NCBI GenBank assembly: GCA_963930775.1
Contig: OZ005696.1
Location: 2,108,001 to 2,172,000, forward strand
Length of the DNA stretch: 64,000 nucleotides
From: Cliona cf. orientalis
Taxonomy: Eukaryota; Porifera; Demospongiae; Clionaida; Clionaidae
Direction: 5' to 3'
The position numbers and the translations under genes are program-made. Positions 1 to 64,000 of this stretch are shown one piece after another. The notes beneath the pieces were generated by a model. The model did not search any database, was not told the origin of the DNA, and was given only the letters and a program-made list of their open reading frames with translations. How positions within the stretch are numbered: position 1 is the first letter of the stretch; each line of letters begins with the position of its first letter.

Positions 1-3000
1 ATCCAATCTTAGCATTCCATCAAGATCTGTCCTATTGCTCTTACAGACACACTTTGCTAGCAGTTCACCAATCCAGATGTCTTGACCGGGGGGTGTGTAG
101 TAGTAGACACCAATCTTCTGCAATCCATAGAAACTAACTGCTTCTTTCACAACTTTGTTGATGTCTCTTGCTCTCATTAGAGTACTACTTACTTCCTTCG
201 CAACATGACACATACTGATCATTTTTGATTGTAATTTGTCAAACTCAAAGGATAGCTTTAGAAACTGATTGAAGGCCTCCAGCTCTCCTACTTTGTGACT
301 TTCTGAGTGATATATACCCCATGCTTTTTGACAATGAGAATCTTTCCTCTTCAACATACCAAGCAAAAGATAAGCATGGGCTTTTGTTAATCTATCCTTG
401 CTTAGAAGCAATTTGTGGAGTTGTTCGACCACTTCAGAGTTCAATATATCCTGGTGATTCTTTACTTGTCGCTTTATGTACTCAACCTTGGCCCTTTGAA
501 AGATGAATGAAGCTCTCATGGTCTCATCCTTATTTTCCTCAGCAACTCTTAGTCCACTCTGAAGCCATGCTTCACTACTTAAAGTTTGAGCAGACGCAAG
601 TCTGTAGGCACTTCTAAATTCTTTATTGTCAACAAGAATTTCGAAAGCATTGTCATAAAGTTTAGCTTCTTTGAGGAATTTGACCCTTTTACTAGTTTCT
701 GGCATGTACACCAGCACTTCAATGAGTGTGTCTTTATCTCCCCTCTGAGAATAGAATTTTGCACATGAGTAAGAAAGTTCACTTGTGCTCAAATCTTGAT
801 GCAGCTTAATGCCCTGTTTCTCATACTCACTAGCCTTTGCCAGTGCATCTCTCTTCCTCATGAAAGGCTTGCCCATCAGTGCTCTGACAACTTCACTATG
901 TTGTCCTGCATTTTCTTTCAGTCTACCATAATTATCAATGTCCTTTCCCCTTAAGTAGCACTGTGCTGCCTTGTCAAGTTTATTAAGACGTTCAAACAGT
1001 TTGGCAGCCTCATGGTACTTTGGTGGCTTGGAATTTCTTAGGCAAAGAGCTGCCCCATTGAGGTAGTGCAGATTGTGGTGCAATTCATCACATTCAAAAA
1101 AGCCCAAAGCAGCTTCGAGGTAAAGCTGAGGCTTCTGGTGCCTAGCTTGCTGAATGAGGTGGTAGGCATGGGACTCCTTGGCTAGGTACTCATTCTCAGG
1201 ACCGGCTCGCTGGTAGCAAAGAATGGCCTGCTCCCAGAGATGCTTCTTTTTGAAATTATCTCCCTGGGCCTTCCATTGTTCTGGAGTGGAGTTTGAAGCA
1301 AAAACAAGGGCATATTTGTCCTGACTTTCATTTGAAGCTATAGAAACCTGGTCTTCCTTCTTCACAACCTTGATAAGATCACGTTTGTACCAGTAATTAA
1401 ACATTGGGAGACGTGATTTGGGATTAGAGTCGTAGATCCAAAGGTTGCATTTGGCACGAGTGACGGCCGTATAGAGATACTTGAGTTCAGAATTGAGTGA
1501 TTTGTGAAGCTTTGGATCGAACTGAAGGCTCCTTGGATCATCTAAAGAGCCAGGAAGCTTGGGGTTGACAATTTTTGGCCGGTGTTGAGACATTTCAAGA
1601 TAAGATGTAATGACTCTCCATGCTTTCTCATCAACCTATATGTTCCATAATAGGTAATTAATGCATGAGAATAATTAATTTTCATAGAAACTCACCACAG
1701 AATTTGCGAAGAAGTCGTACAGCAGCACATCATCAAACTCAAGGCCCTTTGCCTCAAAGATGGTCAACACTATGGCCCCTTTGAGAATAGTGGGTAGGTT
1801 ATCCTTCGCTTCTTTGGACTGGACCAGAATCACCTGGTGGGCACCAAACTCAATGGCCGATGCCTCTCGCTCATTTGAACTAAGCAACAATGCAAGATCA
1901 TCAATTTCACAAGACTCAAGAAAAACTGGAGTAGGGCCAGGAAACATGCCTTCCTCATGTGGTAAATGATCAATAGAATCTTTGAAAAATTCACTTAGTA
2001 AGTCAATGATACTTCCAGCTACATTCAGAATTCCGGAGTGAGATCTAAAGTTAATTGTCAGAGTATATGGCCTCTTTGGAACATTTACCTTCAAAGTATT
2101 AGAATGAATCCTGTGGAATAAGGATCTGAGATCCTGAAATCGGAATGCAATTCCCCTCATAATGCTCTGAGCAGTATCGCCGGTAAAGAACATGGAATTT
2201 GGATCACGACAGCAATGGATGAAGATGGCTAGTTCTGCCTGGGTGAAATCTTGGACTTCATCGATATACAGGCTATGTATGGCCCAGGGCACATCTGGTA
2301 TATTCTTTAGCCTATTATAGAGCTGTAGAACTAAATCACACTCGTCAAATAAGTAATTATTGTGACGCTGGTTTTGTTGGTACTTTTGATACTTGAGAAA
2401 CATCTTGTAGATGGTATCTCTGTGACTGGAGAAATTTGGAGCCATTCTGTTGCCAATCTGCTTGTATTCTTGGAGACTCAAATGTGACCCTTTTCTAAGA
2501 GCACTCTCTGATCCCTTGATAAATGATTGGATCTCAATCCAGACCAGGAGAGGATCAAAATCTTTGCTATTGATACCACACTGGTGAGAGATAGTCGGCC
2601 AAATGAATTCCTTGAAGTAGAGTGCTGTAACCTCTGTCCATTGATCAGTATGGCCCTTGAAAAGTGATTGTGTTGTGCTGGATGACATTCCTTCCATTTC
2701 ATCATCTTTGCTGTGACTCTGTTCAAGATCAAGGAGAATATCTGGATTCTCGTCGTCATAGTCAAGGCTTATTATCTTGACTTTTAGGTTGCCTTTTTCA
2801 TCTCTCTTAAAGAAAGTTTGGTTATCACAGAGAGAGTTATCCAGGAGGATGTAGAATTGACGAGCAGTGAGAAAGAGAGGGAAAGCACAGTCATCAACTT
2901 TCAATAAGTCCAATAAGTCCTTGTGAGGGTCTGTTTTCTCATGCTTCATGTGCTTACTAAGAAAATCAAAGGCAGCTGCCATATTGTAGAAACGGTTCTT

Positions 3001-6000
3001 CATCTGTTTACAGAGCACACAATTTTTGGTAATAAATACTTGGTGAAGATCCTCTTCAATGATCTCCATATCTTCACCAACTTGGACTTTAGGAGATAAA
3101 GGGACTGCTTGGCTAGCACTGGTGGGTATGGCACTACTAATGGATATATCATCACACTCGTCTAGGCTATTACCAACTATATCTTCTTGTGCCATAGAAT
3201 TATCCATTGAAACAATTTGTTTTGTAGCCAGTGTTGGTTCAGTTTCTGCTGAAGTTTGTGATTCATCAGATTCTGCTTGTTCTTTACTTTCAGTCTCTTC
3301 TGCTGGCAACATGAGAACAGAAGGTGGAATGAGACGCCTGCGTGGAATTTTCCATCTATATGTGCTTGATTCTGGATTCCAGAAATTCTTGAATTCATTC
3401 CAAAGTCGGTAGAGGCAGCATGTGGTCTTGCCAGTCCCACTCCTGCCTAGTAGGAGGATGGCTTCCCTCGAGTTAAGCATGATGATTTCATGCTCTTTAT
3501 GCCACTCCTTGAAGGGGAAATCCCTACGATCATCAGTGCCTAGGAGCATACTCTTAAAGTTTATTGTATCAAATGAATAGAACGTTGTCACATTATAATC
3601 ATTTTCTCTCATATTTGCAGCCGGAATAAAAGAATGTTTAGAATTCGTTTCCTTCACAGTTGAAAGGGTGAACTGCACAGGCCAATCCAATTCTTCCTTT
3701 CCACGAACCATTTCACCAACTTTCTTTGGCTCACTTGAAAGTAGAGTAAACTTTAAAGAAGCCTTGGATCCCTGACGATGAGATTTTTCAATCTGCTTGA
3801 TGCTTCGCTCGAGATTATCGTGATCAAGAACTATCTCCCATACTCTAATTACTTCACTGTATACTGGAATTGGAGAGGGGCCGGTCAGCTTTGCTGAGAA
3901 TGTTATAGCTTTCTCCCATAAAATACGAGCAGCCTGGGTTATTCTGGCTTCATACAGCCGGAGAGATTTTTCATTTCCAACTTGCTTTGATAGATGCTTG
4001 GTATTTCTCTTTCCTTCAGCTAATTGGTAGATGACCTTAGCAGCCAATTGTCGAATCATGGGAGAATTATTCTTCCAGTCTTTGAAAAATTTAACGACTT
4101 TTGCTGTCCCTTCCACTTCCCAGGAAAGCTGATCAATATCACCATGCTCAGCAAGAATTGCTAAGAAACCTTCTGATAATTGCATGGTTTGTTCAGTGGC
4201 TACATTGGTGGGCTTTTGATGCACTTCTGGGTGCTGCGAAACAGTGTCCTTTTTATCAGCAGAACTTGCTTCATGGTTTTTGACTTTTCTTTCATTCGTG
4301 GATGATGGTTGATTCTCATTCTCTTTTAGTGTCACTTCACTAGATACTGGAGAGCTCACCATAACACTTGCAGATGAAGCAGTTTCAGACATCTCTACTT
4401 GAAAATATTGGGCTCCTTCTGTCATTAACCGTTTGATCTGAAACTCGAGTTTCTTTGAAATACTGAAGTCCTCGTATTTGGGCTGCTTTATTTGATCTTG
4501 ACTACTATGTTCAAAAAGTGAACTGATACTTAAAGAGCTTTCAGATTTGGCCGGCTCTTTCAGGTTTTCATTTGAACTGCTGGTACCAGAGGTTTTACAT
4601 TTGGTTTTTTGTTTTTTCGGTTTCTTCTTTTGTTGTGGTAAACTTGGCGTAATAGTATGTGAAGCTGCCTTCAACATAGAGGCTCGATCATCAGACAAAC
4701 TTACTAGGCAATCAATAGGTCTCTTTCCAGAATGATTCCTTTTTGAAGGATTCAAAACCTCAGATTTAAGCAAAGCTGATAAAACTGTAGTACTATGATC
4801 TTTCTTCCAGTGAGATTTGACAGCTAAATGTAAGGGACTCTCCCCTTTGTCATTAGCCACTTGGTTTGGATTAAAGGTACGTGAATGAAGGACAGAGTCA
4901 ATCACCCGCAAGTCACCTGTGAAATAAATTGCAATAGCAGTTACAGCATAATATTACCATCGGAAAGATCATCAAAGGAGTGCAATTACATCTAAAACCA
5001 TGATTCTCATAATTTCTAAGCCCTTTGTAACAATCAAGTGTGCTAGACTAACTTTTATTCTGTACAGAGAACTACCATTATTAGAAGAATCCTCTGTACG
5101 ACCCTTTCCGCCTGAATGCATAAACTACACTGTGGTCACCTCTATTTCAAGCATGGGAGGGGATGCTGATTTTTCTTCCCTCTCTCTCTGCACTCTTTCT
5201 CCTCCACCACCTCCCCCAAATCCTTGCATGAGTTCTATCAGATATGCAGTATCGGTACTACAATAACATGTAACTCTGGAAATTCTCACCATTTAAAGAT
5301 ACTATATGCTTGGTATAGCTCCTATGCTTTAGAATGGTACAATGGAAACTATCAATTTTACCTCACAACTAATTACTATAGCGGTTCCACTGGTACAATA
5401 ATGTTGTTGCAACACATTAAAGCTATAGATTCTGAAGTTCATAACATGGAGATTTCCAGAGTTTATGGAATCTGATATGAATAGAGTAAATTAATGAATA
5501 CCTGACTTTAGAGCTAGTTCAGTTGCCACATGTAGAGGAGTTGTCCTAGTTTTACTAGTTTGACAGAGATGACTGCAGTCTTCTCCATTATCCATCAAAA
5601 GGCATACAATATCAATGGTCTTAGATGGTGTAAGATTCTTACCCATGACAATAGCTATGGGTGTTTTACCTCCTTTTTCGTTTGGATCAACACCAATCTT
5701 GATCAATGCTTTGATTAGATCTGGAGACTTTATGATCTCACTTGAATTATTCATAAGAGAAGCTAGGTTAAGTGTGTCTATTGTACCCTTAGTTTTGAAT
5801 AGTTTGACAAGAGCCATTGCTCCATTATAATCCTTTGCCTTCAATGCTTGTAAAAGTAATTTTGAGCTAGGACAAGGAAGGCTCGCACCTTGCTCAACGA
5901 GGTTAAGAACAAACATTGTGCGTTTAATGTTGACTGCAACAGCACAAAGTTCATCTAAATCAGTATGTTTACACTTGGCTACAATCAACTTGAAGAGGTC

Positions 6001-9000
6001 TATTTGCTCTGCTGTTAATGTGGTCATAGCCATTATGACATCTTCTTTGCTCATATGTAGTCCCCGGTCCAGAAACCATTGAAGAAGGGACGCACTGGTG
6101 ATGGCTTTCTCCATTATCAGATTCTTAAGTGTTACTGCGGAGACACTTACTTCTACATTATTCCATACTTCGTTCACAAGGAATTCCAAATGGATTTGCT
6201 TACACTCAGGCATGGACATGGTTTCCATCAGCATTGTAAGGCAAATGTCTGGTGGGAACTCTCTATTCTGTACCATATGCTCATGGCCTATATTCATACA
6301 TGCAGGCATAGATGAGAAAAAAAATATCACTTACATGTAAATCAGGAGTAAATAAGACACTATAGTACTCTGCTATTTCATTGTATATCTTATTTTGGCA
6401 TCGCAATAAGTATGGTAGATCTGATATTCCATAGTATAGCTAGTTTGTATCATAGTAACTGTTTTGCTTCATTTTATTTGTATGAGGTAATAGAGCATAC
6501 TATTTGATGTTGCGGGACAATCATTCTTAGTGCTGATACATATATTATATGCAGCATACTAAGACTGAAGGGGAAAGATGCCCATGAAGGGGGGAAGATT
6601 CCCCCCTTCAAGTTGGCGTTATATAGAAAAACCTATGTCATACACTTGAAAGGTTAGTGCACTTATTACGTCCCGAGTCCCAATCAGCAAAAAACAATTC
6701 GGCCAACCGATGAGGTAATTATGATGAAACCTATGATGAAATTATGATGAAATTGGGGTGAAGACTGCTTCAACATGTTTAGCTCGCATGACAGGGTGTT
6801 GGGGCCCAGATTTCGAACCTAGTGTAGAAGAGATCGTGGACTATCGATGATATATGGCGATTCTCTCAGTTCGCTTTCTTTGGCGAGTGAGCTCTCTGGG
6901 GGGATTTCCCTATTCAGTTGAGCACATGGCAGGTAAAGGTCACGTCCGGGTCAACCGGCTCAAGCCGCGCGCCCCAATACGCGTATACGGAGCATGCGCA
7001 GTTTGTCGATGTGTCCTAGTTCAAATTATGGCGGCGTACAGTAGTGTGGTGTAATACTCTTCATGAGGGACTCGGGATGTAGTCTAAGTTTTTCATTACA
7101 TCCCCAGTAACAATTTACTTTTCCGTGGTTATGAGGTAATTATGATGAAACCTATTGTGAGGTAATTATGAGAAATTCAGAGCCTCAATGGAGCCTTTCT
7201 GAGACTGAAAAATGGGTAAGTATGTAGAGTAGCTACCTGACGCCTGTATCCAGCAAAAAGCTGAGTGCTACTTTCTCTGACAAGTACTGCTGGCCAAACT
7301 TTACGTGTTCTCTTCGCTGATGTAATCCCGCGGATAAATAAAGCTAGGCTTGTGCTATATAATATAGCATTACGCATACTGTAGTGTTTGCCATGCCATG
7401 ACTGATCTGAAGTTCGCCGGGAAGCTATACGGTGCATGCTGTTGAGTTTGTCTCCTGTGATCGAAGCATCGAAACGTGTCACTGTCGAGGTTGAGAGTAG
7501 GTTTCAGACTCCATTTCCGTGAATGAGGCGCCGGTGTATTGATGTGGTGTCTAGACACTGTACATACTATATTGACGACCTTTACCATGTGCACCATTAG
7601 AACTACATGTATGCAGCTATTGGGGATGTGGCCAAGTTTTTCATATCTAATATAAATTTACCATGATCAATGGCAACCAAGATAGCTTCCATAATTGCTT
7701 TAGCATCAGCTTTCAACTCATGGGCTCTTAAATAGTCAGCAATAACTTGCTCGTAAGTGAGGGTGGCTGGAACTTCATATTTTCCGGATTGTAGTGTTTT
7801 CTTCAGCGCTTCTGCCCTAATGATGTGTGCCTATTAAATCACAAAGTATAATAATACGTTGCATGCTGGAATATAGAATGCTTTGCTGGGATACTGAGAA
7901 TAGAGACCTTATTGAGGGATATTCCCAGTAAGAACAGGATAGCTATGCCGGCTACCTTTGTATTATGGAAACATAAGATTTTCGCATTAACTTCTTGTAT
8001 AAAGGTTGCCATAATACCGTATACGTAGAAATTTTCACCAATTTTGCCACCTGCTGTTGTTGGTGAAAATTTTATCATGCTGATTATGTTAAAGATTGCA
8101 TAGCAACCTTTACCACATTGGCGAAAATTTTTCCACAAATCCTTTCTGTAATACAATTAAGGTATATACATGGCTTGGCTTGGCAAATTTTCATGTATAC
8201 AGTATCCTCTATGCAAACAGTAACAGACTAGCGTAATAAAATTTTTGCCAATGAGAGCGGGTAACGAAATTGGCAGAAATTTTCTCCTGGAGAAATTTCC
8301 ATGTACAATGGAATCTCCCATAATTGCCCTCCCATAAGCAGATAACCTCCCTACAAATGACACTATGATTGATGAAACCTCGCATGAGCGGATGTTTCTT
8401 GATTCTGGACAGCAGACAAACTGCATGCTCCCGAAAATTGCCTCCTATAATGGAAGAAGCCACAATTATTGTTCGTGAAACCCATCCTTCATGCATATTT
8501 AGTTATTAGACACACTGACTAACCCTTTCATGTGTGCCTGCTTTAGTAAATAACATACTTACGCTTTAATTTGGTAGGCATTTTAGCACTTGATGTGACC
8601 AGAAATATCAAATTGAGTCAAACCTCCTACCAGAGGATAACCTCTGAATAAAGGATAGAAGCCCTGCTTCCAAACAATCCCATATTTGGAAGTTCCACTG
8701 TATACTAAATTAGGTGAGAATATTAATTTGGTTTACCGTACTCGCTCTAATTATTCGAACATTCTAATAGCCCGAACGGCAAGTTTAAGTAATTTATTTC
8801 CTTCCTAATTCGTCGAACACTTGAATTTCAAGTTTTCTCATCCGCTCTAAATTAACCGAACGGCCACGCGGTACGGCATGGCAGGAGCTCGAGACAACTC
8901 TTCTACGTTCATTGAAGAGTGTGGCTACCACATCTTGGACAGCACATAAGAGCGGAAAGGTAACACAGACACAGACGGCGATCATTTTGCGATCGCTTCT

Positions 9001-12000
9001 GAGAGCACAGCGATACTGAGAACTCTAGAGCTGACAACGATAAACCTATAGTTGGACATCGACTGCTGTTTCTTCGTCGCTATAATAGTGCTTTCTCCAT
9101 TTGCACCGGATCCGTTCTATTTACACTCGAACAAACCATTGCCCGAATTTATTTACTTTCTATTTAACACCGAATGGCGATATTAATAATTATTTTTGGC
9201 CGTTCGGATAATTAGAGCGAGTACGGTATATCATTATTGCATGATTTGGAGTAGCTAGCTATAGCTAGCGCCTAATGCTCATGTACCGGTCTTTCAGCGA
9301 CTCCACCGAACGAAAAAACGCTCCATATGGTCCTGCACCGTCATGAACGCTATCATATTATGTCGTAAGTTTTGTTTCATAATTGGCTACATTATTAGCT
9401 TGATAAAAGTGATGCACGGTTCTATCAAGTGGACCCATGTGTGGATGTCAATGACTAAAGAGTGTCTTCTTGTTTCTCTATCATAGCAATGGTATTTCAG
9501 TAGCTCTACATGACTCTAGTTTGGTTTGTTCAATGCATGCACTGTTGGACTAAAAAAACAACTTTGTTTTTTGTTGCATATATTTCACTTGAATTCTGAC
9601 CCGTAAACCTTAATGATGCACATACCTCATAGAATGGCTTGAATTTAATGCAAGTGTTAGCATGTCTATAAGCCTGGTAGTAAGAATTTCTCTGAAGTAA
9701 GATGATTGCACATTCGATATGAATTGAAGCCGCATCATCAGTAAGGTTTTGTGCACTACAGACTCCTAAGGAATTGAAGTATTGTTCAAGAGCCTTCACA
9801 TGATCACCATCTTCAAGGTAGTGCTTTGCTTCGGAATTCAATCTTTTTAATGATTTCTACAAAATTAATAATACACATTCACCACAATAATCAAACCACC
9901 CCCCCAATTCTTAAGGACACGCACCTAAGGCCCCATTTACACCTACCAAACCAGTTTAAACTGAACCGGATTAAATCGCATTTACATGCACGCGCTTGAC
10001 CCGAGTTAAGATATTCATAGTACACTAATATGCATGTAACCCACTTCTAATCCACATCAGGATGTGGGTTACAACCCGGGTTAACTAATTCAACTTACAA
10101 GTAGATCAGTGCATTTACACATAAGTGAGTTAGTTTAACGCAGATCCGGACCGAATTAAGTCCTGCGTTTAAATGGGGCTTAAGTGCTGCCAGGATTAGG
10201 TAGTCCTGATCATGCAATGGGCTGGTTGCCCCTTATGTTTGGGATTGGTGAACCTACTGAATGAAAAGAGTTTGTTATGCCATCATTATCACCTTAATAG
10301 AACGGGAATCAGTATCTTCTCTCTGTTCCGTATCACTGGGCAAGGTCCTTATACCAGATTCAGAGACAGTTTTTTCACTCAGGTATCGCTGGATGGTGAT
10401 GTTTTCAAATGGCCCCATATTTTGTAGTCGATCTATAGGAGGTGTGGCTCCACAATCAATTAAGAGAGGGATAAATTCCAATTTGAGTGTATCCATTGCC
10501 CTTACACATGCTGCAGTTATAACATCTTGACTGAACTTATTTCTTGTAGCACACTTAAGGAGCAGTTCAAAAGTGGGTGTGTCCTCTGGTGGAATACGTA
10601 GTACAACTGTTTCCATTTGCTTCTGTTTCAGATTCATGCCAAGTGTTAGTAGACGTTCAATTAATTTGTAATCACTGCTCTTTGATAGGATAAGAGTCAC
10701 ATCAACTCTCCTGGCGTCGTATGGATTCTTTAAACCACTTTGTGGTAGCTCAAAGACCACAAACTTTAGTAGAGATTCGTTCATATCTTGTAAACCCACA
10801 ATTTTTTTAAGAAGTTGTGTACTTAGACCACTCTGTACATCACCTTCCACAATACGAGGTATTAATTCAGTGATTTCTACAAGTTGAACAAAGCATAGAC
10901 TATGAAAATGCCCAAATACTTTTGGATGTATTGAACATGCTAGCTTGATGAATACAGTTTGTATCTTCATGTACTGTTGCCACTAATTTTATTGTGGTTA
11001 TGCTTCTGGACCAGTATCAGATGACTGATACAAGATACTAGGTATGTGCCTCACCACTTCTCTATATTAGAAAAACAATAGAGGCCCACCACACTTCAAT
11101 AACCCCTGAAAAGATGACACCTCGCTAATCCGGCCACATTTACTGGGTCCCAAGGGCATCCAGATTTGATGTATTGGGCCTGGTGGCGAATGCCAAAGGT
11201 GACAGCATCGTCATCCAGGGTGAGAAGCCTACCAATAAAATAACTATTATTATCAATTTGGCAATATTATAGACATACATGTTGGCTTATATCACTATAA
11301 TCGATGATGTAATGTGACTTGTGACCTCACAAGTGAAGCATGTCTAGAGATTAGCATGCAGTTGTAGCTATATATAGCGCACTTGTAGTGCTACAGCTAG
11401 CCTTTATATAGCTCCTCTTGCTAATTGTTTACAAGCGAGTCTACAAGAGTTTCGCCAACGTATCTGCTACATATGACAATGAGTTTGTATACACAGTGAT
11501 ACTGTTAACGTTGGGGCCAAGTCAAGTGTCCGCTTTACAGAAAAGCATTTCAGGGGTTCTGATTGTATGCAAGTCCATGGAGATGGCATTCTGGACTAAG
11601 CAAAGTGTCCGTATTATTATTGTAGATGTCCACTGAAAGGGTTCCACTGTGTAAGAGGGAGGAGAATAGAGTATCTAGCTAATTACTGAAAAGCTGTTTC
11701 TGTTGTACAAAGGTCAATAGAGATACTTTTGTATAGTAGTTACATAATGTAGGTGTACTTTGTACTTCAAAACGAGCTTTTACAGGCAGGTATCCTGGAG
11801 TTACGTAGATACTCTCTTCTCTCTCTTAACCACTCTTGATTTCACGGGTTTAATTTTTTGTGGTTTGTTGATACCTGCAAAAATTTGACCTCTCAAAAAT
11901 TTCATTATAAGCTTGTTAGGCATCATGAAAGGTACTGTGCTTGCATGTGTACATTAACTGGCAATGGTCACTTTTTCCAACAGATCTCAAAGTATAGGTA

Positions 12001-15000
12001 TCATGGTAAGTGGTTAACTATGCTATCGCTATCAAAGTAATGGTAATAGAAATTACAAACCTCATCCTTATGTTAGTTTTTCACTAGCATGCGCAGAAAA
12101 ACAAGAGACCTGGAGATGAGGCTAAATATTAATTCATATGGTGATAACAGATCTGGTGTACTATCATAGGACCTGGTGGTTTAAATTACACAATCATGAC
12201 TATGAATCTTGAACTAGAATTCCTCAGCCATGTACATCTGATCTCACTACATCAAAGAGTATACTAGGGAAAGAGGGAGAGTACCCTATGGTACTGTGGT
12301 AGGGTCATGATCTTTGTTGCAAATTGGAAATTTCATAGGTCCTATAATTATGATATACTGTATTTCTTCTAAAAATTCGGCCCTTCTAATTATTCGGCAC
12401 CCTTTATCGAATGATTGAAAATAATCTCTAATTTTCGGCAAAGGTTGTCATGCGTATATGCTATAAACGGGACTAGAATGCGCATGCAGACAGAATGTTG
12501 AATATTAATCTCTAAAAATTCGGCAAAGCTAAAGCAATATTATTATTTTCATGCCGAATTTTTAGAAGAAATACGGTAGCTAAACTGTGAAATCACTTAC
12601 TGGTAGCAGCTACCATAGCAACATTGGGGGCCATTATTACCAGCAATTCTACTTGTGGCTGATTGGGCACATGCATTGTATTAGCTAATAGCTATTCATG
12701 TATCCTTTGCTAAACGCAATAATATTTATAGAGAAAAAAAAATAGAGACTTTGTGAAGAGTGCTTAATAACTAGCATCTACTGTACCACTCTGAAATATA
12801 GTAAACAAACAACATTGCACTAAATTAAATGTTTTCATGGATGACTAGGGGTTACTCACCATGCTTATGTCCAACAGTGATAGCATTGAACAATGCATCC
12901 AGATTGCGGTTGAATTTGAGGCATTCAACATAATCACTGACCACATCCCTGTAGGTCCCCGGGGGTCGGCCATCCAGGGGACCGGACAGAATCCCCTTCA
13001 GAGCATCAGCTCGACGAAAGTATGAATAGCTACGAACCTTGCTATTCCAAGGATCAAGCTTCACAAGCTTTGTACAGTAGGTATAGGCATCACTGTACAT
13101 TTGTAGTGTGAAGCTGGCATCAATACACTTTATAAGACCTTCAACTTTGTCCTTCTTATTGTTATACTTGCTTGTGTAGTCCAATGCTTTTGTGTATCTA
13201 TCAAGAGCTTTGAAGTGCAGATCTTTCTTAGAGGAGATATCCCCTTCTTCACTAAGTAGATGAAAGCAAGTCTGTAGAGTGTTAAGGGGAGTAAGAATGA
13301 GTATGATAGCACTTAATTAACATTGCCATAATTAATACCTCAGCCAGGATAGCTACGAATTGCTTCTTACTTCTCTCCATAGCTACATGAATGGCTTCCT
13401 CATACACAGGTAAACCACCGGGATCCTCACACTTGGAAACCAATAACTTGATTATGTCTTGCTTGGAATCTGGCAATGTATGTACTGCACAAACTATTTC
13501 TTCTGCTTTCACAGGCATACCACAGTCTATGAGCAACTGATAGATTTTAAACTCTTCGATATTCTTTTTGAGGAGCTGGGAGGGGGTCACTTTGCTGGCG
13601 TCGTAGAAGAGGTTGGGGGCTCTCTTGGAGTCGACGTTGATCTTAAAGAGGATGTAGCTGATGTGACTGACTGTGCTCTTATCATGACAAATAATTTCAG
13701 AAAGGAGTTTAGATGTGAGTCCACAGTCAATATGCTTATCTTGGAACACTGGAAGAAAGCTAGTACACCCTAAAATTAATATATAATTATTATAATGCAG
13801 CTATATATATATAGCTAAGCATGTAATATCGTACCGTTATTGACTGCGAGAATAAGGGCATCACAAATAAACGTGGGGTCAGGACCCTCTTGCAGCTTAA
13901 AACAGTGAACTAAGTCAGTGACAACAAGATGGTAAGGGTTAATTATCCGAGGCGGAAAGAAGTCACTGATGATACGATTCATTGTCTGAATTGTATTGTG
14001 AGCTCCAAGGATGTCGGTCATCTTCCTAAGGCTCTGTGCACGTCTATAAAAGGCCTGTAAATTAATGTATTAACTGATACAAATCTTATTTATAACTGAT
14101 TTCCATTTTTAGCAACTTACTTTTTGTTTAATCTTTTGTCCTGAACCTTGCTTAATGGCCTTAGAAGCATGGCACTTGGCGAATGCATACCAAAGGACAT
14201 ATAAAGGATGACAACATGTAGAGGGGTACTGCTGCGTGTCCAATAAATCCACTTTCTTGGCATCACCAAGCTTGAGACAGACCATTGCAATGTTAGAGTG
14301 AAGGACAGCAGCGTCTGCCTTGAGAGAAGAGTAGTTACGGCACAAGGCACAAGCATGTTCATACTTCCATAAGGCATCATAGTAATCTCCCCTCTTGAAG
14401 CTATCATTTCCATAATCTTTCATTGCTGTAGCTGTTGCTTTGGCTGCCTGAAATTAAAAATATGTTTAATATGCATACTGCATAAGTGACTGAGTGAATA
14501 TCAGTTGCAACAACTGAGAAGTCACACCAATCAGTTTCATTTTTCTTTTTATCCTCACTCCCTCTCTCTTTGAAACAACCTATCACTTACTAATGACTCC
14601 CTACTAACATTAAATACTTTTAAGCATTCTATTATTTAATTTTTATAGCATTACACTAATGGTTAGTAATACGTGCTTGTATTAGCTCACTGCTACTCAC
14701 GTCAACCTCATGTTGCTTTTGGCATCAGAAATTATCATAGAGAAAAAAAATCAGAATGCACAGCGGGACATACAATTAGCTACAGTGGCTATTATCATGA
14801 TGGTCACTGGTGTGGCCAATCCTCGTACTGGCTCATGTATCACACTGTGTATCTACTATTTGTGGTTAGATAGATCAATATCAATATAATTTCAATAACA
14901 GAGTACTTGAATTGGGCGCCGGGTGGTGACTAGCCCGCGGCTGCACTTACTTGGTCTTCTTCTGTACTATAATTGGGTAGTGATAGCTTGTGCCAAGGAT

Positions 15001-15076
15001 ATTTGTAATCCACAGGAACAGGATTGTGCCAGCATGGCGTGGCATGAGGTGAACGAGAGCGAGAGAGATCCATCAT
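1..15076 (-). CDS. TRANK1: TRANK1-like TPR/ankyrin-repeat protein with C-terminal UvrD-type helicase domain (3' end outside window)
   Basis: Exons, in transcription order: 15076-14951, 14447-14121, 14054-13835, 13769-13339, 13271-12860, 10876-10293, 9856-9626, 7830-7662, 6287-5502, 4916-1696, 1635-<1. All junctions are GT-AG and in phase, giving about 2,714 residues before the window edge (human TRANK1 is about 2,900). The N-terminal half alternates TPR segments (for example GDYYDALWKYEHA) with divergent ankyrin-like segments, three times over. The large exon starts with an ankyrin repeat (ESPLHLAV), then a linker rich in charged and serine residues, then a superfamily-1 helicase: Walker A GRSGTGKTT (~1585), IDEVQDF (~1981), GDTAQS (~2010), NFRSHSG (~2055), KGLEFDD (~2152) and TRAKCNLW (~2229). 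A helical, TPR-like tail follows. The start is the first ATG of exon 1, which joins in phase 0; the frame stays open upstream to 15301, so a longer N-terminus is possible. The family's cellular role is poorly known; helicase activity is inferred from motifs only. Confidence 0.9.
6665..7083. repeat. Inverted-repeat-bounded element in a TRANK1 intron
   Basis: The ends are inverted copies of about 14-16 bases (acgtcccgagtccc at the left, gggactcgggatgt at the right). Short direct repeats containing gaggtaattatgatgaaa occur inside it (~6712) and just outside it (~7132). No protein is encoded. It is probably a non-autonomous element lying in the intron between exons 7662-7830 and 5502-6287. Confidence 0.5.
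7370..7660. repeat. Dispersed repeat, copy 1 (TRANK1 intron)
   Basis: About 280 bases that match 25682-25925 in the same orientation, sharing blocks such as gatctgaagttcg, ttagaactacatgtatg and ggggatgtgg plus the phrase caagtttttcatat. This copy ends right at the splice donor of exon 7662-7830. It has no coding potential that I trust; the frames open here are not conserved in the second copy. Confidence 0.6.
8734..9230. repeat. MITE-like palindromic element with ACCGTA ends
   Basis: It starts taccgtactcgctctaat and ends with the reverse complement, attagagcgagtacggta. About 495 bases long with no gene, it sits in the TRANK1 intron between exons 9626-9856 and 7662-7830. The left arm continues with attattcgaac and the right arm with gttcggataa. 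Confidence 0.65.
9924..10183. repeat. MITE-like palindromic element
   Basis: Imperfect inverted repeat of about 260 bases with ends aggccccattta and taaatggggctt, and further palindromic blocks inside (acccgggtt, agtttaaact). It lies in a TRANK1 intron and has no coding content. Confidence 0.6.
10877..12859. other. Long TRANK1 intron (about 2 kb), no gene seen
   Basis: This is the intron between exons 12860-13271 and 10293-10876. Apart from the palindromic element at 12356-12586 I see only AT-rich unique sequence. The short open frames here are not conserved and lack splice context. Confidence 0.6.
12356..12586. repeat. MITE-like palindromic element, TTCGGC family, copy 1
   Basis: Ends are tactgtatttcttctaa and ttagaagaaatacggta. 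The internal sequence (ttattcggcaccctt, gaatgattgaaa, gtcatgcgtatatgctataaacggga) is nearly the same in the copy at 36756-36951. It lies in a TRANK1 intron and is non-coding. Confidence 0.7.
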
Positions 15077-15289
15077 CACTGAACGCTGGTATCGCGATGA
15101 TACTACTCTGACGAGATTATGGATAGCCATAGCATGTACATGTATAAGTCTGGCGGGCCAGCCTATAGGGAAAGTCCCAATATTTAGCGATATGGATCCC
15201 CCGCAATATTTCGTGATTGTCCCATTAGTAAAGCACGCGGGGTCTGAACAACACGGATAGGAAACCCGGGCGCGAGGTGTACGTACAAA

Positions 15290-15299
15290 GCGCATGCGC
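15290..15299. promoter_or_regulatory. NRF-1-like palindrome upstream of TRANK1
   Basis: Perfect palindrome GCGCATGCGC about 215 bases upstream of the proposed TRANK1 start; a second copy lies at 15537-15546. The same motif occurs near several other starts in this window. Binding by an NRF-1/EWG-type factor is inference from the known vertebrate consensus. Confidence 0.4.
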
Positions 15300-16216
15300 A
15301 CTTCAAAGTATTGTACGACGTTATGGTGCGCTTTAATTAAAAATTTTGAAACTCACCGCGATTTCTAAAAGAGTGCGAGAAACGAAATCGCGATCGCCGA
15401 GGCCACGCCCTTCAATTGCAGCGCTCGAGGGGGCGGGGCCAAAGTGTTTTTATGTATATTATACAATCTGAAATCTGAAAATAATTATTTTTGAGAAAGA
15501 ATTAATCTGAAAATCCATGCGGGCGGTGTGTGAGTTGCGCATGCGCGAATCCGAAGCACCGCGCAAGATCCACCGAATTTCCTGTACGACTTGGCAGCAC
15601 GGTAAATTTAATACGCGTTGTTCTGGCCGGACTATTCGGGGTACGCCATACACTGATACAGCATAGAATGAACGCGGTTAGCATCCGAACACAGAACGAA
15701 ATATACTTCGTTATCATGCTGAAAAATGGTGGCATAATAATTATTCAATTCAACAAAACCACAGTGCAAAGTTGGCTGTGAGACTAGTCCAAAACATGTA
15801 TACTACTCTGACTATTGGGCCTCCTAGCCTCTACTGTCATTAAAATTAATAATAAAATAATTATTATTATTACAGCACTCGCTACTACAAGTTTAATACA
15901 TATGGACACGTGTACTTCAACATGGCAGCCATTAAAGGACACTTTACGGAGCTTTATATTGTGTTCCACTCCAATAATATAATACATGCATGTATGTGAC
16001 GTGTACATACCTACATTATACATAATAACAGTCCTATAATTATGGCTCCCGGGGGGCATGCTGGTTGTGATATTGTATATTATATCATACATTCATACAA
16101 ACATACGACGTCGTATATTTTCAGGTGTTTGTTCGTAAGCACGTAGCATATGCAAAAAAAAAAAATTATATATCAGCTATTGGGACTAGTGCCAGTAAAA
16201 TTTATGATCATAGGAT

Positions 16217-16430
16217 ACCTACTGTATGGCGGGAAACTTTCGAGAGAGAAAACTTTCGCGGATCGGTAGGAAGAGCTATAGCATTTCACGGAGAAAACTT
16301 TTGTGGAATGTTATACTGATTGCATATAGCTAGGTGTGGCATTCCTAAAATTTTGTGGAGAAAATTTTCACGGGTAGCAGTAAAATCATGAAAGTTTTCT
16401 GCTTCAAAAGTTTCCCACTGTATGGTAGCC
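16217..16430. repeat. MITE-like palindrome, GCGGGAAACTTTCGAG family, copy 1
   Basis: The left end has tatggcgggaaactttcga and the right end a degraded complement (aaaagtttcccactgtatgg). The inside shares cgcggatcggtagga and atttcacggagaaaactttt with the better-preserved element at 26318-26537 read in reverse. Confidence 0.6.
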
Positions 16431-16576
16431 TGATGATGAAAGGGGGTCATGGACCGAACTACATGATGTACGTTAATAATTGATCATGAAGTATACAAAA
16501 TATATTATACTAGTATGACACACATACACTTTCATGCTTCACACACCTGCGTATATACATATCCCTACAGTCCTAC

Positions 16577-17435
16577 ATGGCTCTCCCTAAGGGAGGTTTG
16601 GTGGCAGAGCATGTGCTTATTCTACCCATCGGTCATATGCTGCATCAATGGACACACCTGAAGTGAGATATCTATGGCAGTGCAGTATGATGGTGGTATT
16701 TTAGTCAACTCTGTTTTGGATGAGATATCACAGTTCAAGGGTGCACTGAGGAGCTACTTCAAGAGCAAGAAGCAGTCCTGTGTAATCTTTGAGCGAATTT
16801 CAAATCTCAATACTTAGCTACAGCTGCATGCTGGTGAATAATATTATGGTAACAGAATTTATACGGTATAGCTAATTAGCTCAATCATTACATCATATAC
16901 TTTCTTTCACAGGTAAGAAACAGAGACAAGCCTTCTTAGACCACAGACAGAGTATAGTTATTCAACTCAGTGATGTCCCACAAGAAATAGCTACCCGTCA
17001 CAGAATCTGATGTACACCGTACAAAAATATTATCATGTTACTTGGACATAACAATTATTATAGCTAGACTATTGTGATATTTCTGCACTCAGCTGGCCCA
17101 TCCTGGAGTTCTCTATCTACTTCATGGATGAATTTGATGAAGGTGAATCCGATAGCTTGTTCACAAGAACAAATGGGAGATTCCCTCTTCAGTTTGAAAT
17201 ATATGGATGAACGCTATAAAATATTATATGGTACTGGTTCCGGTCCCCCCCCCCCCCCCCCCCCCCCACCTCTCTCTCCTCTCATGCAGACTCGGAAGTG
17301 TTAGCATCTCTGCTGGTTCTCAATGTTCCTGAGTGTGTGGATCTGAAGGCGTGTAGCTCCTCCCAGGAGGAGGAGTCAGCCACTGCCAAAACAATGAGCA
17401 GACAAAACTTTCAACCATTTGATTTCACAGAATAA
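16577..17435 (+). pseudogene. CWF19L1: CWF19L1-like C-terminal fragment, copy 1 (dead)
   Basis: The pieces match the C-terminal half of the CWF19-like family. KGGLVAEHVLILPIGH (~16580) resembles the HIT-like GxVPEHVLxLPIGH motif. Then come a helix with FKGALRSYFKSKKQSCVIFER (split here as FKGALRSYF and KQSCVIFER, ~16735-16800), FTRTNGRFPLQF (~17160) and a terminal segment ending NFQPFDFTE before TAA at 17433. An in-frame TAG falls where the family has its HLQLQ segment, the RFPLQF exon runs into a stop, and a poly-C run (17247-17267) sits in an intron. The N-terminal metallophosphatase-like half is absent. The fragment converges on the TRIM-NHL gene that follows, and the pair is repeated at 20676-24524. 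Confidence 0.7.
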
Positions 17436-17805
17436 CTAGAGCTCTGTAGAGCACATACCCCGCGCGCTCTAGCCACTGTAGCGTAGTACTGCAACACTCT
17501 GCGGCATAGCTGTTTTATGACCTGACGACCCTTTCCAACACTGAGCTTGAGCATGCGCAGTCGCATCAGCATGCTAAGTGAGTGGGTGTGGTCGATAAAC
17601 CACAGGCATTTTGAACAGAAAATGCACGATTAGTAGCACTAGTAAGCCCTTTTGAGCAATTCGAAGCCCGTACAAACCAGTTTTTCACCGATATCTATCG
17701 ATTGATTGTGCTTACAGTACGCACAGACGCCTAGAACTCGAGATCTGGCGATTTTCGTGCCGACGACGACAACAACGACAGACGGACAAACCGATTGCGC
17801 GGGGT
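17436..17805. repeat. Inserted element, absent from the paralogous site in unit 2
   Basis: A segment of about 370 bases with ends containing taccccgcg and cgcggggta. It sits between the CWF19L1 fragment stop and the TRIM-NHL 3' end. At the matching place in the second unit (~22210-22270) there is only a short AT-rich spacer. A related, longer copy sharing agagcacataccccgcg and acaaaccgattg is at 48246-48955. Confidence 0.65.
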
Positions 17806-17875
17806 AATTATTAAATACAAATAATCATTGCTTTTTTTCAGGCGTAGTAACAATAATAATTATACAAGGGTCAAC

Positions 17876-20146
17876 TCAAAATATTTGCACTCGACCATTA
17901 TAATAATCACTAACACAAAGTAGTCCATTCTTGTCTATTGTTATCCCAAAAGGGCCATTGAACTGTCCTGGAGATTCCCCTTCAGTACCAAAAGAATGAA
18001 GGAGTGTGCCACTTGAGTCAAAGATACAAATTCGATGGTTGTCTCTATCACAGACATATGCTATGTCATTTGAGTCAATGCATATATCATAAGGAAGATT
18101 TAGCTTAGTATCTCCTAGCCATCGTAAGTGTTCTCCTTCTTGAGAAAAGACTTGAATAAGTATGTTCATACGATTTTCACCGATGTACACATTCTGCTTA
18201 CTATCAAATGCTATACCCCTAGGCTGATAAAACTGTCCTTTACCAGAGCCTTTAGAGCCAAACATGCTATATGCTGTAAGGTTGGAGTTCAGAATTTGAA
18301 TTCGATTGTTAGATGAGTCGGACACATACACCCTTTTACTAATAGGATGTATGGCTACACCTGCTGGATACATAAATTGTAGGGGTTTTACTCCACCCAT
18401 TCCCACCACTGTTATAAACTGTCCATCAGCACTGAACTTCTGAATGCGATGGTTATTTGCATCTGCCACCAGAATATTGTCATCATCATCGACTGCCACA
18501 CCACGAGGCCACTCGAACTCTCCTTTTCCACCTCCATGTGATCCAAATGACCTCAGCTTTTCTCCTCCCTGACTGTAGACTGAGACCCTATGTGCATCAT
18601 TCTCTGCAATGATGATTTCTCCTTTTTTATTCACTACCACACCCCAAGGCCGCCTCAGTCCAGTGATGATCATGATTGGAGTTCCTAATTCCTCAATTGC
18701 TGCTTTCACTGTGACAATAAATGGACTAGCTTTGATGTGCTTGCCATCAAACTTGATGTGCAGCTGATGCCTTCCTCGACTTTTGGGACAATAGCTAATC
18801 TCATATTGGTTATCCTTCACCTTCCTTATGCTGCCCTGAATTGTATTTGCACCAATTTCTGAAGTAATTTCACACGTCATTCTAACTATTTTACGGGCAT
18901 AAGTCTTTCTATGATGATCTAGGGCATACACAGAAGCAGTGGCTTTCGCATTCACCGTGGCAACCTCAAGACCTTTCCCAGTGGCATAACTGGCTTCAGG
19001 AGCTACGACCTGAACATATACATCACCCACTCGACCACAGTCATCACTAAAGCTAGGCAAGGTGGCAAAGCCAACGTTGGCTTCCTCACAGGGTGCTAAA
19101 GCATCTGCATTGAACTCAGCCATCATCTCCTTAATCTGCTTCATAACTCTCTTTTTCATTTTCACGATCTCTCCCTGGCTCCCTGTCCTCAAGCTTTCCT
19201 TCACAAACGACAAGCAGCTGCCAAGCTGAGCATGAATGGTCTCCATCTCGTCTCTCTGTGCTGCGAGGTTCTTCAGCTTTGGCTCTACTTGCTGGTCGAT
19301 CTGCCTAACAAGCTCCACCTCCCTTCTCTTCAACATCTCAATAAACCCACAGAACTCCTTGTGGATATTTGCTTTGACTAGAGCTCTCTGCTCGGTAATT
19401 TCAGTGCAACGCGCATCAAGCTGATTAAGCTTGTCGCTAACTACGCCCATCTGCTTTTCTACTGGCTCTAGGGATGCTGTAATATCAGCTTTGTGGCCTT
19501 CAAACGTGTCGCTGATCAGGTCATACTGGTGACCTTGGTGAAGTCGGACAGTGCAGTTGTGGCAGATTAGCTCCCCGCATGTCTCGCAGTAAAGCCGCAG
19601 CTCCTGATCTTTGTGTTTCGAGCAAAAATGGGTCACCTTCTTTGGGGCCTGGGGCACGTGCTTGGCTACGTCTCCTTTTAGCTGGTCCATGCTTACGACC
19701 TCGTGTGAGGAAAAGGTGTCCCAATTAGCGTGGACATCCGCACAAGTAGCACAGATAAACTGGCCACAGTCGCGGCAAAAGCTGGTCGCAGGACGTGACA
19801 CCTTCTTACATTTCTCACACTGTACCTTTTGAGGCTCCTTCATTTTCTCCAGTGCCTCTTGAATCTCAAAAATGTGGTGGACGTGGAATGCTGACTGGAG
19901 GCCAGATACGCTAGTAGCCGGGGGAAGGAGGGTGGATCGACGGCAGGTGGGGCAGCGTAGGGAGAGTTGTTCCTGTCTGTCTGTGACCACCAGTCGCTGG
20001 AGGCAGTCCTTGCAAAAGACGTGGAAGCAGTTTAGCATCTTTGGGTCTTTGAAGGCATTGAGGCAGATGGCACAGGTGAGCTGGTCCTCCAGCTTCTCCG
20101 GGGCTTGCTTGGCTACAGCTTGAGACTCTGCCTCGGACTTTGCCAT
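17876..20146 (-). CDS. TRIM-NHL protein (RING, two B-boxes, coiled coil, filamin, NHL), copy 1
   Basis: Single exon, 756 residues, start MAKSEAESQ. The domains in order are: RING finger (CAIC at 25 to CPTC ~66); two B-boxes (CEKCKKVSRPATSFCRDCG ~108-150, then HFCSKHKDQELRLYCETCG and HQGHQYDLI ~172-212); an amphipathic coiled coil (~215-340); an immunoglobulin-like filamin domain (~375-475, ending KASPFIVTV); and six NHL repeats (~480-756, for example RPWGVVVNKKGEIIIAE, EWPRGVAVDDD, QPRGIAFDS). The order is that of the TRIM2/3/71 class, probable ubiquitin ligases whose NHL propeller binds RNA or protein; the target here is unknown. The NHL and filamin half differs more from copy 2 than the RING/B-box half does. 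The absence of introns suggests an ancient retroposed origin. Confidence 0.92.
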   Translation of the reverse strand: MAKSEAESQAVAKQAPEKLEDQLTCAICLNAFKDPKMLNCFHVFCKDCLQRLVVTDRQEQLSLRCPTCRRSTLLPPATSVSGLQSAFHVHHIFEIQEALEKMKEPQKVQCEKCKKVSRPATSFCRDCGQFICATCADVHANWDTFSSHEVVSMDQLKGDVAKHVPQAPKKVTHFCSKHKDQELRLYCETCGELICHNCTVRLHQGHQYDLISDTFEGHKADITASLEPVEKQMGVVSDKLNQLDARCTEITEQRALVKANIHKEFCGFIEMLKRREVELVRQIDQQVEPKLKNLAAQRDEMETIHAQLGSCLSFVKESLRTGSQGEIVKMKKRVMKQIKEMMAEFNADALAPCEEANVGFATLPSFSDDCGRVGDVYVQVVAPEASYATGKGLEVATVNAKATASVYALDHHRKTYARKIVRMTCEITSEIGANTIQGSIRKVKDNQYEISYCPKSRGRHQLHIKFDGKHIKASPFIVTVKAAIEELGTPIMIITGLRRPWGVVVNKKGEIIIAENDAHRVSVYSQGGEKLRSFGSHGGGKGEFEWPRGVAVDDDDNILVADANNHRIQKFSADGQFITVVGMGGVKPLQFMYPAGVAIHPISKRVYVSDSSNNRIQILNSNLTAYSMFGSKGSGKGQFYQPRGIAFDSKQNVYIGENRMNILIQVFSQEGEHLRWLGDTKLNLPYDICIDSNDIAYVCDRDNHRICIFDSSGTLLHSFGTEGESPGQFNGPFGITIDKNGLLCVSDYYNGRVQIF

Positions 20147-20266
20147 AATTGAGGATGATCAACGAGAACAACCAAGCGATAGTGTCTCTTTCAACTTCGT
20201 GATTTACCTTCTGCGATTCGAGTGGTAGCCATAGACATGATAAGTGGGTGGGGCTCATTATTTTAT

Positions 20267-20276
20267 GCGCATGCGC
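20267..20276. promoter_or_regulatory. NRF-1-like palindrome upstream of TRIM-NHL copy 1
   Basis: GCGCATGCGC about 120 bases upstream of the TRIM-NHL start, preceded by a GC-box-like gggtggggc. The paralogous position in unit 2 (24707-24716) has the same pair of motifs, so this is a duplicated bidirectional promoter. Confidence 0.45.
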
Positions 20277-20370
20277 CCTTAAGGTTTACCGTCAAGCACA
20301 GGTCTGGTATGGAGACTAGGCTTGGATCCATGGAAGTAGTACGGCCACACCGGCACACATTCTATACCAG
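20277..20370 (+). pseudogene. TYSND1: Remnant of TYSND1 exon 1 in duplication unit 1
   Basis: Sequence just past the palindrome keeps ccgtcaagca and then, after unrelated or rearranged bases, attctataccag followed by the splice donor gtatca. These are the middle and the end of TYSND1 exon 1 (24729-24977) in unit 2. The start codon and most of the coding sequence are missing, so this is a headless, non-functional duplicate of the neighbouring gene's first exon. Confidence 0.55.
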
Positions 20371-20499
20371 GTATCACATAAGAAAAGAGTACATTGTATG
20401 GGGTTAATTGAGTCTATAGTATAGTATACATGTAAATCTAGTCTCGCGGGCCAGTCCCTCCTACTGAAAAGAAGTTAGTCGCACATTCTGGAGACCTAG

Positions 20500-20615
20500 A
20501 GAGTAATGTTAGATCTATGTCCTAATGATGCTATCTTTTCCGATTTTTGGCCCCATGTTTGATACAGACAATAGTGCTGTAGTTACCCTTGTTGATGAAA
20601 GTGCCCAGCTCAAAT
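20500..20615. repeat. Repeat copy inverted relative to 25072-25172
   Basis: Read in reverse complement, this segment matches 25072-25172 over about 100 bases, with shared pieces such as tccgatttttgg, tacccttnttgatnaaagtgccc and atgtcctaatga. The two copies flank duplication unit 2 in opposite orientation. Confidence 0.6.
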
Positions 20616-20675
20616 TCATGCATACGCACACCCATACACATGCTCGTGAATATATGCACCAATAGTCCTATAATT

Positions 20676-22264
20676 ATGGCTCTCCCTAAGGAAGGTCTGG
20701 TGGCAGAGCATGTGCTTATAATATATTCTACCCATTAGTCACTATGCTGCATCAATACACCATGAAATGTACATGACATGTATAGCATGGTGTTGTGGTG
20801 GTGAGACTAATTACTATTCCTGATAGGAGGTTTGGATGAGATATCATAATTCAAGAGTGCACTGAGGAGCTACTTCAAGAGGAACAAGTAGTCCTGTATA
20901 ATTTCAAATCTCAACACTTACAGCTGCAAGTGAATATGCATAATAATAATTATTATGTATTATGGTAACGACATTTATGCTGTATAGCTAACTCTTTCTT
21001 TCACTGGTAATTCCCCTCTCAGAAACAGGGAGTGGTGCTCTGAGGTAAGCTTTCTTAGACCATAGTTTTGCCCCCAGACCCCACCCCCAAAAGGAGGAAA
21101 GGGTCTGGTGACATTCTTGGTTCTTGCAAGCTCAGCATTCTTACTTTTGTAAAAGCCAATCAGATTGCAGCTCTATTATTTTCATGTACCTTGCATCTGG
21201 TTGTGTAGCAAGCACTGACAGTGCCAACTGGCGATTTAATGCTAGCCAATGAGAGTGCAGTTCTATGATTTTGCATTATTGTATTGTGTAGCAACGTGGG
21301 ACTGGCATGTGATTGATTACATAATATTGGCACGCCCATACAACCAACAAACCGTTCCAATGTCACTAGACCCTTCCCCGCGCGGGGCTGGGTATGAGAC
21401 TACATAGACCATGGACAGAGTATAGGCATTCAACTCAGTGACATGCCACAAGACACACCCATCACCAACAGTGGAGTAGGAGGCAGTCGCATGTTATGGG
21501 GACCACTGATGCAAATTGTGGGTGTGGCTTTGATTATTGAATTTTGTGGCCACAATTATTCTTTTGTAGAGGTCATATTTTAGTAATTGCGAGGAAAGTC
21601 TGACTGAAAATTAGAAGAATACATACACAAGGCTACTATATTCGCTCGATGATCAGACGCCACTCTCGAATAGTCGCCGCACCTCCGGAAGGGCTGAACG
21701 AAATAGTTGCCGCTCTTAAGTGAATGAATGCAGTATGTATCAAACATGATTACTGGAGGGGGGGAGGGAGGGGGGGTCAGGCCCTTCTGAAATATTGGGG
21801 GCCTCTGGTTCCTACTCCATTGACTGAGGTAAACCAAACAATGTCATGTTACTTGGACATGATAATAATATTGACTATTGTGGTATTGCTGCACTCAGCT
21901 GGCCCATCCTGGAGTGCCCTACTTCATGGTTGAATATGATGAAGGGTGGTAGCTAGCTGGCTTGTTCACAAGAATAAAGGGAAGATTCCCTCTTCAGTTT
22001 GGAAGGTAAGGATGGATACTATACTGATTCTCGTCATCACTGAAACTGCTCCTCTCTCTCCCTCTCTCATGCAGAGAGGTGTTGTCATCTCCACTGGTTC
22101 TCAATGTTTCTGGCTGTGTTGACTGGAAGGCGTGTAGTTCCTCCCAGGAGGAGGAGTCAGCTGCTGCCAAAACAATGATACAGAACTTTCAACCTTTTGA
22201 CTTCACAGAACAAAAAAATTTCATATACCTTTACACTGTATTAAATGTTACAATAAGCAATTAG
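20676..22264 (+). pseudogene. CWF19L1: CWF19L1-like C-terminal fragment, copy 2 (dead)
   Basis: Same blocks as copy 1: EGLVAEHVLI (~20695), LDEIS then a stop, ALRSYFKRNK then a stop (~20830-20890), VPYFMVEYDEG (~21915) and GRFPLQFGR joined in phase across an intron to EVLSSPLVLNV (~22080), with NFQPFDFTE at the end. Stops and an insertion in the HIT-like motif (ataata before ttctaccca) make it non-functional. A palindromic repeat (21060-21405) and other unique sequence expand the middle relative to copy 1. The RFPLQF-to-EVL exon junction is still intact here, unlike in copy 1. Confidence 0.7.
21060..21405. repeat. Degraded member of the GGGCTGGG..GAGACTA repeat family
   Basis: The left side has aggaaagggtctggtg and the right side tagacccttccc and ggggctgggtatgagacta. 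These match the ends of the much better preserved palindrome at 59916-60241. It lies within the CWF19L1 pseudogene of unit 2. Confidence 0.55.
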
Positions 22265-22271
22265 GATCAAC

Positions 22272-24524
22272 TCAAAATATTTGCACTCGACCATTATAAT
22301 AATCACTAACATAAAGTAGTCCATTCTTGTCTATTGTTATCCCATAAGGGCCATTGAACTGTCCTGGAGATTTCCCTTGGGTACCAAAAGAATGAAGAAG
22401 TGTATCACTTGAGTCAAAGATACAAATTCGATGGTTATCTGTATCACAGATATACACGATGTCATTTGAGTCAATACACACATCAAAGGGATTATTCAGC
22501 TTAGTATCTCCTAGCCATTGTAAGTGTACTCCTTCAAGGGTAAAGACTTGAATACGTGTGTTCCTACGATTTTCACCAACGTACATATTTTGCTTACTAT
22601 CAAATGCTATACCCCTGGGTTGCTCAAACTGTCCTTTACCAGAGCCTCTGGAGCCAAAATTTCTAAGTACAGTAAGGTCAGGATTCAGAATTTGAACTCG
22701 ATGGTTGGATGAGTCAGACACATACACTGTCTTATTAATAGGATGAATGGCTATACCTGCAGGACAGTTGAATTGTAGAGGATTTGCTCCAAACCTTCCC
22801 ACTGCTGTAATAAACTGTCCATCGGCGCTGAACTTTTGAATGCGATTATTGTATGAATCTGCCACCAAAATATTGCCATCATCATCGATTGCCACACCAC
22901 GAGGGCAGGCAAACTGTCCCTCTCCACTTCCCCTTGACCCAAATGACCTCAGCTTCTCTCCTGCCTGACTGTACACTGAGACCCTATGTGTATTACTCTC
23001 TGCAATGATGATTTCTCCCTTCTTGTTCACTGCCACACCCCAGGGCCTGCTCAGTCCTGTGATGGTCATGACTGGAGTTCCTAATTTCTTAATCGGTATA
23101 CCAAAAGTGACAGTAAATGGGCTTGCTTTGATGTGGTTGTCATCAAACTTGATGTGCAGCCGATGCCTTCCTCGACTAATGGGACAATAGTTAATCTCAT
23201 ATTGGTTATCCTTTATCCTCCTTATACTACCCTCAGTTATTTTTGCATTATTCTCTGAAGTAAGCTCACAAGTCATTCTGTCTATGTTACGGACATAAGG
23301 CTTTCCATGATGATCAAGGGTGAACACAGAAACAGTGGCTTTCTCGTTCACCATGGCAACCTGAAGACCTCTCCCAGTGGCATAGCTGGCTTCAGGAGCT
23401 ACAACCTGAACATATACATCACCCACTTGACCACAATCATCACTAAAGCTAGGCAAGGTGGCAAAGCCAACGTTGGCTTCCTCATAGGGTGCTAGAGCAT
23501 CTGCATTGAACTCAGCTGTCATCTCCTCAATCTGCTTCACAACTCTTTTCTTCATTTTCACGATCTCTCCCTGGCTCCCTGTCCTCAAGCTTTCCTTCAC
23601 AAACGACAAGCAGCTGCCAAGCTGAGCATGAATGGTCTCCATCTCGTCTCTCTGTTCTGCAAGGTTCTTCAGCTTTGGCTCTACTTGCTGGTCGACCTGC
23701 CTAACAAGCTCCACCTCTCTTCTCTTCAATGTCTCAATAAACCCACAGATCTCCTTGTGGATATTTGCTTTGACTAGAGCTCTCTGCTCATTAATCTCAG
23801 TGCAACGTGAATTAAGCTGCTTAAGCTTGTTGCTAACTACGCCCATCTGCTTTTCTACCGGCTCTAGGGATGCTGTGATGTCGGCTTTGTGGCCTTCAAA
23901 TGTGTCGCTGATCAGGTCATACTGGTGACCTTGGTGAAGTCGGATAGTGCAGTCATGGCAGACTAGCTTCCCGCACGTCTCGCAGTAAAGCCGCAGCTCC
24001 TGGTCTTTGTGCTTTGAGCAAAAATGGGTCACCTTCCTTGGGGGCATGTGCTTGGCTACGTCTCCTTTTAACTGGTCCATGCTTACAACCTCGTGTGAGG
24101 AAAAATCGTCCCAATTAGCGTGGACATCTGCACAAGTGGTGCAGATAAACTGGCCACAGTCGCGGCAAAAGCTGGTTGCAGGACGTGACACCTTCTTACA
24201 TTTCTCACACTGTACCTTTTGAGGCTCCTTCATTTTCTCCAGTGCCTCTTGAATCTCAAAAAGATGGTGGACGTGGAATGCTGACTGGAGGCCAGACACG
24301 CTAGTAGCCGGGGGAAGGAGGGTGGATCGACGGCAGGTGGGGCAGCGTAGGGAGAGTTGTTCCTGTCTGTCTGTGACCACCAGTCGCTGGAGACAGTCCT
24401 TGCAAAAGACGTGGAAGCAGTTTAGCATCTTTGGGTCTTTGAAGGCATCGAGGCAGATGGCACAGGTGAGCTGGCCCTCCAGCTTCTCCAGGGCTTGCTT
24501 GGCTACAGCTTGAGACTCTGCCAT
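22272..24524 (-). CDS. TRIM-NHL protein, copy 2
   Basis: Single exon, 750 residues from MAESQAVAK. Five further in-frame codons upstream (MIILI) are possible, but the shorter start matches copy 1. The domains are as in copy 1: RING (CAICLDAF to CPTCRRS), two B-boxes, coiled coil, filamin domain (ending KASPFTVTF) and six NHL repeats ending RVQIF. All zinc ligands of the RING and B-boxes are present. It differs from copy 1 by a short deletion between the B-boxes (PPRKVTHFC against QAPKKVTHFC) and by many substitutions in the filamin and NHL blades. Its start is 204 bases from the divergent TYSND1 start, so the two probably share a promoter. Ubiquitin-ligase activity is inferred from the family. 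Confidence 0.92.
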   Translation of the reverse strand: MAESQAVAKQALEKLEGQLTCAICLDAFKDPKMLNCFHVFCKDCLQRLVVTDRQEQLSLRCPTCRRSTLLPPATSVSGLQSAFHVHHLFEIQEALEKMKEPQKVQCEKCKKVSRPATSFCRDCGQFICTTCADVHANWDDFSSHEVVSMDQLKGDVAKHMPPRKVTHFCSKHKDQELRLYCETCGKLVCHDCTIRLHQGHQYDLISDTFEGHKADITASLEPVEKQMGVVSNKLKQLNSRCTEINEQRALVKANIHKEICGFIETLKRREVELVRQVDQQVEPKLKNLAEQRDEMETIHAQLGSCLSFVKESLRTGSQGEIVKMKKRVVKQIEEMTAEFNADALAPYEEANVGFATLPSFSDDCGQVGDVYVQVVAPEASYATGRGLQVAMVNEKATVSVFTLDHHGKPYVRNIDRMTCELTSENNAKITEGSIRRIKDNQYEINYCPISRGRHRLHIKFDDNHIKASPFTVTFGIPIKKLGTPVMTITGLSRPWGVAVNKKGEIIIAESNTHRVSVYSQAGEKLRSFGSRGSGEGQFACPRGVAIDDDGNILVADSYNNRIQKFSADGQFITAVGRFGANPLQFNCPAGIAIHPINKTVYVSDSSNHRVQILNPDLTVLRNFGSRGSGKGQFEQPRGIAFDSKQNMYVGENRRNTRIQVFTLEGVHLQWLGDTKLNNPFDVCIDSNDIVYICDTDNHRICIFDSSDTLLHSFGTQGKSPGQFNGPYGITIDKNGLLYVSDYYNGRVQIF

Positions 24525-24728
24525 AATCAGGATGATCAATCAGTGTCTGAGTAATGAAAGAAAAAATAAGCGATTGGTCTAGTTACTCTTTCAATTTTTT
24601 GCTAGTACATGTATAGATTTACTTGATTAACCTTCAGCGAAGTTCAAAGGCTGGCACACCCACTTATCTGCATCACATGATAAGTGGGTGGGGCTCGTTC
24701 TTCTACGCGCATGCGCCCGAAGGCTATT
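24525..24728. promoter_or_regulatory. Bidirectional promoter between TRIM-NHL copy 2 and TYSND1
   Basis: A 204-base divergent gap. It contains gggtggggc (GC-box/KLF-like) and the palindrome GCGCATGCGC at 24707-24716, only 13 bases before the TYSND1 ATG. The same arrangement was duplicated in front of TRIM-NHL copy 1. Function is inferred from position. Confidence 0.45.
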
Positions 24729-27700
24729 ATGGCTACATGCAACAACTCGTGTCTGATATCCGTCAAGCAGAGCTCCAGCTCCAATGATTCCTCGAGCTCC
24801 ACAGCTGACATCAGACCTCTCAGTGCAAGTGGATTTTTCTTCAGATCTTTTATCATCTCGAGTGCATCATGGCTAGCCTCCCTGGTTGATGTCAGGCAGG
24901 ACAGCAGAGGGTCTGGAGGTACAGCCACGTGGTCGTGGAAGGTCCAGCCACAACCTGAGTTTATCATTCTATACCAGGTATCATAGATCTATGCATATGC
25001 ACATAAGAAAAGAATAAAAGAGTAGGGGGATGAATCTATGTACATATAAGCCCCCCCCCCCCCCCTTCTGGCCTAAAAAGACCCTGGGCACTTTTATCAA
25101 TAAGGGTAGCTACTGCACATCAAATAGGGGACCAAAAATCGGAGAAGACAGTGTCATTAGGACATATTAGTCGTTATTGTTGGCCATAAGCTATAATATA
25201 GTTCACTCCTTCTCCATCATTATGTCATCCCTGGCACACTAGCAGCTTAATTCAAGTGACCAAGGGGGGCTCAATTTATTGAATGACTATTACGAGTAAT
25301 CATAATTGTTATATAGGAAGATCAAGAGATAAAGTTTGCTTCTGTGAAGTTTGTTGGAGTGTTTTTGATGCCCTCTATTTTGGTGGCATTGGAGGAGAGC
25401 CTCTCCTCCCTCTCTCACTGGAGAGCAGCTGTCTGCGGACACCATCACACTGACGATGAAATAACTGATCATAATGTACCACTTAAAAGTCTACTTCTTC
25501 CATTGGCTTGTGTGGCAGTATTTGAGACCAACCTTTCACCTACCCAGAGTAGATGGTATGTTCTTCAGTGCACACACTTCACAATCAAGGATCTAAAATC
25601 CTTACACTGTTGCGATGAAATGATTAATATACATGCACGATTATTTGTATGGAGGAAGGGCAGATAATGATCCTTGTGCTATTTATAGCACGTGTCATGC
25701 CACGACCGATCTGAAGTTCGGAAGCTGTACTGTGCTGTCGAGTTCATCTCCTTTGATTGAAGCATTGAAACTTGAAGTCGAGAGTCGGTCTTAGACTCCA
25801 TCTCTGCGATTGAGGCCCCGGCATCAATGTGTATATTAACGATCTTTTACCACATGCACCATTAGAACTACATGTATGTAGCTACTGGGGATGTGGTCAA
25901 GTTTTTCATATTAGCATAAATACGGTACTCTGATTCCTGCCAATATCCACACATGGGCTCTTCTTGACCTATTCTGCTCAATTTCTTATGTATTATAGGC
26001 AATTGGAGTTGCGCCATGCAGCTCCCAGTGTTGGTAGTCCGGTCTTTGTCTCAGCTACGCCGTTTGCTAGCTACTGTCCAGAGGTGTTCCTGAACAGTGT
26101 AATGTCTGGATGCGTGAGCAAGCTACTGGGCTCATCAGGCAGTGTATTCTTACTGGATGCCAGCACGGTTCTGGGATGCGAAGGTGGAATGGTAGTCCAT
26201 GGACGGTGCTCAAAGTAAGTTTCGTATTACGTGCAGTAGTGTTGCATAACTTAGTATAGCCTTATGATCTCCAGGATTTCCAACACTTAAATACCTGGAG
26301 ATGCATGGGGTGTCTGGGCTAATACCGTATAGCGGGAAACTTTCGAGGGAGAAAACTTTCACGAATTTCGCGATTTTTCAGCCATCCGCGATAGTTTTCT
26401 CCACGAAATTCTAGGTATGCCACACCCATTATGCGACCAGTTTTAGAGTATTCCGCGAAAGTTTTCTCCGTGAAATGCTCCTTTCCTACCGATCCGCGAA
26501 AGTTTTCTCCCTCGAAAATTTCCCGCTATACGGTATTAAATATGCGTTTCTCTTAGGAGTTCCCTGAATGGCTCTGATAAGCTGTGTGGCATGGTTCTGA
26601 GTTCACTCACGTCAGAGCAAGGTCAGCCCACTGGTCTCAGCCTTGCTTGCTCATCGTCTGCCATTTTGGAGGCTCTGCAGCTAGTTAGGGCTATCGCCAC
26701 AGCAAGGGATACATATCTTGACTCAGGTGATCTTAACTATGATCATAAAAATTAATTATTGCACAAATTATACCATAAAGTGACATTTAAATAAATAGCG
26801 TAAGTTTTTCAAGAGACCTATTTTCGTAATTTTTCACGTATACTTTATGGTGTATGTTGCTGATATGATACATAATTATTCAAATAGTGGCTATAGCTAG
26901 TGATATATGTGTACATATCTTTCCATTACAGACTTCTCCTTTCCACTGTAGATTTCCTAAAAAGACAGTCATCTTACATATCGTGCATTGATGAGCTGGA
27001 GAAATTGGTTGTTTTGCTGACGACGGGAGCAGGGTGGGGGACAGGGATTCACCTCACTCCATCTCTCGTGCTCACATGTAGCCATGTAGTTCAAAGCAAG
27101 CTAGGTTAGCAGTTTCAAAATGAAATTCGGTAATTCTGTGTGATCCAGAAGAGAGGAACTATGCATTAAGTGATATTCCATGTTTGGAGATAGAATAATA
27201 TGGGGAATGTAGATACTATGCTATAATTATAGCATGCATAGGCGTTCAAGTATGTAATCTCTGTATCTTTCTGCAGATTTGATGGCACATAATACTACCA
27301 CAGGAGAAGCCACTCGAGCAAAGGTGGTCTATTCTAGCCGATTCCCTGACCTTGCTCTTTTAAAACTCGACAAACCCATCACTTCAAACCACATATTTAT
27401 GCTAGAATCTGATATGAGACAATGGAACAGAAAATCTAGATCATCAGGAACCGTGGCCAAAGGTTGTAAAGGCATGGAGGTTGTTGTCATTGGATTTGGT
27501 CTGAGGCATGGTCGTACAAATATAACTGGCCCACTGGTGAGTAGGGGTGTCGTCTCCAAGGTCGTCTATGATAAGAATCAGCCGGTAATGCTAGTGACGA
27601 CAGCGGCTGTGAACCCAGGTATGAGTGGAGGACTGGTAGCCAATATGGAGACTGGCTCACCGCTTGGGATGGTGATCAGTAATTCACAGTGAGTCAGCTA

Positions 27701-28006
27701 TAATAGCATGTTCATGCAAGGTGATATGCAAGAAGTAGATATGACCAGAGTGTAGCTAAATACAGAATAGAAGAACAGCACAAAATTTATAGTCCTGTCA
27801 CTTCTAGGGTTGAAGATAAAGGAATGCTATACCCAAAAATCAACTATTGTCTTCCATTGCCATGGATACTCCCTGCCTTGGCAAGTTACGCTTCTGATGG
27901 TGAGTTACTACAGATGCAGCGATTAAAAGAGTGGGGTCAAAAGGTGAAACATTTATGGCAGCTTCAGTCAAGCCTGGACATGCATCCCATGAAAAGCAAA
28001 CTGTAA
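24729..28006 (+). CDS. TYSND1: Peroxisomal leader peptide-processing protease (TYSND1-like)
   Basis: Exons: 24729-24977, 25317-25555, 25999-26214, 26557-26726, 26952-27104, 27277-27688, 27808-28006. All are in phase, giving 545 residues (human protein 566). The C-terminal half is a trypsin-like serine protease: GWGTGIHLTPSLVLTCSHVV carries the catalytic His, FPDLALLKL the Asp and NPGMSGGLV the Ser. The last three residues are SKL, a canonical type-1 peroxisome import signal. In mammals TYSND1 removes the leader of PTS2 proteins and processes PTS1 enzymes of beta-oxidation inside peroxisomes; the same role is likely here. The N-terminal half (for example SGFFFRSF, SPVFVSATPF, LGCEGGMVV) follows the family's degenerate first protease-like domain. 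An alternative upstream in-frame ATG lies at 24684. Intron 2 holds a dispersed repeat and intron 3 a MITE. Confidence 0.88.
25072..25172. repeat. Repeat copy inverted relative to 20500-20615
   Basis: Partner of the repeat at 20500-20615 in opposite orientation. It lies in TYSND1 intron 1 just after a poly-C tract (about 25051-25067). Confidence 0.6.
25682..25925. repeat. Dispersed repeat, copy 2 (TYSND1 intron)
   Basis: Matches 7370-7660 in the same orientation with scattered small deletions. It lies in the intron between TYSND1 exons 25317-25555 and 25999-26214. Confidence 0.6.
26318..26537. repeat. MITE-like palindrome, GCGGGAAACTTTCGAG family, copy 2
   Basis: Near-perfect ends taccgtatagcgggaaactt and the reverse complement (ttcccgctatacggta), flanked on both sides by ta-rich sequence (taat..atta). 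About 220 bases, non-coding, in TYSND1 intron 3 only 19 bases before the next exon. Confidence 0.75.
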
Positions 28007-28137
28007 GATTAATAGCATGGTGTACAATTTTCCCATTATTATTCATGTTAATTGCAGTGGAATACTGGTATATATTTTTGTACATGGATTACGGTTGTAA
28101 TTAGATATTGACGTACAAGCTACAATTTCATACATTA

Positions 28138-31100
28138 TCAGAATACAGGTCCGTAGTACTTTGCTGCTATGTTTCGTTTGGGTAAGACAGTTGCTGGTTT
28201 CGTGGCTTGTGGCTTTGAGGAAACAGCTCTGTTCTTACCCACCCTCTTAGGACTGCCTGGAATAACACTGTTAATGTGCCTGTGTTAGAAGAAAGAACTT
28301 AGTTGCATAGTTGTATGACTTACGTCACTTCTCTATGAGCTCTAGTTTTAGCATGAAACACGTGTTGTACCTTTCATTTTGTCCTGAGGATGTTGGTAGA
28401 GGGTGTAGAAAGAGTGATCCCTTGTTATGCTGTAGCTGGCTGTGAATTGGTGAAGGTTTGCTCACTTCTTCAAGCTTCTGCTTTGCAGCCTTCTCCACAC
28501 ACATTGAGCACTGTTTGGTGCCATCAACTATGAGAACACAGAGTATACATGAGCAGTGTTTCATACAGAATCACTGATTATACTATAGCTAGATGGAGGA
28601 CCTGATGCCATTGGGGTAGGAAACTAATACAAAGTATAGTACGGTATAGTCAGAAAGTTTGAGGGGGGAAATTTTGAGTTAGGGATGGGAAATCGCAGGG
28701 CATCCCACCCTCTGTATGAAATATGTACTGATGACCAATGTCAAAGTATTATTTGCCTAAAATGCTATACTCTCCCCTCCAATGATATCTACTATTGCCA
28801 GACTCAAATTCAGTCATCTCTACCAATCACCCTCTCTGCAAATTTTCCTTTCCCTTTCAGAAAATTGGAACCTTACTCCTGCCTCATGAACAATAGAAGC
28901 AACTGAATAGTGTGTATACATGTAGCAACTCCAGTTGACCTTACTTGCTTTGCTGATGATCCTCGGTTTGCCCCTCTTCCTAGCAATATCCAGAGCATTG
29001 TCTCCATTCAGGGTACAGACGGAAGGGTCAGCACCATGTTCTAGTAGACAGTGAAAGCACTCTGGGTGACCACCGCCAGCAGCATGGTGGAGACCCGTCA
29101 ATCCTTGACCTAGATGATGACAATGAAATGTAGCAACAAAACCAACACATCATAATAGTATGATTACCTATGAAAATATAATTTATACCTACCATCGGGA
29201 AGGTTTGGGTTTGCTCCATTCTCTAGAAGCCAGTGTAGGCAATCAAGTGCTCCATATTGTGCAGCCTAAGGAATGTGCACATAATATAAAATAGCCTATT
29301 ATACATTGTAGGTATCATTAAGACATTGTAGAATGTATAATGTCACAAAAATAATGCTGAAGGTGTTGGCTACATGCAGGTATGGCGTACCGTGTGTGTA
29401 GATGTTCTTTTGAGTTTGTCCACTGCGCTCGTCTTTGCTCCCTTTCTTACAAGATACCTGAGGCAGTTTAGTCGGTTGTGGCCTGCAGCTTCATGAATAG
29501 GCTGAACCCCATTCTTATCACCTGAGAGGATTTTAAAGTAGACAAATGAACAGGTATATCGCATGTACGTATAGAGAATCAAATACATATAGACTGAGGG
29601 ATAATTTTTAGCCATATTATAACTTTTAGTTAGAAGATGCACATACCAATAAACCACGAACTATGTTTTTTAAGTTTGGGGCCATGTACAATGTACTATA
29701 AATCAGGAGTCAGGAGTACATGCTATTATGCACTCCTTTGTAAGGAGTTGATGAACTAACCAGCAGTGGTGTCAACATCATTCTTGATCAGAGCTACGAG
29801 ACACGGGAGGCTACCTTGTCTGGCAGCATAATGAGCAGGGGTCTTCCCCTCCTTGTCGGTGGAATCCAGCTCCATCCCTCTCTCCATTAGGCATGTGATC
29901 ACTTCACTGTGGTTGTGAAGTGCGGCCAAGTGGACACTCGACCTGCCTAGATTGTCCTCAAGGCAGATATCACATCCCTGGAGACAAATTTAAATTTCCA
30001 TAACTGCACTTGTTCCACATCTTCACCCATACTGTATACATGTACGTACATGTACATGTATATACGTATTCAGGGTTTCGATATCCTGATGCTTAGTATG
30101 TCTTATATGCCTACCCACCCGTGACCACCCCCAAACCCCAATTTATCACTGGATGAAATCCTAGTAGTTAACATAAAAGTGCATGCACATGTACATGTTT
30201 AACTCACTTGTTCACAAAGTACATCGAGGCACTTGGCCTCTCCATTCAGAGCACAGTAGTGAGCAGCCGATAGCCCGTTGCTATCGACGACATCCAGGTC
30301 GGATACTCGAGACAGTAGCAGCTTTAGAACACTGTAGTGCCCTCCAATGCAAGCCTCGTGGAGTGGAGTCTGCCCAGTCATGGAGCAGGCATCCACATTC
30401 ATACCCATCTCAATGAACAGTTTGACCATCTCCAGTCGACCTAAGCTGCACGCAACGTGAAGTGGCGTCCGCCGATTTGAATCTGTCACTCTCTGACTTA
30501 TCTCTCCACCCTTCAGCTCTTCCTTCAGCAAGCTCATGTCGCCACTGCTTACGGCGTGAAGGACTCCACTGGACTCACTATCTAGTGTTGCACGTGACAG
30601 TCTAGATACATGTACTCCTCCCATCGCTGCCCCCCTTAGGTTCACACCAGGTCCGGGTCTTATATTAGTGGTGTATGTCCTCTGTCCGTGCGAGAAATCA
30701 CGTGTGATTTGAGTAAGAAATGCACCAGCTGGCTGTTTCATCACCCCACTGATCGTAGATCTAGATGAAGAAGACTGAGTCGTGCTCTCTGTTGATTCCA
30801 GAGTGGATTGGGAATCTGACTGAATTCCACTAAGCGTATCTCCATCTCCATACTCATCTTCTTCAGAATCACCTTCAGTGGAGCTGTCTTCTTGCGTACT
30901 AGTCTCTGCCGTTTCAAATTCTCCATGGATGAGGGTCACATTCCGACGATCTGAAGCTGCCAAGCCTGCAACTATCGAAGAGTCTGCCATGCTGGTAGCC
31001 TCACTACCTACAGTACTTTCATCGTCGTCATCCTCAAAACCACTGACTTTGGCGCTGAAATCACTCTCACTCTCGCTATCTCGATCTCTTCCCCTCACAC

Positions 31101-31578
31101 TGCTGCCGCTTTGACGACTGCTGAAGCTGTCTCCAAAGGAGGGAGCGCTGCCGGGTGACGACTGTGGAGTGCCCAGGGAGGAATCCTGCATCAGTATCAA
31201 TGTAGTTCACACGTATTCAAAAATTTGTGAAACAACTACATGTATTGGTGGGGTGTTACAGGTGTTAATAAGTTTGGAAATATTTATGGTATCTATAGAA
31301 ACCTCAGTGTTGTCACATCAAAACATATTCAATTATGCTATTAAATGAACAAATCAAGACTGATTGAACATTCAGTAGCTTTGCAATCTATTATTAAAAC
31401 GGAAGTATATTATACTTCGTGCATGCAGTCATAGTATAAAACCATAGATGATAAAACGCATGTGTGACAGTGTGCAAATTCAAATGATCCTCACCTGCAG
31501 AAAATCGTGATCACCTTCATTTTCCATCCGGCCACTGCTGCTGATTCGTGAAATACTCGACTGAGAGTACAAGCTCAT
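28138..31578 (-). CDS. Ankyrin-repeat protein with acidic Ser-rich N-terminus (espin-like repeats)
   Basis: Exons, in transcription order: 31578-31495, 31185-30208, 29977-29761, 29521-29391, 29265-29193, 29109-28945, 28527-28371, 28279-28138. All junctions are in phase, giving 648 residues. Residues ~1-190 are low-complexity, rich in Ser, Glu, Asp and Thr (for example EDSSTEGDSEEDEYGDG). About seven to eight ankyrin repeats follow (RTPLHVACSLGRLEMVKLFI, GQTPLHEACIGGHYSVLKLLL, GKTPAHYAARQGSLPCLVALI, GVQPIHEAAGHNRLNCLRYL, AAQYGALDCLHWLLENGANP, GLTGLHHAAGGGHPECFHCLL). The tail has a CSMCVEKAAKQKLEE helix and a basic end KRNIAAKYYGPVF. The repeat phrasing (CLRYLV, CLHWLLENGAN) recalls espin, but no actin-binding module is recognisable, so I leave it unnamed. 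It is transcribed divergently from the PCYOX1-like gene. Confidence 0.85.
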
Positions 31579-31809
31579 TCTGCTACTGGGCTGCTACAAG
31601 CCTAAACCTATAATATCGGGATGAGACTATCTTTTGCAGCTGTCAGAGCCTTTGAGCCACGCCCACACAAAAATAAAAAGCCCGCCCAGACCCCGCCTCT
31701 CTCCAACCTGTTTTTTCTATATAATGCCCATCCCGAGAGAAGCAAGGTGAGCGTTGTGAGTGATCGTGAGCGTCTACTGAGGTCCTCTCCTGTCTACTAA
31801 ACTAGCGGC
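31579..31809. promoter_or_regulatory. Divergent promoter between ankyrin protein gene and PCYOX1-like gene
   Basis: A 231-base gap between two head-to-head start codons. It contains agcccgcccagaccccgcctc, with GC-box-like cccgcc repeated. Both 5' leaders must lie here, so a shared promoter is likely; no TATA box is evident apart from tttctatataatg at ~31714. Confidence 0.4.
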
Positions 31810-34639
31810 ATGATCGAAGCTATTCTTAGGTGTGTATATCAAACAAAATTGCTGAGAAATTGTTAAATGTTGAGTCATAGATAATTTAGACGTAGTCTAA
31901 ATTATCTATGGTTGAGTATACTTTGAAAGCTTCTCCGGTGGACGCCCTAGACCCTGAAACCATATAATATTATATAGAAACTATGCAGTATTATTAAATT
32001 TTAATATTTTTTGCATAGTTTCATCACGGTAGGTAGTGAAGTGGGAAATTTGCAATGAAAGGTAATAATGTACAGATCTGACAGTAGGTACTAGGCCTTG
32101 GCCAAGAATATTTATATTTGGAACAGTTGGATCGATTATTTTTACTCCTCTCCTGTGAGCTGAATCTAGCTATATTCTTTTCACATAATATATTATAATT
32201 TGTGTCAATATTCTCTGTTTCATACTGCAGGATTCTAGTAGCCTGGATGCCATTCCTAGGCAGGTTCTTTCCCGGCCATGCTGCGAGCGCCACGGGGGGC
32301 CAAGACGCAGCGGACCATGACCTCCCAGCTGCCCGGGTGGCTGTGATCGGTGCAGGTGTGGGAGGATGCTTTGCCGCTAACTTCCTCCGAGAGCTTGGTG
32401 GTCAAAAGCTCGAGATTCACGTCTGGAACAAGAAGGATAGTCGCATTGGTGGGCGTACGGCTACGACGGAGTTTGCCGGACACACGTTTGAGACGGGGGC
32501 TTCCATCATGCACTCCAGTAACAAGTACCTGGTTGATGCCGCAGACAAGTACGGTAAGCAGCAATTATAAAAGCGTAAATCTCTTTTTTATTTTTTTTTT
32601 GGTACGTAGTCAATTGCGGCTATGAAAATTAATCTTCGAAAAAGTATTTGCACTATGTTAATGTGGTAAGGGGTCTGAAAATGAAAATTTGTCACAAATA
32701 CATGGTTTGTATTTATCGTACTAGAGCGTTTATAAAACAAGGATGTCTCAAGAGGGCACTTTGGACGATTTGCTTTATTCCTTTGCTAGCATGCTAACAT
32801 TGCTTTGCAGTATTCTTAGTTTTAGTTGGTGGCCCATGCAAGGACATAATACTGAGGACTGGCAATAATGTATTATCGTAAATCTGGAAATTTTCGTTGT
32901 AAAAATATTTTCGTAGTAGATGGCGGCTACGAAAATTAGCATGCACTATTAATGCTAATGGGGTAAGGGGTCATTCCCACGAAAATTTTTTTACGCGAAA
33001 ATTTCCAGATCTACGGTAATACAAAATTTTGTAGCTATTAAATTTTGGTGTATTAGTGACCTTACCCCAGACCTGAGAGGTCTATCCATAGACCCCATTC
33101 CCAGCCTTGTGTGTGTCGGAGACTGGGAACGAGGCTATTCCCAGCCTTACAAAGAGGAGAACAGACCACTGATTGGATACATTAATTTTAATATGGTAGA
33201 ATATGCATAATAATAATATTTTTAGCTACATGACCTTTCCTACCACCAAGTGTCCCTGGCTGGGATTAATTAGCAGTGTTGTGGTGAGCATCCATATTAA
33301 CTTTTTATGAAGCTTAGAAGGGCTTAGTTCACATTCTTGTATGCATGTAACTATTCAGCAATTTTCCAGGCTTTTTACATGTACACATGTACATGTACTT
33401 GTAACTCTATCCTCGTTGAAGTGCTCATATTCAAATTCGGTATACTACTTACATGTAGGTTTGGTAAAGAAAGGAGAGCTAGATCCCAGCACACCTATCG
33501 GAATTTTCAACGGTAAAACCTTCTCATTTCGAACGGGCACCTCAAAGATCATCAACCTCTTCAGGACCCTTTGGCACTACGGCTGGAGCATCGTTCGAAT
33601 GAACTTTGCCGTCAAAGCAGAATTGAAGAAATTCAAAACCATCTACACCCTGCAAGAAAACGGGAAATCCTTTGCCAGTGCTCCAGACTTGCTCAAAGCC
33701 ATGGGCCAGGGAGGCGGCATGTACCCTCTCACCCAGATTACAGCCAAGGACCATTTCATCAATGGTCTAGGCTTGTCGGAGAGGCTAGTCGAAGAGTTTA
33801 TCATGAGTGCCATGACGGTGAATTACGGTCAGAGTGTGAACACGATAGATGCGTACACAGCCTACGTATCGCTAGCCGGGGTGGACGATGGGTCACTATG
33901 GAGCGTGGTGGGCGGTAATTGGAAAATCCCCGCCAAGGTTCTAGAAGCATCCGGAGCCACTCTTCACGAAGACAAAGTCACTGCTATCACACGTATCAGC
34001 GAGAGCAGCGGAAAGGTACAGTACAAGCTCACCACGGAGGCCGGTGGGGATGCTCCTGGTAATTTCGACGTGGTGGTTGTAGCCAACCCCCTCAATACAT
34101 CGAAAACAAAATTTGAAAACTTCACATCGGATCCATACACACCTGCCGCTACTACCCCCTACCACCGCACTGTGGCAGAGTTCATCCAAGGTCGAATCAA
34201 CACCGAATTCTTTGGCGTATCGGGAAACGACAGAAATTTCCCTACCACGATCCTCACGGCTGGAATGGAGGGAGCGCCATTTCCTTTTTGTAGCGTTGCA
34301 GTCGAGGTTCCTTCAGAAATCACTCAAGACCAAGTGAGAGATTATACAAAACCGATCACCGAAGAGCCCGTTCGAGTTTGGAAGGTGTTCGTACCAGAGC
34401 CTATGACCGAGGAACAGAAAGAGGCGATGTTTAGCGAGATTAAAGCCAGGGCGACATTTGATTGGCTAGCGTATCCGGAGTACAAGCCTCCCGAGGAGTT
34501 CCCTCCATTTATTCTCGATGATGGGGTGTTTTATATCAACGCGATAGAAAAGGCGGCCAGTGCGATGGAGATGAGTGCTATTGGAGCTAAAAATGCCGCT
34601 CTCCTTGCTCGAGAATATCTGCTCAAATCATCTGACTGA
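31810..34639 (+). CDS. PCYOX1: Prenylcysteine oxidase (PCYOX1-like)
   Basis: Exons 31810-31829, 32231-32553 and 33459-34639 join in phase to 507 residues (human PCYOX1 is 505). A hydrophobic N-terminus (MIEAILRILVAWMPFLG) serves as signal peptide. Next come the FAD-binding Rossmann motif VAVIGAGVGG (~43-52), the matching acidic strand end EIHVW and RIGGRT. The family's C-terminal lyase domain follows (GGGMYPLTQ, SLAGVDDGSLWSVVGGNWKIP, DVVVVANPL, PFPFCSVAVEVP, FYINAIEKAASAMEMSAIGAKNAALLA). The enzyme oxidises prenylcysteine released from degraded prenylated proteins to a thiol, an aldehyde and hydrogen peroxide, in lysosome or lipoprotein. Assignment to the family is firm; the split between PCYOX1 and PCYOX1L is not made. 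The first 20-base coding exon is assigned from the phase-2 junction. Intron 2 carries a MITE (32871-33021). Confidence 0.88.
32871..33021. repeat. MITE-like palindrome, AAATCTGGAAATTTTCG family, copy 1
   Basis: Ends are tatcgtaaatctggaaattttcg-type on the left (split: tatcgtaaatctgg, aaattttcg) and cgaaaatttccagatctacggta-type on the right (cgaaaattt, ccagatctacggta). A second copy is at 37107-37299 (gene A intron). About 150 bases, in intron 2 of the PCYOX1-like gene. Confidence 0.7.
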
Positions 34640-35352
34640 ATTCTGTTGTACTAATTTTTATGTGCTATAGTTGCTTGCTGGATTTATTTTTTTTATTGTT
34701 TTGATCAGAAATTTCTACAAGATTTGGTCTAAGTATAATAATTATTAATTTTGCAGTTTGCTGATGTATGCATGCCTGAATTGTATGGAATTGTCTTCAA
34801 GGAAGTGTTAATCTACATGTATTAGACTGAAGCAGCTGTCATGGTCCTGATTCCTGATCATGAATATGCTGCTTTATATCTAGACCATGCCATAATACGT
34901 ATAGTTGGCTAGATATACAGTAAGGACTATGATAGCTGCTTTAATCTGATATGATAACATTATTAAATATTTTTGTGTTTGTGCAGTAACATGCATAATA
35001 ATTATCATGTTCATGTATAATAATAATAATAGACCATGCCAAGAACTTCTATGGCAGTATATAATTATACACAACAATAATAATCGTTTTAACAAGCATG
35101 TAACTTGAGATTATAATTATAGTCATACACAGTACAGAAGGAAGGGAACAACGGTTGTAAATTGGAGGGATATATATGTGTGCATAATAGTCATATGTAA
35201 GTTCTGTGTGGGGATGACATTACAATGTCATGTATAAACCAAACAAAATTAATGTACAATAATATTATGCACAAGAACATGTATAGCGTGCACACACACA
35301 CACACACACAGACAGACAGACGGACACCATAGCCACCTGAATACAACATGAT
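34640..35352. other. Convergent intergenic region, no gene seen
   Basis: About 710 AT-rich bases between the 3' ends of the PCYOX1-like gene and the first four-span gene. It includes a (CA)n/(GACA)n microsatellite at about 35288-35325. I see nothing else. Confidence 0.6.
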
Positions 35353-38191
35353 TCAGAGACTGTCATAGTTCCTGTACTTGTATTCTGCTCGTTCCCTGCT
35401 TTCGTGCTTGCGCAGTCTCAGGTACTCTACGATAATGAACACCAACAGAGTGATACATGTCACACACGCCAGGAGAGAGCAAGCCTGCACAGGATAAGCA
35501 CAATATATTATTCTGTGTGTAGCAATTTACAATGATGCATGTACTTAGTTTCACAGGAGTGACCAAAGTAATATTATTATATGAATTCTGAAGTACTAAG
35601 GCTAATCTTTATTTTTAATTGCTTGGTTAGGTAACTTACAAATGCTACAATTTTTCTGTGTGCCCATCAACCCGACCTACAAGCACAGCATAGGTAAGGG
35701 TCGTCAGAGCACAAAATCACCACCCATACTATTGTGTGGGTACCCTTAGTTACATGTAGGGAGGAATAGCCTCGTGCCCATCCCTATTCACACCTTTTCA
35801 CATTCTCGTGCCCATCCCTATTCCCAGCATTTCAATGTGAAACGTGACGTGTGCTGTTCTGTTGGTGTTCAATGTGAAAAGGTGGGAATAGGGATGGGCA
35901 CGAGGCTAGGGAGGAACAAGACAAGGGTCTACAATTTTCGTCACGGATCTGTGACTGCTGTAAACATGTTACATAGCAGGCCCGTATGCAGCCTTTCTCA
36001 AAGGGGGGTTACACGGGGGCGTGGCTCAGATAGGTATGATGTTAGCCCACAGCCCACGTAGGGAGGGTCTGGGGGCATGCTCCCCCAGAAAATTTTGGAA
36101 ATTTGGACTCTTTGAGGGAAATTCTGAGGCATTCTGACAGTGATTTACAATTCCAGATAGGCTGATGCTGCTAGCTACTATAACATTAACACTGGCTATG
36201 CAATCTATTGCACATGCGGTGTGCGTTATTCGGAAAGCAACATTCGGCTTTGCTTAGCTGTGTAAAGAAGCATGTAAGTTACACCTAGATTGTTTCTAGT
36301 GTTACGCTAGGTGGCCAAAAAAGCGGGGTTCGTCCGAATCCCCTCGAACCCCCCCTGTGTACGGGCCTGCATAGACCTACAAGTGCTACTTAATTTTGCT
36401 TTTAGCACCTGCATCACATTGGAGTAGATATATAAGGCATGCCGCAAACATCAGGGGTGTGTGTGTGTGTGCTCTCAAAGTGGTCTGTAGTCACTTACAG
36501 TTGTGGCGATGAGGTCTTTCCTTATGTTCCTGATGAGGCTTATGTCAATGGCTTTGAGAATATCATTGCTCCAGTCCTTCACGGTGAACACTCCCAGCAC
36601 CCCAGCAGCTAAATAGCCAAAGATGGCAAATATAAGAAGTATCACGTCCTAAAGGAATAATTATGTTCATAACGCAATTAAATGACAAGTGTGGGCTATA
36701 ATAAATTATAATAATCATGAAGTAGTGTAAAAATGAGGAATACAACATCATCATGTACCGTATTTCTTCTAATTATTCGGCACCCTTTACCGAATGATTG
36801 AAAGTAGTCTCTAATTTTCGGCAAAGGTCGTCATGCGTATATGCTATAAACGGGAATAGAATGCGTACGCAGACAGAATATCTCTAAAAATTCGGCGAAG
36901 CTAAAGCAATGTTATTATTTTCATGCCGAATTTTTAGAAGAAATACGGTATCTGTTGTACATTAATTTTAAGCTTTTGCTGGATATTCGAAGTTACATGA
37001 CATTGCATAAAATTATAACAGTGATTCTGAAACAAGCAAATAAGATACACAGGACATGTACATGTACAATGTCATTTATATGCTTGATAAACTCTAGGGA
37101 ATGGGTATATCGTAAATCTGGAAATTTTCGTTGTAAAAATATTTTCGTAGTCGATGGTGGCTACGAAAATTAATCTTACAAAAATTAGCATGCACTATTA
37201 ACGCTAATACGGTAAGGGGTCGTTCCTACGAAAAAATTTTTACACGAAAATTTATCATACGAAAGTTTCTTTACACGAAAATTTCCAGATCTACGGTAGT
37301 ACAACGAGACTAGTAAAACTGGGCATGTAACTCAAAACAATCTTACTGTAGCAACGAAGAGTTTCCTGCAGACACCGAGGTTGATCTTAAAAAGACTGAT
37401 GATAATCATGATCATCCCAAGAGGGATGATCAGACTTGATACGATCGGAATCACCACAGTAGCAAACGCTCTCGTGCGGATATCATCACTGATATGGTCA
37501 ATCTGGTCAATCAAGGAAGCGTTGTTCCGTAGCTCCAGGATGTTGTCAAAGGACAACCCAGCGGCCACCACAGCTCCTGCACACACCAACTGAATGGGAA
37601 TTAATTCATGACTAGCGTTAATATAATAATTATGTACATGTAGATGCATGTCTATACATGTACACAATATTATACGTATACACGAACTTTGTGGTTTGGG
37701 AAGGGGGTGGGGCAGTGCTAGTGTTTGTTATATAGACTTGGCGGATAGTGCCAAAATCAAGCACGTACATGTACATACACCACACCCTGGTCTCTGGGGC
37801 AGTAGAACTCAATTAATACATGTACATGTATCACAGGTTTAGTGTCTTCATGGTACATGCATGTACCTCAAATATATTATAACTCTAACGGCCTGTGATT
37901 ATTTATATTGTGACTGAACTATACAATCTGAACCACTGAGAACCTATGGGAGAGACTGCAGTGTGAGAACCATCAAGTCACAGGCTAGCCTCGTACCCAT
38001 TCCGGGCCGCGACCTGGGTCCGAGGCTAGTCACAGGCGTGCTTATAATCACAGAAGAAAATGTCTACTCTTTGGGGAAAGCTTTAATAAACTGTGGCGCT
38101 GGTGCTATGTACAGAACTCCTCCCCCAGTGATTAACTCACCATAGTAGCGGCCTGAGCGCCAATTTCCAAGAGTTGAGTCTTCGTCGACAT
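35353..38191 (-). CDS. Four-span membrane protein, tandem family member A (MARVEL-like layout)
   Basis: Exons, in transcription order: 38191-38141, 37589-37347, 36648-36499, 35484-35353. All introns are phase 0; 191 residues. Exon 1 encodes MSTKTQLLEIGAQAATM. Exon 2 carries span 1 (LVCAGAVVAAGLS), an extracellular or luminal loop with an NNAS sequon, and span 2 (FATVVIPIVSSLIIPLGMIMI). Exon 3 carries span 3 (DVILLIFAIFGYLAAGVLGVF) followed by KDWSND. Exon 4 carries span 4 (ACSLLACVTCITLLVFIIVEY) and a charged cytosolic tail RLRKHESRERAEYKYRNYDSL (written here as RLRKHESRERAEY and YRNYDSL). The DWxxD after span 3 and the overall layout resemble synaptogyrin/MARVEL proteins. This is a structural resemblance seen by eye, not an established homology. 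The other four members follow at 38493, 43005, 44883 and 46421. Confidence 0.8.
35768..35912. repeat. Palindromic element ending CTAGCCTCG/CGAGGCTAG
   Basis: The left arm tagcctcgtgcccatcccta and the right arm tagggatgggcacgaggcta form an inverted repeat of about 145 bases, with acaccttttcacatt and aatgtgaaaaggtggg inside. It lies in gene A intron 3. Related ends occur at 37983-38030, 46708-46777 and 59345-59889. Confidence 0.65.
35978..36372. repeat. Palindromic element ending GGCCCGTA/TACGGGCC
   Basis: About 395 bases with inverted ends caggcccgta and tacgggcctg, and internal aaggggggtt / aaccccccct complementarity. Non-coding, in gene A intron 3. Confidence 0.6.
36756..36951. repeat. MITE-like palindrome, TTCGGC family, copy 2
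   Basis: Ends taccgtatttcttctaat and ttagaagaaatacggta. It closely matches 12356-12586 but lacks about 35 internal bases. It lies in gene A intron 2. Confidence 0.7.
37107..37299. repeat. MITE-like palindrome, AAATCTGGAAATTTTCG family, copy 2
   Basis: Same ends and interior as 32871-33021 (shared ttttcgtagt, gatggnggctacgaaaatta, ggggtcgttcc), with about 40 extra bases near the right end. It lies in gene A intron 2. Confidence 0.7.
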
Positions 38192-38357
38192 ATCTACCTG
38201 GGGCCCACTTGGATGAGATATTGACACTCTATATAGATCTATAACAGCTCAGGCTTGAGAGCTGAATTGAAGCGGTGCTCCCAAATCTGTCACGGATCAG
38301 AGTCGCCACGCCCAGGCCCAATGAAGGTCAAAGTGTACGTGTGTGACTGGATTACAC

Positions 38358-38367
38358 GCGCATGCGC
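38358..38367. promoter_or_regulatory. NRF-1-like palindrome upstream of four-span gene A
   Basis: GCGCATGCGC about 167 bases upstream of the gene A start codon, in the short gap before gene B's 3' end. Confidence 0.4.
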
Positions 38368-38492
38368 AATGATTGGTGCACCTAAATGATATGAATGCTC
38401 GATCAATAGCCGAAACACATTTACGCAGTCTATGATCCAGACAAAATTAATAATATACATGACATCATAGATCTACTATTAGTCACATTGAG

Positions 38493-41400
38493 CTACAGTC
38501 CAGTATATCCAGCATGTTCACGACATTTCCTTGACAACTTTGAAACCAAGAAGACAGCGAATATCACACACAACCCACATGAAATCAGCGATAGAACCTG
38601 TGGAAATAACAGACAACTGATGAATAAAAATTTTAATGATTACATGAATGTATGTGTTCACACTAGTTTAAGAATTTATACAGAAAGACCTTTTAGCACA
38701 GCTCCACCTAAAGCAGCAAATAGTGTGTTTAAATTGGTTAGTATTATAGTCTCAATTACCCTTTCCATGCTTTTCAACGTTCAATAATTTATACAGCATT
38801 GGGAAAGTGTCCTGGGAGGAGGCTACATGTACAATCATGGTGTAATAATAATAATACCATATGGTGGGTAATTTTTCATGGGATGCTAATTTTCATTATT
38901 TTTGTGGTTGATTTGGCAGTCATGAAATTTTCCCACCCACAAAAATTAATGCCTACATAAGTCCATGATGATGGGTGTGGCCACAAACATCGTGGCAGCG
39001 CGGCTAACATTTCCCAGTGCTAGCAAGCAACAGTAGCCACTGTCATCCCATAGGTGTAGCTACCTATACGGCCAGTACGGCTATGGCCGTACCACATTTT
39101 GGGCCTAGATCTTCCCATCAGCTCTGGCACAACAGCCAGGTCAGTAGCTCAGTGACAAATATTATTACTGATAATCGATGACTGGCAGCTACTAGCTGTT
39201 CTCATCACTACCAACCTTCTTTGTACAGCCAGCTACCTTCGGGAACGCGTTTATTATTAGGGGCATGGTCAACATTTGGGGGTCGTGGCTAAAAAAATTG
39301 CGCGCGCGCTCTGCACGCAAAGTGTGCCGTACCACATCAGATTTGCTAGCTACGCCACTGCATCCAGCTGATAGCGTCTTCAATTGACACTAATATTCTT
39401 CTATCTCATGCTATTTGTCCAAGTATGGCTTAGTAACAAAGAAGATCGCGAGTGAGATCGAGTGCGTGTATCGATTACATCATCACTTGTGCAGTGCCAT
39501 GCCGCTGGAATGGTTGCTGTCACGAAATTTAAAACCATGAAAATTAATTTTGAGGGCCTTTTCGGACTTTCCACGAAAATTAGCACCCATGAAAATTACC
39601 TGCCATAAGTTATTATTATCAGTTGAGACATCTGGGCTAGTTCCCTGCACTGATAATAATTATCATGATGGACAATTCACATACCATAGCATGACATCAT
39701 TAAAACCACAATAATAATAATACTATCTGTATCCCCATCAGACAGGGCACTTATTGAACAAAGAATTAATACAGGTGGTGGTTAGATTACAGTGATTATG
39801 ACATTGCATGTGATGTGCTCACAGCTCGTAAAGAAAAAGTAGGTAGTGTGACCTAGATAATAGTACGGCTTAAGCCCTCTATAATAATATTATAGATGAG
39901 GGCTTAAGACGTGCTATTATTAATGACATGCATGACTGAATCTTAACGCCTACCGTAGTGGCAACTGTAGATTTCTTCATAGCCACCAAGATATTGCCAT
40001 ATTTCTGATATGCAGGGTTCTGCACATAGTTGTCGTCCCAGTCAGTGTTGCTCAAGCCTCCTAGCACTGCCGCCGCCCCAAAGGCACATGAGAGGAAGAG
40101 AATGAACAATAGATCCTGTATAATAAGCAAGGAATACATGACATTACTGACTAGAAATAATTGACAATGACTCTATAATATATATACTGTACAATGTTAC
40201 TATATAGCTGTGGTTCTTATAATTCGGCCTCGTCCCCAGGCCCTTCCCAACTTTTCAATAATAATAATAATATATGAGATTGTCGAGTGTGTAATATTAA
40301 AAAGCTGCAGGGAAGGTCTGGAGATGAGAATGTATCAAAAGTAGCTAGTAGCCTTGTACCCATGACTGTAGCTACATAGCTGCAGGTTTCTATAATATTA
40401 TACTGCCACAGCTAGAACTTATGATTACTTGTAGCCACATACATGACATTGTATTATTATTGTACATGTACGTACCAGAATAGTGGCAAGCGACTCTAAG
40501 ATTCCTGAAAATTTCATGTCCTTGATAAGATAGAGCACAATCATGATGACGGTCATGCCAATTCCTTCTGCGATTGTGATCACACTGGCAGAGATGGCAA
40601 CAGCAGCAGTTGCCTCTGTCTTCACCAGAAGTTCATCTTTAATCGTGGAAGAAAGGTTGGTGTTGTGCTTGATGTCCAGCAACTTGTGGCGTGTGAAACT
40701 TGCCGCAATGATTGTTCCTAGACAAAGTGTCTGCATAGGCGTAGGAAGATATTGTTCAAAGATCAAGGGGCCCCAAGACATGTGATGATATGCAAAGCAC
40801 ATGCATCATTTCCACCTTGCTCATGATAAATCTTATTTCCATCAATGAGGCATTTATGAGAGGTAGGGAAGGGGTTACTAGGCATGTACATGCATGAGCA
40901 GTACATTAAAAGTCAAGCAGAGCACACTTTAAATTTATTCATAAAGTTCTATGCATGTTATCATTCGTGGTCAGGCCCACCATGCATGCCTGGCCTGTGC
41001 TGATCTCTATGTTGGACAGGTTGCATTTTGGTTTCTACGGCACAGCTAGATGTTTAGATATGAGTACACAAAATTGCCAAGATATTAACACATACGATGT
41101 AGACTTGCAACCAGTAATGATTATTTTTGTAGCGGAGGGGGGGGGGGGGAGGATGACTATGCATCCAATTCTTTATTATAGACATGAATTCAGGTAATGA
41201 ATATCAAAATCAACTTGAGGTCAACGTATGTGCTTTTCCCTACTTTTAACTGTCCCCTGTGCTCGTCCCTGAACACTCGACTAGCATTAGAACTTGATTC
41301 AGAGAGTTAGGCAAGCGCCCATTCCCGGGAAAGCACCCATGCACTGGGATTGGCAATGTAGCAGCTTCTACACAAAATACAATTTATATCCCAGATAAGT

Positions 41401-42167
41401 ACCCATGCATGCTGGCCAAACGTGAGTGTTATGTTTAAGTGTTTAAGGAATACTACAGTATCCCACAAGACACTTGATGCTTCTTATATATTTAGGTACA
41501 GTTTAATCCTGATAGTCAATTGATTATGTTACCGTATTTACTGTAATTTAAGCACCAGGAAAAAAATAATTCCGACCTCGCTTGGCGCTTACATTTAAGC
41601 ATTAAAAACTAGCTTCGATGGCGAATGGCGCTTAGTAATAACAGTAGCGTGTGGTACATAGTACTGCATTGTAATTACTAAGCGCCACCTAAAAATAATT
41701 CCATCGACGTTTGGTGCTATATTTAGAAGGGAAAAAATACCATAAATGGCCAGATGGCGCTTAAATTACAGTGGCGCCTAAATTACAGTAAGTACGGTAA
41801 ATGAACTGTAGTCCTGATAGTCCTGGCAAATTGATGATGTTAAATGAACTGCATCAGTAGAAGGTGGAACGATTTTCAAAGTATGCCCAAAATCTGACGG
41901 GTGATTTGATGATTCAATGTTTAGTTACTGACAAATTATGGGATAAAAAAGGTAAAATCTTAACGGGGGCACAGCATAGCTACTATCCATGCATGGCTCC
42001 AGGGAGAGCCTGGCATGGAGGGATCCTCAGGATGGAGGGATATATCTGGTGCAACACAATTGAAGGTGAGGCACACTGAAGCATGCACTCAGAATTTAAA
42101 ACTTATTATGACTTACCATGGTGAAGATCCTGATAAGGATTTCAAGGAGTTTGCTTGTCAGCGTCAT
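38493..42167 (-). CDS. Four-span membrane protein, tandem family member B
   Basis: Exons, in transcription order: 42167-42117, 40730-40476, 40115-39954, 38597-38493. All introns are phase 0; 190 residues. Exon 1 MTLTSKLLEILIRIFTM has the same length as gene A's and closely resembles exon 1 of gene D. The spans are LCLGTIIAAS (end of span 1), AVAISASVITIAEGIGMTVIMIV, DLLFILFLSCAFGAAAVLGGL (followed by TDWDD) and VLSLISCGLCVIFAVFLVSKL, with a short tail RKCREHAGYTGL. The KTEATAAVAI segment before span 2 is shared with gene D. The frame is open upstream of the chosen start (another ATG about 40 codons earlier), but exon 1 length in the paralogues favours this one. The assembly gap begins 162 bases upstream, so promoter sequence is missing. 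Confidence 0.78.
38857..39610. repeat. Palindromic element, apparently split by nested insertion
   Basis: The left end (accatatggtgggtaatttt, tgctaattttcat) and right end (aaaattagcacccatgaaaa, ttacctgccata) are roughly complementary. Some 500 unrelated bases containing a second group of repeats (tacggccagtacggcta, ccgtaccac) lie between them. It sits in gene B intron 3. Confidence 0.4.
41529..41801. repeat. MITE-like palindrome with ACCGTA ends, GGCGCTTA family
   Basis: Ends taccgtatttactgtaattt and aaattacagtaagtacggta, with internal tggcgctta/taagcgcca pairs. About 270 bases in gene B intron 1. Confidence 0.7.
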
Positions 42168-42328
42168 GATCCCTGCCTCAGTTTTGCTTGCAGCGCGGTG
42201 CTTTCCCTTTTTGAGACCACAAAGAACACGTGACGTGATGTGTGACATTACGTCATATGCAAAGCCGTGGCGCATGGCGCCAGCGTGCGAAATATACGCA
42301 TGCGCAACACGCGAATGCACAATCATAC

Positions 42329-42528
42329 NNNNNNNNNNNNNNNNNNNNNNNNNNNNNNNNNNNNNNNNNNNNNNNNNNNNNNNNNNNNNNNNNNNNNNNN
42401 NNNNNNNNNNNNNNNNNNNNNNNNNNNNNNNNNNNNNNNNNNNNNNNNNNNNNNNNNNNNNNNNNNNNNNNNNNNNNNNNNNNNNNNNNNNNNNNNNNNN
42501 NNNNNNNNNNNNNNNNNNNNNNNNNNNN
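42329..42528. other. Assembly gap (200 N)
   Basis: Exactly 200 undetermined bases, probably a fixed-size placeholder. It falls between genes B and C, immediately upstream of gene B's putative promoter, which has CGCATGCGC at 42297-42305. Confidence 0.99.
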
Positions 42529-43004
42529 GTATTTGGCGAGATGCTGTTTTTTAGATACCAATTAACGCCAATTTTCAACAAACTTTTGGTTAAATAAAAC
42601 AATTCTTGGATCCAAGAATTATAGTACGATTGTATTGCCAACAAATCCAAACCCAGTCACCGCCTAATCTTATCGTTGGCACTGATTTAATGGCTATGCC
42701 TTTCAATACCCAGCCAGGATCCCACCACTCCATGCATGCATTCCTAAATTACTAGTTGAATACGTGGAGACACTGCTCATGCCAAGAATCAAGACCGATA
42801 AAGTAATGATCATTGTTTTAATAGTCCAATAATATAGCTATAGTAACTTGAATATTGCACAGAGCATGATACTGTTGTATGATAGCCACTAGATAGCATT
42901 CTACAGTGAGAAGATTCACTCAAATCAATCCAATGTACAGGCATTAAATAGAAGTGACTTAAATTGTGCACGTGAAAGCTAGAATGTATTACTGATGATT
43001 AATT

Positions 43005-44178
43005 TCATGACTTTGCAATGTAGTCCAGGTTCTTGGACTTCACCAATAACAACAAAACAAAGAAGAATAGAGCTGTACCAGACCCAAAAGCAAGGAATGA
43101 CATTGCCTATAGGAAAAAAATCAGCAACCATAAGCTCAAGATTTCCAACAAAATTATCAATAATTTTAGTAGCTATCGGTGTAAATTATCATTATTATAG
43201 GCTTTACTCACAGCAGTAGCTGCCATGCCATTTCTTATGTCGATGACTTCACTAGTAGCAACATCAATATTGAAAGGAAAAGCAATGGGTACGTTACGTA
43301 TTCGGTCCAGGACATCGTCACTCCAGTTTTTGGCGGCGATAGAAGCCAAAATTCCAGCTACACCAAATCCAGCGGTAGCAAGGAAAATGACTATGACATC
43401 CTGATAATGAATGGAAATAAAATCAGATTCTATTAATATAAATTTTCCCTTCCGCTATTATTAGCTCGCTAGAAATAACATAATATCTAAGCTACAGTAT
43501 AATGTTATATATAGGCTGGCCCATAAGATGACTATACAATAATTCTTGCCAGCAGGTACGTGCCTTATAATTTTTGAGTTTGGGAATTTAAGATCATAAT
43601 AATGTTATTGCGAATCTTTGAATTGGCTCCATTTACCATGGGGCACACAAATCCTTGGTATGGGTTGATGACACCTGAAGTTCAAACTAGTTGCATGTGC
43701 ATGCTGTCAATGACTTACCATAATAGCAATAATTTGGGCAAAGATGCCCAGCTTCTTCAGTTTGAGCAGACGCAGCACTATCATGAGACACTCCATCGGG
43801 ATGATCAATGCTGGGACAATTGCCATAGCAGCTGCAGCAGCCGTTGTCTGAAGGAGATCTTTGCTCGCCACGTCAATGATGCCGGTTACTATGTCACTGA
43901 ATGGACCGTTGGTTATGTCCATAAGCTCGTCCAGAGAAATGGCAGCAGCAATTAAAGCTCCTATACTCAGAACCTGAATGAAATTACACTAGTATATACC
44001 ATGCATCTTTAAGCAAGATAAAATTCCTAGGATTGCTAGCTACTTCACTATAACTAATAATGTTCCAAGTGTCATGCCGGGATAATAATATTCACACAAT
44101 TAATCATAAGAAAAATTAATTTGCACTTACTATTACAAGTATCCGAAGAACAAGTTCAATGATCTTTTCCACTGACAT
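43005..44178 (-). CDS. Four-span membrane protein, tandem family member C
   Basis: Exons, in transcription order: 44178-44131, 43973-43719, 43400-43212, 43106-43005. All introns are phase 0; 197 residues from MSVEKIIELVLRILVI, or 200 if the in-frame MAI codons at 44187 are used. The spans are VLSIGALIAAAI (span 1), AAAAAMAIVPALIIPMECLMIVL, DVIVIFLATAGFGVAGILASI (followed by KNWSDD) and AMSFLAFGSGTALFFFVLLLLV, with a very short tail KSKNLDYIAKS. The exon-3 loop is the longest of the family. Cytosolic ends are short, so any function probably lies in the membrane or the loops. Confidence 0.8.
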
Positions 44179-44882
44179 GATGGCCATCTCAGCTCTTCAG
44201 TGATTCAGAAGTGATTTTTCTACTAGTAACAATGTGCTAAATGAAATTTCATGCAAAAAGTGAGCTATTTAATGCTATAAAGGAGGCTATCCTATGATAC
44301 TGATTTGGTACTCAATGCAAACCTCCCACATGCATGCTATAGCTGTGCCAAATTGGCACATTGTGATCCAACTTTTTTCAGTCCACCCAGCCTCAGACTG
44401 CCACACAAGTTCAGTATTATTAACACGTATGCAAACACATGGGTCTCGGTGTTTGGATGCAGGCAGTTAAGGTCTATACCGTCACTAGTCTGGTGGTGTG
44501 ACTAAATTACTGCAGTGGGTGGTGTCTTTGATCTTTAGTATACAATGTCATGTAGCCAATTGGACAATTGATAATTATTAACAGGTGTTTATTGATCCCG
44601 AGTTCATACTTGAACCGTGAGTCAACGCTACAGGCAAGCGTTCCTAAAAATATTATGAATGTACAATAATATTATTAAACAGCAAGCACTAATGCAAGCA
44701 GTGCAAAATTGGTATGCACAAATTCAGCAGACAAAAATACCTGCGCATGCATAATAATAATATTATGCACGCTTAAATGTACAGAATCAGTATAAGAAAA
44801 TACATTGATTTAGTGATTAATAGCACTCAATGATTAAACAAGGCTGAAGCTGGAATGCACGCCAGGCAGTTTTTACTAGTTT

Positions 44883-46049
44883 CTAAATTCCAGTATAATC
44901 AAATTTGTTATGCTTCACTAGCAGCACAATTATGAGGAACAGAAGTGCAGCACAAGATCCACAAGCAAGCAGTGAACAAGCCTACAAATAACATAAGTTA
45001 TTAAATAAGTTAAGACTGCTATTATGAGGTGTTATTATCAATAACAATGTCATTGGCTAGCTCTACAATAATATTATTCACTCACAGAGGTAGCAGCAAT
45101 ATCTGTTCTGATGTCTCTAATGTCTCCAATGTAGGGTTGAAGACTAGAGGGTACAGGGTCGACATAATCCTCTGTCCAGTCTTTAGCTGTGATGGCCCCC
45201 AACACCCCAGCCACTCCAAATCCACCAGCAGCAAGAACAACAAATAGCAGGTCCTAAAATTCAGTATATATATATAATACATGCAGCATGTATATAGTGA
45301 AATAAGGTCACCCCTTTAATGATTGTGCATATCTAGTCCCAAAATAAGGTCACCCTTTTAGTTCAGAAAACACCACGATCGGCTTTTGCTCCTGACCTAA
45401 TATGGAGAAGGTTACTTGTTTGTGGAGGACAGAGTCACAGTCCACAGTGAAGGTCACATTGAGATAATACAGCCGAATTGTACCATAGCTAATAATCATA
45501 ATCGTGACACTTAATGTGATGTGGTTCCAAAGGCCGGGACATGTTCATGCACAAGATTTCCACCATGCACTTCACAGTAGCTAACTTTATGTAACAGTTA
45601 CATAATATTATTATCCTCTATGACAGCTCAGATTATAGTTTTGTAGCTACACAAACCAGGATGACTATGAGCCTTCCCAAAGCGCCAAGACGGATCTTAA
45701 AGAGTCGTAGTAGGATGATGATAACTCCCATTGGAATGACCACACCCGCAGCGACTGCCAGAGCGGCTGTGGCCTCTGTCCTGGTACGAATGTTGTTCTG
45801 ATGAACATTATCATCAAAGAATGTAAGTATAGGATATAAGACATCATTGTTTTTGATATCCAGCCACTTATCAATGGAGATAGCGGCGGCAACCACAGCT
45901 CCCGCACAGGCAATCTGAAATATGAATTATTATCCACAGTTATAGCTAAATCAGCCTGGTTCAGTGATGCACATTGTACTTAGAGGCTGACCTACCATGG
46001 TGAAAATCCTAACAAGGATTTCAACAACCTTGAGCCTATTCATTGACAT
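44883..46049 (-). CDS. Four-span membrane protein, tandem family member D
   Basis: Exons, in transcription order: 46049-45996, 45914-45657, 45253-45086, 44981-44883. All introns are phase 0; 192 residues. It starts MSMNRLKVVEILVRIFTM. The spans are IACAGAVVAAAISI, AALAVAAGVVIPMGVIIILL, DLLFVVLAAGGFGVAGVLGAI (followed by KDWTEDY) and ACSLLACGSCAALLFLIIVLLV, with tail KHNKFDYTGI. Exon 2 uses an uncommon but acceptable donor (gtttgt). This is the most regular member and the best model for the family. Its ACSLLAC span-4 start is shared with gene A. Confidence 0.82.
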
Positions 46050-46420
46050 GGTAAACCTTCTTGTCCCAGTTGATAGCAGCTACTTGATGATATTCTGTAG
46101 CTAATCTGACTGTTAGCTGGTCTACAAATTAATTGCTGACTGATAACAGCTGGACTCTTCCATATTAGGCTATACTACTATGTTAAATGCAACATGTGAC
46201 CATGGTGCATTCCCACGTCTTATCCACATTGTCCCAATGCTATATTTAGCACTTGATCACCTAAAATTATACAAGACTACATACACAGTATATAATGCTA
46301 TGCTTTTAGCACTGATTTAGAATAACATAATTGAAAAAAAAATACTAACTATCATAAAAACACAGAATCAATAATTTTTTTTATTATTATGGAGATGTTT
46401 TCTTAATAGATATCTTGAGG

Positions 46421-46628
46421 TTAAATGGCTGACTTGAGTGTCTCTTTGATGAGCTTATCATTCCACTTTTGAATGAGGTAGTACATCATCCACAGCATCA
46501 CAAAACAGAGGAGCAGTGTAGTGAACAAACATGTGCCCTGAGGTGTAAACGGAATATTATGATGATAAAGAACGTGAGAGACGAGAGAGAGAGAGAGAGG
46601 GGGGGGGGGAGAGTGAGAGAGAGAGAGG

Positions 46629-46660
<32 letters not shown>

Positions 46661-49316
46661 GGACTCGGAGGAAAGAGAGAGATATAGGAACACATGCACA
46701 CTATACTAGCCTCATCCCCAGGCCCCTCCCAATATTATGGGGATCGAGCATTGGGAATGGCTTGAGGACGAGGCTAGCATAATTATTTATAGCATACTTA
46801 CAGCTACTGCAGCAGTCACTTTTGTTAGATCAGCAGCAGTGGAGTACTCATTGTCCACTTGCCCCCATAGACTGGCCATGTAAGCTGACAGAATTCCAGC
46901 GATGCCAATTCCCGTAGCCAGTAGAAAGTTCACAATGATATCCTGCATTATTAAGAAGTTTATGATGGTCATCTAGCTAGCTTGATGTACATTGTATAGT
47001 ATAAAATTAATCATTTCCAATAAGAGCTCTTCCTAATCTCATCCTCTGATAAGGAAAGGAGCCTGAGGTCTCTAGTATTGGTGATTCTATAATCTCTGCT
47101 GACGGTCATAAGCTACGTTTTTATTATATGAACATGTACACTACAGTAGCAGCCACAAGCCTACCATATATGGGCATATAGCAGTGGTGGTGGTTGTTAG
47201 GCAATGCTCGTTACTTCTACAAGCAAATTAGGCCAGAATCCTAATTATAGATGTATAGATGATATGCTTTACTGATCACAATAATATTGTTATAGTCAAG
47301 TCTGTAGCTACATGTCGTATATAAGGGTTCTATAAGGAAAGCTCTGTTTATATATAGCCATGCAAGCCTGTTTTTATACAAGTTGTAATAGCATTGTCTT
47401 CGCTTACTATAATATACATGTAGGCTAAGCCTGTTCTAAATGTTACAGTGTAAATGAGGCATCAGTAACTGCAAGAAACTTTCAGAGTATTTCCCTTCAT
47501 CCCCAGCTACACTTTTTGAATTAGTCTGATCTTATGATTAAGAATAATGAATGTGGTTCCTCAGAAGCCAGTTATAGAAGCACACATTAGCCCAAATATG
47601 GCTGGGCAGAGGTGTCTATTGGCCAAACATGGTAACTGGCACTAAGCTTGTTGATTAATGTAAGTATGGCACACAACATGTTTGTCTATTGATAGAATCT
47701 GAACACACACAAAAGGTACTGTAAGTTGCTATAATATTATAGAGAACGTACACTATGCCACAGTCTATGAGTCTGCAACATTGGTCACATTTGATCCCGG
47801 TCGCGGGTACGTGTCAGTATAGCAGGTAATATGTGACCACCCCTTGCATTGTGTACTTATGTTATATTTGTGCATCTGTGTATATATACGAATGTGAGAT
47901 TGTGTACACACTGGCAAGTGCACGTGCTATGTATATTCACTCACTATAGACAGAAAGATCTTGCTCTTGGCATTGATCAGGCCAAAGTTTAGAAATCTGA
48001 CGACAATTACAGCAATCCCAAGGAATATCAAGAGGACGGACACGGCAATACCAGTTCCAGCTCCGGCCTGGGAGTTAAACTGGAGATCCCGCTCTGTGAG
48101 GCCGTCCACTAGATCTCGGTTGGGGGGAGAAGAGATATCACCTTCGGGGAAGGTTAGCAGAGCTTCAAGAGCAACTGCTGAAGCAACAAGAGATGCTAAA
48201 CCTCCAACCTGTGAACAACACAAGGATAAAACACATAGCAAATTAGAGCTCATAGAGCACATACCCCGCGTGCCATGGCAATATCGTCCATGGCCATGCC
48301 TCTTGTTAGAGACCTCTATTCTTTGAAATTTAATCTCTTGCTACTCATGAACTTTTTCGTTCCCTTCTGAGATCCATGATCACAAATGATATTAATTTTG
48401 CGCTAGAAGTATGCTGTAGAGCAGATCGAGCATGCACAGTAGACTCCCTAGATTAGCTCGAGTATATATATGCGCAATAGACTTCATGTGGTACTACTAC
48501 CCTAGTAGGTGGGCGTGTCCGATATACTCGCACGATTTGTAGCTTCTCTGGATCTCTTGCTACTCATGAACTTTGTCGTTCCCTTCTGAGGTCCACGATC
48601 ACAAATTTTGAGCTGGAAGTATGCTGTAGAGCCGTTCGAGCATGCGTAGTAGACTCCCTGGAAATAGAGAGCAGCTCGAGTATGCGCAATAGACTTTAGG
48701 AGGTACTAGGTGGGCGTGTCCGAAGTAGGCGTGTCCGACATACTCGCACGATTTGTAGCTTCCCTGGGTATTGCCTAGTGTTAAGAATGAGACGGAAGGT
48801 GTTTTTTCGCTGTCTTACATCATTTTATCCTATTTATTGATCCTACTTTTGCCTAAATGTTGAGATTTGCCGATTTTTGTGCGGACAGACAACAGACGAC
48901 AGACAAACCGATTGCTTTACCCCCTGCTGCGCATGCGCGCACGCGGGGTAAAAATCTATATGCCTCAAGACTACAATCCCACCAAATTAGATATTGTGGG
49001 TGATAGGTTTCACAGCTCACAGCATAGCGTCTAGGCCTATGTTATTAAAACATTCATTTTATTCTATGATCAATACTTACAGTTCACTATACGTTAAAAA
49101 AAAAACAACTCTACAATAATTTTATGTTATTCACATGTCCGTATGATCAGCTGATCTAGGCTATTCTTATCAGAAGACACAACAAATGTCACTTAGTACT
49201 TGGCTACTCACCACCACCAGTCCTCTTAGGACAATCTCCACCGATCCCTGCCAGAATTTACAGATGTACGGTCCAGGACGCGGGCCCAGAGCAGCCTTTG
49301 CAATCGTATCAGCCAT
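46421..49316 (-). CDS. Four-span membrane protein, tandem family member E (divergent)
   Basis: Exons, in transcription order: 49316-49212, 48208-47945, 46942-46802, 46537-46421. All introns are phase 0; 208 residues. Exon 1 is longer than in the paralogues (MADTIAKAALGPRPGPYICK then FWQGSVEIVLRGLVV). The spans are VGGLASLVASAVALEALL, GAGTGIAVSVLLIFLGIAVIVV, DIIVNFLLATGIGIAGILSAYM and GTCLFTTLLLCFVMLWMMYYLI, with tail QKWNDKLIKETLKSAI. The DW motif after span 3 is replaced by LWGQVDNEY. Intron 1 contains a large repeat (48246-48955) and intron 3 a GA-rich tract and a palindrome. It is the oldest-looking member, at the upstream end of the array. Confidence 0.78.
46582..46690. repeat. GA-rich low-complexity tract
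   Basis: About 100 bases of imperfect (GA)n with G runs, in gene E intron 3. The long open frames across it on both strands are artefacts of the dinucleotide repeat. Confidence 0.85.
46708..46777. repeat. Short foldback ending CTAGCCTC/GAGGCTAG
   Basis: The left arm tagcctcatccccaggcc and right arm ttgaggacgaggctag are complementary over about 20 bases. It belongs with the repeats at 35768 and 59345, in gene E intron 3. Confidence 0.5.
48246..48955. repeat. Repeat element with internal tandem duplication
   Basis: Ends carry taccccgcg and cgcggggta, as in the element at 17436-17805. The interior has two consecutive copies of about 210 bases (roughly 48340-48557 and 48558-48768). Each copy starts atctcttgctactcatgaac and ends cacgatttgtagcttc. 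No protein is encoded. It lies in gene E intron 1. Confidence 0.7.
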
Positions 49317-49551
49317 GATCACTAGTCTTCCTCAGTCCAAGTTTGTGTGTACTGAGGGTTTGGCATCAAGGAAACCACAAGCATGCACTGCGTGGGTGAG
49401 ACACCACCAATTTCCGGTGAACGCCAGTGCAACTTCCTCAGCTCGCGACCTTGTATACATGTACCTGTCTATTGCAACCCCTCCTTCCTTTCTATTCTCT
49501 TCTTAACTTATAAATAAAATTTTCATACAATATGACAGATAAATTTAATTT

Positions 49552-50763
49552 CTAGGCATTATAAACTAGTTCACGAAGAGCCTGGAGATTACTGGCTTCA
49601 AACACCCCTCTCTCTGTGATGATCCCTCCAGTAATGAGCCGAGCTGGTGTCACATCAAAGGCAGGGTTCCAGCAACCAATACCCTCTGCAGCCACCCTTT
49701 TTCCACCAATACACAGCATCTCCCTACTCGGCCGCTCTTCAATGGTAATCTCCTCACCAGACTTAAGTCCAAAGTCAATAGTGGTAACCGGTGCCGCTAT
49801 ATAGAAAGGTACTCCGTGGTGCTTTGCAGCAATGGCCAACTGATAGGTTCCTATTTTGTTGGCAGTATCTCCATTAGCTACGACTCGATCAGCACCCACG
49901 ACTACTGCGCTTGTCTTTTGTCGCTGCATTAGCAGAGCTCCCATTGAGTCGCAGATCAGAGTCGATGGGATCTTATCGTGGACAAGTTCGTAAGCTGTCA
50001 ACCGAGCTCCTTGGTTGTATGGTCTCGTTTCTGTGCAATAGACGTGTTCTAGTCTACCCATACTGTGCAGGCTTCTAATGACTCCTAGAGCAGTTCCATA
50101 GCCCCCTGTGGCAAGAGAGCCAGTATTGCAATGTGTCAGAATGACTGCTTTTTCTGTTTCTGGCACATTTCGCAAAATGTGCTCTGCTCCGTGATGCCCC
50201 ATTGATTTATTAGTAGCGATATCTTCACGAAGAATGGATTCCATTTCTTGAACGAGTGCATCACGTGCTTGAGAAACAGTTAGCGAGGTGGACAGGCAAT
50301 TTGATTCCATATCTGTAGCTTTTTTGGTATACCTCTCAGCTGCTTCGGCAATGTTCACTGCTGTTGGGCGAGCCGTTTTAAGATAGTCAAACTTGGACTG
50401 AATAAATTTCTTCAAGTGACATGCTCCTTGTTCTCCTTCTTCAAGCTTCATAGCTCTCAGCGCCACAGCAACGCTCAAGGTACCTACAATGGCAATGGCA
50501 GGTGCTCCTCTCACCTGAAATATTCATATACCATAGATAGTAGATTTTTTTTATTTATATAGCATATACTAGGCAATGACTAGCGGTGGTATCAAATAGA
50601 TCTAGTTAAGAAATTATGATAATCTAACCTTCATTGAACGAATGGCCTCCCAGGCTTCCTGTACTGATGTGATATGTTCATAGACGGACTGAGCAGGAAG
50701 AAGCAACTGGTTGAGTATCTCCAGTCGCCCTTCATTGTACTTGATCGCCTCCAAAGCCATCAT
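49552..50763 (-). CDS. MRI1: Methylthioribose-1-phosphate isomerase
   Basis: Two exons (50763-50629 and 50514-49552), 365 residues, starting [12 protein letters not shown]. The protein converts 5-methylthioribose-1-phosphate to methylthioribulose-1-phosphate in the methionine salvage pathway, in the cytosol. Visible family signatures are [36 protein letters not shown] with the catalytic Cys, [40 protein letters not shown] with the catalytic Asp, and [20 protein letters not shown] at the end. Length and order match eIF2B-related MtnA/MRI1 enzymes. It is divergent from the polytopic protein gene at 51086, about 320 bases away. A truncated duplicate follows at 53311-54352. Confidence 0.95.
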
Positions 50764-51085
50764 GCCAACATGCCAACATGTGATGGAAGCCACACCCACA
50801 TCACCTTGCGTTGGCACATTGCGCATGCGCGATGATGCGCGGGAAAACCGTGACACTGGAATCAGCAAAAATTTTGGGAAAGATAACCTTCATCAAAGAA
50901 ACTAATGTACACAATAACTACTAAGTGGTAAGTGCTTGATTGATCGGTCTGTGCTTCCTATTGAAATCTATTATAACTATGTGGTTTCTCAATTTTCTTT
51001 GTATATAAGTATTTATGCCCAGATTTTAGGTAGCAAATCAGTAGACTTAGTGGACACTATCGTGTGGAGCTGTTATATTGCAGTA
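50764..51085. promoter_or_regulatory. Divergent promoter, MRI1 / polytopic protein copy 1
   Basis: A 322-base head-to-head gap with GCGCATGCGC at 50821-50830, repeated at 54402-54411 in the duplicated unit. A ttatattgcag directly before the polytopic protein's ATG could be the acceptor of a 5'-leader intron, and the adjacent gtaagtgc at ~50930 a donor; this is unproven. Confidence 0.4.
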
Positions 51086-52972
51086 ATGTTTGCCGAGTAT
51101 CCCTGTGTGATCATGCTAATATTAGCATTATTTGTACAAAGTGCTATTGGGAATCTGCACTTGCTTGAGACAACCAATACAAGCAACGGTTTAGATTGTG
51201 ATAAATTCTTACATGTCAATGGATCGTCACTTTGTCCACCGTGGACCATTTTCAACGAAAATAAATCAAGATGTGAATGTGGTGATAGCATTGGGTTTGT
51301 TGTACATTGTTGGATGGCAAAGTGTACACCATTCAGGGCCACGCCAATAACACTCCGACTTGCTGAATGCTACTGTATGTCTTACATTGAGAAATTTGAT
51401 ATGGAAGTTGTGGGAGCTTGTCCCTACCTCTGTACAATGCAATTTAGTACCATACCTAAAAAACGTACTAAGCTGAACAACATATGTAATTTTCTTGTTC
51501 ATCAAAACAGAACTGGTGAGCTATGCGGACGATGTTTGGATGGTTATTCTCCCTCAGCATATTCTTCAGGACTTCAATGTGCCAACTGTTCTAATTATCA
51601 GAGAAATTGGATAAAGTACATTGCCATTGCCTATTTGCCAGTTATTCTGCTATATGTGGTTGTACTACTGTTTAGGATTAATGCACTATCTGCACGAATG
51701 ACTGTCAGTATCTTCATTTGTCAAATTCTTTCCTGTCCACCTATTGCTACCATTACAAGCATCTACTTTAGCACTGATATGAGCCACAGTAGCAACCAGT
51801 TGAGCAGGTTTTTGCATAACCACTATGAAGTTGTTCAAGGATCTCTCAAGTATGCTAACTTATTTTATGGAGTGTGGAATTTGGATTTTTATCGATATTC
51901 GTTTGAGCCCCTCTGTCTCCATCCCGACATGTCAACACTACAAGTCCTTTCCTTAGACTACCTAATAGCGCTCTTTCCTATTCTGCTAATTGCCATAACT
52001 TTCTTCATGGTTAAGCTTTACGATCGATTTAAACTGGTACAATATTTTTGGCAACCCATAATTCGACTGAAAACTTTCCTGAAATTGGGTAAGCTAAAAT
52101 TCGATTTAAATGTTTCACTTATTGAGACTTTTGGAACCTTTATGTTACTCTCTTATATCAAAGTAATCAACAGTTCATTGAGTATACTCATGCCAGTACG
52201 TGTTAGAAATGTAACTGGATACACACTGGGAATTAATGTGTACTACAATGGCTCACAGGAGTACTTGGGACGTGACCACCTTCCTTATGCAGTATTAGCC
52301 ATCTTCATGTTCACCACATTTAATCTACTGCCTCTTTTATTGCTTTGTCTCTATCCCTGTCGATGCTTTCAGTCCTGTCTTAACTGCTGTCGACTCAACA
52401 GTCAGGTGCTGCGTACCTTCATGGATGCTTTTCAAGGCTGCTACAAGTTTGAGCCCTACGACTGTAGATATTTCTCAGGCTTCTACCTCTTTTTGAGAAT
52501 CATCATCCTCCTTTTATTCTATTGCGAACTTCCTTCACGCTTCTTCTCTATTACATTAGGAATGCTTATGCTTCCTGTAATCTTTTTGCTCTCTGTTGTA
52601 CGACCTTACCGGAAGCCATTTATAAATGCAGTTGATATCAGTCTATTGTTAACGTTTGTCCTCTTTTGCTTCTCAGTTTCTTTAACCATTTTATCTTCGG
52701 GTAGCTACATCTTTTTACTAGTATCAGTTGTCCTGATTGCCATTACGTATATGACTCCACAATTCTACATGTTGGCAGTTGTAGCCTATTCACTTCTTCC
52801 AAAGAAACCCTGTCGTTCCTTTGTGAAGAATTGTCACAGGAGATTCGCAACTAGAAGTGGCATTCAGAGATCTGACTACTATGTGACCGATGCTTCTGAA
52901 GGAAGCCCCTTACTGTGTGGCATAGACGATATCGGTGTTATTGAAGGCGATGATTGTGAAGAATTATCATAG
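51086..52972 (+). CDS. Polytopic membrane protein with Cys-rich ectodomain, copy 1
   Basis: Intronless coding region, 628 residues. I chose the ATG at 51086 because it opens a signal peptide (MFAEYPCVIMLILALFVQSAIG) and matches copy 2; the frame extends 50 codons further up. A Cys-rich ectodomain of ~165 residues follows, with N-glycosylation sequons and motifs CPPWTIF, CECG, CYCMSY, VVGACPYLC, CNFLVHQNRTGELCGRC and CANCSNY. About nine membrane spans come next (first WIKYIAIAYLPVILLYVVVLLF, split here as IAIAYLPVILLYVVVLLF). Conserved family blocks are GVWNLDFYRYSFEPLCLHP, LSLDYLIALFPILLIAIT, FMDAFQGCYKFEPYDCRY and RPYRK. The cytosolic tail is acidic. I recognise no named family; the layout suggests a receptor or channel-like surface protein. 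The third paralogue lies at 62030. Confidence 0.85.
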   Translation: MFAEYPCVIMLILALFVQSAIGNLHLLETTNTSNGLDCDKFLHVNGSSLCPPWTIFNENKSRCECGDSIGFVVHCWMAKCTPFRATPITLRLAECYCMSYIEKFDMEVVGACPYLCTMQFSTIPKKRTKLNNICNFLVHQNRTGELCGRCLDGYSPSAYSSGLQCANCSNYQRNWIKYIAIAYLPVILLYVVVLLFRINALSARMTVSIFICQILSCPPIATITSIYFSTDMSHSSNQLSRFLHNHYEVVQGSLKYANLFYGVWNLDFYRYSFEPLCLHPDMSTLQVLSLDYLIALFPILLIAITFFMVKLYDRFKLVQYFWQPIIRLKTFLKLGKLKFDLNVSLIETFGTFMLLSYIKVINSSLSILMPVRVRNVTGYTLGINVYYNGSQEYLGRDHLPYAVLAIFMFTTFNLLPLLLLCLYPCRCFQSCLNCCRLNSQVLRTFMDAFQGCYKFEPYDCRYFSGFYLFLRIIILLLFYCELPSRFFSITLGMLMLPVIFLLSVVRPYRKPFINAVDISLLLTFVLFCFSVSLTILSSGSYIFLLVSVVLIAITYMTPQFYMLAVVAYSLLPKKPCRSFVKNCHRRFATRSGIQRSDYYVTDASEGSPLLCGIDDIGVIEGDDCEELS

Positions 52973-53310
52973 TATTATTAGCTGTTGTTGTTCCACTGCA
53001 CTGACTCCTCTGAATTGTGAATATTAACATATGGATATTAAAATTAAAATATTATATGTATTAAACTGATTAATAGTGCATCTTAGAATTAAAATTAATC
53101 AGCATGAGATATTATTAGTATCATGACTACATAATTAATTTTATTCGGAGTGCATGTAGACCTATATAGATCAATCTAGTTAGCGTATAGCATAGGAGGG
53201 GCTGAGCACGAGACTAGATCCAGTCAGTCTAGTCCGGTGTGCACAAAAAACCAGCCCCACCCCTGGCATGCTCCGCACCATCGTTCTAATTAAACGTAAT
53301 TGTGAAAATT
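52973..53310. other. 3' flank of copy 1, ending at the tandem-duplication junction
   Basis: AT-rich 3' sequence, then a segment (cagccccacccctggcatgc) that matches the RP2 promoter region at ~56835. The junction to the second unit falls at about 53309-53315, where attgtgaaaatt from RP2 upstream sequence meets aagtccaaagtcaatag from inside MRI1. Confidence 0.7.
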
Positions 53311-54352
53311 GAAAGTCCAAAGTCAATAGTAGTAACCGGTGCCGCTATATAGAAGGGTATACTCCGTGGTGCTTTGCAGCAACGGCCAACTGATAGGTTC
53401 CTATTTTGTTGGCAGTATCTCCATTAGCTACGACTCGATCAGCACCCACGACTACTGCGCTTGTCTTTCGTCGCTGCATTAGCAGAGCTCCCATTGAGTC
53501 ACAGATCAGAGTCGATGGGATCTTATCGTGGACAAGTTCGTAAGCTGTCAACCGAGCTCCTTGGTTGTATGGTCTCGTTTCTGTGCAATAGACGTGTTCT
53601 AGTCTACCCATACTGTGCAGGCTTCTAATGCATGACTCCTAGAGCAATTCCATAGCCCCCTGTGGCAAGAGAGCCAGTATTGCAGTGTGTCAGAATGACA
53701 GCCTTTTCTGTTTCTGGCACATTTCGCAAAATGTGCTCCGCTCCGTGATGCCCCCATTGACTTATTAGTAGCGATATCTTCACGAAGAATGGATTCCATT
53801 TCTTGAACGAGTGCATCACGTGCTTGAGAAACAGTTAGCGAGGTGGACAGGCAATTTGATTCCATATCTGTAGCTTTTTTGGTATACCTCTCAGCTGCTT
53901 CGGCAATGTTCACTGCTGTTGGGCGAGCCGTTTTAAGATAGTCAAACTTGGACTGAATAAATTTCTTCAGGTGACATGCTCCTTGTTCTCCTTCTTCAAG
54001 CTTCATAGCTCTCAGCTCCACAGCAATGCTCAAGGTACCTACAATGGCAATAGCAGGTGCTCCTCTCACCTGAAATATTCATATACCATAGATAGTAGAT
54101 TTTTGATTTAAATAGCATATACTAGGCAATGACTAGGGGTAGTATCAAATAAATCTAGTTAGTAATAAAACTTATAGGGCAATTTCTTACTAAAGAAATT
54201 ATGATAATCTATTAAATCTTCATTGAACGAATGGCCTCCCAGGCTTCCTGTACTGATGTGATATGTTCATAGACGGACTGAGCAGGAAGAAGCAACTGGT
54301 TGAGTATCTCCAGTCGCCCTTCATTGTACTTGATCGCCTCCAAAGCCATCAT
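53311..54352 (-). pseudogene. MRI1: MRI1 duplicate: truncated, frameshifted, splice donor lost
   Basis: High nucleotide identity to 49765-50763. Lesions seen directly: the last ~70 codons of MRI1 are missing because the duplication breakpoint is inside the coding exon. A four-base gcat insertion follows gcttctaat at ~53628. One extra C sits in the gatgcccccattg run at ~53754. The exon-1 donor GT is changed to AT (gaag|att at ~54217). Exon 1 and the first part of exon 2 are otherwise readable. No functional isomerase can be made, since the ADRV-to-end region is cut and out of frame with the active-site Cys segment. Confidence 0.93.
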
Positions 54353-54401
54353 GCCAACATGTGATGGAAGCCACACCCACATCACCTTGCGTTGACACAT
54401 T

Positions 54402-54411
54402 GCGCATGCGC
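54402..54411. promoter_or_regulatory. NRF-1-like palindrome in duplicated divergent promoter
   Basis: GCGCATGCGC, the duplicate of 50821-50830, preserved although the MRI1 copy on one side is dead. This is consistent with continued use by the polytopic protein copy 2 gene at 54686. Confidence 0.4.
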
Positions 54412-54685
54412 GATGATGCGCGGGAAAACCGTGACACTTGCATCAGCAAAAATTTGGGAAAGATAACCTTCATCAAATAATAACTACTAAGTGGTAAGTG
54501 CTTGATTGATCGGTCTGTGCTTTCTATTGAGATCTATTGTAACTATGAGGTTTCTCAATTTTCTTTGTATGCAAGACTGTATTTAATATGCCCAGATTTT
54601 AGGTAGCAAATCAGTAGACTTAGTGGACACTATCGTGTGGAGCTGTTTGAGTATATTATTAATAGTCTAGTATTATGTTGCAGTA

Positions 54686-56578
54686 ATGTTCACCGAGTAT
54701 CCCTGTGTGATCATGCTACTATTAGCATTATTTACACAAAGTGCTATTGGGAATCTGCACTTGCTTGAGACAACCAATACAAGCAACGGTTTAGATTGTG
54801 ATAAATTCTTACATGTCAATGGATCGTCACTTTGTCCACCGTGGACCATTTTCAATGAAAACAAATCAAGATGTGAATGTGGTGATAGCATTGGGTTTGT
54901 TGTACGTTGTAGGATGGCAAAGTGTACACCATTCAGGGCCATGCCAATAAAATTCCGACTTGCTGAATGCTACTGTATGTCCTATATTGAGAAGCTTGAC
55001 ATGGAAGTTGTGGGAGCTTGTCCCTATCTCTGTACAATGCAATCTAGTACCATACCTAAAAAACGTACTAAGCTGAACAACAGGTGTAATTTTCTTGTTC
55101 GCCAAAACAGAACTGGTGAGCTATGCGGAAGATGTTTGGATGGTTATTCTCCTTCAGTATATTCTTCAGGACTTCAATGTGCCAACTGTTCTAATTATCA
55201 GAGAAACTGGATAAAGTACATTGCCATTGCCTATTTGCCAGTTATTCTGCTATATGTGGTTGTACTACTGTTTAGGATTAACGCACTATCTGCACGAATG
55301 ACTGTCAGCATCTTTATTTGTCAAATTCTTTCCTGTCCACCTATTGCTACCTCTGCAAGCATCTACTTTAGCACTGATATGAGCCACAGTAGCAACCAGT
55401 TGATCAAGTTTTTGCACAACCACTATGAAGTTGTTCAAGGATGTCTTGCATATGCTAACTTACTTTATGGAGTGTGGAATTTGGATTTTTACCGATATTC
55501 GTTTGAACCCCTCTGTCTGCATCCCAACATGTCAACACTACAAATCCTTTCCTTAGACTACTTAATAGCTCTCTTTCCCATTCTACTAATTGCCATAACT
55601 TTCACTATGGTTAAGCTTTATGATCGATTTAAACGGGTACAATATTTATGGCAACCCATAATTCGACTGAAAACTTTCCTGAAATTGGGTAAGCTTATAA
55701 AATTCGATTTAAATGTTTCACTTATTGAGACTTTTGGAACCTTTATGTTACTCTCTTATATCAAAGTAATCAACAGTTCATTGAGTATACTCATACCAGT
55801 ACATGTTAGAAATGTAACTGGACACACAGTGGGAATTAATGTGTACTACAATGGCTCACAGGAGTACTTTGGACGTGACCACTTTCCTTATGCAGTGTTA
55901 GCCATCTTTATGTTCACCACATTTAACCTACTGCCTCTTTTATTGCTTTGTCTCTATCCCTGTCGATGCTTTCAGTCCTGTCTTAACTGCTGTCGACTCA
56001 ACAGTCAGGTGCTGCGTACCTTCATGGACGCTTTTCAAGGCTGCTACAAGTTTGAGCCCTACGACTGTAGATATTTCTCAGGCTTCTACCTCTTTTTGAG
56101 AATCATCATCCTCCTTTTATTCTATTGCACACTTACTCCACGCTTTTTCTTTATTACAATAGGAATGCTTATGCTTCCTGTAATCTTTTTGCTCTCTGTT
56201 GTACAACCTTACCGGAAGACATTTATAAATGCAGTTGATATCAGTCTAATATTAACGTTTGCTCTCTTTTGCTTCTCAGTTTCTTTAATCCTTTTATCTT
56301 CGGGTAGCCACACCTTTTTACTTGTATCAGTTGTCCTGATTATCATTACGTATATGACTCCACAATTCTACATGTTGGCAGTTGTAGCTTATTCACTTCT
56401 TCCGAAGAAACCCTGTCGTTCCTTTGTGATGAACTGTCACAGGAGATTCGCAACTAGAAGTGGCATTCAGAGATCTGACTACTATGTGACCAATGCTTCT
56501 GAAGGAAGCCCCTTACTGAGTGGCATAGACAATATCGGTGTTATTGAAGGCGATGATTCTGAAGAATTATCATATTAA
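54686..56578 (+). CDS. Polytopic membrane protein with Cys-rich ectodomain, copy 2
   Basis: Intronless, 630 residues, start MFTEYPCVIMLLLALFTQSA. It is collinear with copy 1 with scattered substitutions (for example VVRCRMAKC for VVHCWMAKC, GLAYANLLYG-type changes near 55445) and one extra residue in KLGKLIKFDLN. All ectodomain cysteines and the spans are kept, and the reading frame is intact while the adjacent MRI1 duplicate has decayed, so it is probably under selection. In-frame stops upstream of the ATG support the start chosen for both copies. Function unknown; see copy 1. Confidence 0.85.
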   Translation: MFTEYPCVIMLLLALFTQSAIGNLHLLETTNTSNGLDCDKFLHVNGSSLCPPWTIFNENKSRCECGDSIGFVVRCRMAKCTPFRAMPIKFRLAECYCMSYIEKLDMEVVGACPYLCTMQSSTIPKKRTKLNNRCNFLVRQNRTGELCGRCLDGYSPSVYSSGLQCANCSNYQRNWIKYIAIAYLPVILLYVVVLLFRINALSARMTVSIFICQILSCPPIATSASIYFSTDMSHSSNQLIKFLHNHYEVVQGCLAYANLLYGVWNLDFYRYSFEPLCLHPNMSTLQILSLDYLIALFPILLIAITFTMVKLYDRFKRVQYLWQPIIRLKTFLKLGKLIKFDLNVSLIETFGTFMLLSYIKVINSSLSILIPVHVRNVTGHTVGINVYYNGSQEYFGRDHFPYAVLAIFMFTTFNLLPLLLLCLYPCRCFQSCLNCCRLNSQVLRTFMDAFQGCYKFEPYDCRYFSGFYLFLRIIILLLFYCTLTPRFFFITIGMLMLPVIFLLSVVQPYRKTFINAVDISLILTFALFCFSVSLILLSSGSHTFLLVSVVLIIITYMTPQFYMLAVVAYSLLPKKPCRSFVMNCHRRFATRSGIQRSDYYVTNASEGSPLLSGIDNIGVIEGDDSEELSY

Positions 56579-56921
56579 CTGTTGTTGCTCCACTGCACTG
56601 ACTCCTCTGAATTGTGAATATTAACGTATGGATATTAAAACTATGTATTAAACTGATTAATAATGCATCTTAGAATTAAAAATTAATCAGCATGAGATAT
56701 TATTAGTATCATGACTACATAATTAATTTTATTCGGAGTGCATGTAGCTAGACCTATATAGATCAATCTAGTTAACGTATAGCGCAGGAGGGGCTGGGCA
56801 CGAGAGTCAGTCTAGTCCGGTGTGCACAAAAATCAGCCCCACCCCCGGCATGCTCCGCACCCTCGTTCTAATTAAACGTAATTGTGAAAATCGAAGCTGC
56901 TTGTTGAGTATCGCGGTTGCT
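56579..56921. other. Intergenic region between polytopic protein copy 2 and RP2
   Basis: 343 bases, largely duplicated at 52973-53310. It must contain the RP2 promoter, with gcaggaggggctgggcacgag at ~56783 and cagccccacccccggcatgc at ~56834 as the only GC-rich blocks. The duplicated part ends about 20 bases before the RP2 start codon. Confidence 0.5.
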
Positions 56922-60868
<3,947 letters not shown>

Positions 60869-62029
60869 CATGTTATTCTATTATTATTATAATAATAGAA
60901 TTATAGTAACCCGGTCACTTAATATAATCTTGCAGCTAAGTTGTATTAATTTTAATTAAGCTCTAAAATTAATTTTCAATGCTTATTGTACGTCTGATAA
61001 AATTAATATGGATAATAATTATAATATTATTATACTTTCATTATGCATCTATGTCCCATAGACTTAAGTATACACACATTGTACCAGTAGGGAATGTCTT
61101 GTACATAACAATAGCCATGCAGCTACGTTGAGAAAACAGGATCATAATAAATTATTATTAATTTTCAGTCATCCAGGTGTGTATGTATAATAATATTATT
61201 ATTTTTATTATTATTATGCTATAGCAAACTAATTAAAAGTGCAGAGCAGCTGTAGGAATCCCCCACAAAGGGTGTGTGTGACCCCCATGAAACTTCAAAG
61301 CGTAGTGGTGCCAAAAGTGCAATGCATAATTGGGCCTCGTTAGTATATAGTGCAGTAGTACTAGGTGGGCCTGCCGCCTTGATAGAATACCTAAGGCACA
61401 AAGGGGCTTAAATAAGCTTAGAGTCTTATATAGCTAAAGCACACAGGTCATAACACTTTCAATTTATCATGTATAGCTATAATAATAGGCTTGCAGATTT
61501 TTTGCATAATAATAATATGGTTTCTGCCATACCTAGGTGGATCTACTCAGAAACACTGTTGTTGATTGGATTGGTCAACTTGCATAATATTTTCAGTTGG
61601 ACACCCTTTGTGTAGCAGATGAAGGTCTTGAATAAACAGCTGTGTACCCTATCACAGTGCCTCCAAGCTATTTTCCTGTCTTTCAGTACAAATATTCCCA
61701 TTTTTTCAGTATTTTGCATGCATTTTCAGTATTTTTCAGTAGTTTACAAAGAGCTCCATATTATGATGTATGTATACTAAATTCCCCCAGTTTTCAGTAT
61801 TAAATTTATGGTCAAACTTCAGTAAAAATACTGATAAGTCCGTATACTTGGAGGCACTGCTATCAAGGGAGGTTTTTCGGTATTATTGCTCAGGTATACT
61901 ATAATAATATAGGGCTGGGGGTTCTAGCTGATCTTGTATGGATACTTGAAGCTATTAATACAGGAAGTTATCGTGAAGTTTATCAATTTTCAATAATCAG
62001 AACCTGATGTACGTGATTTACCGTGCACA
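60869..62029. other. Intergenic region, no gene seen
   Basis: About 1.16 kb, strongly AT-rich with ATT/AAT runs. A palindromic repeat at 61655-61865 is the only structure I can support. Confidence 0.6.
61655..61865. repeat. Palindromic element with CAGTGCCTCCAAG ends
   Basis: The left end cagtgcctccaagc and right end acttggaggcactg are inverted copies. Between them are several repeats of ttttcagtatt. About 210 bases, upstream of the polytopic protein copy 3 gene. Confidence 0.65.
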
Positions 62030-63817
62030 ATGCTACTTCTAACTTTTGCCATAGTATTGCAGTCTCCATTGATTATTGTAGCAACAGTTACTGCTAATGA
62101 GAGTAGCAGAATGTACCAAACTGAGGAACTCGAGCAATCCAATAGTTCCTGTCCACCTTGGAAGTATGACAAGTATCATAACTCTAGTTGTGAATGTGGA
62201 GTTGGATTGCAAGGTATCGTCCGATGTAGTGATGCTCAATCCAGCGTACTTTTACTTACCTGCCACTGTATGTCTTACAGTGATGAAGACAATAGTATGC
62301 TTGTCGTGGGAAGTTGTATGTATCTTTGCAGTGATTGGTACGAAACGAAGGTGTCTGAGAGTACAGACTTGAACAACCTGTGCAATTTGTATGTGCGACA
62401 AAATAGGAGGGGACAAATGTGTGGCAACTGCGATGATAATCATTCCCCCTCCCCGTACTCTTACCTTCAAAGGTGTGCTCACTGTTCCAATTATGGTTAT
62501 AATTGGATCAAATATGTCTTAATTGCCTTCCTTCCTCTCACCATCCTTTATTTAACGGTCATCATGTTCAAATTCAATGCTGTGCTGTCTCCGGCAATGA
62601 CTGGCTTCGTTTTCTTCTGTCAAATAATCTCTTCTCCAGCACTTATGAGTATAGTTAGCAATTATACTTACTCTTGGGATGCTGATTCAGACGAAGGTTC
62701 CAGTCTAAATCTGAAACTAATCCAGCAAATTATTTCAACGGTGTATGGTATTTGGAATTTGGACTTCTTTCGCATGGTGTATGAGCCCTTTTGTCTTCAT
62801 CCCAACTTATCAATACTTCAGATTTTATCCCTTGATTATCTTGTAGCCGTTTATCCTTTATGCTTAGTCTGCCTGACGTACCTACTAGTCCAACTCCATG
62901 ACAGATTTCAAGTAGTGAAACATCTTTGGAAGCCTATGGCTTGGTTGTGCAGTCATTTCAATCGTCAGTGGAAAGCTTCTAATTCACTTATTGAAGCATT
63001 TGGGGCATTCTTCTTGCTTTCGTATGTGAAAGTTACGAACACATCATTCAACCTCCTGATGCCTACTAGACTACACAATGCCAGTGGTCATGTTGTTGGA
63101 CTGTATTCATACTACAATGGCTCACTGGAGTACTTTGGGCGTGACCACCTTCCTTATGCAGTGTTAGCCATCTTCATGTTTACCACATTTAATCTACTGC
63201 CTCTTTTATTGCTTTGTCTCTATCCCTGTCGATGCTTTCAGTCCTGTCTTAACTGCTGTCGACTCAACAGTCAGGTGCTGCGTACTTTCATGGATGCTTT
63301 TCAAGGCTGCTACAAGTTTGAGCCCTATGACTGTCGATACTGGGCTGCCTTTTACCTGTTTTTGAGGATACTAATTCTCGCTTTCTTTGGCCTTACCCAG
63401 AGTATGTTTTTTCCTGTTATAACGGGCATTATTCTTATCCCAGTGGTTGTCTTGACAATAATTATCCGACCATACAGGAAGAATATTTATAATGTAATTG
63501 ACGCAATCTTTTTTCTGGCTTTTGTTCAGATATGCTTTTCTCTCTCTGCTGCATCACTATCTGATTTCATCAACCGAAGGTTTAGAATCTTTGCTTGGAT
63601 TTCAATTGGAGTACCACTTTTGTTTCCTCTTGTATATGCCCTATTGATAGCAGTTAAGATGTTTCTTCCCAACAAGTGGATTGCTAGTGTTAGAATTTGC
63701 ATTTTTAATGCGTTTTGCAAGAGAAATGAGATACTTCAAGTGAGAGAATATGAAGACACTGATGATGACTTACTTGAACATCTTGCCAATATTAATGAAG
63801 CTCAAGTATCATATTAA
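62030..63817 (+). CDS. Polytopic membrane protein with Cys-rich ectodomain, copy 3 (older paralogue)
   Basis: Intronless, 595 residues, start MLLLTFAIVLQSPLIIVATVTA (signal peptide; shown as MLLLTFAIVLQSPLI). The ectodomain keeps the family cysteine motifs CPPWKYD, CECG, CHCMSY, VVGSCMYLC, CNLYVRQNRRGQMCGNC and CAHCSNY. The spans and blocks YGIWNLDFFRMVYEPFCLHP, LSLDYLVAVYPL, YYNGSLEYFGRDHLPYAVLA and QGCYKFEPYDCRYW are in the same order as copies 1 and 2. Overall it is clearly diverged from them, except for one block of about 220 bases (63111-63340) that is nearly identical at nucleotide level. The tail is acidic (EYEDTDDDLLEH). It is a separate, complete gene, not part of the 3.5 kb duplication. 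Confidence 0.85.
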   Translation: MLLLTFAIVLQSPLIIVATVTANESSRMYQTEELEQSNSSCPPWKYDKYHNSSCECGVGLQGIVRCSDAQSSVLLLTCHCMSYSDEDNSMLVVGSCMYLCSDWYETKVSESTDLNNLCNLYVRQNRRGQMCGNCDDNHSPSPYSYLQRCAHCSNYGYNWIKYVLIAFLPLTILYLTVIMFKFNAVLSPAMTGFVFFCQIISSPALMSIVSNYTYSWDADSDEGSSLNLKLIQQIISTVYGIWNLDFFRMVYEPFCLHPNLSILQILSLDYLVAVYPLCLVCLTYLLVQLHDRFQVVKHLWKPMAWLCSHFNRQWKASNSLIEAFGAFFLLSYVKVTNTSFNLLMPTRLHNASGHVVGLYSYYNGSLEYFGRDHLPYAVLAIFMFTTFNLLPLLLLCLYPCRCFQSCLNCCRLNSQVLRTFMDAFQGCYKFEPYDCRYWAAFYLFLRILILAFFGLTQSMFFPVITGIILIPVVVLTIIIRPYRKNIYNVIDAIFFLAFVQICFSLSAASLSDFINRRFRIFAWISIGVPLLFPLVYALLIAVKMFLPNKWIASVRICIFNAFCKRNEILQVREYEDTDDDLLEHLANINEAQVSY

Positions 63818-64000
63818 TGTTTATGCCAGTATAATATTATTATTATTATAGTTTTTGGCATGCAATTAAATTTTACCTTTCCTTTATAGTGTGTGGCATA
63901 TATTATATCTTTGACACTTTAAAATCGTCGTCATTTCTCGAGTGTTAATGGTATTATCTTAATCTTATATGGAAATTAACTTTCTCTTATGGAACACCCA
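63818..64000. other. 3' flank of polytopic protein copy 3
   Basis: AT-rich sequence to the window edge with no recognisable feature. Confidence 0.5.

Follow-up and report, generated by a model that had tools for sequence, protein, structure and literature searches.

The window analysed here, a stretch of 64,000 nucleotides of Cliona cf. orientalis DNA (assembly GCA_963930775.1, contig OZ005696.1, positions 2,108,001 to 2,172,000), contains five neighbouring genes on the minus strand, running from position 49316 down to 35353 and designated G5 to G1 in that order (Table 1). The five gene models comprise 20 exons and 15 introns; every intron has GT-AG borders and falls between codons (phase 0, 15/15), and the five reading frames all run from an ATG to a stop codon, with predicted proteins of 190–208 aa. 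Exon borders were placed by eye with the frame in mind and phase 0 is thus partly built in, the independent part of the models being the splice signals at the chosen borders. The reconstruction agrees with the initial annotation, which had described five minus-strand genes of four coding exons each with phase-0 introns.

Hydropathy profiles (19 residues, threshold 1.5) displayed four hydrophobic regions in each of the five proteins, some of them split or overlapping. As had been claimed, the spans occupy the same places in every gene: exon 2, of 243–264 bases, encodes spans 1 and 2, and exons 3 and 4 encode spans 3 and 4, respectively. The first residue of exon 3 is Asp in all five genes (DLL, DVI, DLL, DVI and DII), although the start D(L/V)(L/I) originally proposed for this exon misses DII. 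The motif [K/T][D/N]W after span 3, reported for four of the five proteins, was found in exactly that number, with SLW in G5. G3, G2 and G1 are 40–42% identical to G4, and identity of G1–G4 to G5 is 17–28%. A run of N at positions 42329-42528, upstream of G2 exon 1, makes that stretch unreadable.

Table 1. Rebuilt genes and exons of the array, in window coordinates.
Feature	Position	Strand	Basis
G5 gene	49316-46421	-	
G5 exon 1, N-terminal WQGSVEIVLR segment	49212..49316	-	rebuilt model; N-terminal motif match
G5 exon 2, spans 1-2	47945..48208	-	rebuilt model, hydropathy
G5 exon 3, span 3, Asp start	46802..46942	-	rebuilt model, hydropathy
G5 exon 4, span 4 and tail, with stop	46421..46537	-	rebuilt model, hydropathy
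G4 gene	46049-44883	-	
G4 exon 1	45996..46049	-	rebuilt model
G4 exon 2, spans 1-2	45657..45914	-	rebuilt model, hydropathy
G4 exon 3, span 3, KDW	45086..45253	-	rebuilt model, motif
G4 exon 4, span 4, with stop	44883..44981	-	rebuilt model, hydropathy
G3 gene	44187-43005	-	
G3 exon 1	44131..44187	-	rebuilt model
G3 exon 2, spans 1-2	43719..43973	-	rebuilt model, hydropathy
G3 exon 3, span 3, KNW	43212..43400	-	rebuilt model, motif
G3 exon 4, span 4, with stop	43005..43106	-	rebuilt model; stop codon seen
G2 gene	42167-38493	-	
G2 exon 1	42117..42167	-	rebuilt model
G2 exon 2, spans 1-2	40476..40730	-	rebuilt model, hydropathy
G2 exon 3, span 3, TDW	39954..40115	-	rebuilt model, motif
G2 exon 4, span 4, with stop	38493..38597	-	rebuilt model, hydropathy
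G1 gene	38191-35353	-	
G1 exon 1	38141..38191	-	rebuilt model
G1 exon 2, spans 1-2	37347..37589	-	rebuilt model, hydropathy
G1 exon 3, span 3, KDW	36499..36648	-	rebuilt model, motif
G1 exon 4, span 4 and longer charged tail, with stop	35353..35484	-	rebuilt model, hydropathy

The array genes belong to a larger, dispersed family. When single proteins were used to search the 217-Mb genome (149 contigs), exons related to the array genes were identified on C2, C3, C7, C13 and C16. Counting a locus if it was rebuilt or had an exon match at E ≤ 0.005, the family comprises at least 22 loci, since the counts obtained for large families are minimum values; several of these loci were counted from one or two exon matches, and broken genes may be among them. 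Five loci are on C8, three on C3 at 1336-1346 kb, seven on C3 at 1372-1388 kb, one on C2, two on C7, one on C13 and three on C16. Exon-4 matches at C3:1332594-1333063 and C3:1342695 were left out of this count, and a weak match at C7:8367699 was inspected and not accepted as a family member. The larger group on C3 forms a second tandem cluster (G000:C3:1372067-1387600), with seven exon-2 matches at E ≤ 0.005 and one rebuilt gene.

We rebuilt seven genes outside the window (C13, C16a, C16b, C3a, C3b, C3c and C3d), all of them (7/7) with the four-exon plan and introns between codons, giving 12 rebuilt members together with G1–G5. Borders were likewise placed by eye; C3c has a weak last acceptor (acceptor 3), and the fetched stretch ends within the last exon of C3d. 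A DNA pattern for an N-terminal WQG-x-[hydrophobic]-E matched the genome eight times, seven times in first exons of rebuilt genes and once on C4, while its reversed control produced no genome match; within the window, it matched G5 alone.

The array is more than a product of chance, because the same plan recurs at the seven loci outside the window and the pair C3a and C3b has a dN of 0.19 and a dS of 0.98. These values point to constraint on that pair; the other five pairs compared had dS > 2 or were saturated. Among the 12 rebuilt members, exon 3 invariably starts with Asp and a Glu always precedes span 1 (12/12 for each), followed four residues later by Arg in 11/12 (Gln in G1). A Trp lies 25 residues past the span-3 Asp in all except C3d (11/12), and the N-terminal WQG segment is present in 7/12.

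FastTree grouped G1–G4 in a single clade with a support of 1.000. The five genes are indeed neighbours, as the description of a tandem array of five implied, but they are unequal copies, with G5 falling outside this clade among the dispersed relatives; its exact place is weakly supported (0.130 with C13), and a translated search linked it to C13 with E 5.1e-5. As part of the explanation that we favour below, G1–G4 would have arisen by local duplication, with the neighbouring G5 being part of the dispersed family. Comparison of G1–G4 with a seven-member group (G5 and six relatives) using hhalign yielded a probability of 98.4% and an E value of 7.2e-15 over 161 columns.

The initial annotation likened the layout to MARVEL and synaptogyrin proteins and proposed a Pfam comparison, which we ran. 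In humans, MARVEL proteins organise the membranes of vesicles and of cell contacts. Taken singly, none of the five window proteins (0/5) showed a significant match to MARVEL (PF01284), which was listed for G2 (E 0.19, profile 7-135, 12.2 bits) and G5 (E 1.1); the scan of G4 listed nothing, and the best matches of G1 and G5 were, respectively, SHR3_chaperone (E 0.0048) and DUF6773 (E 0.0056). The MARVEL resemblance was nevertheless evident in the relatives, led by C3a (E 1.7e-7, profile 7-134 of 135, 31.8 bits, the best member), C3b (E 3.4e-7, profile 6-134) and C13 (E 5.1e-7, profile 28-131), with C16b further behind (E 0.003, profile 7-134). C3a and C3b are close copies and together amount to about one independent match. 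Altogether, MARVEL appeared at E ≤ 10 for 6/12 scanned members, being absent for G1, G3, G4, C16a, C3c and C3d, and its cut-off of 32.8 bits was reached by none of the 12. When C3a and C13 were locally shuffled, keeping composition and hydropathy, MARVEL was listed at E ≤ 10 in 0/10 cases. The best chance matches of these controls were to a phage coat family at E 0.018 and to SUR7 at E 0.029, and matches near E 0.003–0.01 therefore weigh little.

Among 177,635 PDB sequences, the best match of the seven-member profile was synaptogyrin-1 (8a6m; E 0.011, profile positions 32-180), the next two (E 0.48 and 1.4) being unrelated; the profile of the five window proteins retrieved nothing at E ≤ 10. 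A direct MARVEL search of the genome, which sees single exons, gave only a synaptogyrin gene on C7 above the cut-off, and seven weaker matches, of which one falls in that C7 gene and another, on C5, was inspected without result.

Conceivably, the genes could be an unrelated four-span family whose MARVEL signal comes from common hydrophobic composition, since the window proteins' own MARVEL matches are insignificant and G1 and G5 match other families better. We consider this improbable, as the shuffled C3a and C13 sequences never list MARVEL, the relatives reach E 1.7e-7 over nearly the whole profile, and the family matches MAL in its invariant span-3 Asp and in two intron positions (see below). 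Judged from these sequence comparisons, a relationship of the family to MARVEL is very likely, with G1–G4 tied to it through their profile-profile match to the group of MARVEL-matching relatives. Because the best member scores 31.8 bits, below the cut-off of 32.8, we term the family MARVEL-related rather than an annotated MARVEL family, and treat the cut-off as a sensitivity threshold.

Tetraspanins and claudins have four spans like the family, and carry cysteine motifs. Pfam listed no claudin for any of the 12 members, including the five of the window, and a single, non-significant tetraspanin match (G1, E 0.98). Plant CASP and CASP-like proteins produced weak matches in family members: the CASP-like model TIGR01569 of NCBIfam in one of the five window proteins (E 0.0066), and CASP_dom in G3 (E 0.22, 11.7 bits) and C3d (E 0.38, 10.9 bits), scores far below its cut-off of 26.2 bits. 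Conservation has been reported between the CASPL and MARVEL families, the membrane spans being where conserved residues lie (PMC10675793).

As to the synaptogyrin part of the original comparison, the seven-member profile has its best PDB match in synaptogyrin-1, but by gene structure MAL is nearer. Like the family, synaptogyrin and synaptophysin (physins) carry an Asp within span 3 that is followed by a Trp. However, the synaptogyrin gene on C7 is separate from the family and matches MARVEL with E 1.5e-15 and PDB synaptogyrin-1 with E 8.1e-8. As we read it, this gene has an intron 8 codons ahead of the span-3 Asp, and its next intron falls within span 4. Exon 2 starts near MARVEL profile position 15 in both this gene and the family; a synaptogyrin intron plan for the family was dropped despite this similarity, because introns 2 and 3 differ. 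The hhalign comparison of the family with two joined exons of the C7 gene was not significant (probability 1.2% and 0.3%). The array might be read as expanded vesicle proteins of the synaptogyrin/synaptophysin branch, in line with the top PDB match, but such a match does not choose a branch, and the existence of a separate synaptogyrin with introns 2 and 3 elsewhere, together with the non-significant profile comparison, makes this reading improbable too.

The coding sequence of human MAL is divided into four exons (31, 56, 42 and 24 codons) by introns that all fall between codons (PMC8145151). A MAL sequence of 153 letters, a length that agrees with PMC8145151, was aligned to the 12 members under four MAFFT strategies; the comparison covers, within the MAL family (MAL, MAL2, MALL, plasmolipin and CMTM8), human MAL, that is, one gene versus one family. 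In all four alignments, introns 2 and 3 of MAL, as placed on this sequence, fell in the commonest columns of the family, whereas its intron 1 lay 8 columns from that of the family. The commonest intron-2 column holds 12/12 members and the intron-3 column 11, 11, 11 and 9 of 12 across the four alignments. As a control, MAL was shuffled 100 times and aligned by one of the strategies with fewer iterations; intron 3 alone coincided in three cases, intron 2 alone in one and both in none. The span-3 Asp of every member (12/12) aligned with the Asp of MAL and that of the genome's own synaptogyrin in 4/4 alignments.

MAL resembles the family in its four spans, four exons, phase-0 introns, Asp at the start of span 3 and, in these alignments, the columns of introns 2 and 3. 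The Trp ending span 4 aligns with that of the MAL LIRW motif in 8/12 members, with a gap of several residues needed in span 4, which provides partial support for a MAL-like role; it is missing in G1–G4. Conversely, MAL has 153 aa versus 190–225 aa in the family, its intron 1 is displaced, and the WQG segment (7/12) and the Trp 25 residues after the Asp (11/12) are features of family members. Against the family profile MAL scored weakly, at 5.6 bits, and synaptogyrin reached only 4.0 bits. The family is nearer to MAL than to the genome's own synaptogyrin in gene structure, as aligned here, because introns 2 and 3 share the MAL columns and those of synaptogyrin lie elsewhere.

The explanation that we favour, and hold to be probable, is that the five genes represent an expanded, divergent MAL-like branch of MARVEL proteins, likely organising membrane patches or carriers. 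According to PMC8145151, MAL organises condensed membranes and requires a LIRW motif at the cytosolic face to partition into detergent-resistant membranes; PMC10352133 reports that synaptogyrin, together with phosphatidylserine, curves membranes and generates small vesicles. Beyond what was observed here (the gene models, the four hydrophobic regions, a single family, the remote MARVEL similarity of relatives and constraint on one pair), this literature suggests by analogy what topology, lateral assembly, membrane organisation and use among cell types the proteins probably have. Both protein ends would lie in the cytosol, and the proteins may associate side by side in the membrane; once assembled, they would gather a lipid-ordered or curved patch, which could turn into a vesicle carrier or into specialised membrane at the apical face or at cell contacts; cell types may differ in the copies that they use. 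For G1–G4, we hold the membrane-organising or carrier role with lower confidence, because they lack the LIRW-aligned Trp present in 8/12 members.

The main rival to a MAL-like branch is that these are junction-type MARVEL proteins, doing the barrier work of vertebrate occludin and tricellulin, which the MARVEL similarity of the relatives would accommodate. Occludin and tricellulin have large C-terminal tails, whereas a long cytosolic tail is missing from all of the window proteins (0/5, 190–208 aa). The epithelia of freshwater sponges are sealed, although classical occluding genes were reported as absent from the Amphimedon genome (PMC2993944), leaving room for such a role; however, claudin-like proteins are noted in Porifera (PMC11128289), and a MARVEL protein is then not needed for a barrier. 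On balance, we regard the junction-type reading as unlikely.

With the MAL-like reading, what is new is a divergent, expanded branch of a superfamily already known. A literature search on MARVEL domain evolution in sponges found no relevant title, which does not by itself show the family to be undescribed. A MARVEL-related family below the profile cut-off would escape counts of early-animal vesicle and contact tetraspans. Its members could be tested for a part in organising and sealing the cell layers of sponges, among which Amphimedon reportedly lacks classical occluding genes (PMC2993944), and the intron positions common with MAL would offer a marker of ancestry not resting solely on weak sequence similarity. 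We consider it possible, if rather doubtful, that an early-branching animal expanded MAL-type MARVEL proteins to more than 20 copies of its own and built its specialised cell membranes, perhaps its sealing contacts too, from them. If true, the MAL-type arrangement, in which one intron precedes the span-3 Asp and another lies where span 4 starts, would go back to the last common animal ancestor and predate the split of the vertebrate MAL, CMTM and junction branches.

The window also contains other genes on both sides of the array. Just past the end of G1, on the opposite strand, positions 33341-34639 (+) hold part of a prenylcysteine lyase gene (E 3.9e-93). At the other end, a gene at 49552-50514 (-) matches Pfam IF-2B (E 1.9e-82) and is presumably like methylthioribose-1-phosphate isomerase; a second IF-2B-type copy at 53599-54069 (-) is, by eye, near-identical over about the first hundred residues and then diverges, its frame ending early. 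Three similar large multi-span proteins of 595–678 aa are encoded at 50936-52972 (+), 54686-56578 (+) and 62030-63817 (+), the first two without a Pfam match at E ≤ 0.001, and together with the IF-2B-type copies they look like the result of local segmental duplication. Two similar adjacent proteins are encoded at 17876-20146 (-) and 22272-24539 (-); the former, which was the one scanned, contains RING, B-box, filamin and NHL-repeat domains (TRIM type). Finally, an open frame of 1078 aa at 1675-4911 (-) shows similarity to UvrD helicases (E 4.5e-6).
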